Source of the DNA: Burkholderia mayonis
GTDB lineage: Bacteria; Pseudomonadota; Gammaproteobacteria; Burkholderiales; Burkholderiaceae
Direction: 5' to 3'
DNA: 64,000 nucleotides
Assembly (NCBI RefSeq): GCF_001523745.2
Contig: NZ_CP013386.1
Coordinates: forward strand, 2,976,001 to 3,040,000
The notes below the pieces were generated by a model. The model was not told the origin of the DNA. It was given only the letters and a program-made list of their open reading frames with translations, and did no database searches. Position 1 is the first letter of the stretch. Every line of letters begins with the position of its first letter. A program made the position numbers and the translations under genes. Positions 1 through 64,000 of this stretch are shown here, piece by piece.

Positions 1-117
1 CTGCAGCCGGCGCCAGCACGGCGTCGGCGACAGGTTCACCGCCTTCGCGAGGTCGTTCAGGCCGATCGTCGCGTCCTGTTGCAGCAACGTGAGCATCTGA
101 GTATCGCGTTTGTCCAT
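1..117 (-). CDS. Lrp/AsnC-family transcriptional regulator (N-terminal part)
   Basis: The first 39 residues of a protein that runs off the left edge. They begin MDKRDTQMLTLLQQDATIG and continue into a winged-helix segment containing LAKAVNLSPTPCWRRL, the recognition-helix pattern of Lrp/AsnC regulators. The start ATG at 117 has GGAG just upstream on the minus strand. The gene is divergent from the MetC-like gene at 284, so it probably regulates that gene and itself in response to a sulfur amino acid; that role is inferred from position only. The C-terminal ligand-binding domain is not in the window. Confidence 0.85.
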   Translation of the reverse strand, partial: MDKRDTQMLTLLQQDATIGLNDLAKAVNLSPTPCWRRLQ

Positions 118-124
118 ATCTCCT

Positions 125-156
125 CCGGATTAGAAAATTTTTCCAATCTTATCCGG
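125..156. promoter_or_regulatory. Dyad-symmetric candidate operator between lrp-like and metC-like genes
   Basis: Outer arms CCGGAT (125-130) and ATCCGG (151-156) enclose a near-palindrome, TTAGAAAA (130-137) and TTTTCCAA (139-146), with one mismatch around a central T. An AT-rich dyad in the divergent promoter region of an Lrp-family gene is the usual place for the regulator's own site. Binding is inference. Confidence 0.5.
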
Positions 157-283
157 ATGTGCGCGAATCTTTAAAAACAATTTCCGATCTCGCGCAATTA
201 ACATGACTTCACGAACTGCCACGCCGCGACACGCGACGCCGCTCGATTCACCTCGATTGAACAGACGACCAAAGGATCACGCC

Positions 284-1471
284 TTGAACGCCACGCATTC
301 GACCGATACCGTCCTCGCCCACGAGGGCCGCACGCACAGCCAGCTCGGCGCGCCCGTAAACCCGCCCGTCTACCGGCAATCGACGCTGCTCTTCGACAAC
401 GTCGACGCGCTGAAGCACGCGAGCGGCACGCCGAGCGCCTACGGGCGCGGCGGCAGCCCGACCACGCGCGCGCTCGAGGCCGCGCTCGCTCGTCTCGAAG
501 GCGCGCATCGCGCGATGCTCACGCCGAGCGGGCTGAGCGCGATCACGATGTCGCTGCTCGCGACGCTCGGTCCTGGCGACCATCTGCTGATGACGGACTC
601 CGTCTACGACCCGACGCGAGCGTTCTGCGCGGAAACGCTCGCGCGCCTCGGCATCGAGACGACGTACTTCGATCCGTCGATCGGCGCGGACATCGCCGCG
701 CTGATGCGTCCGAATACGCGCGCCGTGTTCGTCGAGTCGCCCGGCTCGCTGACGTTCGAAGTGCAGGACATTCCGGCGATCAGCCGGATCGCGCATCGGC
801 ACGACGCGATCGTGCTGATGGACAACACGTGGGCGACGCCGCTCTATTTCCGTTCGTTCGAGCACGGCGTCGACGTGTCGATTCATGCGGCGACGAAGTA
901 CATCTCGGGCCACTCCGACGTGCTGATGGGCGCGATCCTGACGACCGACGCGCTCTATCCGAAGATCAACCGCTTCTACCGGCAACTCGGCATGACCGTG
1001 AGCGGCGACGACGCGTATCTCGCGCTGCGTGGGCTGCGCACGCTGTCGGTGCGGCTCGAGCGGCACCAGCGCAATGCACACGCGCTGACGGAATGGCTCG
1101 CCGGGCAGCCCGAAGTCGCCGAGATCCTGTATCCGGCGCGGCCCGGTTCGCCCGGACACGCGCTCTGGCGGCGCGACTTCACGGGCGCGAGCGGATTGTT
1201 CGGCGTCGTGCTGCGCCCGCAATCGGACGAAGCGCTGCGCGCGATGCTCGACGGGATGACGTGCTTCGGCATGGGCTACAGCTGGGGTGGCTTCGAAAGC
1301 CTGATCCTCCGGTCGAACCCGGCATGCTGTCGCACGGCGACGCAATGGAAGCGGGAAGGCCCGCTGCTGCGGATTCACGCGGGCCTCGAACACCCGGACG
1401 ACATGATCGCCGACCTCGAAGCCGGATTCTCACGGCTGCGCGCCGCCGCGCCGACGCAGATCGAAGCCTGA
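284..1471 (+). CDS. metC: Cystathionine beta-lyase-type PLP enzyme
   Basis: Cys/Met-metabolism PLP enzyme, about 395 residues from the chosen TTG start. The PLP lysine is K205 in HAATKYISGHSD, and the N-terminal PPVYRQSTLLF block is typical of cystathionine beta-lyases, which split cystathionine to homocysteine, pyruvate and ammonia. An in-frame ATG at 203 would add 27 residues, but it has no Shine-Dalgarno sequence, whereas AAAGGA lies about 7 bases before TTG 284. The gene is divergent from an Lrp/AsnC regulator, which fits amino-acid control. A related lyase or sulfhydrylase activity cannot be excluded from sequence alone. Confidence 0.8.
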   Translation: MNATHSTDTVLAHEGRTHSQLGAPVNPPVYRQSTLLFDNVDALKHASGTPSAYGRGGSPTTRALEAALARLEGAHRAMLTPSGLSAITMSLLATLGPGDHLLMTDSVYDPTRAFCAETLARLGIETTYFDPSIGADIAALMRPNTRAVFVESPGSLTFEVQDIPAISRIAHRHDAIVLMDNTWATPLYFRSFEHGVDVSIHAATKYISGHSDVLMGAILTTDALYPKINRFYRQLGMTVSGDDAYLALRGLRTLSVRLERHQRNAHALTEWLAGQPEVAEILYPARPGSPGHALWRRDFTGASGLFGVVLRPQSDEALRAMLDGMTCFGMGYSWGGFESLILRSNPACCRTATQWKREGPLLRIHAGLEHPDDMIADLEAGFSRLRAAAPTQIEA

Positions 1472-1574
1472 CCCGCCGCGATGCCGCGCGGGCAGCGGGA
1501 CGCTCTCACGCGGTGTCCACGCGTATCGCCGGCGCCTGCCCCAACCCACGTAGTCCAACCTTTGCGAGACAACC

Positions 1575-1919
1575 ATGAAAGACAAACTGTTCATTCTTCG
1601 TCCGGGCTTCTACAGCGGCGCGGAAGGCCCGTTCTACTGCGGCGATTCGGTGGCGGTCGAAGGCTTGCTGAGCTTCTTCCCGCAACTGCGCGACGCGGTC
1701 GACGTCGAGTACATCGATGCGCCGCGCCCGCGCAACGCGATCGTGGCGCTGATCGGCGAAACCAATCAGTCCGCGCCGGTGATCGTACTCGGCAACGGCC
1801 GGATGCCGAACGACGCGTCGGTCGCCGTTCAGGAGCGCGACGGCACGCGCTTCATCAACGCGCCCGACGATATCCGGCGATATCTGTCGTCGCAGTACGG
1901 CGTCGCGCACGCGTCGTGA
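1575..1919 (+). CDS. DUF3088 family protein
   Basis: Small 114-residue cytosolic protein. It begins MKDKLFILRPGF and has the central VEYIDAPRPRNAIVALIGE segment, which I recognise as the DUF3088 family. Function is unknown; the fold may be thioredoxin-like, but no CXXC pair is present. It lies about 100 bases after the MetC-like gene on the same strand and is followed by a hairpin terminator at 1968, so the two may be co-transcribed. Confidence 0.7.
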   Translation: MKDKLFILRPGFYSGAEGPFYCGDSVAVEGLLSFFPQLRDAVDVEYIDAPRPRNAIVALIGETNQSAPVIVLGNGRMPNDASVAVQERDGTRFINAPDDIRRYLSSQYGVAHAS

Positions 1920-1967
1920 TCGCGCGCGCGACGCGGCCCTTCGCGTCGCGCGGCGACGAGCCACGGG

Positions 1968-2004
1968 GCCGGCGGTTCGCTTGCGAGCCGCCGGCCTTCT
2001 TTTA
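1968..2004 (+). terminator. Rho-independent terminator after DUF3088 gene
   Basis: A 13-bp stem (1968-1980 with 1983-1995, one G-U pair) has a two-base loop and is followed by CTTCTTTTA. It sits between the plus-strand DUF3088 gene and the convergent transporter gene, and its tail overlaps the last codon of the latter. Confidence 0.65.
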
Positions 2005-3237
2005 CGCGACGTCGACGTTGCGCAGTCGGCCCTTCACCGGCCTGCCGTGCCAGCGCAGCACGAGCATGCGCCCGCCGAAGCACAACAGGCCCGTGACGCC
2101 GATCGTCACGCCCATCGCGAACGGCGTGCCGTTGGCGAGCGCGCCGATCGCGACGCTCGCGAGCGCGCCGAGCGCGAGCTGCATCGCGCCGAACACGGCG
2201 GCCGCGGCGCCCGCGTTGTGCGGATAGCGGTGCATCAGGTCGGTCGTGCAGTTCGCCGACAGGATGCCGACGACGCCGACGACGAAAAAGAGGCTCGCGA
2301 CGATCGACCACAGGCCGCCCAGCCCCGTGAGCGCGAAGAACGCGACCGCAACCGACGCCGCGCAGCTCAGCAGCGACGCGGCGGCAATGATCTTCAGCGA
2401 GCCGACGCGGCCGACGAGACGCGTGTTCAGGAAGTTGCCGATCATGATGCCGACGACGTTCAGCCCGAACAGCAGCCCGTAATGCTGCGGCGATACGTGG
2501 AAATAGTCGATGTAGACGAACGGCGTCGCGGTGATGTACGCGAACATCGACGCGAACGCCATCCCGCCGCACAGCATGTGGCCCCATGCGACCGGATCGG
2601 CGACGATGCGTCCGTACGCGGCGAACGAGTGCAGCACGGCCGCGCTCGCGCGCTTCTCGCGCGGCCAGGTCTCGGGCACGCGCAGGAACGCGGCCGCCGC
2701 GCATACCGCGCCGAACAGCGTGAGGACGACGAACACGCCGCGCCAGCCGGAGAAGCGCAGCACCTGCCCACCGATGAGCGGGGCGAGAAGCGGCCCGACC
2801 GCGGTGACGATCGCGACCATCGACAGCACCTTCGCGGCGTCGGCGGGCTCGTGCGCGTCGCGCGCGATCGCACGCGCGAGCACCGACGCGGCGCCCGCGC
2901 CGAACGCCTGCAGGAAGCGGACGACGATCAGCATGTCGATCGACGCGGCGACGAAGCAGCCGACGCTCGCGAGCGTGAAGAGCGCGATGCCGCCGAGCAG
3001 CACGGGACGGCGGCCGTACGTGTCGGACAGCGGGCCGTAGAGCAGCATGCCGATCGAGAAGCCGGCCATGAAGCTCGTCAGCGTGCGCTGCGCGGCGGCG
3101 GCGCTCACGCCGAAGCCGTCCGCGATCGCGGGGAGGCTCGGCAGATACATGTCGGTGGCGATCGGCCCGCACGCGGCAAGCGCGCCGAGCAACAGGATCA
3201 GCCGGCCGTCAGGCCGGCGTCTTGCGACGTGAGACAT
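2002..3237 (-). CDS. Bcr/CflA-type MFS drug efflux transporter
   Basis: A 411-residue inner-membrane protein with about twelve hydrophobic segments. The first segments read ILLLGALAACGPIATDMYLP and FMAGFSIGMLLYGPLSDTYGRRPVL; the latter is the loop 2-3 signature of the major facilitator superfamily in the DHA1 Bcr/CflA branch. Members are proton-driven exporters of antibiotics such as bicyclomycin and chloramphenicol, and of dipeptides. The gene is convergent with the DUF3088 gene and monocistronic. Substrate is unknown. Confidence 0.85.
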   Translation of the reverse strand: MSHVARRRPDGRLILLLGALAACGPIATDMYLPSLPAIADGFGVSAAAAQRTLTSFMAGFSIGMLLYGPLSDTYGRRPVLLGGIALFTLASVGCFVAASIDMLIVVRFLQAFGAGAASVLARAIARDAHEPADAAKVLSMVAIVTAVGPLLAPLIGGQVLRFSGWRGVFVVLTLFGAVCAAAAFLRVPETWPREKRASAAVLHSFAAYGRIVADPVAWGHMLCGGMAFASMFAYITATPFVYIDYFHVSPQHYGLLFGLNVVGIMIGNFLNTRLVGRVGSLKIIAAASLLSCAASVAVAFFALTGLGGLWSIVASLFFVVGVVGILSANCTTDLMHRYPHNAGAAAAVFGAMQLALGALASVAIGALANGTPFAMGVTIGVTGLLCFGGRMLVLRWHGRPVKGRLRNVDVA

Positions 3238-3703
3238 TGGAATTCCACGGAAGCGGCCGGCGTGCGCCGATGAGCGCGCTGCACGGTCGGGCAGGGGGGA
3301 CGGCGGCCGGTCGGGCCGACGCGAGGTTTCGATTGTACGCGACCCATCGTCGGCGCTCTTGACGCGGCCCGGATTGGGCGTCGGTTTGCGCTTTCGGGGC
3401 GCCGGCGGTCGGTGCGTCGGCAGTTTGGCGCTCCGGTGCTTCGGCGGTTTGGTGCTCGGCGCTCGCTACTTCAATGCTTCAGCGCCTCGAATTACCAAGC
3501 TTCGCTGTTTCCGCATCGCCTTCCATTCAAGGCCGCCCCCGCGCGAGCGTCTCGCCGCCCCGACGCACCAGCGCTCGCCCGCCACCGGCCACGGCAATTT
3601 TCTTGATCCGGCCGTCCTTTCGCCCCGCACCGCCGTCGCGCGACGCCCGCGCATCGGGTAAGCTCGCCGTTTCCATTGGACGATTCCGCGCCGAGCCGCC
3701 GAC
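3238..3703. other. Intergenic region, no gene seen
   Basis: 466 bases between divergent genes. The part 3380-3480 has loosely repeated G/T-rich words (variants of CGGTTTGGTGCTCGG) but no exact repeat unit. No convincing small ORF or RNA is visible. Promoters of both flanking genes must lie here. Confidence 0.4.
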
Positions 3704-4162
3704 ATGACCGCCTTCCTGCTGATCTGGAGCCCCAAGAAATGGCCGTGGCCCGAGCTGCCCGAGATGGCCGAGCGCGTGAAGTCGGGCGAAGCGGTCGCGG
3801 ACGTCTGGGGCTGCGGCTTCTCGCGCAGCATCCTGCCGGGCGATCGCGTGTTCCTGCACCGCGTCGCGAAGGAGCCGAAAGGCGTGTTCGGCTCCGGCTA
3901 CGTGACGCGCGGACCGTACGAAGTGCCCGATCCGGAGATGAAGCGCGGCTACCGGCTTTGCATCGATTTCGTCTACGACTGGCTCGTCGACGGCCATGGC
4001 GAAGTCGTGATCCCGCGCGACGCGCTGCGCGCGCATCCGTTCTCGGTGCAAACGTGGGATGCGCAGACGTCCGGCATCTCGATCAAGCCCATCGCCGAAG
4101 GCGCGCTCGAGAAGCGCTGGGCCGAGCTCACCGGCAAGCGCAAGCCGCTGCGGCGCGCGTAG
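3704..4162 (+). CDS. EVE/PUA-like hypothetical protein
   Basis: A 152-residue soluble protein. [12 protein letters not shown] at the start, [21 protein letters not shown] in the middle and a later [11 protein letters not shown] segment resemble the EVE (PUA-like) fold, which in several families binds modified bases in DNA or RNA. No second domain is present. It precedes hemL by about 290 bases on the same strand. The family assignment is a pattern judgement, and the ligand is unknown. Confidence 0.55.
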
Positions 4163-4455
4163 CCGGCGAGCCAGCCGCCCTTCGTCGCGGCGGCTCGCCG
4201 TCGATCCGGCAAATGCGGCGAAGCGAGCCGGCACGAAAAGAATCGGACGAATCCGGCCCGCCCCCCGCCCGGCAAACTCGGACCGCACCGCCCATCGCGC
4301 GAGCAGCGCCGCCCCCAGCGCTGCTCGCGCGCCCAACCGCCGCAGCCCCGGCCGGATCCGCGCCGCGCGTCTCCGGTACAATCAGTCGAATCGATACGCC
4401 CGACGCGAGCCGCGGCGCTTCGCCGCTCGCGCGCACTCTCTCGCAGGTCCAATTC

Positions 4456-5739
4456 ATGTCGAACAATCAAACTCTCTTCGAACGCGCCCAGCGAACCATC
4501 CCGGGCGGCGTCAATTCGCCGGTGCGGGCATTCCGCTCGGTCGGCGGCACGCCGCGCTTCGTCGCGCGCGCGCAAGGCGCATACTTCTGGGACGCGGACG
4601 ACAAGCGCTACATCGACTACATCGGCTCGTGGGGCCCGATGATCGTCGGCCACGTGCACCCGGACGTGCTGGCGGCCGTGCAGCGCGTGCTCGCCGACGG
4701 CTTCTCGTTCGGCGCGCCGACCGAAGCCGAGATCGAAATCGCCGAGGAAATCTGCAAGCTCGTGCCGTCGATCGAGCAGGTGCGGATGGTGTCGAGCGGC
4801 ACCGAGGCGACGATGAGCGCGCTTCGCCTCGCGCGCGGCTTCACCGGCCGCAGCCGGATCGTCAAGTTCGAAGGCTGCTACCACGGCCACGCGGACAGCC
4901 TGCTCGTGAAGGCGGGCTCGGGGCTCCTCACGTTCGGCAACCCGACGTCGGCGGGCGTGCCGGCCGACGTCGCGAAACACACGACCGTCCTCGAATACAA
5001 TAACGCCGCCGCGCTCGAAGCAGCGTTCGCCGCATTCGGCGACGAGATCGCCGCGGTGATCGTCGAGCCCGTCGCAGGCAACATGAACCTCGTGCGCGGC
5101 ACGCCCGAATTCCTGAACGCGCTGCGCGCGCTCTGCACGAAGCACGGCGCCGTGCTGATCTTCGACGAAGTGATGTGCGGCTTCCGCGTCGCGCTCGGCG
5201 GCGCGCAGCAACACTACGGGATCAAGCCGGACCTCACGTGCCTCGGCAAGGTGATCGGCGGCGGGATGCCGGCCGCCGCGTTCGGCGGTCGCAGCGACAT
5301 CATGTCGCACCTCGCGCCGCTCGGCGGCGTCTATCAGGCGGGCACGCTGTCGGGCAATCCGATCGCGGTCGCGGCGGGCCTGGCGACGCTCAAGCTGATC
5401 CAGGCGCCCGGCTTCCACGACGCGCTCGCGCAGAAGACGCGCCAGCTCGCCGACGGCCTCGCGGCCGAAGCGCGCGCAGCCGGCGTGCCGTTCTCGGCCG
5501 ACGCGATCGGCGGGATGTTCGGCCTCTACTTCACCGAGCGCGTGCCGGCGAGCTTCGCCGACGTGACGAAGAGCGATGTCGAGCGCTTCAACCGCTTCTT
5601 CCATCTGATGCTCGACGAAGGCGTGTACTTCGCGCCGTCCGCGTACGAAGCGGGTTTCGTGTCGAGCGCGCACGACGACGACACGCTCGACGCGACGCTC
5701 GACGCCGCGCGCCGCGCGTTCGCGGCGCTGCGCCCCTGA
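4456..5739 (+). CDS. hemL: Glutamate-1-semialdehyde 2,1-aminomutase
   Basis: HemL converts glutamate-1-semialdehyde to 5-aminolevulinate for tetrapyrrole synthesis, using PLP. The chosen ATG gives 427 residues starting [19 protein letters not shown], the family's usual N-terminus. The PLP lysine is K265 in [16 protein letters not shown], and the substrate-gate motif [17 protein letters not shown] is intact. An open frame continues far upstream but lacks the conserved start. It is followed by ribD after 28 bases, so haem and riboflavin genes are probably co-transcribed here. Confidence 0.97.
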
Positions 5740-5767
5740 ACGGCTGGACGACAGACAGGACCCACCG

Positions 5768-6904
5768 ATGTTCTCGGAAAACGACTTCACCCACATGCAG
5801 CGCGCGCTCGCGCTCGCCGCGCGCGGGATGTATACGACGACGCCGAATCCGCGCGTCGGCTGCGTGATCGTCAAGGACGACGCCGTGATCGGCGAGGGCT
5901 TCACGCAGCCGGCAGGCCAGGATCACGCGGAAGTGCAGGCGCTGAAGGACGCGCGTGCGCACGGCAGCGACCTGCGCGACGCAACCGTCTACGTGACGCT
6001 CGAGCCGTGCAGCCACTTCGGCCGCACGCCGCCGTGCGCGCACGCGCTGATCGACGCGCGCGTCGGCAAAGTCGTCGCGGCGATGGAGGACCCGAACCCG
6101 CAGGTGTCCGGGCGCGGCCTCGCGATGCTGCGCGACGCGGGCATCGACGTGCGCTGCGGCCTGCTCGCGCACGAGGCGCACGAACTGAACATCGGCTTCG
6201 TGTCGCGGATGACGCGCGGCCGGCCTTGGGTGCGGATGAAGACGGCCGCATCGCTCGACGGGCGCACGGCGCTCGCGTCCGGCGAAAGCAAATGGATCAC
6301 GGGCGACGCCGCACGCGACGACGGCCACAAATGGCGGGCGCGCGCCTGCGCGATCCTGACGGGCATCGGCACCGTGCGCGAAGACGATCCGCAGCTCAAC
6401 GTGCGCGGCGTCGACACGCCGCGTCAGCCGCGCCGCGTGCTGATCGACAGCCGCCTCGACATTCCGCTCTCCGCGCGCCTGCTCGAAGGCGGCTCGCTCC
6501 TCATCTTCTGTGGCGCACTCGACTCGCAGAGCGAAGCGCGCGCGGAAGCGCTGCGCGCGCGCGGCGCGGAAATCGTGCCGCTCGCGAACGCGCGCGGCAA
6601 GGTCGATCTGCCCGCCATGCTCGCCGTGCTCGGCGAACGCGGAATCAACGAACTGCACGTCGAAGCGGGTCACAAGCTGAACGGCTCGCTGCTGCGCGAG
6701 CGCTGCGTCGACGAGTTGCTCGTCTATCTCGCGCCGAGCCTGCTCGGCGCCGACGCGGCCGCGATGTTCGAAGTCGCCGCGCCCGCGTCGCTCGCCGACC
6801 GCACGCGGCTTGCGTTTCATAGCGTCGAGCGCGTCGGCGACGACCTGCGCATCCTCGCGCGCTTCGCGAACGCACACGCGAGCGCGTCCCCTACTCACCC
6901 ATAA
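5768..6904 (+). CDS. ribD: Bifunctional riboflavin biosynthesis deaminase/reductase
   Basis: RibD, 378 residues. The N-terminal zinc deaminase domain (about 1-145) has the HAEVQAL motif and the zinc cysteines in PCSHFGRTPPC. The C-terminal reductase domain (about 150-365) starts WVRMKTAASLDGRTAL. The two domains perform consecutive steps from the GTP cyclohydrolase II product. The gene sits between hemL and ribE, 14 bases before the latter. Confidence 0.96.
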   Translation: MFSENDFTHMQRALALAARGMYTTTPNPRVGCVIVKDDAVIGEGFTQPAGQDHAEVQALKDARAHGSDLRDATVYVTLEPCSHFGRTPPCAHALIDARVGKVVAAMEDPNPQVSGRGLAMLRDAGIDVRCGLLAHEAHELNIGFVSRMTRGRPWVRMKTAASLDGRTALASGESKWITGDAARDDGHKWRARACAILTGIGTVREDDPQLNVRGVDTPRQPRRVLIDSRLDIPLSARLLEGGSLLIFCGALDSQSEARAEALRARGAEIVPLANARGKVDLPAMLAVLGERGINELHVEAGHKLNGSLLRERCVDELLVYLAPSLLGADAAAMFEVAAPASLADRTRLAFHSVERVGDDLRILARFANAHASASPTHP

Positions 6905-6918
6905 CGGAACCCGACACG

Positions 6919-7548
6919 ATGTTTACCGGAATCGTCGCGGCAGTCGGCCGCATCGAAACGATCGAGCCGATCGCCTCCTCGCCCGACGCGGGCGTACGTC
7001 TCGCGTTGCGCGCGGGCGGGCTCGACCTCACCGACGTCGCACTGGGCGACAGCATTGCGATACAGGGCGCGTGCATGACGGTCGTCGCGAAGACGGCCGA
7101 CACGTTCGACGTCGAGGTGTCACGCGAAAGCCTGAACAAGACGGTCGGCCTCGCCGAGCCGGGCGACGTGAATCTCGAAAAAGCGCTGCGCGCGAACGAT
7201 CGCCTCGGCGGCCACATCGTGTCCGGGCACGTCGACGGCCTCGGCACCGTCACGCACTTTGCGCCCGTCGGCGAATCGCACGAACTGCGCGTACTCGCGC
7301 CGCGCGAGCTCGGCCGCTATCTCGCGTACAAGGGCTCGATCACCGTCAACGGCGTGAGCCTCACCGTCAATTCGGTCGAAGACCGCGACGACGGCTGTGC
7401 ATTCTCGATCAACCTGATTCCTCATACGGTCGAAGTGACGACGCTGCGGCATCTGAAGGCCGGCGCGAAGGTCAATCTGGAGATCGACATGATCGCGCGG
7501 TACACCGAAAGGATGCTGTCATCGGCGTCCCCCAAGGGACGCCCGTAA
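6919..7548 (+). CDS. ribE: Riboflavin synthase (alpha chain)
   Basis: A 209-residue protein with two tandem lumazine-binding repeats. The first starts MFTGIVAAVGRIE and the second starts near LGGHIVSGHVDGLGTV; each carries the family's GxS/C and VNG patterns (NGVSLTVN). It dismutates two lumazines to riboflavin. It is named ribC in E. coli nomenclature. Immediately after it the native synteny with ribBA and ribH breaks: about 13 kb of accessory DNA separates them here. Confidence 0.96.
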   Translation: MFTGIVAAVGRIETIEPIASSPDAGVRLALRAGGLDLTDVALGDSIAIQGACMTVVAKTADTFDVEVSRESLNKTVGLAEPGDVNLEKALRANDRLGGHIVSGHVDGLGTVTHFAPVGESHELRVLAPRELGRYLAYKGSITVNGVSLTVNSVEDRDDGCAFSINLIPHTVEVTTLRHLKAGAKVNLEIDMIARYTERMLSSASPKGRP

Positions 7549-7591
7549 CTGGTTAAACCAGCGCGAGTTTCGAGTTTTATCGTCCACCGAC

Positions 7592-7975
7592 TTACTCGGC
7601 GATCCGCTGCCGGAACCACTCCGCCAGCGCAGCTTCGTCGAGCGCGCCAGCAGCAACCATTTCCATGGTCCTAACGGCATCGGCCGGATCAAACTTCAGC
7701 CGATAGCCGTTGTCTGCCAGGAAAAGGCGCGCAACCACCCAAGCGGTTCTCTTGTTGCCGTCCGCAAAGCCATGATTCCGCGCTAACCCATAGGCATATG
7801 CGGCGGCGAGCGCCGCCGCGTCCGCACTCGCATAAACATCGAGATTCTGCGGTCGTGCCAGTGCCGACTCCACCGCTCCCTTGTCGCGCACACCATCGAG
7901 CCCGCCATGCTCTGCGAGCTGGCGATCATGGATTGCGTAAGCCAGGTCCGCACGCACCCAGCGCCATGCTGTCAT
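7592..7975 (-). CDS. doc: Doc-type Fic toxin
   Basis: A 127-residue Fic/Doc protein with the catalytic loop HGFADGNKRT at residues 68-77. In Doc of phage P1 this fold transfers phosphate from a nucleotide to elongation factor Tu and halts translation. The upstream antitoxin gene overlaps it by 4 bases (ATGA), a typical toxin-antitoxin arrangement. It is convergent with ribE and marks the left end of the accessory region. Confidence 0.9.
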   Translation of the reverse strand: MTAWRWVRADLAYAIHDRQLAEHGGLDGVRDKGAVESALARPQNLDVYASADAAALAAAYAYGLARNHGFADGNKRTAWVVARLFLADNGYRLKFDPADAVRTMEMVAAGALDEAALAEWFRQRIAE

Positions 7976-8199
7976 TTGGCTAGCGCCCGCAAAATATCGC
8001 GGTCATCGTGCATGATCTCTTCCGCCAACTTCATCTGGCGTTCAAAATCCGGGTTGTACGGCGTAATCCGATAACCACCTTCGGGGGCCTCGGTCAGATA
8101 AACGATATCGCCCTTCTGCACCTTGAGCCGTGCCATCGCCTCCTTGGTAAGAATGAAACCGGCAGAAGCCCCGACAGTTGTGACCTTGAAAGTAAGCAT
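7972..8199 (-). CDS. AbrB/MazE-type antitoxin
   Basis: A 75-residue protein whose N-terminal half has the swapped-hairpin AbrB pattern (LTKEAMARLKVQKGDIVYLT), followed by a charged C-terminal tail expected to bind the toxin. It pairs with the overlapping Doc-type gene. A near-perfect inverted repeat 13 bases upstream of its start is the likely autoregulatory operator. Confidence 0.87.
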   Translation of the reverse strand: MLTFKVTTVGASAGFILTKEAMARLKVQKGDIVYLTEAPEGGYRITPYNPDFERQMKLAEEIMHDDRDILRALAK

Positions 8200-8211
8200 G
8201 GCGCCCTCCTC

Positions 8212-8235
8212 GCTATATAATCACCATTATATAGC
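8212..8235 (-). promoter_or_regulatory. Operator/promoter of the Doc/AbrB module
   Basis: Perfect 10-bp inverted repeat: GCTATATAAT (8212-8221) and ATTATATAGC (8226-8235), around CACC. It is AT-rich in a GC-rich context and lies directly before the antitoxin start. It contains TATAAT-like -10 sequences on both strands, so it could control both the toxin-antitoxin unit and the divergent gene at 8260. Confidence 0.7.
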
Positions 8236-8259
8236 AATTGCCTACCCAAAGGACAAGGA

Positions 8260-9372
8260 TTGAACGACTCTCCAACAGTTCGTGTTCAGGGACAGAAAGG
8301 TGGCCACCCCGTTCACGACGCCGACACAACGCCAGAGATTAGCGAACTGGCGCGTTTGCGCGCCGAAAATGCACGGCTCCGTGCCGTGCTCGATGCGCAC
8401 GGCATCGACTTCCAACGGTCGTTGGCCGAGCCAGCAGCCCCGCAGCAGTCCGAGGTGTGCCGGCTTAGTACGGACGAGAAAGTCGCTTTGTTTCGCCGGC
8501 TGTTTCAGGGTCGTACCGATGTTTATCCGGTCAGATGGCAAAGCAAGGCTGGCAAATCAGGCTACTCACCCGCTTGTGCCAACGAGTGGAGACCCGGTAT
8601 TTGTGTGAGAAATCCCGAATCAAATGCTCCGACTGCGGCCACCGCCTCCCGCCTCCTGATACCGTTGTCCGACCAGATCATCTATGACCACCTTGCTGGT
8701 AGGCACACGATTGGCGTCTACCCCTTGCTGGCTGACGATACCTGTCATTTTCTTGCCGTCGATTTCGATGATGCCGACTGGCGGGAAGATGCTCAGGCTT
8801 TCAGGTCGTCATGCACCGAATTAGGCGTACCGGCTGCGCTGGAAATCTCGCGATCCGGCAATGGCGCGCACATCTGGATTTTCTTCCGGTCGGCTGTACC
8901 TGCTCGGGATGCGCGACGCCTGGGCACCGCGATCATCAGCCATACATGCGCGCGAACTCGGCAACTGAAGTTGGCATCCTACGACCGCCCCTTCCCTAAC
9001 CAGGACACGATGCCGAAAGGTGGCTTCGGCAATCTGATTGCACTTCCTCTGCAAAAGACGCCGCGCGAGCAAGATTGCAGTGTTTTCGTCGACGAGGTTT
9101 TCCAACCCTACACGGACCAGTGGGCTTACCTGGCTTCGATCCAATCGATGGCGACTGACTCTGTCTAGCAGGCCATCACGGATGCTACGGGCGGTACGCA
9201 TCCTCTCGACGTTATCTTCATTACCGAGGAGGACCAGGCGGAACCGTGGAAAGTGCGTAAAGGCCAACAAGACACACTGCCGGGTCCGATGCCGGCTTCG
9301 CTCTTTGTCACCGCAGCCGATCTCGTCTATTGCGAGAACGATAAAATCGGGACAGGCAAGAGTCAGAGGTAG
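8260..9372 (+). pseudogene. Decayed TOTE-type archaeo-eukaryotic primase gene
   Basis: An N-terminal coiled segment (LARLRAENARLRAVLDAHG) is followed by the primase domain seen in TOTE conflict proteins: VALFRRLFQGRTDVYPVRW, TIGVYPLLADDTCHFLAVDF, RSGNGAHIWIFF and GGFGNLIALPLQ. Intact relatives continue into a helicase and a nuclease; here neither is present. Translation stops at TAG 9166-9168, yet the same frame continues with family-like sequence to TAG 9370-9372. An extra GT near 8603-8606 and a 7-base tandem duplication (8643-8649/8650-8656) shift the frame in between, so the zinc pair KCSDC is encoded but out of frame. A TTG start at 8260 follows AAAGGA. Likely a non-functional relic of a defence system. 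Confidence 0.75.
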
Positions 9373-9515
9373 ACATTTTCAGTGGCGTGCAGAATATCAA
9401 AATAACCAGCCTACCAAAGCTGCGCCTTCTGTCCGGCCGTCCGGGAAGAAAGCGCTCCGACATTGAGCAAGAACGAAAAGAATCCGTGTCAAATATTCGA
9501 TCCGCAGTGGAGCAC

Positions 9516-10475
9516 TCAGAGGTCGAGAATAAGCTTGCCGCACTTCGCGCCAGAAACACAGACCATCATCGTCTTGTTACCCGTCTTCTCAGCCGTACTC
9601 AGTACCGAGTCGCGGTGATCAGGGCATCCTTCCAGCACGCGCGTCTCGCACGCACCGCAAATGCCCTCCCGGCAACTGTAATCGACGTCGATGCCGGCCT
9701 CCAACAAAGTATCAAGTAAGCTCTTGTCGACCGGCACCTCCAACGCCCTACTGCTCTTCGCAAGCTCGACGGTATAGCTTGCGCTCGGCGCCTGGATTAC
9801 GTTCGTCTCTGCGGCAAACCGCTCGATATGGACATTCACGATACCAGCGCCTTCGCATGCTGCCTCGAACGCCGTCAGCATCACCGAAGGGCCACAACAA
9901 TAGGCGTGCACATGCTTCGGTTGGGTCAAAAGGAATGCCACGAGATCGAATGGCTTTCCACCGTGCTCGTCGTCAAAATAAAGATCGACACTGCCTCCGA
10001 GTGCAGCAAGCTCGTCAAGAAACGCGGCCTGCGCACGACTGCGTGCACAATAGACGAGCCGCACGATCTTGCCTTCGCCGCGCAGGTGCCGGTACATACA
10101 TAGGATCGGCGTAATGCCGATGCCCCCCGCGACCAACACCGACGATTCGGCCGTCTCATCGAGCGCGAAATTGTTGCGTGGTTTGCCGACCGGCAGAGTC
10201 ATCCCGCAGCGAAAGTTCTCGTGCACATATCGCGAACCGCCCCGGCTCTGGCGATCCGAAAGAATGCCCAGCACGTAACGATTCGACTCGGTCGGTGAAT
10301 TGAGCAGCGAATAGCTGCGCGTGAGGCCATTCGGCAAATGCAGGTCGACGTGCGCGCCCGCGCTGAACGCAGGAAAGCTCGAGCCGCTGACCGGCACCAG
10401 TTCGACACTAACCACACCTTCCGCTTCGTAGCGAAGCGTCCGGATGCGGGCATTCAGGAGTTCGGGATTGCTCAT
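9516..10475 (-). CDS. VanB/PDR-type oxygenase reductase
   Basis: A 319-residue single-chain electron-transfer protein. It has an FMN-binding domain with RSYSLLNSP (residues 53-61), an NADH domain with GGIGITPILCMYRHL (117-131), and a C-terminal plant-type 2Fe-2S domain with C268, C273, C276 and C306. Such reductases feed electrons to Rieske oxygenases like VanA. The Rieske oxygenase is encoded just upstream in the same operon, with RidA between them, so this is its likely partner. It is the last gene of the catabolic operon. Confidence 0.9.
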   Translation of the reverse strand: MSNPELLNARIRTLRYEAEGVVSVELVPVSGSSFPAFSAGAHVDLHLPNGLTRSYSLLNSPTESNRYVLGILSDRQSRGGSRYVHENFRCGMTLPVGKPRNNFALDETAESSVLVAGGIGITPILCMYRHLRGEGKIVRLVYCARSRAQAAFLDELAALGGSVDLYFDDEHGGKPFDLVAFLLTQPKHVHAYCCGPSVMLTAFEAACEGAGIVNVHIERFAAETNVIQAPSASYTVELAKSSRALEVPVDKSLLDTLLEAGIDVDYSCREGICGACETRVLEGCPDHRDSVLSTAEKTGNKTMMVCVSGAKCGKLILDL

Positions 10476-10535
10476 GATTAAATGCGCGAGGCACTCGACA
10501 TGCCTCGCGTCGTCAGGTTGTAAAACCGTCTGGCC

Positions 10536-10976
10536 TTACCTTGCCGCCTGAATCTGCGTCAGATCGAAATCGAGCCGAACGGTCGCGTCAATCTCAATCT
10601 TCAGCGCAGGAAATACGAGCCCCGATACTGCGACAAGAGTCGACGCGGGGTACGCGCCCAGCCCCGCGAAGAACTCGCGCCGGGCTCGCCCCACCTCGTC
10701 CTTGTCAGCGATATCCGTAACGTAGACCGTGAGCTTCACGATGTTCGCGATCGACCCGCCCGCTTCCTCAACCAACGCCCGGATCTTACCTAGTACCACG
10801 AGGGTCTGCTCGCGGGTCGAGAGCGGCCCTCCGGTATCGTCCAGTGTCGGATGCGCGGTCATACCGGACAGCACCAGCTCATTGCCGATCCGGATGCCGT
10901 TGGTCCAGCTAGCGTGCGGCAGATCCGGTACTGCGGGCGACACGATACGCGTCGCCTGAATGGACGTATCGCTCAT
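10536..10976 (-). CDS. RidA/YjgF family protein
   Basis: A 146-residue member of the RidA (imine deaminase) family, with LVLSGMTAHPTLDD and the C-terminal FPALKIEIDATVRLD typical of the trimer core. Family members hydrolyse reactive enamine/imine intermediates, and subgroup members act in aromatic or nitrogen-compound degradation. It overlaps the Rieske oxygenase gene by 4 bases (10973-10976), which suggests coupled translation and an imine or enamine intermediate in this pathway; the latter is inference. Confidence 0.88.
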   Translation of the reverse strand: MSDTSIQATRIVSPAVPDLPHASWTNGIRIGNELVLSGMTAHPTLDDTGGPLSTREQTLVVLGKIRALVEEAGGSIANIVKLTVYVTDIADKDEVGRARREFFAGLGAYPASTLVAVSGLVFPALKIEIDATVRLDFDLTQIQAAR

Positions 10977-11989
10977 TGCCCCCCCCTGTCGATCTCGGCC
11001 TGCGCAAGGTTCTTCAGGTGCCGGCGCAGCTTGACCACACCCATGTCGTGCTGATACAGATGCTCACGCTGATTGGCGTCCGGCTCCATGGCTTCCAGCA
11101 TCTCCCGATCCTGCTCGAGCACGGCCCAGTGACGCGCCTCCAACCGGTTCTCATAGAGGAAGCGCCACGCGTCGCGTTGCCAGCCCTGCAGCTTGCGGCA
11201 GCGCCAGTGAAACACGGCCGCTAGTTCGGGCGTGATCGGAGTGAAGCTGCCGACGATGACGAAATTTCCGCCAGGGCCGCCGGTCTTAGGATAGGGAATT
11301 TCGAGGCGCAGCCAGTGCAAGCCCGTGTCGGACCATTCGGTCCAGTCGAAATTCACGTCGCGCTGGCCTTCCTTTTCGAACACGAAGCCGGTCGCGGTAT
11401 CGCGCACACGGAAACTGGCCGCCTGGTCGCCAACGGCCATCGAATGAGACTGCTTATGTAGGTACGTGCCGTGCATCGGGTCCATCACGTTGTCCAGCAC
11501 ATAGCAATAATCGCCCTTCCATTCGGTATAGCAGAGGAATGACGAATACTCGTCCGATACAAGCTCTTCAGGCAGGCGTAGCGGCGGTGCCTCATCGACG
11601 GTGCCGTCCGCGTTATATAGCCAGATCACGCCATTTGCTTCGGTCAGATGAAACGACTGCACGGCGCGCATGCCTTCCAGCTTACAACCCGGACTGCCAG
11701 GCACGCTCGTCACCACTCCGTCCGCACGAATCTGTACGCCGTGATAGCCGCACGCGATGCGGTCGCCCAACACAATGCCCTTCGAAAGCGGCGCGCCACG
11801 ATGTGGGCAATGATCCTCGAGGGCGTGCGCACTGCCATCGGCATCGCGCCAAAGCACCAGCTTCTTGCCGAGCCTGCGCAGCGATACCGGATTCCTATCG
11901 ACAAAGCCCGACGGGCAAATCGGGAACCACAGATTGTGCAAGCCATCACGCAGAATGGTCGCGACCGTCTTTTGCTGTTGGATACTCAT
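10973..11989 (-). CDS. Rieske non-haem iron oxygenase, VanA-like alpha subunit
   Basis: A 338-residue ring-hydroxylating or demethylating oxygenase. The Rieske centre ligands are C61, H63, C80 and H83 (DHCPHRGAPLSKG and ACGYHG). The catalytic iron site is in DNVMDPMHGTYLHKQSH (H173, H178). The ATG at 11989 was chosen because GGAAAG lies upstream; a longer frame to 12022 lacks this. No beta subunit is encoded, as in the single-component VanA/dicamba-type oxygenases. Substrate is unknown. It works with the reductase at 9516. Confidence 0.9.
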   Translation of the reverse strand: MSIQQQKTVATILRDGLHNLWFPICPSGFVDRNPVSLRRLGKKLVLWRDADGSAHALEDHCPHRGAPLSKGIVLGDRIACGYHGVQIRADGVVTSVPGSPGCKLEGMRAVQSFHLTEANGVIWLYNADGTVDEAPPLRLPEELVSDEYSSFLCYTEWKGDYCYVLDNVMDPMHGTYLHKQSHSMAVGDQAASFRVRDTATGFVFEKEGQRDVNFDWTEWSDTGLHWLRLEIPYPKTGGPGGNFVIVGSFTPITPELAAVFHWRCRKLQGWQRDAWRFLYENRLEARHWAVLEQDREMLEAMEPDANQREHLYQHDMGVVKLRRHLKNLAQAEIDRGGQ

Positions 11990-12022
11990 GATGATTGCTT
12001 TCCGTTCAACACCGCGCGCCAC

Positions 12023-12244
12023 TCAATCGGCCGCGAGCCGTGCCATTTCGCTTACGAAGCCTTCTTTCGTCCACAGCGTACCGTCCTGCGGCCCCAGCCC
12101 AGTCTCGTTCAGATAGCGCACGATCGACGCCAGATCGTGAAAGCCCTGCGCAAACGCACGCTCAATCGCGTCTCCAAGCAGATTTTCGTATTGGGTCGGC
12201 TCGCGGCGGCGTGCCTGATGCGGTTCAAGATAACGATCCATCAT
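12023..12244 (-). CDS. Small protein with recombinase-like helix-turn-helix
   Basis: A 73-residue protein between the Rieske gene and the 116-residue unknown. Its C-terminal half (NETGLGPQDGTLWTKEGFVS) resembles the helix-turn-helix of serine recombinases. Similar tiny genes are known beside Rieske oxygenases, but I do not know a function. The start is one of two adjacent ATGs preceded by GGAGG. It overlaps the upstream gene by 4 bases, so it is part of the operon and probably structural to the pathway rather than a recombinase. Confidence 0.6.
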   Translation of the reverse strand: MMDRYLEPHQARRREPTQYENLLGDAIERAFAQGFHDLASIVRYLNETGLGPQDGTLWTKEGFVSEMARLAAD

Positions 12245-12591
12245 TGTCCTCCCTGGTGCACCCGCTCGCGAATCCGTTCGCGCACGGGCACAAAGTCGTA
12301 AGTCGGATAGCACTCAGTGCGGAAAACACCCCACGCCGAGCGCTCGAGTTCAACGTTAACCACTGGCAGCAATGCCGGCGGCAACGCGAGTGTGACGATC
12401 TGGCCGAACCCCATCGCCACGGTCCACGACACGATCGTCGTGCCTTTCGGCGGGAAGCGCTCCCACCAATCGGCCTCTTTCAGCCGAGACTGGAACGCAT
12501 CGAGATTGTTCGACTGGTCATGCCGCAGGAAAATCGTCAGCAGCATCATGTCGGTGCCGCCTTCGGCCGCACCCGCTGGTTTATCGCTCAT
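12241..12591 (-). CDS. Hypothetical operon protein, 116 residues
   Basis: Not recognised. A soluble protein with no signal peptide, rich in Trp/Arg in the middle (SRLKEADWWERFPPKGTTIV) and with a hydrophobic VTLALPPALLPVVNVEL segment. It overlaps the next small gene by 4 bases and ends only 1 base after the substrate-binding-protein gene's stop, which ties it to the oxygenase/ABC operon. A dimeric ferredoxin-like barrel is possible but unproven. Confidence 0.6.
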   Translation of the reverse strand: MSDKPAGAAEGGTDMMLLTIFLRHDQSNNLDAFQSRLKEADWWERFPPKGTTIVSWTVAMGFGQIVTLALPPALLPVVNVELERSAWGVFRTECYPTYDFVPVRERIRERVHQGGQ

Positions 12592-12592
12592 A

Positions 12593-13627
12593 TCACTCCA
12601 CGAATTGGTTGGTAAATAAATCTTTCAAGTCGACTCTGGTTCGAATGATCTTCTGCGCAAAATAGAAGTCCTGCAGCCGTTCCACGCGCGCTGGATCGAA
12701 CGCGCCAATCGTCGTCTGTCCCGGATAGACATGCTGTGCGTAATACGTCAGCACTTTGCTCACGAATGCCTCGCGCCCCTTCCATGACGGCACGGCAGCG
12801 ACATAGTCTTTCGCCGCGGCGGCAGGATTTCTTTCGATTTCCGCTAGCGCCTTCATCGATGCACGCACGAACTTGTGCACCATGTCGGGGCGCGCGGCGA
12901 TCATACGGTCCGACGCAAGAGTGGCTTGCGCCATCCCCGGAAAGTAGGCATCGGTCGACTGCCATACCAGCTTCGCTCCGGCTTCCTCGGCGCTTGCCGC
13001 CCAGTCGGGCGTGCCTACCATTGCATCGGCGCGTCCTTGGGCAAGGAGTTGCCAGATGCCCGACGGTCCCGCCGCCTGGATCGACACGTCTGATCGCGTA
13101 AGCCCACCCTTCGCGAGCACGGCGAGCGCAGCATAAAAGGACGTGTCCTGATACGACATAACAGTGAGGGTCTTGCCCTTCAGCACTGCGGGAATTGCTA
13201 TGTTTTCGTCGGAGCGCGTGACAAACTGATGTAGTGCGCGACCGCCGAACAGCGCGACGGCCTTCACGGGAATGCCGTTCTGGCGAAGTACGATCGGCGT
13301 GTCGCCGAGCGCTCCGCCCAGATCACCATTCCCCGCCGCGAGTTGCTTTCCCACTTCTGCGCCGCCCTGCACCGATACGAAGCGCACCGACAATCCCTCG
13401 TCGGCGTAGTAGTTCTTCTTCTGCGCGATCATCAGCGGCGCAAATGCAATCTCGCTTTGGGGCGCGGGCAGCAGATAGGTCACCTGCTGCATCGCACTCG
13501 GCGCGGCCTGCACCGCGCATCCCCAAGCGCACATCAGTGCCACGCCCATGCCGACCACGATGTGCCGACGCAGCGAAGGCAGCGACGCCGCAAACCCCGT
13601 GCTTTCACTCTTCATACTCATTTCCAA
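12593..13627 (-). CDS. ABC transporter substrate-binding protein (SsuA/NMT1-like)
   Basis: A 344-residue exported protein. After a basic N-terminus there is a hydrophobic signal (VVGMGVALMCAWGCAVQAA), then the NMT1/THI5-like fold: FAPLMIAQKKNYYADEGL and LAAGNGDLGGALGDTP. This branch binds sulfonates, taurine, pyrimidine precursors or aromatic acids. Permease and ATPase genes follow on the same strand upstream. It probably delivers the oxygenase substrate or a related compound; the ligand is unknown. Confidence 0.88.
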   Translation of the reverse strand: MEMSMKSESTGFAASLPSLRRHIVVGMGVALMCAWGCAVQAAPSAMQQVTYLLPAPQSEIAFAPLMIAQKKNYYADEGLSVRFVSVQGGAEVGKQLAAGNGDLGGALGDTPIVLRQNGIPVKAVALFGGRALHQFVTRSDENIAIPAVLKGKTLTVMSYQDTSFYAALAVLAKGGLTRSDVSIQAAGPSGIWQLLAQGRADAMVGTPDWAASAEEAGAKLVWQSTDAYFPGMAQATLASDRMIAARPDMVHKFVRASMKALAEIERNPAAAAKDYVAAVPSWKGREAFVSKVLTYYAQHVYPGQTTIGAFDPARVERLQDFYFAQKIIRTRVDLKDLFTNQFVE

Positions 13628-13664
13628 CTCTCCCGACTACGAATCGACCGCGGATGAGCCGCGT

Positions 13665-14441
13665 TCACACGGTTTTCATGCTGGCACGGGGCAGGTAATG
13701 CAGCACCCTTCTTTCAAGCCACACCACAGCGGCATAGGCCAGCACGCCGATGATGGTCAGCCCCACAATGGAGACGAATACCATCGCGGTATTTCCTTGT
13801 CCTTCGCCATACACCAGCAAATAGCCCAGCCCCTTGTCGCCGCCAACGAGTTCACCTACGGTGACGCCGATCACCGCGAGCGTCGACGCGATGCGCAGGC
13901 CGGAAAACAACGCCTGCATCGCAGATGGGAACTCCACGAACTGAAACACCTGCCAGCGCGAGCCGCACATCGCACGCACGAGGTTCACCATGTCTGGATC
14001 CACGGTGCGCACGGCACGCAGCACGTTGACCATCACCGGGAAGAATACGATCAAGACCGCTACGACGATCTTCGGATATACCGTGTAGCCCATCCACATT
14101 ACGAAAAGAGGCGCGAAAGCCACCTTGGGCGCAATCTGAAGTGCGAGGATATAAGGTGAAAGGACGGTTTCAGTCGTAGGAGAAAGGCCGAGTGTCACGC
14201 CAATCGCGACACCAAGCGCGGACCCCAGTACGAAACCTGCAATTACCTCGAGAGCCGTGATCCCAGTGTGCTGTATGAGATTTTCCGAACCGAACATGCG
14301 CAGTGCCTCATCAACGGTTGCGCTCAGCTTCGGCAGAACGAACTCGGGAATACCCAAAGCCGAAGGCCCCCATTGCCAGGCGGCAAGGAAGAAAACGAGC
14401 AGTAGCAGACTGCCCAGTGTCATTTTCAATTTGATAGCCAT
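13665..14441 (-). CDS. ABC transporter permease (SsuC/TauC-like)
   Basis: A 258-residue inner-membrane permease with about six hydrophobic segments and the cytoplasmic coupling loop (EFPSAMQALFSGLRIASTLAV) of binding-protein-dependent importers in the nitrate/sulfonate/taurine class. It lies between the ATPase and substrate-binding-protein genes of the same importer, all on the minus strand. Confidence 0.9.
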   Translation of the reverse strand: MAIKLKMTLGSLLLLVFFLAAWQWGPSALGIPEFVLPKLSATVDEALRMFGSENLIQHTGITALEVIAGFVLGSALGVAIGVTLGLSPTTETVLSPYILALQIAPKVAFAPLFVMWMGYTVYPKIVVAVLIVFFPVMVNVLRAVRTVDPDMVNLVRAMCGSRWQVFQFVEFPSAMQALFSGLRIASTLAVIGVTVGELVGGDKGLGYLLVYGEGQGNTAMVFVSIVGLTIIGVLAYAAVVWLERRVLHYLPRASMKTV

Positions 14442-14490
14442 AGTCGATACCCGTGCAAATTGAACTGTGATGCGAATCCGTTACCGCAAA

Positions 14491-15342
14491 CTAGCCAAGG
14501 TGCTCTTCCCTTCCTACCTTGAGCAGCTCCATCAATCGCGCCACGTAGTCATTCATGTGGAGCAGCTTGCGGCGCTCAAGCGGATTTTCGCGAAGAGGAA
14601 GGTCGATGACGATCTCTTCGATAATCGTTCCCGGGCGCTCGCTCATCACATACACACGATCGGATAACGCAATCGCTTCAGCCAGATCGTGGGTAATCAG
14701 TAATGCGGTCTTCTGTTCGGACGCAAGCATCTGTGCGAGGTCTTGTTGCAAGACCATCTTGGTCTGCGCATCGAGCGCGGAAAACGGCTCATCCATGAGC
14801 AACACGCCCGGCTCCACCGCAAGCGTTCGAGCAAGCGCCGCGCGCTGGCGCATGCCGCCGGACAACTGATGCGGGTAATGAGACTCGAAACCCTTGAGAT
14901 GGCAGCGCTCAAGCAACTCCATAGCGCGCGATCGCCGTTGAGCAACAGGCACGCCGCGAATCTGCATGCCTAACTGTACGTTTTGTTCGATGGTGCGCCA
15001 TGCCATGAGAAGATCTTTTTGCAACATGAAGGCAACCTCCAGCGATGGCCCGGTCACCCGCCGCCCGTTCACATACACCTCGCCCTCGCTCGGCGCGTAC
15101 AGGCCGGCTCCCATATTCAGCAAGGTGCTCTTGCCGCAACCGCTCGGACCGATGAGGGAGACCACTTCCCCACGGCGCATGGCAATCGATACATTGTCCA
15201 CGGCCGTCATCAACGTGTTGCCGTGCTTGGCCGGAAATCGCCTTGTCACGTGCCGGAACTCAATCGCATACGTGACCTGCTCTCGTTCGCCGCCATTCGC
15301 GAATGCTTGCGCTTCTTTCTCAACTCCGGAAAACATAAACAT
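14491..15342 (-). CDS. ABC transporter ATPase (SsuB/TauB-like)
   Basis: A 283-residue nucleotide-binding subunit. Walker A is GPSGCGKST, the signature is LSGGMRQRAALARTLA, Walker B is VLLMDEPFSALD, and the H-loop is ITHDLAEA. It energises the importer formed with the next two genes. The first about 25 residues precede the domain and are unusual, so the start could lie slightly downstream. Confidence 0.92.
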   Translation of the reverse strand: MFMFSGVEKEAQAFANGGEREQVTYAIEFRHVTRRFPAKHGNTLMTAVDNVSIAMRRGEVVSLIGPSGCGKSTLLNMGAGLYAPSEGEVYVNGRRVTGPSLEVAFMLQKDLLMAWRTIEQNVQLGMQIRGVPVAQRRSRAMELLERCHLKGFESHYPHQLSGGMRQRAALARTLAVEPGVLLMDEPFSALDAQTKMVLQQDLAQMLASEQKTALLITHDLAEAIALSDRVYVMSERPGTIIEEIVIDLPLRENPLERRKLLHMNDYVARLMELLKVGREEHLG

Positions 15343-15461
15343 GGAATACCTTCAGAATTCGAAAAGATAGTGAATCGAGAACTTCAACGATCGCAGAAGT
15401 CGAGACGCACACCATTCTTGCGAACGTGTTCGTGATCTTTACATTGTCTCCAACACATATT

Positions 15462-15608
15462 CATCGTGGGGCAACCACATAGCGCAGCACCCGACTTTGT
15501 GAGTGTGCGTGTGCGAGCAGGTTCTCCAGCAGGATGTCGCATAGTTGCCGATGCGCCGCGGGCGAGCGGCCTGCAATATGCGGAGCGACGATGACGCAGG
15601 GATTGCGT
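15462..15608 (-). pseudogene. C-terminal fragment of a D-2-hydroxyacid dehydrogenase
   Basis: Reading on the minus strand from the IS border to TGA at 15464-15462 gives 48 residues. They include CVIVAPHIAGRSPAAHRQL, the conserved C-terminal catalytic-histidine region of NAD-dependent D-2-hydroxyacid dehydrogenases, then a normal-looking tail. Everything upstream (about 250 residues) is absent and replaced by the IS5-family element at 15610. The dehydrogenase was probably part of the catabolic operon and is now inactive. Confidence 0.75.
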
Positions 15609-15609
15609 A

Positions 15610-16433
15610 GGGTCTGTTTACATTCGATGAAATGTGTTTACATCTTGTTTTTTGCACAAGCGGGCCAAGATGATTCGAAAGTTACTGAGCGACGAGGTAT
15701 GGGCACGAATCGAATCTGTGTTGCCGGGCAAGGAAGGCGACCCAGGAAGAACGGCGGCCGACAATCGCTGGTTTGTCGAAGCGGTTCTCTGGATTGGCCG
15801 AACCGGCTGCCCGTGGCGCGATTTGCCAAAGGCGTTCGGACGATGGCATACGGTGTACATGCGCTTCTCCAGATGGCGTCGCAAGGGTGTGTGGGAACGC
15901 GTGATCCACGCCGTGGCCGACGAAACCGAGATCAAGCATGTGTTGATCGATTCGACCATCGTGCGTGCGCACCAGCATTCGTCCGGAGCTCGAAAAAAAC
16001 GGTCCGCAACGCTCGGCCGCTCGCGGGGCGGACTGACCACCCAGTTGCACCTGGCCGTCGATGACGCCGGACGCCCGCTGCGGTTGATTGCCACCGAGGG
16101 GCAAGTCACCGATATTTCGTGTGCGAATGAACTGGTTGAGCCTCTGCGCACCGGGGCGGTCATCGCCGACAAGGGCTACGACTCGAACGCCTTTGTAGAG
16201 AGCATCCGCGCTACACGTGCGAAGGCCGTCATCCCGCCGCGTTCGAACCGAAAGACCAAGCGTCGCTATAGCCGCGTGCTGTATCGGACCCGGAACATCG
16301 TCGAACGCTTTTTCAATCGCATCAAACATTTTCATCGTGTCGCCACTCGCTACGACAAGCTTTCAGGCAACTATTTCGCCTTCGCCTCGCTTGCCTGTGC
16401 CTTTGGGCCGCTGGTGAGAATGTGAACAGACCC
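15610..16433 (+). mobile_element. IS5-family (IS427-like) insertion sequence
   Basis: An 824-bp element with terminal inverted repeats GGGTCTGTTTACATTC (left) and GAATGTGAACAGACCC (right), one mismatch, flanked by TA on both sides. It carries one transposase gene. The flanks do not rejoin into a sensible gene: the left flank is the 3' end of a dehydrogenase gene and the right flank the 3' end of a VOC gene. An adjacent deletion must therefore have accompanied or followed insertion, and the TA pair cannot be read as a simple target duplication. Confidence 0.85.
15670..16425 (+). CDS. IS5-family transposase, single reading frame
   Basis: A 251-residue DDE transposase starting MIRKLLSDEVWARIESVLPG. 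The catalytic acids are D94 (VLIDST), D167 (VIADKGYDS) and E212 (NIVERFFNRIK), with the Y-R-K spacing of IS5 relatives. Many IS427-group elements need a frameshift between two ORFs; here the frame is continuous and looks functional. An in-frame ATG 36 bases upstream would add a non-conserved leader. Confidence 0.9.
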   Translation: MIRKLLSDEVWARIESVLPGKEGDPGRTAADNRWFVEAVLWIGRTGCPWRDLPKAFGRWHTVYMRFSRWRRKGVWERVIHAVADETEIKHVLIDSTIVRAHQHSSGARKKRSATLGRSRGGLTTQLHLAVDDAGRPLRLIATEGQVTDISCANELVEPLRTGAVIADKGYDSNAFVESIRATRAKAVIPPRSNRKTKRRYSRVLYRTRNIVERFFNRIKHFHRVATRYDKLSGNYFAFASLACAFGPLVRM

Positions 16434-17368
16434 TAGTCTTTCCCGCCTCGAGCGAGTTGCTGCCGTGTCCAGGCCGCCTCGGCACGACCCTGCATAACCG
16501 CGCGCAAGGCGGCCGGGGGCGGCCCGGCCGTCATCCATTGGTCCATGGCATCCGGTTTGTCACGCGGCCAGATCTTCGGCACATGGGTGGCTTCGTCGAT
16601 CTGCTGTACTTCCGACGTGTACTCGATTACGAAGCCCGAAGGAGACACAAAGTACGCAAACGTGTTGTCGCCTGGCCCGTGACGGCCCGGCCCCCACGCA
16701 GGTGTCTGGCCCTGCGCTCTCATGCGTCCAATACCGCGCATGAAGCTGTCGAGGCTCGGCATTCCGAAGGCGACGTGATTGAGGCTTGGATACGGCCCCT
16801 TGTTGAAGGCAATCGAATGATGTTCAGACGTGCAACGCAGGAACACCATCATTTCGCCCGAATAGTCGCTCGTGCGAAAACCCAGCACGTCGCAATAGAA
16901 GCGCTCCATCCTGGCAAGATCGGGCGAATTGAGCACGACATGACTGATCTTGCTCGGCTGGGCCACACGGTCTTCCGTCTCCGGATGACACGCAACATCG
17001 GAAGAGAATCGCAGACGGCGCCCCTCAGGATCGATCGCATCGAATCCATAGCCGCCGCCGGGTGTCGCAAGTCGTGCGGGAGGCGTGCCAACCACAACGC
17101 CATCGGCCTGCAATTGCTCGTAGAAGCGGTCGACGGCCATCGCGTCCACCAGCGCGAAATGGAGATAGTCGATGCCGTGGTAAGCAGCATCGCGCAGCGC
17201 ATATATCCACTGCTCGCCCAGTGTTCCGCGAAAATAGACAGTTTCCGGTTGCGCCGCCGGTACTTTGGCAAGCCCCCACTGATCACGAAAAAACGGTGCG
17301 GAAATCGTTGCGCTGGGCGCACAAACGGCAATACCACGCAGACTCTGGACAGCAACACGTTCGATCAT
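16433..17368 (-). CDS. VOC-family (extradiol dioxygenase-like) protein
   Basis: About 311 residues with two vicinal-oxygen-chelate modules: an N-terminal one with YLHFALVDAMAVDRFYEQL and a C-terminal one with ISHVVLNSPDLARMERFYCDVLGF, LNHVAFGMPS and FVIEYTSEV. This resembles catechol 2,3-dioxygenase-type extradiol enzymes, with metal ligands H and E (HVVL, HVAF, EYTS). The stop TAG is completed by the last base of the IS element, so the native C-terminus may differ. ATG 17368 is preferred over an upstream in-frame ATG. Confidence 0.8.
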   Translation of the reverse strand: MIERVAVQSLRGIAVCAPSATISAPFFRDQWGLAKVPAAQPETVYFRGTLGEQWIYALRDAAYHGIDYLHFALVDAMAVDRFYEQLQADGVVVGTPPARLATPGGGYGFDAIDPEGRRLRFSSDVACHPETEDRVAQPSKISHVVLNSPDLARMERFYCDVLGFRTSDYSGEMMVFLRCTSEHHSIAFNKGPYPSLNHVAFGMPSLDSFMRGIGRMRAQGQTPAWGPGRHGPGDNTFAYFVSPSGFVIEYTSEVQQIDEATHVPKIWPRDKPDAMDQWMTAGPPPAALRAVMQGRAEAAWTRQQLARGGKD

Positions 17369-17550
17369 TTCGACGCTCCGTTCGACACACACGACACGAC
17401 AGCTTCCGGCCGCTCGCGTTGCGTCACGCAAAAGAAATCGCCCAGCAACACGCTCCGGGTTGCAGGGAGCTCTGCGCAGCGCATACTTCCCACTCTCGGT
17501 GCACTCGTCCGGTATTCAACGACAACGGAACGGTCCCGCTCATGCCTGCC

Positions 17551-18480
17551 TCACGCTGCACGGAAGTCGACACTTTCCAGTGCTCCGCTGCCGATGGTCA
17601 TCATGAACTGCGCGTTCTCACAACCGTCGTTACGGAAATAATGCGGCCGTCCGGCCGGATTGAAGATCAGATCATGCACACCCAATCTCTGCTCGACGAC
17701 TTGGCTCCCCAGCTCCCAGCCCACCGTCACCACACCGTCGATGACGAGATAAGCATCCTCGACATTCCGCTCATCAAATTGAATGCCTTCCCCGGGAGCA
17801 AGATGGACGAGATCCATGCGATAGGTGCCGGCCGGCGCGCCGCCCTCGCCCACATGTACTTTCTTTGAAAAGCCTGGCATGCGAATCACCGGCTGCTGGC
17901 TATGGCGCACCAGATGCCTGGATAGTTCACGGTGACGCGGATCGTCGCTCTCCGGATCAAAATCGTAGGTCTTTCCGAGTGCGGCGCCGAAGCGGGCAGC
18001 AAGTTCGGGATCGCCATCGCGCGGATGTATCGCAAATGCCGTCGGCAACGGCTTGCCGCTGCCGACGCTGATCGAAGCGAGCACCGGCTCGAAACCTTCG
18101 TTCTTGAAGCCGTGAACACGGTTACGCAGATTTAGACACAGGTCCTTTCGGCCAAGCCGCGCCTCTATCGCCTCGTCGCCCCAGAGCCATACGGCCGTGA
18201 GCACACCGCCCAAAACGAGAAACGACTCTTCGACTTCGTGCGAATGGCTTGACGCATATTTGCCGACCGGTTGGCTCACGAGGCTCACCGTGAAATGCTT
18301 TGCTTTGAGCGTATCTGGGTCGTCGGACTTCGGCGACCCGCCCGCGCCAACATAGCGCATCTGCGCACGAGCCAGCTGCGGATACCCCTCATTGAATGTA
18401 CACGCGCCCCAGTCGAACGTCTTGTGATGGTGCTTCCCAATGAAGGACCGCATCTCTGCTTGCGCGTTCTGGAATTCCAT
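17551..18480 (-). CDS. Bicupin protein
   Basis: A 309-residue protein with two cupin barrels. The first has SSHSHEVEESFLVLGGVLTAVW and the second has EGIQFDERNVEDAYLVIDGVVTVGW followed by AGRPHYFRNDG. The first cupin keeps the HXH...E metal pattern; the second lacks the paired histidines, so one metal site is likely. It is the first gene of the minus-strand catabolic operon. It could be a ring-cleavage dioxygenase or an isomerase; this cannot be decided from the sequence. Confidence 0.75.
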   Translation of the reverse strand: MEFQNAQAEMRSFIGKHHHKTFDWGACTFNEGYPQLARAQMRYVGAGGSPKSDDPDTLKAKHFTVSLVSQPVGKYASSHSHEVEESFLVLGGVLTAVWLWGDEAIEARLGRKDLCLNLRNRVHGFKNEGFEPVLASISVGSGKPLPTAFAIHPRDGDPELAARFGAALGKTYDFDPESDDPRHRELSRHLVRHSQQPVIRMPGFSKKVHVGEGGAPAGTYRMDLVHLAPGEGIQFDERNVEDAYLVIDGVVTVGWELGSQVVEQRLGVHDLIFNPAGRPHYFRNDGCENAQFMMTIGSGALESVDFRAA

Positions 18481-18668
18481 GTTCGTCTCGTCCCGTTCGC
18501 TGTGGTGTCGTGAGGGATGGGGTGGCCTGTCTGAGCAACCCTGGGCAGTTCGCTGCCCACACCGCGCTGTGTTGCGAAAAATTCTATGGACGGTCATTTT
18601 TGAAAACAATGGAAAATCACTTAACCTACGGTCAAGTCATCTTCGATACGCCGAACGTCACCTCGATC

Positions 18669-19589
18669 ATGCAACTCGCCTCAATTAGTGCCAGACACAT
18701 GGAAATTTTTGCAGCCATGATGACGAGCAACGGCATGGCAGAGGCAGCCGCGCGCCTTGCCATATCGATGGCGGCGGTGAGCAAGGCAATAGCGGTCATC
18801 GAGCGAGAAGCGGGTGTAAAACTTTTCGCGAAGGTGGGGGGGCGACTGCAGCCGACGGCGGAAGCTGAACGTGTGTTCCCTGCGATTCAACGCGCGCTGA
18901 ACCAGTTAGAATACGCTCGCAACGAGCTTCGCCGCCCTTCCATTCAGAGTCCGCAGCGTATCGTGATCGCTTCGGGGGGAGCGGCCCTGGCGCATCTGGT
19001 CCCTGAAGCGTTGCGACGCACGCTCCGCGAATTCCCCGATATTCAGGCAGAGGTCAATTCCAACCGCACTGCCACCATCCTCAGCATGGTGGCGAATCAC
19101 GAGATCGACGTGGGCGTGACGACGCCACCCGTACGCGACGTCGACGCGCGAATCCTGCAGCTGTGCGAGACCCGGGACATCTCAAAGGTCGCACTTGTGG
19201 CAGTGGTGCACAAAGATCATGAGTTGGCCACCCGCCGATTGATACGCCCTGCCGATCTCAATGGCGTACCTCTCGTCACGCTCAGTGCTCAGTCCCCCAC
19301 CACGCAACTCGTTGAAGCAACGTTCCATCAGGCTCACGTACCAATGCGGATCGCTGTGGCGGCCGGAAACAGCTTGACGGCCTGCTGCCTTGCCGAGCAG
19401 GGCCTCGGCGTCGCGCTGATTAACCCGGAAACGCTTTCGGAGCAGATCTTTCCCTCCCTGCGTACCGTACCGTTTCGTCCGCGGATCACGCTTCGAACGT
19501 GCGTTTACTTGCCAAAATTTCAGGCAGAAACTCCACTGCTGACACGATTCGTTGCGCACCTCTTGCAAGTAGCTGCACGAAATAGATGA
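18669..19589 (+). CDS. LysR-type transcriptional regulator
   Basis: A 306-residue LysR protein from the chosen ATG. The N-terminal helix-turn-helix is EAAARLAISMAAVSKAIAVIE, followed by LFAKVGGRLQPTAEA and a periplasmic-binding-like effector domain ending LPKFQAETPLLTRFVAHL. Two further in-frame ATG codons upstream would only add a non-conserved leader. It is divergent from the bicupin gene and is the obvious candidate activator of the catabolic operon. Confidence 0.88.
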   Translation: MQLASISARHMEIFAAMMTSNGMAEAAARLAISMAAVSKAIAVIEREAGVKLFAKVGGRLQPTAEAERVFPAIQRALNQLEYARNELRRPSIQSPQRIVIASGGAALAHLVPEALRRTLREFPDIQAEVNSNRTATILSMVANHEIDVGVTTPPVRDVDARILQLCETRDISKVALVAVVHKDHELATRRLIRPADLNGVPLVTLSAQSPTTQLVEATFHQAHVPMRIAVAAGNSLTACCLAEQGLGVALINPETLSEQIFPSLRTVPFRPRITLRTCVYLPKFQAETPLLTRFVAHLLQVAARNR

Positions 19590-19610
19590 CGCACCTCCGC
19601 TATTAGGGCG

Positions 19611-19743
19611 TGTTCACACTATCCAAGTCCATCGACAATAAGCGCGAAGCTGATGAAAGCGAGGAACTGAGCTTCCCCTGAAATTTCGCCTTCGCCTCGC
19701 TTGCCCGCGCCTTTGGGCCGCTGGTGAGAATGTGAACAGACCC
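19611..19743. mobile_element. Scar of two IS ends joined head to head
   Basis: The part 19683-19743 repeats the last about 61 bases of the IS at 15610-16433 with two mismatches, including the terminal AACAGACCC. The part 19614-19675, read on the minus strand, encodes EAQFLAFISFALIVDGLG and a stop, then GTGAACACGCCC, which looks like the 3' end of another IS5-family transposase plus its terminal repeat. Both elements are otherwise gone. Confidence 0.65.
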
Positions 19744-19869
19744 TAGCAGATGGTCGGCCACTCGAGAAGGGATCGCTTGTTGCCGCTCGGGAGATCATCG
19801 TCAGGGCTGGCGATAGGCGTCAGATGCCGACTTTTGGGACCACAAACATGAGCATCACGGATGAGCACA

Positions 19870-19895
19870 TTTATGTGGACTATAGTGCGCATAAA
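19870..19895 (+). promoter_or_regulatory. Candidate ccd promoter/operator
   Basis: Inverted arms TTTATG (19870-19875) and CATAAA (19890-19895) flank a TATAGT -10-like sequence (19881-19886). This lies before the proposed native ccdA start at 19920. Its presence inside the longest open frame argues that this stretch is promoter rather than coding sequence. Confidence 0.4.
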
Positions 19896-19919
19896 TTCCA
19901 ACATCAAAGGAACGAGCAT

Positions 19920-20156
19920 ACGGCAACCGACACCATCCCGCGCCGGGCTACCAACATCAGCCTGCCCGAGGACGTCTACAAGGACGCGAAGGAACTCGGG
20001 ATCAACTTTTCGCAGACGTGCGAGCGGGCAATCCGGCAGGCAGTACAGGTGGAGAAGGATCGTCAGTGGGCGATCAAATATACGGACTTTATCCAGGCTT
20101 ACAACGACATGGTCGAGCGCGACGGCCTGCCGCTTGCTCAGTACCGGACGTTCTGA
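19920..20156 (+). CDS. ccdA: CcdA-type antitoxin
   Basis: Antitoxin of a Ccd pair: a ribbon-helix-helix N-terminus (RRATNISLPEDVYKDAKELG) and a C-terminal toxin-binding tail ending LPLAQYRTF. Counting from codon 19920 gives the canonical 78 residues, but that codon is ACG, not ATG. AAAGGA lies 8 bases before it. ATG codons at 19824 and 19848 are in frame but would translate through a promoter-like region. It ends in a TGATG overlap with ccdB. Confidence 0.8.
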   Translation, partial: TATDTIPRRATNISLPEDVYKDAKELGINFSQTCERAIRQAVQVEKDRQWAIKYTDFIQAYNDMVERDGLPLAQYRTF

Positions 20157-20470
20157 TGGCCCGTTTCGACGTATTCTCCAACCCCGGTGGACACCCTGGT
20201 GCGCCATATGTCGTCGAGGTCCAAGGAAATCATCTGTCCGGACTGGCAACTCGCGTGGTCATCCCGCTACGCCGGTTGGACCGGATCGCCACGGTGCCGC
20301 TTCCGCCTGATCTGATCCCCGTGGTCATCATTGAGGGTATTGAGTGCATGCTCGATACCCCAACGCTCGCCGCAATTCCACGCAGCGCGCTGACCCAGCC
20401 GGTTAGCTCGCCCGTACATCGACAGGATGAAATCATTTCGGCGCTCGACCGATTGTTTGGCGAACGGTGA
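20156..20470 (+). CDS. ccdB: CcdB-type gyrase toxin
   Basis: A 104-residue CcdB-family protein (MARFDVFSNPGG...PYVVEVQGNHL, and a C-terminal QDEIISALDRLFGER). CcdB poisons DNA gyrase. The start overlaps the ccdA stop by one base. The pair lies at the right edge of the accessory insertion and may stabilise it. Confidence 0.88.
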   Translation: MARFDVFSNPGGHPGAPYVVEVQGNHLSGLATRVVIPLRRLDRIATVPLPPDLIPVVIIEGIECMLDTPTLAAIPRSALTQPVSSPVHRQDEIISALDRLFGER

Positions 20471-20926
20471 GGTGTCAGAATTCGCGTCAATCTACGTCTT
20501 GCTGAAGACATCGCGTCACGACGATATTTCTGACGGTATACGCAAGCACCTCTGAATCGTACGCTTTGCGGGACAAGCATCTCCGGCTGAACTCAACATG
20601 ATGCGCGGTATGTCGAGCGGATGATGAACGCGCCGAAGTAAGCGTGAACCGGCGCGGCGCGCGGCGTTCCGCCGGGCGCGCCCGGGGCGCGATGCGTGCG
20701 CGCGATCGGACGATCGACGCACCCATCGCGCCCTTTTCGCATCTGCGCCGCCCGCCGGATATCGCGCGCCGACGCCCGCCGAACGTCCACTGCGCGGTGC
20801 TCCGGCCGCATCGTCGCGCGCGCCGCCATCGGCCGTTCGGCCGACGCGGCCGGCTGTCGCGCCGCGTTCGGCTAAAACCCGACGCGCGTGGCGTAAAATA
20901 TGCGCTTTCCCTTCCCCGATCCTTTT
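20471..20926. other. Junction between accessory DNA and the ribBA region
   Basis: 456 bases with no gene. The first about 170 bases are lower-GC accessory DNA; from about 20640 the composition returns to core GC. I looked for an FMN riboswitch before ribBA and saw no match to its conserved stems. Confidence 0.45.
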
Positions 20927-22063
20927 ATGACGCTCGCCTCCACGCCCGACATCATTGCCGAGCTCAAAGCCGGCCGGATGGTGATCCTGGTCGACGAAGA
21001 AGACCGCGAAAACGAGGGCGACCTCGTGCTCGCCGCCGAGTTCGTCACGCCGGAAGCGATCAACTTCATGGCTCGCTACGGCCGCGGGCTGATTTGCCTC
21101 ACGCTCACGCAGGAGCGCTGCAAGCAGCTCCACCTGCCACTGATGACGTATCGCAACGGCACCCAGTACGGCACCGCGTTCACGGTCAGCATCGAGGCGG
21201 CCGAAGGCGTGACGACGGGCATCTCGGCCGCGGACCGCGCGCGCACGATCGCGACCGCGGTCGCGCACGACGCGCGCGCCGAGCACATCGTGCAGCCGGG
21301 CCACGTGTTCCCGATCATGGCGCAGCCGGGCGGCGTGCTCGTGCGCGCGGGCCACACCGAGGCGGGCTGCGACCTGACGGCGCTCGCGGGTCTCACGCCC
21401 GCCGCCGTGATCTGCGAGATCATCAAGGACGACGGCACGATGGCGCGCCTGCCGGACCTGATCGAATTCGGCAAGGAGCACGGCCTGAAGATCGGCACGA
21501 TCGCCGACCTGATCCACTATCGCAGCCGCACCGAATCGATCGTCGAGCGCGTCGCCGAGCGCACGATGCAGACGGCGCACGGCCCGTTCAAAGCCGTGCT
21601 GTACCGCGATCATCCGACGGGCTCGCCGCACATCGCGCTCGTGCGCGGCACGCCCGCGCCGCACGAAGAAACGCCTGTGCGCGTGCACGAGCCGCTGTCG
21701 GTGCTCGACCTGCTCGAGACCGGCATTTCGACCCACTCGTGGACGCTCGACGCCGCGATGAAGGAAATCGCCGCGCGCGAGCTCGGCGTGATCGTGCTCC
21801 TGAACTGCGGCGACACGAACGAGCATCTCGTCGACGTGTTCCTCGCGTTCGACGAAAAAGAGAAGGCGGCCGCGCTCAAGCGCCGGCCGGTCGATTTCAA
21901 GACGTTCGGCATCGGCGCGCAGATCCTGCGCGACGTCGGCGTCGGCAAGATGCAGGTGCTGTCGAATCCGCGCAAGCTCGGCAGCATGTCCGGCTACGGC
22001 CTCGAAGTCACCGGCTTCGCGCCGATGCCGGGCGGCGCGACGTCGACGCCCGACGCCGCATAA
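20927..22063 (+). CDS. ribBA: 3,4-dihydroxy-2-butanone 4-phosphate synthase with GTP cyclohydrolase II-like domain
   Basis: About 378 residues. The N-terminal RibB domain is complete: [20 protein letters not shown] and [13 protein letters not shown] hold the acidic and histidine catalytic residues. It makes the four-carbon unit of riboflavin from ribulose 5-phosphate. The C-terminal domain aligns with RibA, but the three zinc cysteines (C-X10-C-X-C pattern) are absent; the matching stretch reads [15 protein letters not shown]. That half is probably inactive, as in other proteobacterial RibB-like fusions, and a separate ribA is expected elsewhere. ATG 20927 gives the usual start. Confidence 0.92.
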
Positions 22064-22143
22064 CGGTCTCGTGTCGTAGTGTCGTAATGTTGTCAGCCTG
22101 TGCTGCAGCCCCTATCACCGCTCATCCACACCACGGAAAGAAC

Positions 22144-22668
22144 ATGGAAATCGGACAATATCAACCGAACCTCGAAGGCGATGGCCTGCGTATCGGCATC
22201 GTTCAATCGCGCTTCAACGAGCCCGTCTGCAACGGCCTCGCGGACGCGTGCGTCGAAGAGCTGGAGCGCCTGGGCGTCGCTGGCGAAGACGTGCTGCTCG
22301 TGACCGTCCCGGGCGCGCTCGAAATCCCGCTCGCGCTGCAAAAGCTCGCGGAAAGCAATCAGTTCGACGCGCTGATCGCGCTCGGCGCGGTGATCCGCGG
22401 CGAGACCTATCACTTCGAGCTCGTGTCGAACGAGAGCGGCGCGGGCATCACACGCATCGCGCTCGACTTCAACACGCCGATCGCGAACGCCGTACTCACG
22501 ACCGAAACCGACGAGCAGGCGATCGCCCGGATGACCGAGAAGGGTCGTGATGCCGCACGCGTCGCCGTCGAGATGGCGAACCTCACGATGACGCTCGATC
22601 AATTGAGCGACGACGAAGAGGACGAAGACGAAGACGAGGACGACGCAGACGAAGAGGAGCGCGCATGA
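22144..22668 (+). CDS. ribH: 6,7-dimethyl-8-ribityllumazine synthase
   Basis: A 174-residue lumazine synthase. It condenses the RibB product with the RibD product. Core motifs: [45 protein letters not shown] and [13 protein letters not shown]. The last about 25 residues form an acidic tail of Asp/Glu after [12 protein letters not shown]. Its stop overlaps nusB by 4 bases. It sits in the ribBA-ribH-nusB run. Confidence 0.95.
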
Positions 22669-23102
22669 AGAAGAGCGCCCGCCGACAATCGCGTGAGCTG
22701 GCGACGCAGGGCCTGTATCAATGGCTGCTGTCGAACGCGGCGCCGGGCGAGATCGACGCGCAATTGCGCGGCGCGCTGGGTTACGACAAGGCCGACAAGA
22801 CGCTGCTCGACACGGTCCTGCACGGCGTGATCCGCGAGCACGCGGCGCTTGCCGAAGCGATCTCGCCGAGTCTCGACCGTCCGATCGACCAGTTGTCGCC
22901 CGTCGAGCGCGCGGTGCTGCTGATCGCGACGTACGAGCTCACGCATCAGATCGACACGCCGTATCGCGTGATCATCAACGAAGCCGTCGAGCTCGCGAAG
23001 ACGTTCGGCGGCTCGGACGGCTACAAGTACGTGAACGGCGTGCTCGACAAGCTTTCCGTCAAGCTGCGCCCGGCCGAAACGCAGGCGCGACGCGACGCGT
23101 AA
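22665..23102 (+). CDS. nusB: Transcription antitermination factor NusB
   Basis: A 145-residue all-helical Nus[19 protein letters not shown] at the N-terminus and [20 protein letters not shown] are the boxA RNA/NusE-binding features. It works in rRNA antitermination. It overlaps ribH by 4 bases, the standard ribH-nusB coupling. Confidence 0.95.
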
Positions 23103-23109
23103 CCCCTTC

Positions 23110-23135
23110 GCGGGCGCGCGGCGCGCGCCCGCTTT
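23110..23135 (+). terminator. GC hairpin after nusB
   Basis: A 10-bp perfect stem (23110-23119 with 23123-23132) is followed by only TTT then CCGCTTTC. The weak T-tract means it may attenuate rather than fully terminate before the aminotransferase gene. Confidence 0.4.
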
Positions 23136-23163
23136 CCGCTTTCTCCAACGTTTTGATTCGACG

Positions 23164-24357
23164 ATGAACACCGCTGCCGATTCGCTCCTGAGGCTCGCGT
23201 CGCGCGTCGACGCGATCGAGCCGTTCTACGTGATGGAGATCGTCAAGGAAGCCGCCGTGCTCGAGCGCGCCGGCCGCGACATCATCCACATGAGCATCGG
23301 CGAGCCGGACTTCACCGCGCCGGAACCCGTCATCGAGGCGGCGGCCGCGGCGCTGCGGCGCGGCGTCACGCAATACACGAGCGCGCTCGGCATCGCGCCG
23401 CTGCGCGAGGCGATCGCCGCGCACTATGCGCGCGCGTACGGTCTCCCGATCGCGCCGGAGCGGATCATCGTGACGGCGGGGGCGTCGGCCGCGCTGTTGC
23501 TCGCGTGTCTCGCGCTCGTCGGCCGTGACGACGAAGTGCTGATGCCCGATCCTTCGTATCCGTGCAACCGCCACTTCGTCGCGACAGCCGAAGGTCGCGC
23601 GGTGCTCGTGCCGAGCGGCCCCGAAGCCCGCTTCCAACTGACCGCGAACGACGTGAAAGCGCGCTGGAGCGAGCGCACGCGCGGCGTGCTGCTCGCGTCG
23701 CCGTCGAACCCGACGGGCACGTCGCTCGAGCCCGCCGAGCTCGGCCGGATCATCGATGCCGTGCGTGCGCGCGGCGGCTTCACGATCGTCGACGAAATCT
23801 ACCAGGGCCTGAGCTACGACGGCGCGCCCGTCTCGGCGCTGTCGTTCGGCGACGACGTCGTCACCGTCAACAGCTTCTCGAAGTACTTCAACATGACGGG
23901 CTGGCGGCTCGGCTGGCTCGTCGTGCCGCCGGCGCTCGTCGGCACGTTCGAGAAGCTCGCGCAAAACTTGTTCATCTGCCCGTCGGCGCTCGCGCAGCAC
24001 GCGGCGCTCGCATGCTTCGAACCGGACACGCTCGCGATCTACGAGGCGCGCCGCGCGGAATTCAAGCGCCGCCGCGATTTCATCGTGCCGGCGATCGAAT
24101 CGCTCGGTTTCGAGGTGCCGGTAATGCCGGACGGCGCGTTCTATGTATACGCGCAATGCGGCGGCGTCGCGCATCCTGCGGCAGGTGACAGCGCCGCGCT
24201 CGTGAACGCGATGCTGCACGATGCGGGCGTCGTGCTCGTGCCGGGGATGGATTTCGGCGTTCATGCGCCGCACGACTATATCCGGCTGTCCTACGCGACC
24301 GCGTACTCGCGGCTCGAAGAAGCGGTCGAGCGTCTCGGCAAGCTGTTCGGGCGGTAG
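23164..24357 (+). CDS. Class I/II PLP aminotransferase
   Basis: A 397-residue fold-type I aminotransferase of the aspartate-aminotransferase-like subgroup. Features: DIIHMSIGEPDFTAPEPV at the N-terminus, SPSNPTGTSL in the substrate region, PLP lysine K240 in NSFSKYFNMTGWRLG, and YIRLSYATAYSRLEEAVER at the C-terminus. Donor and acceptor cannot be told from sequence. It follows nusB by 61 bases. Confidence 0.9.
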   Translation: MNTAADSLLRLASRVDAIEPFYVMEIVKEAAVLERAGRDIIHMSIGEPDFTAPEPVIEAAAAALRRGVTQYTSALGIAPLREAIAAHYARAYGLPIAPERIIVTAGASAALLLACLALVGRDDEVLMPDPSYPCNRHFVATAEGRAVLVPSGPEARFQLTANDVKARWSERTRGVLLASPSNPTGTSLEPAELGRIIDAVRARGGFTIVDEIYQGLSYDGAPVSALSFGDDVVTVNSFSKYFNMTGWRLGWLVVPPALVGTFEKLAQNLFICPSALAQHAALACFEPDTLAIYEARRAEFKRRRDFIVPAIESLGFEVPVMPDGAFYVYAQCGGVAHPAAGDSAALVNAMLHDAGVVLVPGMDFGVHAPHDYIRLSYATAYSRLEEAVERLGKLFGR

Positions 24358-24690
24358 GGCGGCAGGAGGCTCGGCACGGGCGCGGCCCTGCATGCACGTA
24401 CCGACACCTGTCGTTGCTGCCGATCACGACGGTCGCGCGTGGCAAGTTTCGCGCGCGTCGCCATCCTGCTCCTCGCCTCTTTCGCCTTCCACTTTCTGTT
24501 TCGCGCTTTTCGCCACGCCGCTCGCCTTGAACCTGAGCTTGGCGATTTGCGCTTCGGACTTCAGCCTAGGTCTTGGGCCGGGCCTGTCGCAACCGCAACG
24601 ATTTGCAACAAATCGGCGGGGCCATCACACGCGATCGCCCCGCCTGCAGTTAGTTGCGCCCGAGACACGTCGCCGCTCCGGCCCGCCAAA
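24358..24690. other. Convergent intergenic region
   Basis: 333 bases between convergent genes. It contains a short palindrome GATTTGCAACAAATC near 24600. No supported gene. Confidence 0.35.
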
Positions 24691-24729
24691 ACGAAAAAGG
24701 CCGAGTCCCGTCTGACACCGGACTCGGCC
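24691..24729 (-). terminator. Rho-independent terminator of the SLT gene
   Basis: A perfect 10-bp stem, GGCCGAGTCC (24699-24708) with GGACTCGGCC (24720-24729). Reading on the minus strand it is followed by TTTTTCGTTTT. It lies just after the end of the minus-strand transglycosylase gene and may also act weakly on the plus strand. Confidence 0.8.
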
Positions 24730-24808
24730 CTTTCGATGATTCCCTGTCTTCCACAATCTTCGCGCGATCGGCGCGGCGCGCCGCTCCGGCGCATGCAATC
24801 GCCACCCG

Positions 24809-25912
24809 TCAGGTGCCGAGCTCCGAAGCCGCGGTATCGTGCTTCGCCGCCGTGTCGACGCTCGCATCGTCCTGCTGCGGCGCCTTCGGCGCGGCGGCAG
24901 CCTTGATCGTCAGCGGGCGCGTGCCGTCGAGCGTCACATGCACACGCTTTTGCGTCGCGCCCGACGTCGACACCGTCGTGACCGTCACTGCACCCTGCGC
25001 GGGCTGCTGCGACGCATAGATCGACACCTTGCGACCGCGCGCGACATCGCGCAGCCGGTCGCGCTCGCCGATCACCTTCGTGCCGTAACCGCCGTCGTCG
25101 GGCGTCGTCGCGCCGACGTACAGACGCAGCCCGCCCGAGAGCGAGCCGCCGCGCGCGATGCAGTCCTTCAGCACGAGCGCGCCCACCTGGATGTTGACGA
25201 GCGGCTGCAGCGCCGCATCGGTGCCGCCAAAATATTCGAACTTGTCCGAATGAACCTTCGACATCACCTGCATCAGGCCCTGCGCGCCGACGCCGCTTTC
25301 GGCGTAGGGATTGAAGCCGGATTCGATCGCCATCACGGCGAGGATCAGCAGCGGATCGAGCCCGACGTCGCGGCCCGTCTGGAACGCCGTCTTCACGAGC
25401 TGGCCGACGGGCTCCTGCGCAACGCGGTAGCGGCGCGCGAGGTAAGTGGCGACGAGCGCCTGTTCGCGGTTCGACGCGAGCACGCGGTCGTCGCGCGCGT
25501 CGGCGGCGACCCGCTGCGTCGGGATGAGTTTTGCGAGCGACACGGGCGACGGGCCGTTGCGCACAGCGTCGAGCGCCGCGCCGACGTCGGCGGGCGTGGC
25601 CGTTGCCGCAGGCGCCGCATCCGCATTGATCGATTCGCCTTCGTCGGCGTTCGCCGGGCCGAAGGTCGGCAACGGATGGCCGCTGAGGAGCCGCGCTGGA
25701 CCGGCCTGAACCGCAGCCGACACGAACGGCATCATTTTTGCTGCGAGCGTGCCGCGCACGTTGGGCAGCAGCCACAGCACGAGCGCGATCGCAACCGCAC
25801 AGCAACCGACCACGCTCAATAGATGGTGACTGACACGCGTCCCGCGACGCAGCGCTGCGCGAAATATCTGCGCATGCCGCTCACTGGGACGCCACGATAA
25901 CCAAGCGTTCAT
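24809..25912 (-). CDS. Membrane-anchored lytic transglycosylase (SLT domain)
   Basis: A 367-residue protein with an N-terminal membrane segment (LLSVVGCCAVAIALVLWLLP, about 31-50), a long Ala/Pro-rich linker, and an SLT domain around 180-290. The catalytic Glu is E197 in AVMAIESGFNPYAESG, followed by GAQGLMQVMSKVH. It would cleave peptidoglycan glycan strands with 1,6-anhydro product formation at the outer face of the inner membrane. The C-terminal about 75 residues are low complexity. It ends at a strong terminator. Confidence 0.88.
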   Translation of the reverse strand: MNAWLSWRPSERHAQIFRAALRRGTRVSHHLLSVVGCCAVAIALVLWLLPNVRGTLAAKMMPFVSAAVQAGPARLLSGHPLPTFGPANADEGESINADAAPAATATPADVGAALDAVRNGPSPVSLAKLIPTQRVAADARDDRVLASNREQALVATYLARRYRVAQEPVGQLVKTAFQTGRDVGLDPLLILAVMAIESGFNPYAESGVGAQGLMQVMSKVHSDKFEYFGGTDAALQPLVNIQVGALVLKDCIARGGSLSGGLRLYVGATTPDDGGYGTKVIGERDRLRDVARGRKVSIYASQQPAQGAVTVTTVSTSGATQKRVHVTLDGTRPLTIKAAAAPKAPQQDDASVDTAAKHDTAASELGT

Positions 25913-26107
25913 TCAGATCCTCCACGGGCATGATTCGTGCGGCTCGCTCGGTTCTCGAGGCGAGACATGGCGCGCTGCCGCGGAATCAAGACACCGAGCG
26001 TCTTGGTCAGACCGCATCGGTATCGGAGAAACGGTATAAGTACCGTTCGGAGCCACGTCGAAACAGGGCCTGCACTTGCGGCAGGCGGACGCGCGAGGCT
26101 CCTACGC

Positions 26108-26134
26108 AAAAAACCAGCGTCGACTGGGCGCTGG
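26108..26134 (-). terminator. Terminator of the candidate small RNA
   Basis: On the minus strand CCAGCG (26134-26129) pairs with CGCTGG (26119-26114) and is followed by six Ts (26113-26108). It lies almost 200 bases upstream of the SLT gene start, so it does not end any annotated gene. Confidence 0.65.
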
Positions 26135-26247
26135 CTAGGACAACAAACAGACCGTCAGAAGGCCGTGCAGGTATCGGCGGACGGCGACGCGTTGCGTCTA
26201 TAGGACCGGGGATTGATGGTTCAACACTGGGACCTGCAACCAATGTG
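26108..26247 (-). ncRNA. Candidate small RNA, about 140 nt
   Basis: A free-standing transcription unit with no ORF. The promoter is at 26254-26281 and a Rho-independent terminator ends at 26108. Inside, GCAGGT/ACCTGC arms and a GACGC-AAC-GCGTC hairpin could form a long fold. Size and structure are in the range of regulatory RNAs, but I could not match it to 6S RNA or another named family. The 5' end is estimated from the -10 box. Confidence 0.5.
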
Positions 26248-26253
26248 AGCGGA

Positions 26254-26281
26254 TTCTAGCAGGGTTTTATAGATCGTCAAC
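26254..26281 (-). promoter_or_regulatory. Sigma70-type promoter of the candidate small RNA
   Basis: On the minus strand TTGACG (26281-26276), a 16-base spacer and TAGAAT (26259-26254). Both boxes are close to consensus and stand out in this GC-rich genome. It faces away from ubiD. Confidence 0.6.
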
Positions 26282-26492
26282 ACTATAGAAATACGTTTTC
26301 ATAACAAAAAGTAATGATTTGTTACGGGTCGGAATCGGAAGCCGCGCGCCGTCTGGCGTTCGGATCCGCCGCCATTTTTTTACGTTTCCATCGCCTGGCC
26401 GTCCGGCCGGGTAAAATCGGCGCTCGTTTCCGGGCGGACGCCGTGCCCGCCCCCACCGCCGCCGCCTGTCGCGCGCGGCCTGGATATCCTTC

Positions 26493-28052
26493 ATGAAATA
26501 CAAAGACTTACGCGATTTCATCAGCAGCCTCGAACAGCTCGGCGAGTTGCGGCGCATCATGCAGCCCGTGTCGCCCGTCCTCGAAATGACCGAACTCTGC
26601 GACCGCGTGCTGCGCGCGGGCGGGCCCGCGCTCCTGTTCGACGCGCCGACCGGCTACCGGTTTCCGGTGCTCGGCAACCTGTTCGGCACGCCGCGGCGCG
26701 TCGCGCTCGGAATGGGCGTCGATGCCGACGACGACGCGGCGCTCGCGTCGCTGCGCGACATCGGCCGGCTGCTGTCCGCGCTCAAGGAGCCCGATCCGCC
26801 GAAGAGCCTGAAGGACGCAGGCAAGCTGCTGTCGCTCGCGAAGGCCGTGTGGGACATGGGCCCGAAGACGGTGCCCGCGCCGCCGTGCCAGGAAATCGTC
26901 TGGGAAGGCGCCGATGTCGATCTGCACAAGCTGCCGATCCAGACCTGCTGGCCGGGCGACGCGGGTCCGCTCATTACCTGGGGCCTGACGGTCACGCGCG
27001 GGCCAAACAAGACCCGCCAGAATCTCGGCATCTATCGGCAGCAACTGATCGGACGCAACAAACTGATCATGCGCTGGCTCGCGCATCGCGGCGGCGCGCT
27101 CGATTTCCGCGAATTCGCGCTGAAGAACCCGGGCCAGCCGTATCCGGTCGCCGTCGTGCTCGGCGCCGATCCGGCAACGACGCTCGGCGCCGTCACGCCC
27201 GTGCCCGACACGCTGTCCGAATACCAGTTCGCCGGCCTCTTGCGCGGCGCGCGCACCGAGCTCGCGAAATGCCTGACGCCCGGCGTCGACACGCTGCAGG
27301 TGCCCGCGCGCGCGGAGATCGTCCTCGAAGGCTTCATTCATCCGCAGCAAGGCACGCCGGCGCCCGCCCCCGAAGGCGCACCGCCGCGGCCGGCTGCGGG
27401 CGCCACGGCCGGCTACGAGCACGCGCTCGAAGGCCCGTACGGCGATCACACGGGCTATTACAACGAGCAGGAATGGTTTCCGGTCTTCACCGTCGAGCGG
27501 ATCACGATGCGCCGCGACGCGATCTACCACTCGACCTACACCGGCAAGCCGCCCGACGAGCCGGCCGTGCTCGGCGTCGCACTGAACGAGGTGTTCGTGC
27601 CGCTCCTGCAAAAGCAGTTCCCCGAGATCACCGACTTCTATCTGCCGCCTGAGGGCTGCAGCTACCGGATGGCCATCGTCCAGATGAAGAAGAGCTACGC
27701 GGGCCACGCGAAACGCGTGATGTTCGGCGTCTGGAGCTTCCTGCGGCAGTTCATGTATACGAAGTTCATCGTCGTCGTCGACGAGGACGTGAACGTGCGC
27801 GACTGGAAGGAAGTGATCTGGGCGATCACGACGCGCGTCGATCCGGCGCGCGACACCGTGCTCGTCGAGAACACGCCGATCGACTATCTCGACTTCGCGT
27901 CGCCCGTCGCGGGCCTCGGCTCGAAGATGGGACTCGACGCGACCAACAAGTGGCCAGGCGAAACCCAGCGCGAATGGGGCCGGCCGATCGAGATGGACGC
28001 CGCCGTGAAGGCGCGTGTCGATCGTCTATGGACCGACATCGGCTTGTCGTGA
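26493..28052 (+). CDS. ubiD: UbiD-type 4-hydroxy-3-polyprenylbenzoate decarboxylase
   Basis: A 519-residue decarboxylase of ubiquinone biosynthesis that uses prenylated FMN. Markers: [20 protein letters not shown] at the start, [19 protein letters not shown] in the cofactor region and [21 protein letters not shown] near the C-terminus. A Pro/Ala-rich insertion (about residues 287-306) precedes [15 protein letters not shown]. It probably needs a UbiX partner encoded elsewhere. Confidence 0.95.
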
Positions 28053-28090
28053 GCTTCCGCTTCTCCAATCTTCGATAACGACGACGCACC

Positions 28091-28768
28091 ATGAGCTTCG
28101 CCCCTACGTCGATGCTGTCCGACGGCTTTTTCCTGTCGCTTTCGCTTTGTCTCGACATCGGCCTCGTGAATGTCGCGATGCTGTCGCTCACACTGTCGCA
28201 CGGATTCCGGCCGGGCTTCTGGCTCGGCGTCGGCTCGTGCGTCGGCGATCTCGTCTATGCGGCGCTCGCGCTCGCCGGGATGGCCGTGCTGCTGCAGTTC
28301 GAAGCGGTGCGCTGGGTCGTATGGCTCGGCGGCGGCGCGGTGCTGCTGTTCCTCACGTGGAAGATGGCGAGCGAGGCGCTCTTTCCCGAACCGGCGCGCG
28401 ACGCCGTGGACGACGACACGTGCGCCGCTTTCGTGCAGCCGAGCACGTGGCGCAATTTCGCGCGCGGAATGCTGCTCGCGATGTCGTCGCCGTCGGCGAT
28501 CCTGTGGTTCGCGGCGGTCGGCGGCGCGCTGATCGCGAAGGCCGGCGCGACGACGCCCGCGACGGCATCCGTGTTCTTGTCGGGATTCTTCCTCGGCGGG
28601 CTCGCGTGGACGCTCTTTCTCTGCACACTCGCGAGCCAGGGCCGCAAGCACGCGGGCGCGAGACTGATGCGCGCGTGTCACGTCGTGTCGGCGCTGCTCT
28701 TTGCGTATTTCTCGTACAGCGTGATCGTCGGCGGCTATCGCGACCTGATTCTGAACGTGGCGGCTTGA
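28091..28768 (+). CDS. LysE-family amino acid exporter
   Basis: A 225-residue inner-membrane protein with about six hydrophobic segments and the LysE/RhtB pattern near the N-terminus (HGFRPGFWLGVGSCVGDLVY) and SPSAILWFAAVGGAL in the middle. Family members export amino acids such as lysine, threonine and homoserine lactone. It follows ubiD by 38 bases and may be co-transcribed. Substrate is unknown. Confidence 0.85.
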   Translation: MSFAPTSMLSDGFFLSLSLCLDIGLVNVAMLSLTLSHGFRPGFWLGVGSCVGDLVYAALALAGMAVLLQFEAVRWVVWLGGGAVLLFLTWKMASEALFPEPARDAVDDDTCAAFVQPSTWRNFARGMLLAMSSPSAILWFAAVGGALIAKAGATTPATASVFLSGFFLGGLAWTLFLCTLASQGRKHAGARLMRACHVVSALLFAYFSYSVIVGGYRDLILNVAA

Positions 28769-28937
28769 CGCTGGCTCGGCTCAGACGACGCGGCCGGAGT
28801 CAGGAGCTCGAGCCGCTCGTGCAACCGCATGCGCAGCCCGACTCATCCGGCCGGCCGGTCGCCTCGATGGACCGACCGCCCCGCCGCTCGCGCGTCCGGC
28901 CTGCCGACGCGACACGCCGCAAGCCGCCCGCCCTCAC

Positions 28938-29921
28938 TCATCCGCGCAGGAACTCGCCGTAGCGCGCGAGATCGACGTTGCCGCCGCTCAGGATCACGCC
29001 GATGCGCTTGCCCGCGACGGGCAGCACGCCATCGAGCACCGCCGCTGCGCCGAGGCAGCCGGTCGGCTCGACGACTATCTTCATCCGCTCCGCGAAAAAG
29101 CGCATCGTCTCGATCAACTGCGCGTCGCTAACCGTGACGATCCGCTTGACGAGCTTCTGGATGATCGGAAAATTGTACGCGCCGACGTGCGTCGACGCCG
29201 CGCCGTCCGCGATCGTCCGCGGCACCGGGATATGCACGACCTCGCCGCGCGCAAGCGACTGCTGCGCGTCGTTGCCCGCTTCCGGCTCGACGCCGATCAC
29301 GGCGCAGCCGGCCGCGAGCGCCGCCGCCGACAGCGCGCTGCCCGAAATCAGCCCGCCGCCGCCGAGCGGCACGACGAGCATGTCGAGTTCGCCGACTTCG
29401 TCGATCATTTCCTTCGCGGCCGTCCCCTGCCCGGCGATCACGTGCGGATGGTCGTACGGCGGCACGAGCGTCATCCCGCGCTCGTGCGCGAGCCGCGCGC
29501 CGATTTCCTCACGGCTTTCCGTGTAGCGATCGTAGGTGATGACTTCGCCGCCGTAGCCTTTCGTCGCGGCGACCTTTGCGGCGGGCGCGTCGTGCGGCAT
29601 CACGATCGTCGCATGAATGCCCGCGAGGCGCGCGGCGAGCGCGATCGCCTGCGCATGGTTGCCGGACGAATACGTGAGCACGCCCGCGCGACGCTGCTCG
29701 GCGTCGAAGTGCGAGATCGCGTTGTACGCGCCGCGAAACTTGAACGCGCCCATCCGCTGGAAGTTCTCGCATTTGAAGAAGATCGTCGCGCCGGTGCGCG
29801 CGTCGGCAGTGCTGGACGTGAGGACGGGCGTGCGATGCGCGACGCCGGCGAGCCGGGCGACCGCGTCGGTCACGTCGTCGAAGGTCGGGATGGCGAGGCC
29901 GGAAGCGGATTGAACAGGCAT
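28938..29921 (-). CDS. Threonine/serine dehydratase (PLP)
   Basis: A 327-residue fold-type II enzyme from ATG 29921. The PLP lysine is K61 in GAFKFRGAYNA, the phosphate-binding loop is VVPLGGGGLISGSALSA, and SSGNHAQAIALAA binds the substrate carboxylate. It lacks the ACT regulatory domain of IlvA, so it fits catabolic threonine dehydratase, serine racemase or threo-3-hydroxyaspartate dehydratase; these are hard to separate by eye. A longer upstream frame adds a non-conserved leader. Confidence 0.88.
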   Translation of the reverse strand: MPVQSASGLAIPTFDDVTDAVARLAGVAHRTPVLTSSTADARTGATIFFKCENFQRMGAFKFRGAYNAISHFDAEQRRAGVLTYSSGNHAQAIALAARLAGIHATIVMPHDAPAAKVAATKGYGGEVITYDRYTESREEIGARLAHERGMTLVPPYDHPHVIAGQGTAAKEMIDEVGELDMLVVPLGGGGLISGSALSAAALAAGCAVIGVEPEAGNDAQQSLARGEVVHIPVPRTIADGAASTHVGAYNFPIIQKLVKRIVTVSDAQLIETMRFFAERMKIVVEPTGCLGAAAVLDGVLPVAGKRIGVILSGGNVDLARYGEFLRG

Positions 29922-30000
29922 GGCGGCGAGCAGGAAAACGTGTTGGACAAGGGAACGACCATTGTCCCAGCTTCGCTCGATTCGCGCAGCAGCCCCGAAA

Positions 30001-30040
30001 AGAAAAACGGCGCGGCACGAACCATTGCCGTGCTGCGCCG
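30001..30040 (-). terminator. Terminator of the PXPV protein gene
   Basis: A 12-bp stem (30029-30040 with 30008-30019, one mismatch) is followed on the minus strand by TTTTTCTTTT. It is placed directly after the stop of the gene at 30087. Confidence 0.75.
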
Positions 30041-30086
30041 CAGCATCAGATGCGCCGCCGGCCAGGCGGCGCGTCGACGTCAGCAA

Positions 30087-30377
30087 TCAATAACGCCAGT
30101 GCGGACGGCCGTAGTAGCCGTGATGGCGCCAGTACGGGCGTCCGTAGCCGTAGTAGCCGCCGACGACGACCGGCGGCGCGTAGTACGCGGGCGCCGGCGC
30201 GTAGACGACGGGCGGCGGAGGCGGTGCGTAATAAACGGGCGGCGGCGCGGCATAAACGGGATACGCCGGCGCGATCGGCACCCCGATGCCGACACCGATC
30301 GACACGTGCGCCCGGGCAGCGCTCGCAGCGCCCAGGCCCAGTGCGGCAACGGCGATCAACGGAATGAGCTTTTTCAC
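30087..30377 (-). CDS. Exported PXPV/Tyr-Pro-rich repeat protein
   Basis: A 96-residue protein from GTG 30377, which has AGGAGA upstream. A signal peptide (KKLIPLIAVAALGLGAASAARA) precedes a mature part built of Pro-Tyr-Ala repeats such as PPPVYYAPPPPPVVYAPAP and a Gly/Tyr/His-rich tail (YYGYGRPYWRHHGYYG). This matches the PXPV-repeat proteins common in Burkholderia. Role is unknown; probably a periplasmic or surface protein. Confidence 0.8.
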   Translation of the reverse strand: MKKLIPLIAVAALGLGAASAARAHVSIGVGIGVPIAPAYPVYAAPPPVYYAPPPPPVVYAPAPAYYAPPVVVGGYYGYGRPYWRHHGYYGRPHWRY

Positions 30378-30803
30378 TTTGGTTCTCCTGGCAGCGGGCG
30401 TCAGCGCCCGCCGCATCGACAGCGACGGCTTGTTTGCCGTATGAGACGAATGTAGCGAAATCCGGCATCGCGAGCCACGCCCATTTGTTGCAAATTGCAA
30501 TAGCGCAAAGCCCCGTGGCAAGGCGGCGCGCAGGACCGGACACGGACGCGCGAACGCGGTCCGGCTGCAATTCGGCGGATTGCGAAGAATCGCGGGAGAC
30601 GCCGTGCGCCGCGCCACGCCGCCCGTTCGGAGACCGGTAATGAACGATTACAAATTAGAGACAGCATGTGGCCCGCGCGACACGGACGCATCTCGCCGCG
30701 CATTCCGTCCCCCAAAATCCGGCGGTCTTCCGGGGCTGGATCGAACGCTGCTGCCGCCGAATACGCGATACTGACGGTTTGCCGCAGATCCAGGATCGCA
30801 TCC
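30378..30803. other. Divergent intergenic region
   Basis: 426 bases with promoters for the PXPV gene (minus) and the DUF2520 gene (plus). A 13-bp palindrome TTGCAAATTGCAA at 30488-30500 is a possible regulator site. No supported gene. Confidence 0.4.
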
Positions 30804-31808
30804 ATGGCCTTGTCCGCCACGCCCCGCATCGGCTTCATCGGCGCGGGCCGCCTTGCCGGCTGCGTCGCCCGCCGCTTCGCGCGCGCCGGCTATGCCGTCA
30901 CCGCGATCGCGAGCCGCTCGCCCGCATCGGCCGCCGCACTTGCCGCGCAGATCGACGCCGACCGAGCCGCGCGCGACGCCGCTGACCCCGCACGCTCCGA
31001 CCGCGACAGCGGCAGCGCGGCGCACGGCGCGCGCTGCCCAGCGGTCGATTCGCCGCAGGCGGTCGTCGACGCCGCCGACCTGATCTTCGTCACCGTGCCC
31101 GACGACGCACTCGGCCGGATCGCCGCCGAGTTGCGCTTTGCGCCGGCGCGCGCGGGCGAGCAGGCGCTCGTGCATTGCAGCGGCGCATCGAGCGTCGATC
31201 TGCTCGCCCCCGCGCGTGCGCAAGGCGCGGCGACGGGCGGCTTCCATCCGCTCTACCTGTTCGGCGGCGGCGACGCCGATCTCGCGCGGATCGACGGCTG
31301 CTCGGTGACGATCGAGGCCGACGGCGCGCTGAAGGATCTGCTCGTCGCGCTCGCCGCCGCGCTCGGCTGCCATCCGCTGTCGATCCCGGCGGGCGGCCGG
31401 ATGCTCTATCACGCGGCCGCCAACTACGCGGCGAGCTTCGCGCTTGGCAACCTCGCCGAATGCGTCGAGCTGTGGCACTCGCTCGGCTTCGCCGAGGACG
31501 ACGCGCTGCGCGCGCTTCTGCCGATGCTCGCCGGCACGATCGAGACCGCGCGCGACAAGGGGCTCGCGAACGCACTCGCGGGGCCCGTGTCGCGCGGCGA
31601 CGTCGGCATCGTCGAGCGACAGCTCGCGCTCCTCGAGTCGCTCGGCGGCGACCACGCGGCGCTCTACGCGCTCCATACCCGCCGCGCGGTCGCGCTCGCG
31701 CGCAAGCGCGCGTCGCCGCCCCCGTCTCTCGACGCGCTCGAGCACGCGGTCGACGCGTCGCTCGCCCGTTCGCTCGGCCTCGCACGCCCCGCCCGCGACG
31801 AGCCGTGA
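30804..31808 (+). CDS. Rossmann-like/DUF2520 protein
   Basis: A 334-residue protein with an N-terminal Rossmann fold (RIGFIGAGRLAGCVARRFARAGY) and a C-terminal helical DUF2520 domain (GRMLYHAAANYAASFALGNLAECVELW). It resembles F420/NADP-dependent reductases and pyrroline-5-carboxylate reductase-like proteins. An Ala/Asp-rich insertion of about 30 residues sits after the first beta-alpha-beta unit. Substrate is unknown. The yggT gene follows 82 bases later. Confidence 0.8.
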   Translation: MALSATPRIGFIGAGRLAGCVARRFARAGYAVTAIASRSPASAAALAAQIDADRAARDAADPARSDRDSGSAAHGARCPAVDSPQAVVDAADLIFVTVPDDALGRIAAELRFAPARAGEQALVHCSGASSVDLLAPARAQGAATGGFHPLYLFGGGDADLARIDGCSVTIEADGALKDLLVALAAALGCHPLSIPAGGRMLYHAAANYAASFALGNLAECVELWHSLGFAEDDALRALLPMLAGTIETARDKGLANALAGPVSRGDVGIVERQLALLESLGGDHAALYALHTRRAVALARKRASPPPSLDALEHAVDASLARSLGLARPARDEP

Positions 31809-31890
31809 TAAGGTGACGCCCGATGCGCGCCGCCTGCAGGCGGCGACGGCACGCTACCGACTGGACTGGATAAAGAAAAGGATTCAAACG

Positions 31891-32454
31891 ATGTTCGGCG
31901 AGATCGCCCGTTTTCTGCTCAATACCGTTTTCACACTGTTCGGCGCAGCGCTGATCCTGCGCGTCTGGCTGCAGGCCGTGCGCGTGCCGCCCTACAATCC
32001 CGTCACGCAGGCCGTGCTGCAGGCGACCAACTGGCTCGTGCTGCCGCTGCGGCATATCGTCCCGGGCGTGCGCGGCGTCGATTGGGCGAGCGTCGTCGCG
32101 GCACTCGTCACGTCGCTCGTCTATGTCGCGCTGATGGTGACGATGGCAGGCGTCGACGCGCTGTCGATCATCCCGACGATTCTCATCGTCGCGCTGCTGA
32201 CCGTCGTGAAATGGGCGCTCAACCTCGTGCTGTGGCTGACGATCCTGATGGCGCTGCTGTCGTGGCTGAACCCGCGCTCGCCCGCGATGGCGATCCTGTA
32301 TCAGCTCACGGCGCCGTTCCTGAACCCGCTGCGCCGGCTGATCCCGCACCTGGGCGGCATCGACCTGTCGCCGATCCTGCTGTTCGTGATCGTCCAGGTG
32401 CTGATCATGATCGTGACGCGCGCGGCGGTGTCGCTCACGCTGTTCGGGATCTGA
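31891..32454 (+). CDS. YggT family membrane protein
   Basis: A 187-residue integral membrane protein with two YggT repeats: RVWLQAVRVPPYNPVTQAVL...NWLVLPLRHIVPG and LLSWLNPRSPAMAILYQLTAPFLNPLRRLIP. The family is implicated in osmotic stress and in membrane-protein or division-site organisation; its mechanism is unclear. AAAGGATT precedes the ATG. Confidence 0.88.
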   Translation: MFGEIARFLLNTVFTLFGAALILRVWLQAVRVPPYNPVTQAVLQATNWLVLPLRHIVPGVRGVDWASVVAALVTSLVYVALMVTMAGVDALSIIPTILIVALLTVVKWALNLVLWLTILMALLSWLNPRSPAMAILYQLTAPFLNPLRRLIPHLGGIDLSPILLFVIVQVLIMIVTRAAVSLTLFGI

Positions 32455-32458
32455 CGCG

Positions 32459-32818
32459 CTATTCGTTCGGCGGCGCGGCGGCGGCCGGCGCGCCGTCGCC
32501 GAGATTGTCGATCACGCCGAAGTGCGCGGGGATCGTCGCGTAGCACGCGCGCACTTTCTCGCGCGACACGCGCGCGATGAGCCGCCGCGCCTCGTCTTCC
32601 GTGACGATGAATTCGACCTCGATCGCAAGCGAGCCCTGCAACTCGAAGAAGCGATCCTCGTGCAGCACCCGATGCTGGCCGAACCCCGCCATCGCGCGAA
32701 ATGCGGAACCGCCCGAGACGCCCATCCGGTTCGCTTCCTCGAGCAGCCATTCCCAGAGCGGCTTCCAGTGCAGCCGGTGATTCTCGTGTACGTAAAAACG
32801 CAGGAAGACCCCGTCCAT
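32459..32818 (-). CDS. DUF190 family protein
   Basis: A 119-residue soluble protein with a PII-like ferredoxin fold pattern (GGSAFRAMAGFGQHRVLHE, EVEFIVTEDEARRLI). DUF190 genes are commonly paired with crcB, and here it lies directly downstream of crcB on the same strand, suggesting a regulatory role in fluoride or ion handling. Convergent with yggT, 4 bases apart. Confidence 0.82.
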   Translation of the reverse strand: MDGVFLRFYVHENHRLHWKPLWEWLLEEANRMGVSGGSAFRAMAGFGQHRVLHEDRFFELQGSLAIEVEFIVTEDEARRLIARVSREKVRACYATIPAHFGVIDNLGDGAPAAAAPPNE

Positions 32819-32840
32819 AGCCGCCTCCGCCCAGGCCGGA

Positions 32841-33227
32841 TCAGACCGGCGCGAGCCACGCCCGCGCGGTCCACATGCCGAGCCCCGTCAATGTGAACGA
32901 ACCCATCAAGTGTAGGGCAGCCACGGCGAGCGCCCAGCCGAACTCGCCCTGAGTCGCGTGCGTCATCACTTCGACCGAATAGGTGGAGAACGTCGTGAGC
33001 CCGCCCATGAAGCCCGTGATCACGAAGAGTCGCCATTCAGGCGGCAGCCCCGCCCTCGTGGTAAACGCGACGACCGCGATCCCGATCAGATAGCCGCCGA
33101 TGAGGTTCGACGCGAGGGTGCCGAGCGGCACTTCGGGGAAGAGCGCATTGAGGCCGAGGCTCAGGAACCAGCGCAGCAGCGCGCCGAGCCCGGCGCCGAC
33201 GAAGATCGCGACGATCGAATAGAACAA
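32841..33227 (-). CDS. crcB: Fluoride channel CrcB/Fluc
   Basis: A 128-residue membrane protein with four hydrophobic helices and the Fluc signature ([43 protein letters not shown], including the Na+-site GGxTTFST). It works as a dual-topology dimer to expel fluoride. It is followed by a DUF190 gene. I saw no fluoride riboswitch motif before it. Confidence 0.93.
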
Positions 33228-33312
33228 GGCCGCACCTCACGATTGACGAAGAGAAGATCCGTGCGACGTCCTCGCCGCGCGGCAGGCGCGGGACCCGCCC
33301 CGGACGTGCGGC

Positions 33313-33356
33313 GGCGCAACGTGCCGGCGCGGCGCAACGTGCCGGCGCGGCGCAAC
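33313..33356. repeat. 18-bp tandem repeat, about 2.5 copies
   Basis: GGCGCAACGTGCCGGCGC repeats at 33313 and 33331, and a third copy starting at 33349 breaks off after GGCGCAACG. The copies are identical. Located at the edge of the core, just before composition drops. Confidence 0.7.
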
Positions 33357-33540
33357 GGGACGCCGGACGCGCCCGAACCGGCTGCGCACGCTCAACTTTA
33401 TGCGGATTTCCGGCTGCCCGGCAATCGGCCGGCCCTACCCGTCAAACCATCCCATCGTTTCCCGATGGACAATAATTCCCATTTTCCGGCGATCGAAATG
33501 GGCTCGGTGAATTCTCTCGCCGCGCCAATCTCTTATTCAT

Positions 33541-34427
33541 AAATTTTCCGCTAGTCCGTAGAATTCAAACAGACTACTCCATCTTATTGAATTTGATCGT
33601 GGCGAATACAGCGCCAAGCACACGCTTTTCATTGATCCTCAAATTAACTATGCCCTAGATAAGATTAAGAAGAGTCTCGGTGGTGCATTTCTGGAAGATG
33701 TTTAAACTGGTAAATTTCCCTTGCACACCGCGGCATTATCACCGTCATCAACCGAATTTACAAAGATATCGCTTTTGAGGCTATGACATCATACGTTACA
33801 GATGCGCAATCCGGCTGCAAGTCGATTGAATTATTATTAATTACCGACCTTCATTCGACGAGCCTGCTTCGAGACATAGGTGAATTTGCTATTGAGCTAC
33901 GTGATTCGGTGCGTGGTGGAGAGGCAAACGGGGAACCCAGCACTGATTCCAACTCATCGTCCACCGACGAAGGAAGGCAGTCCAATAAAACTGGCTTTGA
34001 CAAGCTCGAGGAATACTTCAGAGAATTCACCGGAGGACGGAAATCATCCAAACCCAAGCGCGCCTACGCCAAATCAAATCATGGCAAGATCGTTGAAGCT
34101 CTGCGCAAAGAATTTATCGGCGAAGACAAAATTTACAAGTCCCGTGAGATCGACTTGGTAGCTGAGAAAAAGAAGCACGCATTGCTTTTTGAGGTAAAGA
34201 CCTGCACTGACACTCACAGTACCTATACTGCCATTGGCCAGCTTTCGGTTCACGTTTCTCCGACGAGGCAATTTACAGGAAAGCAAGTAACTCAGATTAT
34301 CGTTGTGTCTGAGCATCCGATGGAACATATTACTGATGTCACCGCGGATGAGCTTAATTTTCGCTTGGTGACTTACTCGATAGATAAGCAAGGCATGGTC
34401 CGTTTTCAGGACTTGCATCTTCTTTGA
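33541..34427 (+). pseudogene. Probable PD-(D/E)XK nuclease-like gene, 5' part broken
   Basis: The intact frame starts at ATG 33783 (214 residues). Its C-terminal half has a nuclease-like core: D124 in REIDLVAEKK and E137-V-K139 in ALLFEVKTCTD, the spacing of the PD-(D/E)XK fold. Before it a Ser/Asn/Asp-rich linker and a basic patch occur. The frame continues upstream of the ATG with protein-like residues (ITVINRIYKDIAFEA) back to a stop at 33711. Another frame upstream encodes SAKHTLFIDPQINYALDKI then TAA at 33703. This suggests a longer gene disrupted by a frameshift. GC is low, so it is foreign DNA. Confidence 0.5.
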
Positions 34428-34557
34428 AGGCGCGAGGTGTGAGTACACCCGCCTTGAACACGAAAATCCTGACACCCCCAGTGAACCCGAGCTGCATCGC
34501 AGCTCGGACAGCAAGCCAGCGCTCGCGGTCGATCCCGCCCTCCTACTCGTTCACCAT

Positions 34558-34702
34558 CAGCGATGCCACCGCCCCCCCATCGAGCGATGCCAGTTTCGAT
34601 GCCGCCGCCCAGAATCCCCCGCTTGCCTTCCCCACCCAAACCCCAGTAGAATCGCGCATTCCGCGGGCGTCGTATAATGGCCATTACCTCAGCTTCCCAA
34701 GC
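34558..34702 (+). repeat. Left island border: duplicate tRNA-Gly promoter and 5' half
   Basis: Collinear with 46912-47056 (offset 12354, no gaps). Bases 34663-34702 are identical to the first 40 bases of tRNA-Gly(CCC), ending in the anticodon stem. The upstream 105 bases are diverged but keep TTGCCT (34623-34628), an 18-base spacer and TAGAAT (34647-34652). The tRNA 3' half is missing, so any transcript would be an orphan 5' half. Interpreted as the left attachment site. Confidence 0.8.
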
Positions 34703-35080
34703 CCCAGCGCGTTAATCAAACCGCTATTCACGCGCGTTCTCACGTCACGATTTCTCCCGGCTCCACGAAGAACCGCTGTTCATGCGGGATTCACTGCGAT
34801 GCCAGTTTTCACGCCAGCACCGGCATCAAGAAGCTGACGATATAGGTGGCACGGACGCCAGCATGACAGCGACCGATTGCACCAGCTTGGTACACGCGGG
34901 GTAGCGCGCGTCGATCGAAACGCCATCGAAAGCCAGTTAAAGCCGGCCGGCCAAAGCTACTTTGCGCACTAGTCCACGAGCATTCGAAGTTTCCCGCCCA
35001 CTCATCCAGGAGTCCCCGCCCCCATCGCATCTCGGAGCGCACCGGCACACGTCGGTGCGTATTGGTACTTTCCGCAACAC
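34703..35080. other. Island noncoding stretch
   Basis: 378 bases right of the left border. Low coding potential; no supported gene or RNA seen. Confidence 0.4.
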
Positions 35081-35160
35081 CTCATTACACCTCACTACAC
35101 CTCACGACACCTCACGACATCTCACGGCACCTCACAGCGCATCACGGCGTCTCACAACCA
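35081..35160 (+). repeat. Eight phased 10-bp repeats
   Basis: Eight consecutive 10-base units resembling CTCACGACAC fill 35081-35160 exactly in register, with one to four changes per unit and the central ones most alike. The period is close to one DNA helical turn. They lie about 235 bases upstream of the DUF5343 gene start. Confidence 0.7.
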
Positions 35161-35394
35161 CAGGAAAGATCACATTGAAGTCCCCACAAAAACGTAAAAA
35201 TACAAATATCCATTAATAATCAATGGCTTGCGTACGAATGAAATCTGATGCATCCAAATGATATGTCTGATCACGGATGCTTTGATGGAAACCACCCGGG
35301 ACAGATCGCGGCGCGCCGCGATGAAATTTGTTTGCAAACGCCAAAAACCAATGGTAGATTTAGCGCCATCGATCACTCCGGTTTGGTAGATCAC

Positions 35395-36117
35395 ATGGCT
35401 AGCAGCAAAGAGAAGCTCGCAACACCGCCCGTCATCTCCTACGGTTCATTCATCGCGTTCTTGAACAAGCTTCGAGATGCAGGCACGGTGCCGGCACGCA
35501 TCGACAAAACGGTGATGCCAAAAGCTTCGGGATCACAGCAATCGGGAATCATCGCTGCGCTCCGCTTTCTGGGCTTCATCGATGACACCGGCAAGCCCAA
35601 GGATCACTTCAAGCCGTTTGTCCTCTCTGATGACGATGCCCGGAAATCTACGCTCGGCCCCATCCTGCGCGAGTCATACGCCTTCCTCTTCAACGACTCT
35701 GAATTTGACCTGAGCCACGCAAGTACCGGCCAAATGACCGAGAAGTTTCGCGAATTGGGGATTAGCGGCAGTACGCTGACGAAAACCATCGCGTTCTTCA
35801 TCCCCGCCGCGAAAGAATGTGGAATCGAGGTATCGCCGCACGTCAAAGCGCCGGCAGCCCCCAAAAGCAACGGCAGCAGGAAATCGCCTAAAACCACTGA
35901 AGACGAACAACGACCGATTGACACTGGGGGAAGAGTGCCTCAGGAAGACGACGGTCCAGACGTCGAGCGATTTGAAATCCCTCTTCCCGGAAAGCAGCAA
36001 GGCGCAAAGATCATTGTTCCGAAAGGGCTCGATGCAGACGACTGGGTGATGCTGCAAACGATGCTCGCAGCATATATCAAGCGGTGGAAGGGCTTCACGC
36101 CTGAAGGGAGCGAATGA
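35395..36117 (+). CDS. DUF5343 domain protein
   Basis: A 240-residue protein. Residues about 11-155 match the DUF5343 pattern: YGSFIAFLNKLRD, QQSGIIAALRFLGFIDDTGK, and TEKFRELGISGSTLTKTIAFF. These look like paired winged-helix modules. A Lys/Ser/Pro/Glu-rich linker follows, then a short C-terminal motif (DDWVMLQTMLAAYIKRWKGF). Function is unknown; such genes are frequent in mobile islands. ATG 35395 was preferred because homology-like sequence starts there. Confidence 0.7.
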   Translation: MASSKEKLATPPVISYGSFIAFLNKLRDAGTVPARIDKTVMPKASGSQQSGIIAALRFLGFIDDTGKPKDHFKPFVLSDDDARKSTLGPILRESYAFLFNDSEFDLSHASTGQMTEKFRELGISGSTLTKTIAFFIPAAKECGIEVSPHVKAPAAPKSNGSRKSPKTTEDEQRPIDTGGRVPQEDDGPDVERFEIPLPGKQQGAKIIVPKGLDADDWVMLQTMLAAYIKRWKGFTPEGSE

Positions 36118-36130
36118 AAAGAAGATGACT

Positions 36131-36223
36131 CGGCCCCGGTTACATAGCTCGCAGTAGCCGGGCCGGAAAAAACAACGCCCCCAACACCTTGATCTCGGCC
36201 AGGAGATCGAAACGTTGGGGGCG
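36131..36223 (-). other. Double hairpin region with minus-strand T-run
   Basis: One hairpin spans about 36131-36165 (stem of about 12 bp with a bulge). A second has a perfect 10-bp outer stem (36176-36185 with 36214-36223) and an inner GATCTC/GAGATC stem (36191-36196, 36203-36208). Read on the minus strand, the second is followed by TTGTTTTTT, so it could terminate minus-strand transcription. Alternatively it is a structured leader for the small gene at 36357. Confidence 0.45.
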
Positions 36224-36356
36224 CCGGCGAGCAGAAGACAGCGCGTTAAGGCGTGCCCCTGTCACCCACAGTTATCGTCCAGATAACTCTTGTAGTCTAC
36301 GCGACAAGGGAGCTGAGGGCAAGAATCGCTTTCAACCTCCTTACATTGAGGGGTTT

Positions 36357-36491
36357 ATGCCCAACCTCGCTCGCGAGCAGGCAAAGACCGTCTTCGTGCG
36401 TAACTACACCCGGATTCGCTTCGGCCATCTGGAACATGTGTGCTCGCACTGGCGGTCCGCACCCGGTCAGTTGAGTTTCAACTTCGACTGA
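36357..36491 (+). CDS. Small basic hypothetical protein, 44 residues
   Basis: Starts MPNLAREQAKTVFVRNYTRI and ends GQLSFNFD. Composition (paired aromatics, His/Cys, positive charge) looks coding rather than random. A clear terminator follows 18 bases after the stop. I do not recognise a family; small proteins of this type occur in Burkholderia islands. Confidence 0.5.
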   Translation: MPNLAREQAKTVFVRNYTRIRFGHLEHVCSHWRSAPGQLSFNFD

Positions 36492-36508
36492 TCAACGACG
36501 AAACGATT

Positions 36509-36536
36509 CGGGCTCCCACGGGAGCCCGCTTCTTTT
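36509..36536 (+). terminator. Rho-independent terminator
   Basis: Stem CGGGCTCCC (36509-36517) with GGAGCCCG (36521-36528), loop ACG, then CTTCTTTT. It follows the 44-residue gene. Confidence 0.75.
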
Positions 36537-36552
36537 CGCTGCCGGAAGGGCA

Positions 36553-36867
36553 TCACTTCTTACCCTGCGGCTCGTGCTTGTCCTTGATCATTTGATAGTA
36601 GGTGCTCGCGCCGGCCTTCGTCAGTTTCACCTCGGCGACGAACTTTTCGATGATGTCCTTCCGGGTCACATCCTTGACCGTCCGCATCCGCTTGTAGATT
36701 TCGGTCGCCAGTTCCATCTTCGTCGGCGCGGCCGCCGTCGCCCGTGCCGCCCTCGCTGCGGTATCGTTCCCCGTTGAGTTCGAGGCCGCGTCCTGCTTCT
36801 GATCAACAACAACCGGCTTGCCAGCTTTCTCGTCCTTGCCCGTCGTACCTTGCTTCTGATCGACCAT
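36553..36867 (-). CDS. Hypothetical protein with C-terminal helical domain
   Basis: A 104-residue protein from ATG 36867. The first half is a low-complexity Gln/Lys/Asp/Ala linker with the repeated motif VVDQKQD. The second half (ELATEIYKRMRTVKDVTRKD...GASTYYQMIKDKH) looks like a compact winged-helix-type module. No family recognised. Confidence 0.6.
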   Translation of the reverse strand: MVDQKQGTTGKDEKAGKPVVVDQKQDAASNSTGNDTAARAARATAAAPTKMELATEIYKRMRTVKDVTRKDIIEKFVAEVKLTKAGASTYYQMIKDKHEPQGKK

Positions 36868-37105
36868 GATCGCACTCCGTTCGTTGAAAGTGCGCCCAGG
36901 GTCCGACTGATCCACCTTCGGGGCAACGGCGACGAGCAATCACGGCCGACACGACAGCTACCAGCATGAAATCCGATGAGGAACAGTGACAGTTTTCACG
37001 TCACCCTCGTCCGCATCTCTCCTATCCCCTTGATCTGCCGGGGATTTCCGAATCAGATCATCAGCTTTCTAGGATTCTGCCGTAGGCCCAACTGATGGTT
37101 CGATC

Positions 37106-37162
37106 CGACAAGTCCGCTCTTTTTCAACTTCAAAAAACAATCTAAACAGTTGCCGCTTGTCG
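37106..37162 (+). repeat. Hairpin-bracketed repeat, copy 1
   Basis: CGACAAG (37106-37112) and CTTGTCG (37156-37162) bracket an AT-rich core containing TTTTCAACTTCAAAAA. A related copy lies at 39164-39219. The two flank the broken replication gene. Confidence 0.65.
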
Positions 37163-37226
37163 CCAAGAACAGGCTGGCGAAAAGTCGAACACGAACATGT
37201 TGTGTTGTTGTTCCTGCGCGTCAGGA

Positions 37227-37373
37227 ATGGTTGCCCCTCCCTTGACGCTCCGCGTGGAAAACGTCATCATCCGCCCCGTCCATTTGTGGGAGACAGGCAA
37301 CGACCTCTACCTCGTGTGTGGCCCCGAGATAGAGAAGCTCGCAGCAGCACACGCGAGTGATATGGTTGAGTGA
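37227..37373 (+). CDS. Possible small protein, 48 residues
   Basis: An ATG frame starting MVAPPLTLRVENVI, with HLWETGNDLYLVCGPEIEKL in the middle. Its amino-acid pattern looks protein-like, but AGGA touches the ATG, too close for a normal ribosome site. No family recognised; may be a remnant. Confidence 0.3.
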   Translation: MVAPPLTLRVENVIIRPVHLWETGNDLYLVCGPEIEKLAAAHASDMVE

Positions 37374-37591
37374 GCGTCCGCAAGACGTACTACATCCGCT
37401 CAACTGTATAGCCCGGACATGGCCGAATATCAGCGTCTCGCTGAGGTTCGATCATGCCGGAGCGAGTCGATTGACTGATCTACTGCACCCACCCCGTGCA
37501 ACTCCGGTGAACCAGGGCTTCGCTCTGCCGGACTTGCAACGCACGCAACGAACCCATGTACGCAGGTCCGACTTTATCGGAACCGCACGAC

Positions 37592-39093
37592 ATGGATACT
37601 CGTACGCACAGCTCCACAATCGATACGATCACTGCCGCCTCAGCCGGTCAGGTGGGCATGAAAATCGCCATCAACCGTCTGGTCAAAAACAAGGCTCGCC
37701 CCGGCACGGACGATTTCAAACTTCTCGCGACGGAATTCGAGAACGTCACCCTCACGCTGACTGAAATCGCGGCCGCAATCGCTGCTGGCTTTAGCTGGTG
37801 CGCACAACACGTTGACCGTCGTAAGGCCGCGAACTTCGTCTGCACCGACGTTCTCGGCGTCGATCTCGATGAAGGCTGGACCTTCGATTCGCTGCTGGCC
37901 CATGAACTTGTGGCAGACCACGGGCTCCTGATCTACGAAACCCACAGTTCCACGCTCGAACGTCCTCGTCTTCGGGCTATGTTCCGCAGTCCGTACACGA
38001 TCATCGACGCCGACGAAATGCGGAAGGTCGTCCGCGGCCTCGTACGCATGTTTGGCGCGGATGAGTCATGTGTCGATCCTTGCCGCATGTATTACGGTAA
38101 CGAAGGGTGCGATCCGTATCTCATCGACAAGACATTGACCGTCGAGCAGATCGAATACCTCAAGGAACTCGGTGCAACCCAAGGAGATGATGACGAGCAA
38201 GATGGCGGCAATCGGAACGCGAACAACTTCGTCCGCTCGTCCCTGCACGTCGCTGACGATCAATTGTTGCGCACCCGGGACGGGAAACACGCTCCGCTCT
38301 CCATTCTCGCGAGCGGAACCCCCGTGCATTGCCCGCACCACGCCGACCGGAACGGCTCGAAGAAATGCGCGCGACCGATGTGTGTGACGCTGAACCGCTC
38401 ACTGAGGAAGAATACCAGGCCCTGAACGACGCGATGATGCTGACTTCCGACGAGTAGCTTCGCCGCGACCGTTACGCCATCGAAAAATTCTACGGGCAGG
38501 AGATCACGCCAGAACTGGTGCTGATGGACAACCACGGACGCTACCGCACTCAGATCACCGCCATGTGCGAATTGCTGGAATCCGAGACGGTTGCGCTTGC
38601 CCGGACCTATGCGAATGCAAAGGCCCACGCGCTCGATAAAGATATGGCGGCTCGGCGGCAAGCGACCTTGAAAGAGGTGCTGATGGCGTCCTGCATCTAC
38701 GACGGAAAGCGGTCGTTCGACACCTCCCACCGGATGCATAAGGACAACATGCGGAGCTTCGTGGATTGCTGCCTGAGCTACAGGGCGCAAATCGCCCACT
38801 TGTTCGACATGGCTTTGCGCAGGGACATCGAAGAAAAGCCGTTGGCTCAGTTCAAGGAATTCCTCGACCTCATCGGTCTCGACACCATGACGGACGGAAA
38901 AAGCGATGCTGGGGGCAAACGCACACACTTCTACCGGCTCAACTCGGACCTGCTCGAACGGACGATCAGCTTCGCGAAATATCGGCTTAAGACGCGGACA
39001 CGCCCCTCCGTTTATTCATACATCGGGACACCCTACCTGCTGAACCCGGACGGCGAGAAAGTGTATTTGACCGAGCCCACCTTCGAGGAATAA
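37592..39093 (+). pseudogene. Broken plasmid-type primase/replication gene (CyRepA1-like)
   Basis: The 5' part (to the TGA at 38423) has an archaeo-eukaryotic-primase-like core: GVDLDEGWTFDSLL, HSSTLERPRLRAMFRSPYT and DESCVDPCRMYYGNEGC, then a zinc-type HCPHHADRNGSK. In another frame the sequence continues EPLTEEEYQALNDAMM, meets TAG 38456-38458, then LRRDRYAIEKFYGQEITPEL and a 190-residue open stretch to 39093 that resembles the C-terminus of CyRepA1-family plasmid replication proteins. The helicase-like centre expected between zinc motif and C-terminus is absent. So the gene has an internal deletion, a frameshift and a nonsense codon. Family assignment is by pattern. Confidence 0.6.
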
Positions 39094-39163
39094 AGGTACG
39101 GGACCGATGACGGACAGCGCGGGACGCGAATCGACTGCCCGCGCAGTACCGAACTGACCTTGA

Positions 39164-39219
39164 GCCGACAAGTGCGCATCTTTTCAACTTCAAAAAGAAA
39201 TATACGGTCACTTGTCGGC
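39164..39219 (+). repeat. Hairpin-bracketed repeat, copy 2
   Basis: A perfect 11-bp inverted repeat, GCCGACAAGTG (39164-39174) and CACTTGTCGGC (39209-39219), bracketing a core with TTTTCAACTTCAAAAA. Same orientation and layout as copy 1 at 37106. Confidence 0.7.
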
Positions 39220-39373
39220 TTTGTTATTTCCTCATATCTGCCCATCGAGATCCATGCGATCGCGGTTTACTATGCACTCACATTTTTCTTGATCTTCCAT
39301 TAAACGATCGTTATTATTTTTTTGATCGGCGACGGGACTGTCGCCTGCAACAATCAATCTCTCACAAATCTCG

Positions 39374-39814
39374 ATGACTACCAACCCCGATATCCGCGGA
39401 AAGCGGATTCCACTTAACCGCAAACTTTTTGCCTGCATCGATAAGGAACTTTACGCGCCTATCGATATGCCTGGCTCAGTCTACTTCGCCGACGACGCGT
39501 TTTTCAAAGACGAACATGGAAATGAGCACGATATGGCGTTCTTTTATAGCGAACATATCCTGCTCACATGCCCGAATCATGGTGGCGAGAATATTTTCTG
39601 CCGCCCATATATCGAATATTCCAGTTCGCTTGGATTCTATTGCAAGGAATGCGACATTAGTTATTGGTCGCTATCCAAACATGAAATTCCATGCAGGGAA
39701 TGTGGAGTTCCAGTCAGCCATGGCTCGCTTGGTCTGTACGGAATTTGTTGCCAATGCGATTATTCCAGCGAATCAACTGGCATTGATCTGAGCAAATCAG
39801 ATCTCATTCTTTAA
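39374..39814 (+). CDS. Cysteine-rich hypothetical protein (zinc-ribbon-like)
   Basis: A 146-residue protein. The C-terminal half holds several cysteine pairs (FYCKECDISYW, IPCRECGVPVS, GICCQCDYSS) expected to bind zinc; CPNHGGENIFC adds another pair. The N-terminal half is acidic and aromatic. It lies 125 bases before the integrase gene, a common position for accessory or excision functions, but no HTH is visible. Function unknown. Confidence 0.65.
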   Translation: MTTNPDIRGKRIPLNRKLFACIDKELYAPIDMPGSVYFADDAFFKDEHGNEHDMAFFYSEHILLTCPNHGGENIFCRPYIEYSSSLGFYCKECDISYWSLSKHEIPCRECGVPVSHGSLGLYGICCQCDYSSESTGIDLSKSDLIL

Positions 39815-39938
39815 GTTACCGATTCACTGTGGATGCCGGTCGCAAATATTACTACTGGCATGGGCGAAAGCTGTTGTCATACCTCTCATCAGCCCGGATG
39901 GTGTTGCTCATTGATTACGTTTTGCAAGGAGCAACGCC

Positions 39939-41087
39939 ATGACACTCATCCGTCGAAACAATAGCAAGAACTGGTATTACCAATTCCAAATTCAGGGCAA
40001 GAAGTTCTTCGGTTCCACCGGGACGCCGAACAAGACGAAGGCCGCTCAGGTCGAACGCGAGATGCGCAATCGAGCGCACGCCGAGCAGTATCTCGGGGAT
40101 GCACAGCCCATCACGCTCAAGGATGCCCTGGAACAATATGTCGAGGCGCGAAGCGAAACGTCCTATCACCGGAACATGTGCTCGATCGTTCGGAAATCGC
40201 TCGGCTATAAGCTTCATCCGAGAACGAAAGCCAAGCTTCCCTGCTATGGCATGTCGCCTGATACGCTGCTGCATGAACTGACAACGCGCGATTTCGATCT
40301 TCTCGTCGCAAAGCGCAAGGCCGAGGGTGACAAGCCCGCGACGATCAAGCATGAGATCGGACTGCTTCGCGCGACGATCAACGAGATGGCGAAGCTTGGA
40401 TTCAAAGTCAGTCGAGATATCGTTTTTCCAGAGCTTAGGACTTCGTATAGGCTTCGATATCTGGATTCTAACGACGAGTCGGCGTTATTGCTCGAACTTG
40501 ATCCGGAACGGCTTAGAGCGCGTATAAACGCGTCTAAACCGCAGACACCCGAGATGACGCGAAATATGCAGGATAACTACGATATCACAGTTTTCCTGCT
40601 CGATACGGGGTGTCGCTACTCGGAGGTCGCGAACATTCCGTGGTCGGCGATCAACATCGATGCCTGCACGATCAGCCTCTATCGGAGCAAGGTGCGGAAT
40701 GAAGATGTACTGCACATGACCTCCCGACTCGAAGCGATCCTTCGTCGTCGGTGGGAGGAACGCCGACAGGGGCAGCGATACGTGTTTGAGGATCGCTCCG
40801 GCAACGAGCGCGGCTACAGCACGAAGTCGATCAAGAAGGCAATCGAGCGGGCCGGACTCAATGATCCCGTTCTCGTCAAGGAACGCGGTGGGCGCGCCAC
40901 CCTGCACACGCTCCGGCACACGTTCGCGAGCAAGCTCGTCAAGGCGGGCGTCAGTCTGTATGAGGTGTCGGTCTTGCTCGGCCACAGTGATCCGAAGATG
41001 ACGCAGCGCTACGCGCACCTCAGCCCGAACGACGCGAGCCGGAAGGCCGTAAAAGTCATCGACTCCCTGCTGCTCAATCCTGCGTGA
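39939..41087 (+). CDS. Tyrosine recombinase / island integrase
   Basis: A 382-residue integrase. An N-terminal arm-binding segment (WYYQFQIQGKKFFGSTGTPN) and core-binding helices precede the catalytic domain. The catalytic residues are R226 (DTGCRYSEV), H323 and R326 (HTLRH), H349 (LLGHSDPK) and nucleophile Y358 (TQRYAHLSP). All are present, so it could be active. It is the only recombinase in the tRNA-Gly island and probably mediated insertion there, though it lies mid-island rather than beside either border. Confidence 0.9.
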   Translation: MTLIRRNNSKNWYYQFQIQGKKFFGSTGTPNKTKAAQVEREMRNRAHAEQYLGDAQPITLKDALEQYVEARSETSYHRNMCSIVRKSLGYKLHPRTKAKLPCYGMSPDTLLHELTTRDFDLLVAKRKAEGDKPATIKHEIGLLRATINEMAKLGFKVSRDIVFPELRTSYRLRYLDSNDESALLLELDPERLRARINASKPQTPEMTRNMQDNYDITVFLLDTGCRYSEVANIPWSAINIDACTISLYRSKVRNEDVLHMTSRLEAILRRRWEERRQGQRYVFEDRSGNERGYSTKSIKKAIERAGLNDPVLVKERGGRATLHTLRHTFASKLVKAGVSLYEVSVLLGHSDPKMTQRYAHLSPNDASRKAVKVIDSLLLNPA

Positions 41088-41197
41088 ATCGTGGGGTTTG
41101 TCGTCCCCCACGCATCTGAATTCGGGGCACTATCCATGTCTTATTGAAGGCGTACAAAACCGGGATTCACTGCATCGCGAACCCCGGAGAGGATGCA

Positions 41198-41644
41198 CTA
41201 ACTTCCGGCATGTGCGCGGCAGTCCAGCTCGACGGTTGTCGGGGAATCAGTATTGCCGCCCATGATCCCTTTGATCTTCATCTTGTTGCTGGTCGCCTCG
41301 ATGAAATCGCCTTCGAAGTGCATGCCGCCCGGAATGGGCATCATCGCGCCGTTCTCGAATGCCTCGGCACGGAAGTCGATTCTGAAATGCGTGCCGTTCA
41401 CACGATAGACGCCAGCGAACCATCCGCTATCCATGTTGTAGAAGCGGAGGTTCGCCCGACCGTTTGTTGCCCAGACCATCATCGTTCCGGGCGTGGGATC
41501 GCTGTCGCCATTTCGGATCGCCGTGCAATCGAACTGCTTGTTGGTCACCTCATTGAAATCGACCTTCTTCTGACAACCGCTGATTGAGACGGCCAGAATA
41601 GCGAGACAAACAAAAATACCAGATCTGACAATTTTTTGTTTCAT
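41198..41644 (-). CDS. Hypothetical lipoprotein
   Basis: A 148-residue protein with a lipoprotein signal: KIVRSGIFVCLAILAVSISGC, lipid-attached Cys at 24. The mature part (FDCTAIRNGDSDPTPGTMMV...LDCRAHAGS) has two cysteines that could form a disulfide. No family recognised. Convergent with the integrase gene. Confidence 0.7.
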   Translation of the reverse strand: MKQKIVRSGIFVCLAILAVSISGCQKKVDFNEVTNKQFDCTAIRNGDSDPTPGTMMVWATNGRANLRFYNMDSGWFAGVYRVNGTHFRIDFRAEAFENGAMMPIPGGMHFEGDFIEATSNKMKIKGIMGGNTDSPTTVELDCRAHAGS

Positions 41645-41725
41645 ATTACACGCATACCCCGAGATTTAATTCTCAACGACCACTCTAGAAATTTACAACC
41701 AATCCACACAAAACAATCGATTAAT

Positions 41726-42085
41726 TCACATACTGATGTGGTCGCGCATTACCATATCAAGCCGCCGGGAATGACGTTGTTCGTCGGCTGGATCGACATA
41801 CCAGAACTCGTAGTGACGAAGCTTGTTGTTTTCGATTTCGGCACGCACCATGACTTCGAGGCAGAACTTTCCGTCGTCGCGCTTACACACTCGACCGAGC
41901 AATGCAGTTTTGCCGTTCCTCGCTTTCGCAACCAGATAGCCGTCTTCAGCAACAACTGGCACCCATTGCCTGTGGAACGAATCGACTGACATAACTCCGA
42001 TCCGCTCCGTCGTCTCAGGCCGCACCGCACCCACGAAAATCTTCTTTAGCTCATCGTCCATATTTGCCCAATTTATCAAGGCCAT
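41726..42085 (-). CDS. Hypothetical protein, 119 residues
   Basis: From ATG 42085 (MALINWANMDDELKKIFVGA). A soluble, mixed-charge protein with a central VPVVAEDGYLVAKARNGKT and a C-terminal LRHYEFWYVDPADEQ. No domain recognised. Immediately downstream of the Zn-ribbon membrane gene on the same strand. Confidence 0.6.
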   Translation of the reverse strand: MALINWANMDDELKKIFVGAVRPETTERIGVMSVDSFHRQWVPVVAEDGYLVAKARNGKTALLGRVCKRDDGKFCLEVMVRAEIENNKLRHYEFWYVDPADEQRHSRRLDMVMRDHISM

Positions 42086-42102
42086 GATTATTTTTTTATG
42101 AG

Positions 42103-42378
42103 CTATGAAATTAGAGCCGTGAGCACTAACGCCAATACAACCGATACAAGTGCGCATGGGAATAATTCCCAGTCATGCCACCACCCGAGGTAATCCAACC
42201 CTATCCCCATTCCGAAGAAAAACACCACTACGAATGACAAGAATCTGATTATATTTTCGCCAGAATCGACGCCAGAACTTGAAAGTTCGGACGCATTCGG
42301 GACATCTCTGGTGCAGTGCGGGCAGACATCTGCCTCTTCGTGCATCGGTTTATAGCAATGAGGGCAATCAACCAACAT
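42103..42378 (-). CDS. Zinc-ribbon membrane protein
   Basis: A 91-residue protein from ATG 42378, which has AGGAG upstream. The N-terminus is a two-knuckle zinc ribbon (CPHCYKP...CPHCTRD). Two hydrophobic helices follow (IIRFLSFVVVFFFGMGIGL and PCALVSVVLALVLTALIS). The layout resembles small membrane-tethered Zn-ribbon proteins of unknown role. Divergent from the XRE regulator and probably under the same operator. Confidence 0.65.
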   Translation of the reverse strand: MLVDCPHCYKPMHEEADVCPHCTRDVPNASELSSSGVDSGENIIRFLSFVVVFFFGMGIGLDYLGWWHDWELFPCALVSVVLALVLTALIS

Positions 42379-42509
42379 TCCTGAAACTCTCCTTGCGACG
42401 ACTGGTCTTGCTCGGGTCTCCAGCTTGATCATTCCCGTCACCCCGTTTGGCCTTCTGAAATTTTCCCGTGGCAACCGAGGGGCCGACGACAGCCACCCTC
42501 GTCGATTGT

Positions 42510-42536
42510 CACTCATAGTGCGTGTCACTATAGTGA
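42510..42536. promoter_or_regulatory. C-box-like double operator
   Basis: Two dyads: CACTCATAGTG (42510-42520) and CACTATAGTG (42526-42535; TCACTATAGTGA at 42525-42536 is a perfect palindrome), separated by CGTGT. This copies the layout of C-boxes used by controller proteins of restriction-modification systems (two GACT-like dyads around TGTG). It lies between the divergent Zn-ribbon and XRE genes. Confidence 0.65.
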
Positions 42537-42592
42537 GTGGCTTCATAAAGGTCAAATCCATACCCTCGTCGGGTGTTCGTGGACGCCCAACG

Positions 42593-42838
42593 ATGGATTA
42601 CGACCCGCTAGAGCTGTTCGGAAAACGACTGGTGGAGCTGCGCAAGGCGAAAGGCTGGTCGCAGGAGAAGCTCGCGCTCGAATCGGGCTTGGCGAGGTCA
42701 TATGTTGGCGGGATCGAGCGTGGGCAAAGGAACATCGCGCTCTACAACATCTGCGTGTTGGCCGAAACCTTGGGCGTCGCACCGGGCGAAATGCTGGCGT
42801 TCGAGGTCGAGTCAGTGAAGGCTACGCGGCGCAAGTGA
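42593..42838 (+). CDS. Small XRE regulator resembling a controller (C) protein
   Basis: An 81-residue helix-turn-helix protein from ATG 42593. LRKAKGWSQEKLALESGLARSYVGGIERGQRN is the XRE fold with the SYVGGIERG recognition region typical of C proteins, and length matches that family. Upstream open frame lacks homology. C proteins time restriction-modification genes, but none is adjacent here. It probably binds the C-box-like operator at 42510 and regulates itself and the divergent gene. In no field of its vicinity is a methylase seen. Confidence 0.8.
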   Translation: MDYDPLELFGKRLVELRKAKGWSQEKLALESGLARSYVGGIERGQRNIALYNICVLAETLGVAPGEMLAFEVESVKATRRK

Positions 42839-42839
42839 T

Positions 42840-43223
42840 CTAGTCGCCCACGTAGTCCGCCGTATAGCGTCGGCATTCCGACGATAGCCGGTGAATATAG
42901 GGATGCACTTCTCCGAGCTCGACCTGCAACCGACCAACCGCGGCAGCATGAGCAGCCTTGATGTGCCCTTCTGCGATCTGGTTCGCCGTGTGCGCGTACA
43001 TCAGCCCGATTGCGGCCAATCCCTCATGCACGAGCTGAAGCACCAGTTCAGCCGATTCCGCGAGATCAACCAGCACGTCTGGATCGGCCTCATCGTAGTC
43101 CGGGTCGCCGGATAGTGTTGTGGGAAGCTGCACCAGCCCGGCGATCAAGTCGCGTAGTGGACGACGGATCAAGTTCGGCTTAGCCATCTCCGGCGCGATG
43201 GGATGCTTGCCTCTCATGCTCAA
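42840..43223 (-). CDS. Hypothetical protein, 127 residues (operon gene 3)
   Basis: A soluble, largely helical protein (DLIAGLVQLPTTLSGD, ESAELVLQLVHEGLAAIG, VGRLQVELGEVHPYIHRL). No family recognised. It is last in a three-gene minus-strand operon and overlaps the preceding gene by 4 bases. It ends one base from the convergent XRE gene. Confidence 0.6.
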   Translation of the reverse strand: MSMRGKHPIAPEMAKPNLIRRPLRDLIAGLVQLPTTLSGDPDYDEADPDVLVDLAESAELVLQLVHEGLAAIGLMYAHTANQIAEGHIKAAHAAAVGRLQVELGEVHPYIHRLSSECRRYTADYVGD

Positions 43224-43495
43224 TATTCGCTCGGAAACAACAGCGTTGTCATGCGCCGATCTGCTTCGGTGATGATCCAGACACGTTTGCCCGCAACGTC
43301 ATAGCTCGACAGGATGCGTGCGCCATGCGCGACAGCACTGTGATTGGCCCGTGCGTCCTCGGCAGGTACACTCCCCCAATCGCCGTGGACATGCCGATCT
43401 AGATAGAACGCCGCAGCAATGCGGTGTTGCTCAAGATGCGCAGCCACGGCACGCGTCGCAACGACCTGGCCGAGTTGGAATAGTGGTCGGCTCAT
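43220..43495 (-). CDS. Conserved plasmid/island protein, 91 residues (operon gene 2)
   Basis: Starts MSRPLFQLGQVVATRAVAAH, has HGDWGSVPAEDARANHSAV in the middle and ends ADRRMTTLLFPSEY. I recognise this as a family widespread on plasmids and islands, sometimes labelled as a type I restriction subunit without good reason. Function unknown. It overlaps both neighbours by 4 bases. Confidence 0.75.
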   Translation of the reverse strand: MSRPLFQLGQVVATRAVAAHLEQHRIAAAFYLDRHVHGDWGSVPAEDARANHSAVAHGARILSSYDVAGKRVWIITEADRRMTTLLFPSEY

Positions 43496-43716
43496 GAGCG
43501 ACCGCCCGAGTAGATGGCCCATGCCGATTCGATCAATGCCGCAGGGACATCGCCGACCTCGAATCCCGGTACGTCTTCGAGCAGAGTCAGCAGATGGTTC
43601 GTGAACTCGGCGCGCGAGAAATTGCCGCCGAACGCATCTTGAATAGACTCCACCAACCCCTGAATCTGGTCGGTGGTCAGCGGCGGGAAATCGTTGTGGT
43701 GTTGGATGTCGTTCAT
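43492..43716 (-). CDS. Hypothetical protein, 74 residues (operon gene 1)
   Basis: An acidic small protein (PPLTTDQIQGLVESIQDAFG, LLEDVPGFEVGDVPAALIE). No family recognised. It overlaps the next gene by 4 bases and is divergent from the membrane-type protein at 43822. Confidence 0.6.
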   Translation of the reverse strand: MNDIQHHNDFPPLTTDQIQGLVESIQDAFGGNFSRAEFTNHLLTLLEDVPGFEVGDVPAALIESAWAIYSGGRS

Positions 43717-43821
43717 GCCGCGACCATCTCCTTATTCGCGGTCGGCGGCAACTGGGCGAAATCATTCAAGGCCCCTTCCCGATGTACAATCGGTCCACGT
43801 CAATAACACGCGGGGGCGGCG

Positions 43822-44673
43822 ATGAATGCGGATGGCAATCCCGGTAATGCCGTAAGCCCAACTGATTCGGCCGTTGAGCGGATTCGAACCGAACTCGAAA
43901 AACTGAATCCGAGCACGAAGCGGCGAATCCTCGAGAAATTCGCTCTGGCAGCACTCGGCAGTATTCCTTGGGTGGGCGGATTCATCAGCGCACTGGCGAG
44001 CGTCAAGACCGAAGAATCCGGTTTGCGAACATCGTCACTTCAGACTCAATGGCTGGAGCAACATCAGTCCAAGATGGAAACATTGAGCGCAACCATGCAG
44101 GAAATCGGCCGTCGGTTCGAGGCGATTGGCGAGGAAATCGACGAACGTCTGTCGAGCGAAGAATATCTCGACATCGTTCGCAAGGCTTTCCGTGCGTGGG
44201 ACAAAGCAGACACCGAAGAAAAGCGCCGCTACGTGGCGAATCTCGTTACGAACGCCGCAGGGACGAGACTCTGCTCAGACGACGTGATTCGGCTCTTCAT
44301 CGACTGGCTGGACAACTACCACGAATCGCACCTCGCCGTCATTCGCGAGATTTTCAAGAACCCCGGCTCGACGCGATTTGACATCTGGACGTCGATCTAC
44401 GGTAATCTCGTCCGCGAGGATTCGGCAGAAGCCGACCTGTACAAACTATTGATCCGTGACCTCAGTAGCGGCGGAGTCATACGCCAGACGCGAGACACAA
44501 ACGCCGATGGGCAGTTTCTGCGAAAACAACCAACACGAAAGCCATCTCTACCAGCAAGTGCTACGATGGAATCGGCGTTTGAGGGCAGCAAACAATACGT
44601 GCTGACGGAGCTTGGTAAGCAGTTTGTGCACTACTCCATGAACGAGGTTGTTCAGCGAGTATCTGGCGAATAG
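43822..44673 (+). CDS. Hypothetical protein with one hydrophobic helix, possible effector
   Basis: A 283-residue protein. A hydrophobic, Gly-containing segment (FALAALGSIPWVGGFISALA, about 40-59) is followed by a predicted coiled region (LEQHQSKMETLSATMQEIGRRF) and a C-terminal winged-helix-like part. A membrane-inserting segment next to a sensor-like region recalls conflict-system effectors, but no family is recognised. It is convergent with the RelA/SpoT-domain gene, ending 44 bases away. Confidence 0.6.
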   Translation: MNADGNPGNAVSPTDSAVERIRTELEKLNPSTKRRILEKFALAALGSIPWVGGFISALASVKTEESGLRTSSLQTQWLEQHQSKMETLSATMQEIGRRFEAIGEEIDERLSSEEYLDIVRKAFRAWDKADTEEKRRYVANLVTNAAGTRLCSDDVIRLFIDWLDNYHESHLAVIREIFKNPGSTRFDIWTSIYGNLVREDSAEADLYKLLIRDLSSGGVIRQTRDTNADGQFLRKQPTRKPSLPASATMESAFEGSKQYVLTELGKQFVHYSMNEVVQRVSGE

Positions 44674-44717
44674 TCGCGACAACATCAGGTCTCGCGCCTC
44701 TGCGATGCTCGCGACAC

Positions 44718-45707
44718 TTAAAGCACCTTGCTCGCCTTTCCCAGATCAGCCATGATTGTTCGTACATCGTTGGCATATCTCTCAATAGGCCATGACTCAA
44801 ACGCAGCCGAGCCATGTTCGTCAATCAACGAGTATGCGAGCAGGCACATCGGTCGGTCGAACAACGAGTTGCTACCAACACGGGCGGCGATCTTCTTCGC
44901 CAGAGCAGGCAGAGTAACGAGCTCGCGCAATTTTTCGCGATTCGTTTGCGTTAGCCAGTCGCGATATTTGCTCAACACTGTCATGGTATCGTCGTCATTG
45001 GTTGACACATCGCGATGTCCCGTGACTTGGGCATAGACATCAGGCAAGAACCGAAGCCATTCTTCGCGCTCCGTATTCACCTGATTTAACTCTTCAAGCG
45101 CCTCACAGAACATGCTGTCCGTGGTTTCCATCAGCGCCATGCATCGAGCAACCAGTCGCCTCGTGGACGAAGGTACTACGCCCGCTGGCTTGTAAATGTT
45201 GTCATGCACGAGTTCCGCATATGCATGCTGCAACAACGTTCGCACTTGGACTTCGCATGCAAGATCCGCTGGCACTTCAACATCGTTGAGTACCAGCTTG
45301 CTCTTATTTCTTGCGAGATAGTGGACCGACTGATAATCGAAGACCATTGGCTCCTGGCTGATTTCGAATGACGGGTCACGCTCCCTGCTAAGCGTCCAGT
45401 CAGTGCAGTGAGCCAAAGCCTCCTCTAGTATGTCGATGTCCGTGCGCACTAAAACGATGAAGCGTGCCCCCACTAGATCCGTGATCTGCCTGCCTGGATC
45501 CGTGTAACCTTTCCTGTCGATTTTCTCGAAAGCGGACTTGGCGCTCTTCACCCGATAGGTCGGCTCCACCTTGAAGAAGGATTCAAACCTACGCTCTCCG
45601 ACCTCGCCTCGCACTCGATCAGTGACTCGCTGGACGACAAACTTCCCCCACTCCTCAAGTGCGGGAGATAGGTTGCCAAGCCACTGATCGACTTCGTCTC
45701 GGGTCAT
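44718..45707 (-). CDS. RelA/SpoT-domain protein (alarmone synthetase-like)
   Basis: A 329-residue protein. Residues about 45-180 form a RelA/SpoT nucleotidyltransferase domain: YRVKSAKSAFEKIDRK (51-66), ITDLVGARF (75-83), YQSVH (125-129) and CEVQVRTLLQHAYAELVHD (151-169). These contain the acidic and ATP/GTP-site residues of ppGpp synthetases. No HD hydrolase domain is present. The about 150-residue C-terminal helical part is unassigned. Such stand-alone domains can make alarmones or act as toxins modifying tRNA (toxSAS, CapRel). It overlaps the NdpA-like gene by 4 bases and is translated after it. Confidence 0.8.
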   Translation of the reverse strand: MTRDEVDQWLGNLSPALEEWGKFVVQRVTDRVRGEVGERRFESFFKVEPTYRVKSAKSAFEKIDRKGYTDPGRQITDLVGARFIVLVRTDIDILEEALAHCTDWTLSRERDPSFEISQEPMVFDYQSVHYLARNKSKLVLNDVEVPADLACEVQVRTLLQHAYAELVHDNIYKPAGVVPSSTRRLVARCMALMETTDSMFCEALEELNQVNTEREEWLRFLPDVYAQVTGHRDVSTNDDDTMTVLSKYRDWLTQTNREKLRELVTLPALAKKIAARVGSNSLFDRPMCLLAYSLIDEHGSAAFESWPIERYANDVRTIMADLGKASKVL

Positions 45708-46771
45708 TCCTGTGACTGAAGTGTGCCGTTGATGGTAACCGTAGTTACCCCATCAACAGACGTATCGATAGAAACAAGCTCCTTCAGTTTGTCAGGTGGC
45801 GTAGAAATCACTACGTCCCCCGAAAAAACCATTCGCTGTCGCCGTTTAAGCTTCGCTTTGATGTACTCCGTGTTCTTAGATACCGCATGCACCGGAAAGT
45901 TGGCACGCTCCATGAAATCGCAATACTCGTCACGTGTAGCCCGCTCAAAGTGTTCGTCCGCAAAGTCAGCGACGCTGAGGGTCTGTTTGTTGCTCCGGAG
46001 TTCTGAACGCAACGCATCGACAAGATCCATACGGTCCTCTGGCTCGAAGCCGCGCGAGTTGATGAACTCGATAGTACGTTCGTAGAAGTCCTGTGTCAGA
46101 CGCTTGTCTGAAGCAGCGATGTCAGCGCCCATGAACCCGCTGTAGAAATACAGCGCAGCACTTCTTGTCTCCGTGCCTGTCATCAAGTGGTCGAAAAGAT
46201 GCATCACGAAATGCTCTCGCTGGTATGGCTGAGCACGCCCTGCATTCCCATCGATCTGTTGCACGTACCCTATCTTATACAGGCGCTGACTATCCGTTAG
46301 AAAGATATTGGTCAGGTAGTCAATCTGTGTCTGCTGCCCGTGCCTCGTCTCCCCTAGTCCATCCTGCATTTCTGCTTTGATGACCGCCATAAATCGGCGT
46401 TGCACTCTTCCCACGACACCCGAAACAACAATCAGCTTGCTCGGCGGCAAATCCCGCATGACTTGCGCAGCAGCCAAGTCATGCGCCATCTGACGACTCA
46501 TCTCCATGAATTGACCATCGTCGGTGTGCATAGCATCGGCAGCATTCTGAAAAAAGCTGCCCGGACCCGCGTCCCTTATATCGACCTCGATGCCGTGCGA
46601 CCGATGCCCGAGTGCCTGCACAATCCGTCGCGTAAACATATCCATCGCTCCCGGCGGCAAGTGCAGCAAGTCGTCAGCGTAATTTGGCTCGACGACGTTT
46701 CTGTCCACATCCCGTTGATTGATGTGATGAACAACCAGTCGCTCTATGACGAGCAAGTCCAACGTCAGCAT
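45704..46771 (-). CDS. NdpA/YejK-type nucleoid-associated protein
   Basis: A 355-residue member of the 37-kDa nucleoid-associated protein family (NdpA/YejK-like). It starts MLTLDLLVIERLVVHHINQR. Family-like regions are MSRQMAHDLAAAQVMRDLPP, REHFVMHLFDHLMTGTETRS and the later FADEHFERATRDEYCDFMER. Housekeeping members bind the nucleoid. Here it is the first gene of a two-gene operon with a RelA/SpoT-domain protein, inside an island, which suggests a DNA-sensing or antitoxin role; this is inference. Confidence 0.75.
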   Translation of the reverse strand: MLTLDLLVIERLVVHHINQRDVDRNVVEPNYADDLLHLPPGAMDMFTRRIVQALGHRSHGIEVDIRDAGPGSFFQNAADAMHTDDGQFMEMSRQMAHDLAAAQVMRDLPPSKLIVVSGVVGRVQRRFMAVIKAEMQDGLGETRHGQQTQIDYLTNIFLTDSQRLYKIGYVQQIDGNAGRAQPYQREHFVMHLFDHLMTGTETRSAALYFYSGFMGADIAASDKRLTQDFYERTIEFINSRGFEPEDRMDLVDALRSELRSNKQTLSVADFADEHFERATRDEYCDFMERANFPVHAVSKNTEYIKAKLKRRQRMVFSGDVVISTPPDKLKELVSIDTSVDGVTTVTINGTLQSQE

Positions 46772-46911
46772 GGTCCCTCAGCGTGTAGTTATTACGAGCG
46801 CGCCGAGTGTGACACATTCCTGCCGGCCGAGGAAAGCTACCGGCACAAGCACTGTACATTTATACAGTACACCATTGCGCGGGCAGATGCCACCCGTCGA
46901 ACGGACGATGC

Positions 46912-47056
46912 CAGCGAAGCCACCGCTTCGCCATGCAGCCATGCCAGTTTCGATGCCACCAGCCAAACTCCCCCGCTTGCCTTCCCCACCCAAACCCCTG
47001 TAAAATTACATATTCTGCGGGCGTCGTATAATGGCCATTACCTCAGCTTCCCAAGC
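46912..47056 (+). repeat. Right island border with island-supplied tRNA promoter
   Basis: Gap-free counterpart of 34558-34702. The last 40 bases are the tRNA-Gly 5' half and identical. Upstream, TTGCCT (46977-46982), an 18-base spacer and TAAAAT (47001-47006) form the promoter of the functional tRNA. Since this side lies inside the island, the promoter was probably brought in by the island. Confidence 0.75.
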
Positions 47057-47091
47057 TGATGACGTGGGTTCGATTCCCATCGCCCGCTCCA
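47017..47091 (+). tRNA. tRNA-Gly (anticodon CCC)
   Basis: 75 bases including an encoded CCA. The acceptor stem GCGGGCG/CGCCCGC is perfect, the anticodon arm is TCAGC-TTCCCAA-GCTGA with anticodon CCC at 47050-47052, and the T-arm GTGGG-TTCGATT-CCCAT is standard. It reads GGG codons. Its 5' half coincides with the island repeat. Confidence 0.96.
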
Positions 47092-47132
47092 CTTTCCCGA
47101 CCGTGGATGCCATCCGCAGCCGAAGCACGCGA

Positions 47133-47158
47133 AGCCGCCTCGTCGAAGGCGGCTTTTT
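47133..47158 (+). terminator. Terminator of tRNA-Gly
   Basis: Stem AGCCGCCT (47133-47140) with AGGCGGCT (47147-47154), loop CGTCGA, then a five-base T-run (47154-47158). Confidence 0.8.
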
Positions 47159-47251
47159 CGTATTTCGTACGCAGTACCGGGCGGCCCGTCGATCGCGACG
47201 CCGCCCTGCGCGCCGCGGCACCCGGCCCGCCACTCGCCTTTCATTGCCACG

Positions 47252-48040
47252 ATGACTCACGACGATCCGAACGCTCCCGGCGTGCCGCACGACGACGCCA
47301 ACGACGCCGCCTCCGCACCGGCGACCGACGCCACTCCGGCAGCCGGCGACGACGAATCGAACCCGCTCCATCTTCGCCGTATCCGCAGCTTCGTGACGCG
47401 CGCCGGCCGCGTGTCGACCGGCCAGCGCCGCGCGCTCGACGAATTCGGCCCGCGCTTCGTCGTCCCGTACGAGCGTGCACGGCCGGACTGGGACGCGATC
47501 TTCGGTCGCCGCGCGCCGCGCGTGCTCGAGATCGGCTTCGGGATGGGCGCATCGACGGCCGAAATCGCCGCGCTTCGCCCGGGCGACGACTTCATCGGCG
47601 TCGAGGTGCACGAGCCAGGCGTCGGCGCGCTGCTGAAGCTGATCGGCGAGCGGCAGTTGACGAACATCCGGATCATCCAGCACGACGCGGTCGAGGTGCT
47701 CGAGCACATGATCGCGCCGGACGGTCTCGACGGCGTCCACATCTTCTTCCCGGACCCGTGGCACAAGGCGCGCCACCACAAGCGCCGGCTGATCCAGCCG
47801 CCGTTCGTCGCGCAGCTCGCGACGCGGCTCAAGCCGGGCGCGTACCTGCATTGCGCGACCGACTGGCAGAACTATGCGGAACAGATGCTCGAGGTGCTCG
47901 GCGCCGATCCGACGCTCGAGAACACCGCGAAAGGCTATGCGCCCCGCCCCGACTATCGTCCGGTGACGAAGTTCGAGCGCCGCGGGTTGCGGCTCGGGCA
48001 CGGCGTGTGGGATCTCGTATTCAAGAAGCGCGCGGACTGA
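47252..48040 (+). CDS. trmB: tRNA (guanine-N7-)-methyltransferase
   Basis: A 262-residue SAM-dependent enzyme that methylates G46 of tRNAs. [17 protein letters not shown] is the SAM-binding motif, and [20 protein letters not shown] is the family signature that binds tRNA and substrate. The first about 45 residues are a low-complexity acidic leader; later starts are possible. It lies just after a tRNA gene. Confidence 0.95.
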
Positions 48041-48143
48041 CGCGCGGCACCGACCGGCGAATCCGGTCGAACGAAGGTCTGCAGCGGCGAGCGCACCGCC
48101 GCCGCATATCGGCTTGTTCAGTGCGAGAACCGCGGCTGCGGCC

Positions 48144-48974
48144 TCACGTCCACTCGATCCAGCCGCTATAGCCGACGAGCAGCACGAACAGCCCGAACGC
48201 GATCCGATACCACGCGAACACGGTGAAATCGTGCGACGCGACGTAGCGCAGCAGCCAGCGCACGCACGCGAACGCGCTGACGAAGGCGGCGGCGAGGCCG
48301 ATCGAGAAGAGGCCGATCGAATCGGCGTCGAATGCGCGCCAATCCTTTGCTGTCTCGTACAGCGTCGCGCCGAAGATCACCGGGATCGCGAGAAAGAACG
48401 AGAATTCGGTCGCGACGCGCCGATCGAGGCCGAACAGTATCCCGCCGATGATCGTCGAGCCGGACCGTGACATCCCCGGAATCAATGCGAAGCACTGCGC
48501 GAGGCCGACCTTCAGTGCGTCGAGCGGCGTCAGCGCATCGATCGACTGCACGCGCGCCGGCGCACCCCGCTCGCGCCGCCGCCCCTCGACCCACAGGATC
48601 ACCACGCCGCCGACGACAAGCGCAACCGCGACGGGCACCGGCGCGAACAGCACCGATTTGATGGTCTTCTCGAACAGCAGCGCGAGCGAGATCGCCGGAA
48701 GCGTCGCGATCACGACGTTCATCACGAAGCGCCGCGCTTCGCGCTGGGCGGGCAGGCCGGTCACGACGTCCACGATCCTGCGGCGGTATTCCCAGCACAC
48801 GGCGAGAATCGCGCCGAACTGGATCACGACGTCGAACGTCTTCGCCTGTTCGGAATGAAAACGCAGGAAGCTGCCCGCGACGATCAAATGGCCGGTGCTC
48901 GACACCGGCAGGAATTCAGTCAGCCCCTCAATGATGCCGAGCGCCAGCGCTTTGCAAATCAGTATCCAATCCAT
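48144..48974 (-). CDS. uppP: Undecaprenyl-diphosphatase
   Basis: A 276-residue membrane phosphatase (BacA) that recycles the undecaprenyl carrier of cell-wall synthesis. [20 protein letters not shown] contains the catalytic Glu motif, and [13 protein letters not shown] is the second active-site signature. Start ATG 48974 gives the standard N-terminus; an upstream ATG adds 9 non-conserved residues. Confidence 0.95.
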
Positions 48975-49050
48975 CCGTGGCCCGCTTCCGAAGTGAGTCA
49001 ACCGAGGCCACGGAACCGCCGCGGCCGCTCCGGCCGCGCGCGGCGCGACG

Positions 49051-49632
49051 TCACTTTTCGACGATCGCCACGCGTATGCCGTTTGTAAGAATTGTGATTG
49101 TACCGGGTTCGTAATTCACGCCGGCAAATTGCAGCTGTTCCGGCTTGAACGTATAGATCGGATAATTGGTCAGCAATTGAGTCGCGAGGAGGCCCGCCGC
49201 CGCACCGATCTGCTGCGTATACGTCTGCGCGTCGCCGTCGACGTTCACGCTGTCGACGGCGGGCGCCTTCAGCACGACCGAGCGGCTCGGCGCGTCGTAC
49301 GCGAGCTGGCCCGACACTGTGAACTTGCCGTTGACCGGCTCGCGCAGGAACGGGCTCTCGAAGCGCGCGTCGAGGCGCACTGCGACCCGGTTCTGGTCGG
49401 GCAGCAGTCCGACCGCCGGATTCGCGAGCGCGACGTCGACTACCTGCGCGACCGTCTTCCGATACGGGAACTTGCGAGCGACCGCGCGTTGCACGTCACC
49501 TTGCGAGAACGTGTAGTGATCAGGGATGAACGGGAACGTCGACGCGCACGCGGCAAGCGACACGGTGACGCCCGCGGCCGCACACACGGCGATCAGGAAG
49601 CGGCGCCGGCCCGGCGCGCTCGTCTGGGTCAT
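49051..49632 (-). CDS. DUF1439 lipoprotein
   Basis: A 193-residue exported protein. Twin-arginine-like [21 protein letters not shown] holds a lipobox with Cys 29. The mature part contains DUF1439 features ([37 protein letters not shown]), which resemble E. coli YceB. Function unknown; probably outer- or inner-membrane-anchored in the periplasm. Confidence 0.85.
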
Positions 49633-49639
49633 GCTGAAT

Positions 49640-50011
49640 CTATATGAACGCGTCCCGTTTGCAACAGTTTTCGTGTGGTCAGACTTGACAGGATGGGCTG
49701 CAGCTCTATACCCGGCCTTGTTGCAGCCGATACTGCCCGCTGCGGGCCCCTATGAAATACGCTGACTCGCACCTCATTCTCCTGGCGAGCTCGAAGCTCT
49801 ACACGGCATGCAGGTTTAGCGAGTCCCGGTCCTACCTGGCTTGTCATCACACTCGATTACTGCGCAACCTTTCGACGTTCACCCTGTGTTAAGCGTTGAA
49901 CTTCTACCTCGCGTGAGCCGTTCAAGCCGGCTTCACGCTTACGTAGTCCTTCCGGTACGGCCTGTCATGGGCGAGCACCGCCCAGATCGTCCGTGCCATC
50001 TTGTTCTCCTG
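49640..50011 (-). mobile_element. IS110-family remnant
   Basis: On the minus strand 50011-49922 encode [20 protein letters not shown] and a short tail to TGA at 49924-49922, the typical C-terminus of IS110-family transposases. About 280 bases of downstream IS-like noncoding DNA follow to 49640. The rest of the transposase is absent. It abuts the end of the YkgJ-type gene and has replaced its terminus. Confidence 0.65.
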
Positions 50012-50348
50012 CTGGGGCGAGCGGCGCCGCAGGCCGCGTCTCGGCTTCGAGCCGTGCAAGCCAGGCGAGCGCGTCGGCGCGCGTCGCGCCGCACATCTCG
50101 TCGCTCGGCCGCAGGCCCGAGCAGCACGCGGGCCGCCCCGGGCGGCCGAAAATCGCGCAGCGCTCGCCGTCGACGAGCTGCGCGCAGCGCACGCCGGCCG
50201 GCTTGCCGTTCGGCATGCCGGGAATCGGGCTCGAGATCGACGGCGCGATGCAGCACGCGCCGCAGCCTTCGCGACACGCGTGCGCGGACGTCTTCCGCGA
50301 ACTCACGACAACTTCGCCAATCATCACATCAAATACCCCAAAAGCCAC
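49965..50348 (-). CDS. YkgJ-family cysteine-cluster protein, C-terminus replaced
   Basis: A 127-residue reading frame. The metal-binding cysteines lie in [15 protein letters not shown], then [29 protein letters not shown] and SDEMCGATR, the pattern of YkgJ/CxxCxxCC proteins that may bind zinc or an Fe-S cluster. The final about 19 residues (from [12 protein letters not shown]) are read out of frame through the IS110 remnant, so the native end has been lost. The core is intact and may still fold. Divergent from hemN. Confidence 0.75.
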
Positions 50349-50499
50349 GACAACCGCCGCAAACGCCGAACGGCAAGCCGGCCGGCGACGCGCGAAATCC
50401 GTATTGTGCCATCGGCCGCTGCGACGTTATTACACAATTCAATGAAACCGCCGATTTATATACTGAACGGCATCACAGAGCACGATTCGAGCTTCCAGC

Positions 50500-51894
50500 A
50501 TGACGCAGCCGATCCCGTCCGAAGCGCTGTTTCGCCCTGACCTGCTTGCCAAGTACACGGCGAACGGCCCTCGTTATACGTCCTACCCCACCGCTCCGCA
50601 GTTCAGCGTAGATTTCGATCCCGCCGACTACATCCGCGCGGCCGCCGATCCGGGCGCGTCGGCGAGCGACCTGTCGCTCTATTTTCATATCCCGTTTTGC
50701 GCGACCACGTGCTTCTACTGCGGCTGCAACAAGATCGCGACCCGCAACCGCAAGCGCGCGCGCCCCTATCTCGACCAGTTGAAGCACGAGATCGCGCTGC
50801 AGGCGGCGCTCTTCGATCCCGAGCGCACCGTCACGCAACTCCACTGGGGCGGCGGCACGCCGACCTTCCTGTCGGACGCCGAAACCACCGAGCTGATGGC
50901 GGCGACTCGCGAATACTTCACGCTCGCGTCAGACCGTGCTGGCGAGTTCTCGATCGAGATCGACCCGCGCACTGCGTCGCCCGCGACGCTCGTCCATCTG
51001 CGCACGATCGGCTTCAACCGCGTGAGCCTTGGCGTGCAGGATTTCGATCTCGACGTGCAGCGCGCGATCAACCGCGTGCAGCCGCTCAAGATGACGTCCG
51101 ACCTCGTCCGCGCGGCCCGCGCGACCGGCTACCACTCGATCAGCATCGACCTCATCTACGGACTGCCGCACCAGACCGTGTCGAGCTTCGCGCGCACGCT
51201 CGACGCGATCGCCGAGCTCGAGCCCGACCGGCTGTCGGTGTTCGGCTACGCGCATATGCCGCATCTGTTCAAGATGCAGCGCCAGATCGACGACACCGCG
51301 CTGCCGCCGCCCGCGACACGGATCGCGCTCCTCGGTCTCGCGATCGAGCGGCTCACCCGCGCGGGCTACGTGTACATCGGAATGGACCACTTTGCGCGGC
51401 CGGGCGACGAACTCGTGCGCGCGCAGCGCAACGGCACGCTGCAGCGCAACTTCCAGGGCTACAGCACGCGCGCGGACGCCGACCTGATCGGCATCGGCGC
51501 GTCGTCGATCGGCAAGGTCGGCGACGTCTACGCGCAAAACGCAAAGGAGCTGCCGCGCTACGGTGCGGCGCTCGCCGAGCAGCGCCTGCCGATCGTGCGA
51601 GGCGTGAAGCTGCGCGCCGACGACCGGCTGCGGCGCGACGTAATCACGCACCTGATGTGCAATCTCGTACTGCCGTTCTCGCATTTCGAGGCGGCGTACG
51701 GCATCCGCTTCGCGAACAAGTTCGCGCGCGAGCTCGACATGCTGCGCGGCTTCGAGCGCGACGGCCTGCTGTCGATCGGCCGCGATCGTCTGACGCTTCA
51801 CCCGGCGGGGCGCCTGTATGTGCGCAACATCGCGATGGTGTTCGACGCATACCTGTCGGACGCGCCCGAAACTCGCTATTCGAAGACCGTCTGA
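50500..51894 (+). CDS. hemN: Oxygen-independent coproporphyrinogen III oxidase
   Basis: A 464-residue radical-SAM enzyme that decarboxylates coproporphyrinogen III to protoporphyrinogen IX without oxygen. The 4Fe-4S cysteines are C67, C71 and C74 (FCATTCFYCGCN). The N-terminal trip-wire region (LLAKYTANGPRYTSYPT) and GYSTRADADLIGIGASSIG are typical of true HemN rather than HemW. Confidence 0.95.
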   Translation: MTQPIPSEALFRPDLLAKYTANGPRYTSYPTAPQFSVDFDPADYIRAAADPGASASDLSLYFHIPFCATTCFYCGCNKIATRNRKRARPYLDQLKHEIALQAALFDPERTVTQLHWGGGTPTFLSDAETTELMAATREYFTLASDRAGEFSIEIDPRTASPATLVHLRTIGFNRVSLGVQDFDLDVQRAINRVQPLKMTSDLVRAARATGYHSISIDLIYGLPHQTVSSFARTLDAIAELEPDRLSVFGYAHMPHLFKMQRQIDDTALPPPATRIALLGLAIERLTRAGYVYIGMDHFARPGDELVRAQRNGTLQRNFQGYSTRADADLIGIGASSIGKVGDVYAQNAKELPRYGAALAEQRLPIVRGVKLRADDRLRRDVITHLMCNLVLPFSHFEAAYGIRFANKFARELDMLRGFERDGLLSIGRDRLTLHPAGRLYVRNIAMVFDAYLSDAPETRYSKTV

Positions 51895-51957
51895 CCGCGC
51901 GCTCAGCCCGCGTTGTTGATACAGTGACGGTTTCACCGCACTCCGTTTCCACGCACG

Positions 51958-52215
51958 ATGCGCACCACGCAAGCGACCCGCGCGGTCGAACGCCTGAAAA
52001 CCCGCACCGGCAATGCGCAATATGCGGCGGTCGGCATGCCGGGCGGCCTCTTCTACCTCGTCGACCGCTCGAGCGGCGCGGCCGAAAAGCGCTCCAAGCC
52101 GCTGCCGCTCGAGGAGTTCGTCGCGTTCGTCGACGAGCTCGGCCCGAAGAAGCCGCGCAAGGTCAGCAAGTTCGACGCCGCACTCGAGCAGCAGATCAAG
52201 AACAGCAAGCGCTAG
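51958..52215 (+). CDS. Conserved hypothetical protein, 85 residues
   Basis: A basic small protein (MRTTQATRAVERLKTRTGN, then LFYLVDRSSGAAEKRSKPLP, ending ALEQQIKNSKR). No domain recognised, but the codon usage is fully core-like. It follows hemN by 63 bases. Confidence 0.6.
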   Translation: MRTTQATRAVERLKTRTGNAQYAAVGMPGGLFYLVDRSSGAAEKRSKPLPLEEFVAFVDELGPKKPRKVSKFDAALEQQIKNSKR

Positions 52216-52321
52216 CCGGTTTCGCGCTGCAGTCGCTCCAAAGGCAAGACCGCGGCCCCGTTTGGTACAATTCGGGAGTTTTTCGTCCCCCGCCCGATTG
52301 CCGTCCAGGCAGCATGACACC

Positions 52322-52975
52322 ATGAATATCGAAAAAGCACGTTTCAACATGATCGAACAGCAGATCCGTCCTTGGGATGTACTGGATCTGGACGTCCTGG
52401 GCCTGCTGTCGGTCGTCAAGCGTGAGAACTTCGTGCCGGCCGCGTACCGCGACCTGGCCTTCGCCGACATCGAGCTGCCGCTGCCGAGCGGCCAGAAGAT
52501 GCTGTTTCCGCGCGTCGAGGCCCGCATCCTGCAGGAACTCGCGGTGAAGAAGCACGAGAACGTGCTCGAGATCGGCGCAGGCTCCGGCTACATGGCGGCG
52601 CTCCTTGCCGCGCGCGGCCAGCGCGTGACGACGGTCGAGATCGATCCGGCGCTCGCGAAGTTCGCCGAAGAGAATCTGAAGAAGAACGGCGTGACGAACG
52701 TCGAAGTCGCGCTCGGCGACGGTTCGCGCGGCTGGCCTGCGAAGGCGCCGTACGACGTGATCTGCGTGTCGGGCGGCCTGCCCGTCGTTCCGCAAGAGCT
52801 GCTCGAGCAACTGAAGGTGGGCGGCCGCCTCGCCGGGTTCGTCGGCGGCCGGCCGGTGATGAAGGCGCAGATCATCACGCGCATCGACGAGAAGCAATAC
52901 CGCGTCGCCGACGTGTTCGAAACCTACGTCGACCACCTCGTCAACGCGATCGAGCCGTCGCGCTTCAAGTTCTGA
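52322..52975 (+). CDS. Protein-L-isoaspartate O-methyltransferase-like protein
   Basis: A 217-residue SAM-dependent methyltransferase of the PCMT family: MIEQQIRPWDVLD at the start, VLEIGAGSGYMAALLAARG as SAM motif I and VTTVEIDPALAKFAEENL as motif II. It may repair isoaspartyl residues; some relatives near ubiquinone or secretion genes lack that activity. A rhodanese gene follows 8 bases later. Confidence 0.88.
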   Translation: MNIEKARFNMIEQQIRPWDVLDLDVLGLLSVVKRENFVPAAYRDLAFADIELPLPSGQKMLFPRVEARILQELAVKKHENVLEIGAGSGYMAALLAARGQRVTTVEIDPALAKFAEENLKKNGVTNVEVALGDGSRGWPAKAPYDVICVSGGLPVVPQELLEQLKVGGRLAGFVGGRPVMKAQIITRIDEKQYRVADVFETYVDHLVNAIEPSRFKF

Positions 52976-52983
52976 GTCGATAC

Positions 52984-53313
52984 ATGCCGATGCAGATCCT
53001 GACCGCGTCCGCCCTCGCCGAATGGCTGCGCGACCCGGCGCGCCCGGCGCCCGTCGTGCTCGATGTGCGCGAGCCCTGGGAAATCGCGACCGCGAAGATC
53101 GACGGCAGCGTGTCGATCCCCATGCAGCAGATTCCCGCGCGCAGCGAGGAGCTCGACGACGAAGCGGAGATCGTCTGCGTGTGCCACCACGGGATGCGCA
53201 GCGCGCAAGTCGCGATGTTCCTCGAATCGCGCGGCTTCACGAAGCTCTACAATCTGCAAGGCGGGATCGACGCGTGGTCGCGCGACGTCGATCCGTCGGT
53301 GCCGCGCTACTGA
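52984..53313 (+). CDS. Rhodanese-like sulfurtransferase
   Basis: A 109-residue single-domain rhodanese. The active loop is CVCHHGMRSAQVAMFLE with the persulfide Cys at 67; VVLDVREPWEIATAKIDGS is the CH2A motif. It resembles GlpE-type enzymes. It lies 8 bases after the methyltransferase gene and is probably co-transcribed. Confidence 0.92.
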   Translation: MPMQILTASALAEWLRDPARPAPVVLDVREPWEIATAKIDGSVSIPMQQIPARSEELDDEAEIVCVCHHGMRSAQVAMFLESRGFTKLYNLQGGIDAWSRDVDPSVPRY

Positions 53314-53384
53314 CCGCGCATCGCGGCGGCGCGCGCAGCGCGCGCCGCTTCGCGTGATCTTCCCGCTCATTTCGCCCTCTCCGC

Positions 53385-54713
53385 CTACTCCGTTTCCTTC
53401 AGCGCTTCCGCAACGATCGAGAACAACTCGACGATCTGCGCCTCCTCGACGATAAGGGGCGGCGAGAACGCGAGGATGTCGCCCGTATAGCGGATCATCG
53501 CGCCTTTCTCGAAGCACTTGACGAAGACCTCGTACGCGCGCGCGCCGGGCTGGCCGTCGCGCGGCCTCAGCTCGACGCCGCCGACGAGGCCGAGATTGCG
53601 CACGTCGATCACGTGGCGCGCGTCCTTCAGCTTGTGGATCTCGCGCTCGAAGATCGGCCCGATCCGCGTGGCGCGCGTGAGGAGCCCTTCGCGCTCGTAG
53701 AGATCGATCGTCGCGACCGCCGCCGCGGCCGCGAGCGGATGCCCCGAATACGTATAGCCGTGGAACAGCTCGATGCCGGCCGGCGCGCCGTTCACGATCG
53801 CGTCGTGGATCGCGCCGCTCGCGGCCACCGCCCCCATCGGCACGGCCGCGTTGTTCGTGCCCTTCGCCATCGTCAGCAGGTCGGGCGTCACGCCGAAGAA
53901 CTGCGACGCGAACGCCGCGCCGAGCCGCCCCCAGCCGGTGATCACTTCGTCGAAGATCAACAGGATGCCGTGCTTGTCGCACAACTCGCGCAGCCGTTCG
54001 AGATAACCTTGCGGCGGAATCAGCACGCCCGTCGAGCCCGCGACCGGCTCGACGATCACGGCGGCGATCGTCGACGCATCGTGCAACGCGACGAGCCGCT
54101 CCAATTCGTCGGCCAGATGCGCGCCCCATGCGGGCTGCCCCTTCGAGAACGCCGCTTCCTTCAGGTTGAGCGTATGCGGCAGGTGATCGACGGACGGCAG
54201 CAGCGCGCCCGAATACGCCTTGCGGTTCGGTGCGATGCCGCCCACCGAGATGCCGCCGAAGCCGACGCCGTGGTAGCCGCGCTCGCGTCCGATGAAGCGC
54301 GTGCGCTGCCCTTCGCCGCGCGCGCGGTGATACGCGAGCGCGATCTTGAGCGCGGTATCGACCGCCTCCGACCCGGAGTTCGTGAAGAAGACGTGCTTCA
54401 GATCGCCGGGCGTATGGCGCGCGATGCGCGTCGCCGCTTCGAACGCCTTCGGGTGGCCCATCTGGAACGTCGGCGCGAAATCCATCTCCTCCACCTGCGC
54501 CTTCACCGCCGCGACGATCTCGTCGCGCCCGTGTCCCGCGTTCACACACCAGAGGCCCGCCGTACCGTCGAGGATGCGGCGGCCATCGTGCGACGTGTAG
54601 TACATCCCCTTCGCTGCAACAAGAAGACGCGGCGCCTCCTTGAATTGCCGGTTCGCGGTGAACGGCATCCAGAACGCGGAAAGGTCGGGGGTCTGCGAAA
54701 CGTGCTCGGCCAT
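53385..54713 (-). CDS. Omega-amino acid:pyruvate aminotransferase (class III)
   Basis: A 442-residue class III PLP aminotransferase from ATG 54713. Markers: LSAFWMPFTANRQFKEAPRL, TNSGSEAVDTALKIALAYHR, the PLP aspartate in LLIFDEVITGWGRLGA and lysine K284 in TMAKGTNNAAVPMGA. This pattern is that of beta-alanine/omega-amino acid:pyruvate transaminases. A longer frame extends upstream without conservation. Divergent from the urea transporter operon. Confidence 0.9.
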   Translation of the reverse strand: MAEHVSQTPDLSAFWMPFTANRQFKEAPRLLVAAKGMYYTSHDGRRILDGTAGLWCVNAGHGRDEIVAAVKAQVEEMDFAPTFQMGHPKAFEAATRIARHTPGDLKHVFFTNSGSEAVDTALKIALAYHRARGEGQRTRFIGRERGYHGVGFGGISVGGIAPNRKAYSGALLPSVDHLPHTLNLKEAAFSKGQPAWGAHLADELERLVALHDASTIAAVIVEPVAGSTGVLIPPQGYLERLRELCDKHGILLIFDEVITGWGRLGAAFASQFFGVTPDLLTMAKGTNNAAVPMGAVAASGAIHDAIVNGAPAGIELFHGYTYSGHPLAAAAAVATIDLYEREGLLTRATRIGPIFEREIHKLKDARHVIDVRNLGLVGGVELRPRDGQPGARAYEVFVKCFEKGAMIRYTGDILAFSPPLIVEEAQIVELFSIVAEALKETE

Positions 54714-55057
54714 GGAGAACTCCTCGGAGATCGATCGAACGAAGTTTGGAATACGTCGCGACGCGCGATGACGAGCGCGTCGCTCGGCCGCCGCATCGAA
54801 GGGAAATCGCATTGAGAGTGTAAGCACGCGACTCGCGATGCACAACCATGCAGCATGCGCGTGCGCGGTGCTGCACCGCGACGGACCACGCGATGCGCGA
54901 TCGCGCGCGTCGCAGGCACCGCGCCGCATCGTCGAAAGCCCCGCCGATGGGCGCGCGAACCCGAAAGGCGCAGCATCTGGCACATGCCTTGCGTATTCGG
55001 GTTCGCCGCGTGTCCGCTCCGGTGCGCGCCCACACTCCAACAGGCAAGGGGAACTCG
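54714..55057. other. Divergent promoter region of aminotransferase and urtA
   Basis: 344 bases with no gene of their own (open frames here lack start context). CAAGGGGAAC just before ATG 55058 is a good ribosome site for urtA. A nitrogen-control promoter would be expected but I could not identify a convincing site. Confidence 0.4.
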
Positions 55058-56365
55058 ATGAAACGTCGCAGTCTTTTGAAGTTCGGATCGATGGCAGGCG
55101 TCATGGCGCTCGCGGGGCAAAGCCCCCTCTCGCGCGCGGCGGATTCGGGCAAAGGCCCGATCAAGGTCGGCATCCTGCATTCGCTGTCGGGCACGATGGC
55201 GATCTCCGAAACTTCGCTCAAGGACACCGCGCTGATGACGATCGCCGACATCAACAAGAGCGGCGGCGTGCTCGGGCGGCAGATCCAGCCCGTCGTCGTC
55301 GACCCCGCATCGAACTGGCCGCTCTTCGCCGAGAAGGCGCGCCAGCTGCTCACGCAGGACAAGGTCGCGTGCGTGTTCGGCTGCTGGACGTCGGTGTCGC
55401 GCAAATCGGTGCTGCCCGTGTTCGAGGAGCTGAACGGCCTCCTCTACTACCCGGTGCAGTACGAAGGCGAAGAGATGTCGCGCAACGTGTTCTACACGGG
55501 CGCCGCGCCAAACCAGCAGGCGATTCCGGCCGTCGAATACATGATGAGCGCGGAAGGCGGCGGCGCGAAGCGCTTCTTCCTGCTCGGCACCGATTACGTC
55601 TATCCGCGCACGACGAACAAGATCCTGCGTGCGTTCCTGAAATCGAAGGGCGTGAAGGACTCCGATATTCAGGAAGTCTACACACCGTTCGGACACAGCG
55701 ATTATCAAACGATCGTCGCGAATATCAAGACCTTTGCGCAGGGCGGCAAGACGGCGGTGATTTCGACGATCAACGGCGATTCGAACGTGCCGTTCTACAA
55801 GGAGCTCGGCAACCAGGGGCTCAAGGCGACCGACGTGCCCGTCGTCGCGTTCTCGGTCGGCGAGGAAGAGCTACGCGGGATCGACACGAAGCCGCTCGTC
55901 GGGCATCTGGCCGCGTGGAATTACTTCATGTCGGTGAAGGGGCCGGCGAACACGAAGTTCAAGGAGCAGTTCGCCACGTGGGTGAAGTCGCAGAACCTGC
56001 CAGGCGGCGCGAAGCGCGTGACCAACGATCCGATGGAAGCGACCTTCGTCGGCATCCACATGTGGAAACAGGCAGTCGAGAAGGCGAAGAGCACCGACGT
56101 CGACAAGGTGCGCGTCGCGATGATCGGCCAGAGCGTCGCGGCGCCGTCGGGCTTCACGCTGACGATGGACGGCAACCACCACCTGCACAAGCCGGTAATG
56201 ATCGGCGAGATCCGCGGCGACGGCCAGTTCAACGTCGTCTGGAAGACGAAGACGGCGATCCGCGCGCAACCGTGGAGTCCGTTCATCGCGGGCAACCAGG
56301 GCAAGCCCGATGTGGTCGGCTCGATTCCCGAGTTCCTGCGCCGCCGCCGCGCGGCGCTCGCCTGA
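55058..56365 (+). CDS. urtA: Urea ABC transporter substrate-binding protein
   Basis: A 435-residue periplasmic urea-binding protein. The twin-arginine-type signal (KRRSLLKFGSMAGVMALAGQ) precedes IKVGILHSLSGTMAISETSL. GLLYYPVQYEGEEMSRNVFYT and AHLAAWNYF-like segments match UrtA/AmiC/FmdD proteins. It starts the urtABCDE operon that feeds the urease encoded downstream. Confidence 0.94.
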   Translation: MKRRSLLKFGSMAGVMALAGQSPLSRAADSGKGPIKVGILHSLSGTMAISETSLKDTALMTIADINKSGGVLGRQIQPVVVDPASNWPLFAEKARQLLTQDKVACVFGCWTSVSRKSVLPVFEELNGLLYYPVQYEGEEMSRNVFYTGAAPNQQAIPAVEYMMSAEGGGAKRFFLLGTDYVYPRTTNKILRAFLKSKGVKDSDIQEVYTPFGHSDYQTIVANIKTFAQGGKTAVISTINGDSNVPFYKELGNQGLKATDVPVVAFSVGEEELRGIDTKPLVGHLAAWNYFMSVKGPANTKFKEQFATWVKSQNLPGGAKRVTNDPMEATFVGIHMWKQAVEKAKSTDVDKVRVAMIGQSVAAPSGFTLTMDGNHHLHKPVMIGEIRGDGQFNVVWKTKTAIRAQPWSPFIAGNQGKPDVVGSIPEFLRRRRAALA

Positions 56366-56453
56366 CGCCTCCGCAAGCGCCGCGCAAACGCGCGGCGCCC
56401 CTGTCGCGCGCGGCCGCGCCGCGCGTTTTCTCTCCATTCGCGAGGACATACCG

Positions 56454-58082
56454 ATGCCCACGCCTTTGAGCCGCGCCGCCCGTGCGTTCGCGGCGCTCGC
56501 CGTCTGCGCGGCATTCGCGCTCGGCGCGCCCCGCGCGGCCTTCGCGGTCACGGCCGCCGACGCCGCCGCGCTCGCCGGCGACGATTTCGACGCGAAGACC
56601 GCCGCGATCGACCGTCTCGCCGCCGAACGCGACGCCGCCGCCGCCGCGCTCTTGAACGCGCTCGCAAACGGCAACGCGCTCGCGACCGACGCGGGACGCA
56701 TCCTGATCCAGAGCGGCGACACCGCGCACGACGCGCTGACGAACGCGCCGGCGCAGGCGGGCGACGCGCAGCCCGTGATGCTCAACAACCTGCTGCGCAC
56801 GAAGATCGCGAACGCGCTGTCCGGGCTCGACCTCGCGTCGTCCGATCTCGCGACGCGGCGCAACGCGATCGACGCGCTGCTGAAGCGCACCGATGCATCG
56901 CTGAAGCCGATGATCGACGCGGCGCGCGCGAAGGAAACCGACCCGACGCTCAAGCGCCGCCTCGATGCGCTGTGGGCGATCGCCGCGCTGCACGACGCCG
57001 ATCCGGCGAAGCGCCTCGAAGCGGTGCAGCTCGTCGCCGCGCGCAACGATCTCGACATGATCGAGCAGTTGCGTCCGCTCGTCGCGAAAAACGCCGACGG
57101 CAGCTACGCGGAGCCCGATGCGCGCGTGCGCGACGCCGCGCTGCAAGGGCTCGACGCGCTGCACGCGATCCAGCGCCGCGGCGAGATCGTGGGCACGCTG
57201 TTCGCGGGGCTGTCGCTCGGCAGCGTGCTGTTGCTCGCCGCGCTCGGCCTCGCGATCACCTACGGTCTCATCGGCGTCATCAACATGGCGCACGGCGAAT
57301 TCCTGATGATCGGCGCATACGCGACCTACGTCGTGCAGACGCTCGTGCAGCGCTACGCGCCGGGCGCGTTCGACTGGTATCCGCTCGCCGCGATTCCCGC
57401 GTCGTTTCTCGCGGCGGCCGCAGTCGGCATCGTGCTCGAGCGCACGGTGCTCAAGCACTTGTACGGCCGTCCGCTCGAGACGCTGCTCGCAACCTTCGGC
57501 GTGAGCCTCATCCTGATCCAGGCGACGCGGATGATCTTCGGCGCGCAGAACGTGCAGGTCGTGAATCCTTCGTGGATGAGCGGCGGCGTGACCGTGATGC
57601 AGAACCTGATCCTGCCGTACAACCGCCTCGCGATTCTCGCGTTCGCGCTCGCCGTGGTCGGCGTCGCATGGGCGGTGCTGACGAAGACGCGCCTCGGCCT
57701 CTTCGTGCGCGCGGTCACGCAGAACCGCCGGATGGCCGCGTGCGTCGGCGTGAAAACGGCGCGCGTCGATTCGTATGCGTTCGCGTTCGGCGCGGGCATT
57801 GCAGGGCTCGGCGGCTGCGCGCTGTCGCAGATCGGCAACGTCGGCCCGGATCTCGGCCAGAGCTACATCATCGATTCGTTCATGGCGGTCGTGCTCGGCG
57901 GCGTCGGGCAGATCGCGGGCACGGTGCTCGGCGGCTTCGGCCTCGGGCTCGTCAGCAAGGCGATCGAGCCGTTCTGGGGCGCCGTGCTCGCGAAGATCGC
58001 GGTGCTCGTGATGATCGTGCTGTTCATCCAGAAACGCCCACAAGGGATGTTCGCCCTGAAGGGCCGCAGCGCGGAGGCGTGA
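56454..58082 (+). CDS. urtB: Urea ABC transporter permease UrtB
   Basis: A 542-residue permease. The signal peptide (RAARAFAALAVCAAFALGAP) and an about 220-residue helical N-terminal domain (LAAERDAAAAALLNALANGN) precede the LivH-like membrane part (from LFAGLSLGSVLLLAALGLAI), containing GVINMAHGEFLMIGAY. The long exported N-terminal extension is usual for UrtB. Confidence 0.94.
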   Translation: MPTPLSRAARAFAALAVCAAFALGAPRAAFAVTAADAAALAGDDFDAKTAAIDRLAAERDAAAAALLNALANGNALATDAGRILIQSGDTAHDALTNAPAQAGDAQPVMLNNLLRTKIANALSGLDLASSDLATRRNAIDALLKRTDASLKPMIDAARAKETDPTLKRRLDALWAIAALHDADPAKRLEAVQLVAARNDLDMIEQLRPLVAKNADGSYAEPDARVRDAALQGLDALHAIQRRGEIVGTLFAGLSLGSVLLLAALGLAITYGLIGVINMAHGEFLMIGAYATYVVQTLVQRYAPGAFDWYPLAAIPASFLAAAAVGIVLERTVLKHLYGRPLETLLATFGVSLILIQATRMIFGAQNVQVVNPSWMSGGVTVMQNLILPYNRLAILAFALAVVGVAWAVLTKTRLGLFVRAVTQNRRMAACVGVKTARVDSYAFAFGAGIAGLGGCALSQIGNVGPDLGQSYIIDSFMAVVLGGVGQIAGTVLGGFGLGLVSKAIEPFWGAVLAKIAVLVMIVLFIQKRPQGMFALKGRSAEA

Positions 58083-58083
58083 C

Positions 58084-59268
58084 ATGACTTCGACGATCCA
58101 CTCTCTTCCCGTCGCACAGGTCGCCGCCTCGGCTGCGCCGGCAACGCCCGCCGCGTCGCGCTTCGCGCTCGGCATGCCGCCGCGCCCCGCGCTGCTGTCG
58201 CGGCGCGCGTGGCTCGCGCTCGTCGCGCTGTGCATCGCGGTCGGTGTCGGCGTGCCGCTCGCCGCGCTCGTCGCCCCCGAATCGAGCGCATTTCATCTGT
58301 CATCCTATGCAATGACGCTCGCGGGCAAGCTGATGTGCTACGCGATCGCGGCGCTCGCGCTCGATCTCGTCTGGGGCTACTGCGGCATTCTGAGCCTCGG
58401 GCACGGCCTCTTCTTCGCGCTCGGCGGCTATGCGATCGGCATGTACCTGATGCGCGCGATCGGCCGCGACGGCAAGTACGGCAGCGACCTGCCCGACTTC
58501 ATGGTGTTCCTCGACTGGCACCAGCTGCCGTGGTACTGGAGCGGCACCGGGCATCTCGCGTACGCGCTCGCGCTCGTCGTGCTCGTGCCCGCTGTCGTCG
58601 CGTGGGTGTTCGGCTTCTTCACGTTCCGCTCGCGCGTGAAAGGCGTGTATCTGTCGATCATCACGCAGGCGGCGACGTTCGCCGCGATGCTGCTCTTCTA
58701 TCGCAACGAGACGGGCTTCGGCGGCAACAACGGCTTCACCGACTTCAAGCGCATCGCCGGCTTCGCGATCACGTCGCCCGGCACGCGCACGGTGCTGTTC
58801 CTGATGACCTTCGCGACGCTCGTCGCGTCGTTCGTCGCCGCGCGCGCGATCGTCACGAGCAAGCTCGGCCGCGTCGTCACCGCGATCCGCGACGGCGAGA
58901 CGCGCATCATGTTCCTCGGCTACAGCCCGCTCGCGTACAAGCTGTTCGTGTGGGTCGTGTCGGCCGTGCTGTGCGGGATCGCGGGCGCGCTGTACGTGCC
59001 GCAGGTCGGCATCATCAACCCGAGCGAGATGTCGCCCGGCAACTCGATCGAGATGGCGATCTGGGTCGCGGTGGGCGGCCGCGGCACGCTGATCGGCCCG
59101 ATCGTCGGCGCATTCGCCGTCAACGGCGCGAAGAGCGTGTTCACCGCGTACTTCGCCGAATACTGGCTGTTCTTCCTCGGCCTCATCTTCGTGCTCGTGC
59201 CGCTCGTGCTGCCGCGCGGCATCATGGGCCTCGTCGAAACCGTCATACGCAAGGGAACGCCACGATGA
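58084..59268 (+). CDS. urtC: Urea ABC transporter permease UrtC
   Basis: A 394-residue LivM-like permease with about ten membrane segments: ALDLVWGYCGILSLGHGLFF and VAVGGRGTLIGPIVGAFAVN. Its start comes 1 base after the urtB stop and its stop overlaps urtD by 4 bases (ATGA). Confidence 0.94.
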   Translation: MTSTIHSLPVAQVAASAAPATPAASRFALGMPPRPALLSRRAWLALVALCIAVGVGVPLAALVAPESSAFHLSSYAMTLAGKLMCYAIAALALDLVWGYCGILSLGHGLFFALGGYAIGMYLMRAIGRDGKYGSDLPDFMVFLDWHQLPWYWSGTGHLAYALALVVLVPAVVAWVFGFFTFRSRVKGVYLSIITQAATFAAMLLFYRNETGFGGNNGFTDFKRIAGFAITSPGTRTVLFLMTFATLVASFVAARAIVTSKLGRVVTAIRDGETRIMFLGYSPLAYKLFVWVVSAVLCGIAGALYVPQVGIINPSEMSPGNSIEMAIWVAVGGRGTLIGPIVGAFAVNGAKSVFTAYFAEYWLFFLGLIFVLVPLVLPRGIMGLVETVIRKGTPR

Positions 59269-60128
59269 ACGAGAACGCGATGATTCCCGATCTCGCGCAG
59301 CCGGACGGCGTCGATCTGCGCGCGGTCAGCGGCACGGCTCAGATGTCGCACGTCGTCGCGCCCGGCGCGATCGATACCTCGCACGGCACGATCCTCTATC
59401 TCGAGGATGTCGAAGTAAGCTTCGACGGCTTTCGTGCGCTGAAGAAGCTGTCGCTCGCGATCGACGCAGGCGAGCTGCGCTGCGTGATCGGTCCGAACGG
59501 CGCCGGCAAGACGACGATGATGGACGTGATCACCGGCAAGACGCGTCCCGACTCGGGCAAGGTGTTCCTCGGGCAAACGCTCGACCTTTCGCGAATGAGC
59601 GAGCCCGAGATCGCACGCACGGGCATCGGCCGCAAGTTCCAGAAGCCGACCGTGTTCGAGCAGCATCCGGTATGGGAGAACCTCGAGCTCGCGATGGCGA
59701 CCGACAAGCGCTGGTTCGCGTCGCTGCGCGCGCGGCTCGATCGCGCGGCGCAAGCGCGGATCGAAGAGACGCTCGCGCTGATCCGGCTCGAAGACAGCGC
59801 GTACCGGCTCGCGGGCGAGCTGTCGCACGGACAGAAGCAGCGGCTCGAGATCGGCATGCTGCTGATGCAGCGCCCCGCGCTCCTGCTGCTCGACGAGCCC
59901 GCGGCCGGCATGACCGACCACGAGACGATGGCGCTCGCGGCGCTGCTGAACACGCTGCGCGGCACGTGCTCGATGATGGTCGTCGAGCACGACATGGAGT
60001 TCGTCGCGGCGCTCGCGGGCGACACGGGCCGCGTGACCGTGATGGCGGAAGGCGCGGTGCTCGCGCAAGGCACGCTCGATCACGTGAAGCGCGACGAAGC
60101 GGTGATCGAGTCTTATCTCGGACGATGA
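59265..60128 (+). CDS. urtD: Urea ABC transporter ATPase UrtD
   Basis: A 287-residue ABC ATPase with Walker A GPNGAGKTTMMD, signature LSHGQKQRLEIGMLL and Walker B LLLLDEPAAGMT. An about 40-residue N-terminal extension precedes the domain. It pairs with UrtE. Confidence 0.94.
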   Translation: MNENAMIPDLAQPDGVDLRAVSGTAQMSHVVAPGAIDTSHGTILYLEDVEVSFDGFRALKKLSLAIDAGELRCVIGPNGAGKTTMMDVITGKTRPDSGKVFLGQTLDLSRMSEPEIARTGIGRKFQKPTVFEQHPVWENLELAMATDKRWFASLRARLDRAAQARIEETLALIRLEDSAYRLAGELSHGQKQRLEIGMLLMQRPALLLLDEPAAGMTDHETMALAALLNTLRGTCSMMVVEHDMEFVAALAGDTGRVTVMAEGAVLAQGTLDHVKRDEAVIESYLGR

Positions 60129-60132
60129 TGCG

Positions 60133-60825
60133 ATGCTGACGATCGAATCGCTGAACCAGTACTACGGCGGCAGCCACATCCTGCGCGACGTGAGCCTCGC
60201 CGCCGACGACGGCGAGCTGACCGTGCTGCTCGGACGCAACGGCGTCGGCAAGACAACGCTGTTGCGCTGCCTGATGGGCGTCGTGCCCACGAAGAGCGGC
60301 AACGTCGCTTGGCGCGGCAAGCCGCTCGGCGCGCTGCCGCCCTACGCGCGCGTCGCCGCGGGCCTCGCGTACGTGCCGCAGGGCCGCGACGTCTTTCCGC
60401 GACTCACGGTCGAAGAGAACCTGCTCATCGGGGCGGCGAGCCGCAAGGCGCCGTCGAAAGTGCCCGACCGGATCTACGCGCTCTTCCCGGTGCTCAAGGA
60501 CATGCGCGCGCGACGCGGCGGCGACTTGTCGGGCGGCCAGCAACAGCAGCTCGCGATCGGCCGCGCGCTGATGAGCGAGCCGCAGCTTCTGATCCTCGAC
60601 GAGCCGACGGAAGGCATCCAGCCGTCGATCATCCAGGACATCGGCCGCACGCTGCGGCAGCTCGTCGACGAAACGAGAATGACGGTGCTGCTCGTCGAAC
60701 AGTATTACGATTTCGCGCGCTCGATCGCCGATCGCTACTGGGTGATGAGCCGCGGCGAGATCGTCGCGGGCGGCGCGGGCAGCGAGATGGATGCGGATGG
60801 CGTGCGCGAGCGGATCGCGGTCTGA
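60133..60825 (+). CDS. urtE: Urea ABC transporter ATPase UrtE
   Basis: A 230-residue LivF-like ATPase with Walker A GRNGVGKTTLLR, signature LSGGQQQQLAIGRAL and Walker B LLILDEPTEGI. Last gene of the importer operon; ureD follows after about 200 bases. Confidence 0.94.
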   Translation: MLTIESLNQYYGGSHILRDVSLAADDGELTVLLGRNGVGKTTLLRCLMGVVPTKSGNVAWRGKPLGALPPYARVAAGLAYVPQGRDVFPRLTVEENLLIGAASRKAPSKVPDRIYALFPVLKDMRARRGGDLSGGQQQQLAIGRALMSEPQLLILDEPTEGIQPSIIQDIGRTLRQLVDETRMTVLLVEQYYDFARSIADRYWVMSRGEIVAGGAGSEMDADGVRERIAV

Positions 60826-61021
60826 ACAAGACGATTCGTATCGGACGACGTACTGAATGCCCTAAACGTACTGAACATTCCGCACGCGCCGAACGATTTC
60901 CGCGAGCGGCCGGCGCGCGTCGAAGCCGGCCACTCGCGCGCCGTCCCCCGCGCCGTCCCCCGCTCGCAGAAGCGAGCCGGTATCCTGTAGCATTAGCGCG
61001 CCCGCTTTTCCGATTCGACCG

Positions 61022-61897
61022 ATGTCCGCCCACGAACCCCACGCTTCGCTCGTCCGCCCCGCCGCCAAGGCGTGGCACGCCCGCCTCGAACTCGGCTTCG
61101 AGCGGCAGCGGACGGGACGCACCGCGCTCGTCCATCGCCGGCACGTCGGGCCGCTGCGCGTGCAGCGCGCGCTCTATCCGGAAGGCGACGCGATCTGCCA
61201 CGCGGTGATCGTCCATCCGCCGGGCGGCGTCGCGGGCGGCGACCGGCTCGAGATCGACGTGAAGCTCGCCGCCGATACGCACGCGGTGCTGACGACGCCT
61301 GGCGCGACGAAGTGGTACAAATCGAACGGGCTCGACGCGCGGCAGCGAATCGACATCGGCGTCGGCGCGCACGCGAAGCTCGATTGGCTGCCGCAGAACA
61401 ATCTGTTCTTCGACGCCGCGCAGGCATCGCTCGAATTCGTGCTGAAGCTCGGCGACGGCGCGAGCGTGCTTGGCTGGGACGCGACGCAGCTCGGCCGCCA
61501 GGCGGCGGGCGAAGCGTGGTCGACGGGCAGCATCGCGTCGTTCTCGAAGATCGTCGGTCCGTCGGGGCGGCCGCTGTGGGTCGAGCGCGCGCGCCTCGAT
61601 GCGGCCGATACGCTGCGCGCCGCGCCGCAGGGGCTCGGCGGCTTTCCCGTCTACGGCACGCTCTGGGCGCTCGGCGCCGCATGCACCGACGCGCTCACCG
61701 AATCGATCGCGCCCGCCCTGCCGTTCGACGATGCGCTGCGCGCAGGCGTCACCTGCGTCGCGCCCGGCGTGATGCTGATTCGCGCCCTTGCACATTCGAT
61801 GGAGGCGCTGCAGCGGCTCTTCATCTCGCAATGGCTCGCGCTGCGCCCGATCGTCCACGGCGTCGATGCGATGCCGCTGCGCCTTTGGCAGACCTGA
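61022..61897 (+). CDS. ureD: Urease accessory protein UreD (UreH)
   Basis: A 291-residue scaffold protein needed for nickel loading of urease. Conserved parts: [30 protein letters not shown] and [15 protein letters not shown]. It acts with UreF/UreG, which are expected beyond the window. First gene of the urease cluster here. Confidence 0.95.
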
Positions 61898-62118
61898 ACA
61901 CCGCACGTTCCTGACGCACGCCTTTCAGAAAAACGCGCCATCACGGTGCGCGACGCACCGTCGCGCAGCACGAACGCGCGCAGAAAACGCATGGCACGTG
62001 CCTTGCTGGCTCATTCCCGAAGGCTTCACCGCGCGCGCACGTTCGCAGTGCTACGATGACTTCGCGACCGCCGCGACGCGCGCCGCCCGAATATTACGTT
62101 TTCCAAAATGTTTCTTTC

Positions 62119-62421
62119 ATGAAACTGACTCCCCGAGAAAAAGACAAACTGTTGATCTTCACGGCGGCGCTACTCGCCGAACGCCGCCGAGCCCGCGGGC
62201 TCAAGCTCAACTATCCAGAAACGGTGGCGTTCATCACGGCCGCGCTGATGGAAGCGGCGCGCGACGGCAAGACGGTCGCCGAAGTGATGCACTACGGCAC
62301 GACGCTTCTGACACGCGACGACGTGATGGAAGGCGTACCCGAGATGATTCCCGACATCCAGGTCGAAGCGACGTTTCCCGACGGCACGAAGCTCGTCACC
62401 GTCCATCACCCGATTCCATGA
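62119..62421 (+). CDS. ureA: Urease gamma subunit
   Basis: A 100-residue urease gamma chain: [40 protein letters not shown] and [20 protein letters not shown]. It assembles with beta and alpha chains. ATG 62119 is the conserved start. Confidence 0.97.
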
Positions 62422-62510
62422 AGGCGCGTCATGATTCACTGCTTGGTTCATTCCCTCCCGCATTCCGCCGACGGAAGCCGCGCCCTTCGCACGCTTTGCC
62501 GGGAGGGCGC

Positions 62511-62816
62511 ATGATCCCCGGCGAACTCCTGACCGACGACGGCGAGCACGCGTTGAACGTCGGCCGCAAGACGATCGAGCTCATCGTCGCGAACACGGGC
62601 GATCGCCCGGTGCAGGTCGGCTCGCACTATCACTTCCACGAAGTCAACGATGCGCTGTCGTTCGATCGCGCAGCCGCGCGCGGCTTTCGGCTGAACGTCG
62701 CGGCCGGCACCGCGGTGCGCTTCGAGCCGGGCCAGGCGCGCACGGTCGAGCTCGTCGAGCTCGAAGGCGCGCGCGTCGTCTATGGCTTCCAGGGCAAGGT
62801 GATGGGACCGCTCTGA
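62511..62816 (+). CDS. ureB: Urease beta subunit
   Basis: A 101-residue beta chain: [38 protein letters not shown] and [24 protein letters not shown]-like purine-rich sequence precedes the ATG. Lies between ureA and ureC. Confidence 0.97.
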
Positions 62817-62880
62817 GCGCCCGCCCCGACGCGACTCGCTGATACGCCCCCCCGCACGGGCATTCGAAGGATTCGACGAT

Positions 62881-64000
62881 ATGACATTACGTTTGAGCCG
62901 CCGCGCGTACGCGGAAATGTACGGGCCGACGACGGGCGACCGCATTCGGCTCGCGGATACCGAGCTGCTGATCGAAGTCGAGCGCGACTGCACGGTCTAC
63001 GGAGAAGAAGTGAAGTTCGGCGGCGGCAAGGTAATCCGCGACGGCATGGGCCAGTCGCAACTGCCCGCGGCCGACGTCGCCGACACCGTGATCACGAACG
63101 CGGTGATCCTCGATCACTGGGGGATCGTGAAGGCGGACATCGCGATCAAGCACGGCCGCATCGCGGCGATCGGCAAGGCGGGCAATCCGGACATCCAGCC
63201 GGGCGTCACGATCGCGATCGGTGCGGCGACCGAGATCATCGCGGGCGAAGGCTTGATCGTGACGGCGGGCGGCATCGACACGCACATCCATTTCATCAGC
63301 CCGCAGCAGATCGACGAGGCGCTCGCGTCCGGCGTGACGACGATGCTCGGCGGCGGCACGGGCCCCGCGACCGGCACCAACGCGACGACCTGCACGCCGG
63401 GGCCGTGGCACATGGAGCGGATGCTGCAGGCGGCCGACGGCTGGCCGATCAATCTCGGCTTTCTCGGCAAAGGCAACGCGAGCCGGCCGCAGCCGCTCGT
63501 CGAGCAGATCGAGGCCGGCGCGATCGGCCTCAAGCTGCACGAAGACTGGGGCACGACGCCCGCCGCGATCGACAACTGCCTCGCGGTCGCGGACGACACC
63601 GACACGCAGGTCGCGATCCACACCGATACGCTGAACGAAGGCGGTTTCGTCGAAGCGACGGTGGCCGCGTTCAAGGGCCGCACGATCCATACGTACCACA
63701 CCGAAGGCGCGGGCGGCGGCCACGCACCCGACATCCTGAAGGTGTGCGGCGAGCCGAACGTGCTGCCGTCGTCGACGAATCCGACGCGCCCTTACACGAT
63801 CAACACGCTCGACGAACATCTCGACATGCTGATGGTGTGCCATCACCTCGATCCGTCGATCGCCGAGGATCTTGCGTTCGCCGAATCGCGGATCCGCCGC
63901 GAGACGATCGCGGCCGAGGACATCCTGCACGATCTCGGCGCGCTGTCGATGCTGTCGTCCGATTCGCAGGCGATGGGCCGCGTCGGCGAAGTGATCATCC
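62881..64000 (+). CDS. ureC: Urease alpha subunit (5' part; runs off window)
   Basis: The first 373 of about 568 residues of the nickel-containing catalytic chain. It starts [20 protein letters not shown]. Nickel-site motifs visible are [11 protein letters not shown] (two His), the carbamylated Lys in [43 protein letters not shown] and the Asp ligand in SSDSQAMGR. All expected residues in this part are present, so the enzyme looks functional. Confidence 0.97.

What the first reader, a model, noticed from the sequence alone, without database searches (positions are those of the whole stretch)
44718..46771. NdpA-type protein plus RelA/SpoT-domain protein as a two-gene conflict module
An island-borne operon joins a nucleoid-associated protein (NdpA/YejK family) to a stand-alone RelA/SpoT synthetase-like protein with an unassigned C-terminal half. 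The genes overlap by 4 bases, so they are translationally coupled. Known stand-alone RelA/SpoT proteins include toxins and phage sensors (toxSAS, CapRel). Pairing with a DNA-binding nucleoid protein would suggest sensing of phage or plasmid DNA followed by alarmone or tRNA-modification toxicity. I know of no described system with this pair.
Basis: partly seen in the sequence, partly recalled or inferred. Interest (0 to 1): 0.75.

Follow-up and report, generated by a model that had tools for sequence, protein, structure and literature searches.

The report
Mobile NA37–alarmone-synthetase two-gene conflict module
Two overlapping genes, one for a chromosome-associated protein and one for an alarmone-type synthetase, travel together on mobile DNA in many bacteria and look like an uncharacterised defence or toxin-type switch.

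Summary
Window 45704-46771(-) encodes a YejK/NdpA-family (NA37) protein and 44718-45707(-) a stand-alone RelA/SpoT-type synthetase (SAS) that starts inside its stop codon. NA37 lies directly upstream of SAS in 141 of 145 loci examined, from Proteobacteria to Clostridium, Planctomycetota and Streptomyces, on islands, plasmids and prophages; 3 of the 4 misses are contig ends. Core catalytic residues are invariant in 132 of 132 sequences. Canonical YejK genes lacked the partner (0 of 30). The window copy sits at the end of a 12.4-kb tRNA-Gly island behind a LexA/SOS box shared by 8 of its 12 nearest relatives. A SLATT/DUF4231-type membrane gene joins in 15 of 120 loci; another NA37 branch is coupled to a ~490-aa membrane protein. 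NA37 thus looks like a shared first gene with exchangeable partners. The synthetase fold is nearest RelP/RelQ, less near tRNA-modifying toxSAS. Best reading: NA37 senses or restrains, SAS is the effector, in conflict with phages or other elements. Defence, toxicity and product are unproven. A YejK-domain system that protects E. coli is in print (PMC13092281); whether it is this pair I could not see.

The parts
45704..46771 (-). gene 1: NA37 (YejK/NdpA-type) protein, 355 aa
44718..45707 (-). gene 2: stand-alone RelA/SpoT-type synthetase (SAS), 329 aa; catalytic part about 1-175, all-helical C-terminal part 180-321
   Evidence: PF04607 52.7 bits; R52, K54, K62, D77, R82, H129, E152, Q154, H168, Y172, K173 in 132 of 132 aligned proteins; model pLDDT 95.2
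45704..45707 (-). ATGA overlap of gene 1 stop and gene 2 start
   Evidence: same overlap in 89 of 121 non-redundant pairs, window included
46852..46867 (.). LexA/SOS-box-like palindrome CTGT-N8-ACAG, 81 bp upstream of the gene 1 ATG; the only one in the 64 kb
   Evidence: the same motif precedes lexA and recA of this genome
46912..47056 (.). right repeat (att) of the island, running into tRNA-Gly
34558..34702 (.). left repeat (att) of the island
39939..41087 (+). tyrosine integrase of the island
   Evidence: PF00589 9.6e-25
47017..47091 (+). tRNA-Gly(CCC), integration target

Best explanation
A mobile two-gene conflict module. Gene 1, a diverged YejK-type nucleoid protein, is the regulator and probable sensor; gene 2, a catalytically intact small synthetase, is the effector. 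Inferred working: the two proteins are made together from one message and form a complex in which gene 2 is held inactive; when a phage or rival element disturbs what gene 1 watches (DNA state, or topoisomerases, which YejK is reported to bind), gene 2 is released and pyrophosphorylates a nucleotide (most likely guanosine nucleotides, less likely tRNA ends), stopping growth or, where a SLATT-type membrane gene is present, switching that protein on. In the window's clade LexA probably represses the operon, so DNA damage raises its level. Shown: the pair, coupling, conservation, catalytic residues, mobility, the SOS-type box, the optional SLATT gene, the alternative membrane partner of NA37. Inferred: complex, sensing, toxicity, defence, product.
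For: Adjacency in fixed order in 141 of 145 loci and, starting from NA37, 58 of 60 viral loci (57 by the distance rule plus L235 by eye; mostly the same contigs), the other 2 ending at the contig edge. Canonical YejK: 0 of 30 with SAS. Catalytic residues kept. Mobile settings: tRNA island, plasmids, 61 IMG/VR contigs, E. coli islands and a P2-like prophage. Next to PsyrTA in E. coli SCU-102. Nearest neighbour genes match 150 PADLOC families at 1e-15 against 23 for 131 random control proteins. SLATT gene in 15 of 120, gained more than once (Fitch 6 changes; shuffles at least 11). NA37 with a different membrane partner in 7 loci. LexA box: 9 of 115 loci, 0.8 expected. Precedent: CapRel, a synthetase-based defence protein, senses a phage protein together with host FtsZ (PMC13423816, abstract and passages). 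A YejK-domain system protects E. coli from phage (PMC13092281).
Against: No protein-protein, toxicity or phage data. Three non-redundant loci (L033, L120, L127) have an intact SAS with an NA37 lacking its N-terminal half or more and no other NA37 piece found, so a full NA37 is not always needed. PADLOC names neither protein as a known system: only a weak PDC-S33 match for SAS, 35 bits. No NA37 match and only 3 partial SAS matches in 50,697 phage records. PADLOC tallies count families, not proteins. SLATT is absent in 105 of 120 loci and from the window.
Confidence: 0.5

Rival explanations
1. Plain toxin-antitoxin (addiction) module: NA37 is the antitoxin and autoregulator, SAS the toxin; its role is maintenance of the mobile element, any phage effect being secondary.
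For: Antitoxin-like gene order and overlap (98 of 141); element-borne; the one intact-length upstream region without NA37 (L013) has a SAS lacking its N-terminal 72 profile positions, whereas NA37 is kept where SAS is split (L009, L044).
Against: NA37 (355 aa) is larger than the toxin and of a different fold from the small known toxSAS antitoxins; intact SAS beside N-terminally truncated NA37 in L033, L120, L127; optional SLATT gene is not a usual TA part.
Confidence: 0.2
2. Nucleotide-signalling defence of CBASS type: NA37 senses, SAS makes a diffusible signal, a 2TM SLATT protein (encoded beside it or elsewhere) is the killing effector.
For: SLATT/DUF4231-type genes directly beside the pair in 15 of 120 loci, 12 upstream and 3 downstream; two of the four tested pass their Pfam cut-offs (L006 DUF4231, L015 SLATT_4); the E. 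coli one matches PADLOC 2TM effector models weakly (24.6 bits); fold nearest to synthetases of free alarmones.
Against: No SLATT in 105 of 120 loci nor in the window; no data that any SLATT responds to an alarmone.
Confidence: 0.15
3. Regulatory, non-conflict role: a mobile-element-borne regulator pair that tunes host growth and the element's own transfer under SOS, as NdpA2 does for the ICE PAPI-1.
For: NdpA2 with TprA controls PAPI-1 transfer (PMC8565334, passages); LexA box in the window clade; presence in islands, ICE-like elements and prophages.
Against: The unit is carried by unrelated elements (tRNA islands, P2-like prophage, plasmids), which suits cargo better than an element's own regulator; the LexA box is seen in only 9 of 115 loci.
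Confidence: 0.12

Closest known systems
Small alarmone synthetases RelQ (YjbM) and RelP (YwaC/SAS2)
   Different: Extra all-helical C-terminal region to residue 321; obligate NA37 gene; mobile, patchy distribution
toxSAS toxin-antitoxin families (FaRel2, PhRel, CapRel, FaRel)
   Same: Stand-alone synthetase in a two-gene unit on mobile DNA; ATP-site residues of FaRel2 (R64, K66, S70, K74, D90, R95, E145, Q147; named in PMC11782079) have counterparts
YejK/NdpA nucleoid-associated proteins
   Different: Only 12% identity in that alignment; most positions conserved in the SAS-linked set differ in 30 canonical YejK; canonical genes lack SAS (0 of 30)
DefensePredictor system with a YejK domain (DeWeirdt, Mahoney and Laub 2026, PMC13092281)
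   Same: A YejK-domain gene in a transcription unit that protects E. coli MG1655 from phage (section 5 read)
   Different: The text does not name its partner or DS number; figures and supplements were not held, so identity with this pair is open
CBASS/SLATT nucleotide-signalling systems
   Same: Nucleotidyltransferase-fold enzyme with an optional 2TM SLATT-type neighbour
   Different: RelA/SpoT-type synthetase instead of a CD-NTase; SLATT usually absent

Membership tests
Small alarmone synthetase (RelA_SpoT, PF04607) | PF04607 above its cut-off and catalytic residues present | tested here: met
   52.7 bits vs 27; residues in 132 of 132
Small alarmone synthetase (RelA_SpoT, PF04607) | makes (p)ppGpp or a related nucleotide | not testable with these tools
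   no assay; fold nearest RelP/RelQ
toxSAS toxin | toxic when expressed without its partner; tRNA CCA pyrophosphorylation or (pp)pApp synthesis | not testable with these tools
   definition from PMC11559606 and PMC11782079 abstracts (listing)
toxSAS toxin | membership of a named toxSAS family by sequence | tested here: inconclusive
   PADLOC gave only PDC-S33, 35 bits; PDB profile search gave CapRel at 2.3e-6, behind RelP/RelQ-type synthetases at 1e-18 to 6e-15
YejK/NdpA (NA37, PF04245) | PF04245 above its cut-off | tested here: met
   36.3 bits vs 24.6; fold match to 9be2
YejK/NdpA (NA37, PF04245) | binds DNA / associates with the nucleoid | not testable with these tools
   reported for E. 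coli YejK (cited in PMC10561277 and PMC9927451, passages); not known for this branch
Type II toxin-antitoxin module | two adjacent co-oriented genes, usually overlapping | tested here: met
   141 of 145 adjacent, 98 of 141 with 4-base overlap
Type II toxin-antitoxin module | antitoxin neutralises toxin | not testable with these tools
   no assay
DefensePredictor YejK system | same gene pair as the validated E. coli transcription unit | not testable with these tools
   paper text (sections 5 and 7, legend passages) does not name the partner; supplements not available
SOS regulon of the host | CTGT-N8-ACAG operator at the promoter, same motif as at lexA and recA | tested here: met
   window 46852; lexA and recA boxes; LexA binding itself not tested

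The most novel reading that the evidence does not exclude
NA37 proteins are a general sensor class of mobile conflict systems: a nucleoid protein that guards the state of the chromosome or its topoisomerases and is wired to exchangeable effectors, here an alarmone synthetase (with or without a SLATT membrane pore switched on by its product), elsewhere a ~490-aa membrane protein. It would be the first immunity built on a nucleoid-associated protein and, in the SLATT form, the first alarmone-gated membrane effector.
Probability: 0.2. Interest if true: 0.9.

Novelty: new variant of a known kind. Interest (0 to 1): 0.68.

Why it matters
Synthetases of this kind are known as starvation enzymes and as toxins or phage sensors; none I found in print is tied to a nucleoid protein. 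A strict, widely spread NA37-SAS unit gives a concrete object for two open questions: what accessory YejK/NdpA proteins on mobile DNA are for, and how many ways bacteria wire an alarmone-type enzyme to a sensor. The E. coli copies make both testable in K-12. If the SLATT link is functional it would join alarmone signalling to membrane-effector immunity.

Tried and rejected
Rejected: chance adjacency; loss of catalysis; a purely local Burkholderia oddity. Not adopted: 'any stand-alone RelA/SpoT gene has NA37'. Of the 5 hits, L003 and L004 have none, L005 has only a weak one (4e-5), L002 is an N-terminally truncated SAS without it; and of 14 plasmid records with SAS matches only the 5 with an NA37 match are this family, the other 9 matching over 41-60% of the query.

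Led nowhere: SLATT+RelA paper search drowned in other meanings; SLATT+alarmone gave 2 papers, not opened; viral scans for the ~490-aa partner found nothing; E. coli search with that pair found nothing; promoter/terminator scan uninformative. The mirror-tree correlation (r 0.865 over 112 pairs, best of 1000 permutations 0.12) shows co-inheritance, not contact. In VIA-align the C-terminal part of SAS was barely tested, so I make no claim about its fold being new. Rows dropped: L009, L044, L139 (split frames) and near-duplicates before the 120-locus counts; truncated NA37 or short upstream regions before the 115-locus LexA count. Only the best 80 of 103 genome relatives were returned. LexA start points rest on my own start-codon choice.

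Full report

Setting. The pair lies at the right end of a 12.4-kb island between 145-bp repeats, 34558-34702 and 46912-47056 (87%), the second running into tRNA-Gly(CCC) 47017-47091. The first 40 nt of the tRNA are duplicated at the left end. In 7 of 12 other genus members searched, the tRNA and right flank match as one uninterrupted stretch; in the other 5 the tRNA match is separated from the right flank, so the site appears to be a hot spot. The island has a tyrosine integrase (39939-41087), an HTH gene, a DUF5343 gene and orphans.

Is the pair conserved? A synthetase profile found 103 relatives in one-per-species genomes (best 80 kept) and 61 in viral contigs. With four plasmid-collection loci that makes 145. 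NA37 sits directly upstream in 141. The misses are three contig ends (L031, L124, L135) and L013, whose SAS lacks its N-terminal 72 profile positions. Starting from NA37 in viral contigs, 58 of 60 have SAS beside it (57 by rule, L235 by eye); the other two end at the contig edge; most of these are the same contigs as before, so this is a check of direction, not new data. In 398 genomes of the phylum three have strong matches to this NA37 branch, and all three have SAS; it is rare and patchy. Thirty canonical YejK loci have no SAS in their 3.9 kb. The 4-base overlap recurs in 98 of 141 pairs, 89 of 121 non-redundant. Hosts include Clostridium (L034), Planctomycetota (L025), Kiritimatiellae (L068), Nitrospinaceae (L055) and Streptomyces (L008).

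Not every stand-alone synthetase belongs: L003 and L004 have no NA37, L005 only a weak one, and 9 of 14 plasmid records with SAS matches lack NA37 matches.

Expression. The window has a single CTGT-N8-ACAG, at 46852-46867, 81 bp before the NA37 ATG. The same motif stands before lexA (two copies) and recA of this genome. Genome-wide the bare motif is no more frequent (40) than its reversed control (36), so its place and its AT-rich spacer carry the argument: 11 of the 40 have at least 7 A/T of 8. Upstream of NA37 it occurs in 9 of 115 loci against 0.8 expected, control palindromes giving 0, 1 and 0. Of the window's 12 nearest leaves 8 have it, 3 do not (L010, L030, and L014 with a one-mismatch site) and L012 is cut off. 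I infer LexA control in this clade, not in the family.

Partners. A SLATT/DUF4231-type gene is directly beside the pair on the same strand in 15 of 120 non-redundant loci, 12 upstream and 3 downstream, with at least several gains on the tree (Fitch 6 changes, shuffles at least 11). Of four tested, L006 and L015 pass a Pfam cut-off; L181 and L141 match SLATT_4 below it. Five of 5,426 E. coli genomes were found with the pair: SCU-102 (tRNA-Thr, integrase, SLATT, NA37, SAS, then PsyrTA on the other strand), BEC1 and KFu023 with DUF4231, L725 and CEC15 in a P2-like prophage.

A second NA37 unit. Low-scoring PF04245 hits in three genomes (L248-L250) are followed, with overlap, by a 479-504-aa protein without a Pfam match above cut-off. 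Relatives on plasmids: of six regions opened, four (L277-L280) have NA37 directly upstream, L276 is a partial copy beside IS26 without it, L281 has no annotation and was not read. L249 and L279 share their first 60 residues, so these seven loci hold at most six distinct cases. All seven partners show 2-3 hydrophobic segments in the C-terminal third. L278 adjoins DUF262 genes and an annotated anti-phage phospholipase-D gene.

Defence context. Nearest neighbours of at least 150 aa (131 proteins from L010-L089) match 150 PADLOC families at 1e-15; 131 random proteins match 23. The tool counts families, not proteins, so this is a hint. Neither protein is a named PADLOC system; SAS resembles PDC-S33 at 35 bits. 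No NA37 and only three partial SAS matches were found in 50,697 phage records.

Literature. PMC13092281 (abstract, sections 5 and 7 and passages read) reports 42 E. coli units that restrict phage and lists a YejK nucleoid-associated domain among domains new to defence; the text does not give its partner. PMC13423816 (abstract and passages) shows a synthetase-based system sensing a phage protein together with host FtsZ. PMC9927451 and PMC10561277 (passages) cite YejK contacts with gyrase and topoisomerase IV; PMC8565334 (passages) shows NdpA2 regulating ICE transfer. Searches for the pair found no description.

Mechanism. Shown: a coupled, conserved, mobile, catalytically intact unit with a fixed first gene and, over the wider NA37 family, more than one kind of second gene. 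Inferred: gene 1 is the shared sensing or restraining part, gene 2 the effector. Guarding of DNA state or topoisomerases is a guess from YejK. Against strict antitoxin need: three loci keep an intact SAS with an N-terminally truncated NA37 (L033, L120, L127). For restraint: NA37 is kept where SAS is split (L009, L044).

Verdict.

Noticed in passing
L248 4436-6858, L249 3664-6148, L250 555-3139, L277 1994-4437, L278 1845-4377, L279 1689-4173, L280 1767-4449: A second NA37-first two-gene unit: NA37 overlapped by a ~480-530-aa protein with 2-3 C-terminal hydrophobic segments and no Pfam family.
   Followed up: partly
L181 9539-15716: E. coli SCU-102 island: tRNA-Thr, integrase, SLATT, NA37, SAS, then PsyrTA on the opposite strand.
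   Followed up: partly
L009 8001-10047: N. gonorrhoeae chromosome (held in the plasmid collection) has an intact NA37 followed by a SAS gene split into two frames; described only.
   Followed up: no
window 43822-44673: Plus-strand 283-aa orphan gene convergent with SAS, one hydrophobic stretch (residues 40-58), no Pfam match.
   Followed up: no
window 34558-34702 and 46912-47056: Island repeats at tRNA-Gly; in 5 of 12 other genus members the tRNA is separated from the right flank, which suggests other insertions at the same site.
   Followed up: partly
own genome G000 C1:323789, 540849, 2623892; C2:523143: A pair of CTGT-N8-ACAG sites 888 bp apart recurs at four places, so a repeated element, perhaps an insertion sequence.
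   Followed up: no
L033, L120, L127: Intact SAS preceded by an NA37 whose N-terminal part (profile 1-217 to 1-277) is not recognisable.
   Followed up: partly
window 8000-20000: Another low-GC stretch (0.56-0.61 against about 0.67) in the window, not examined.
   Followed up: no
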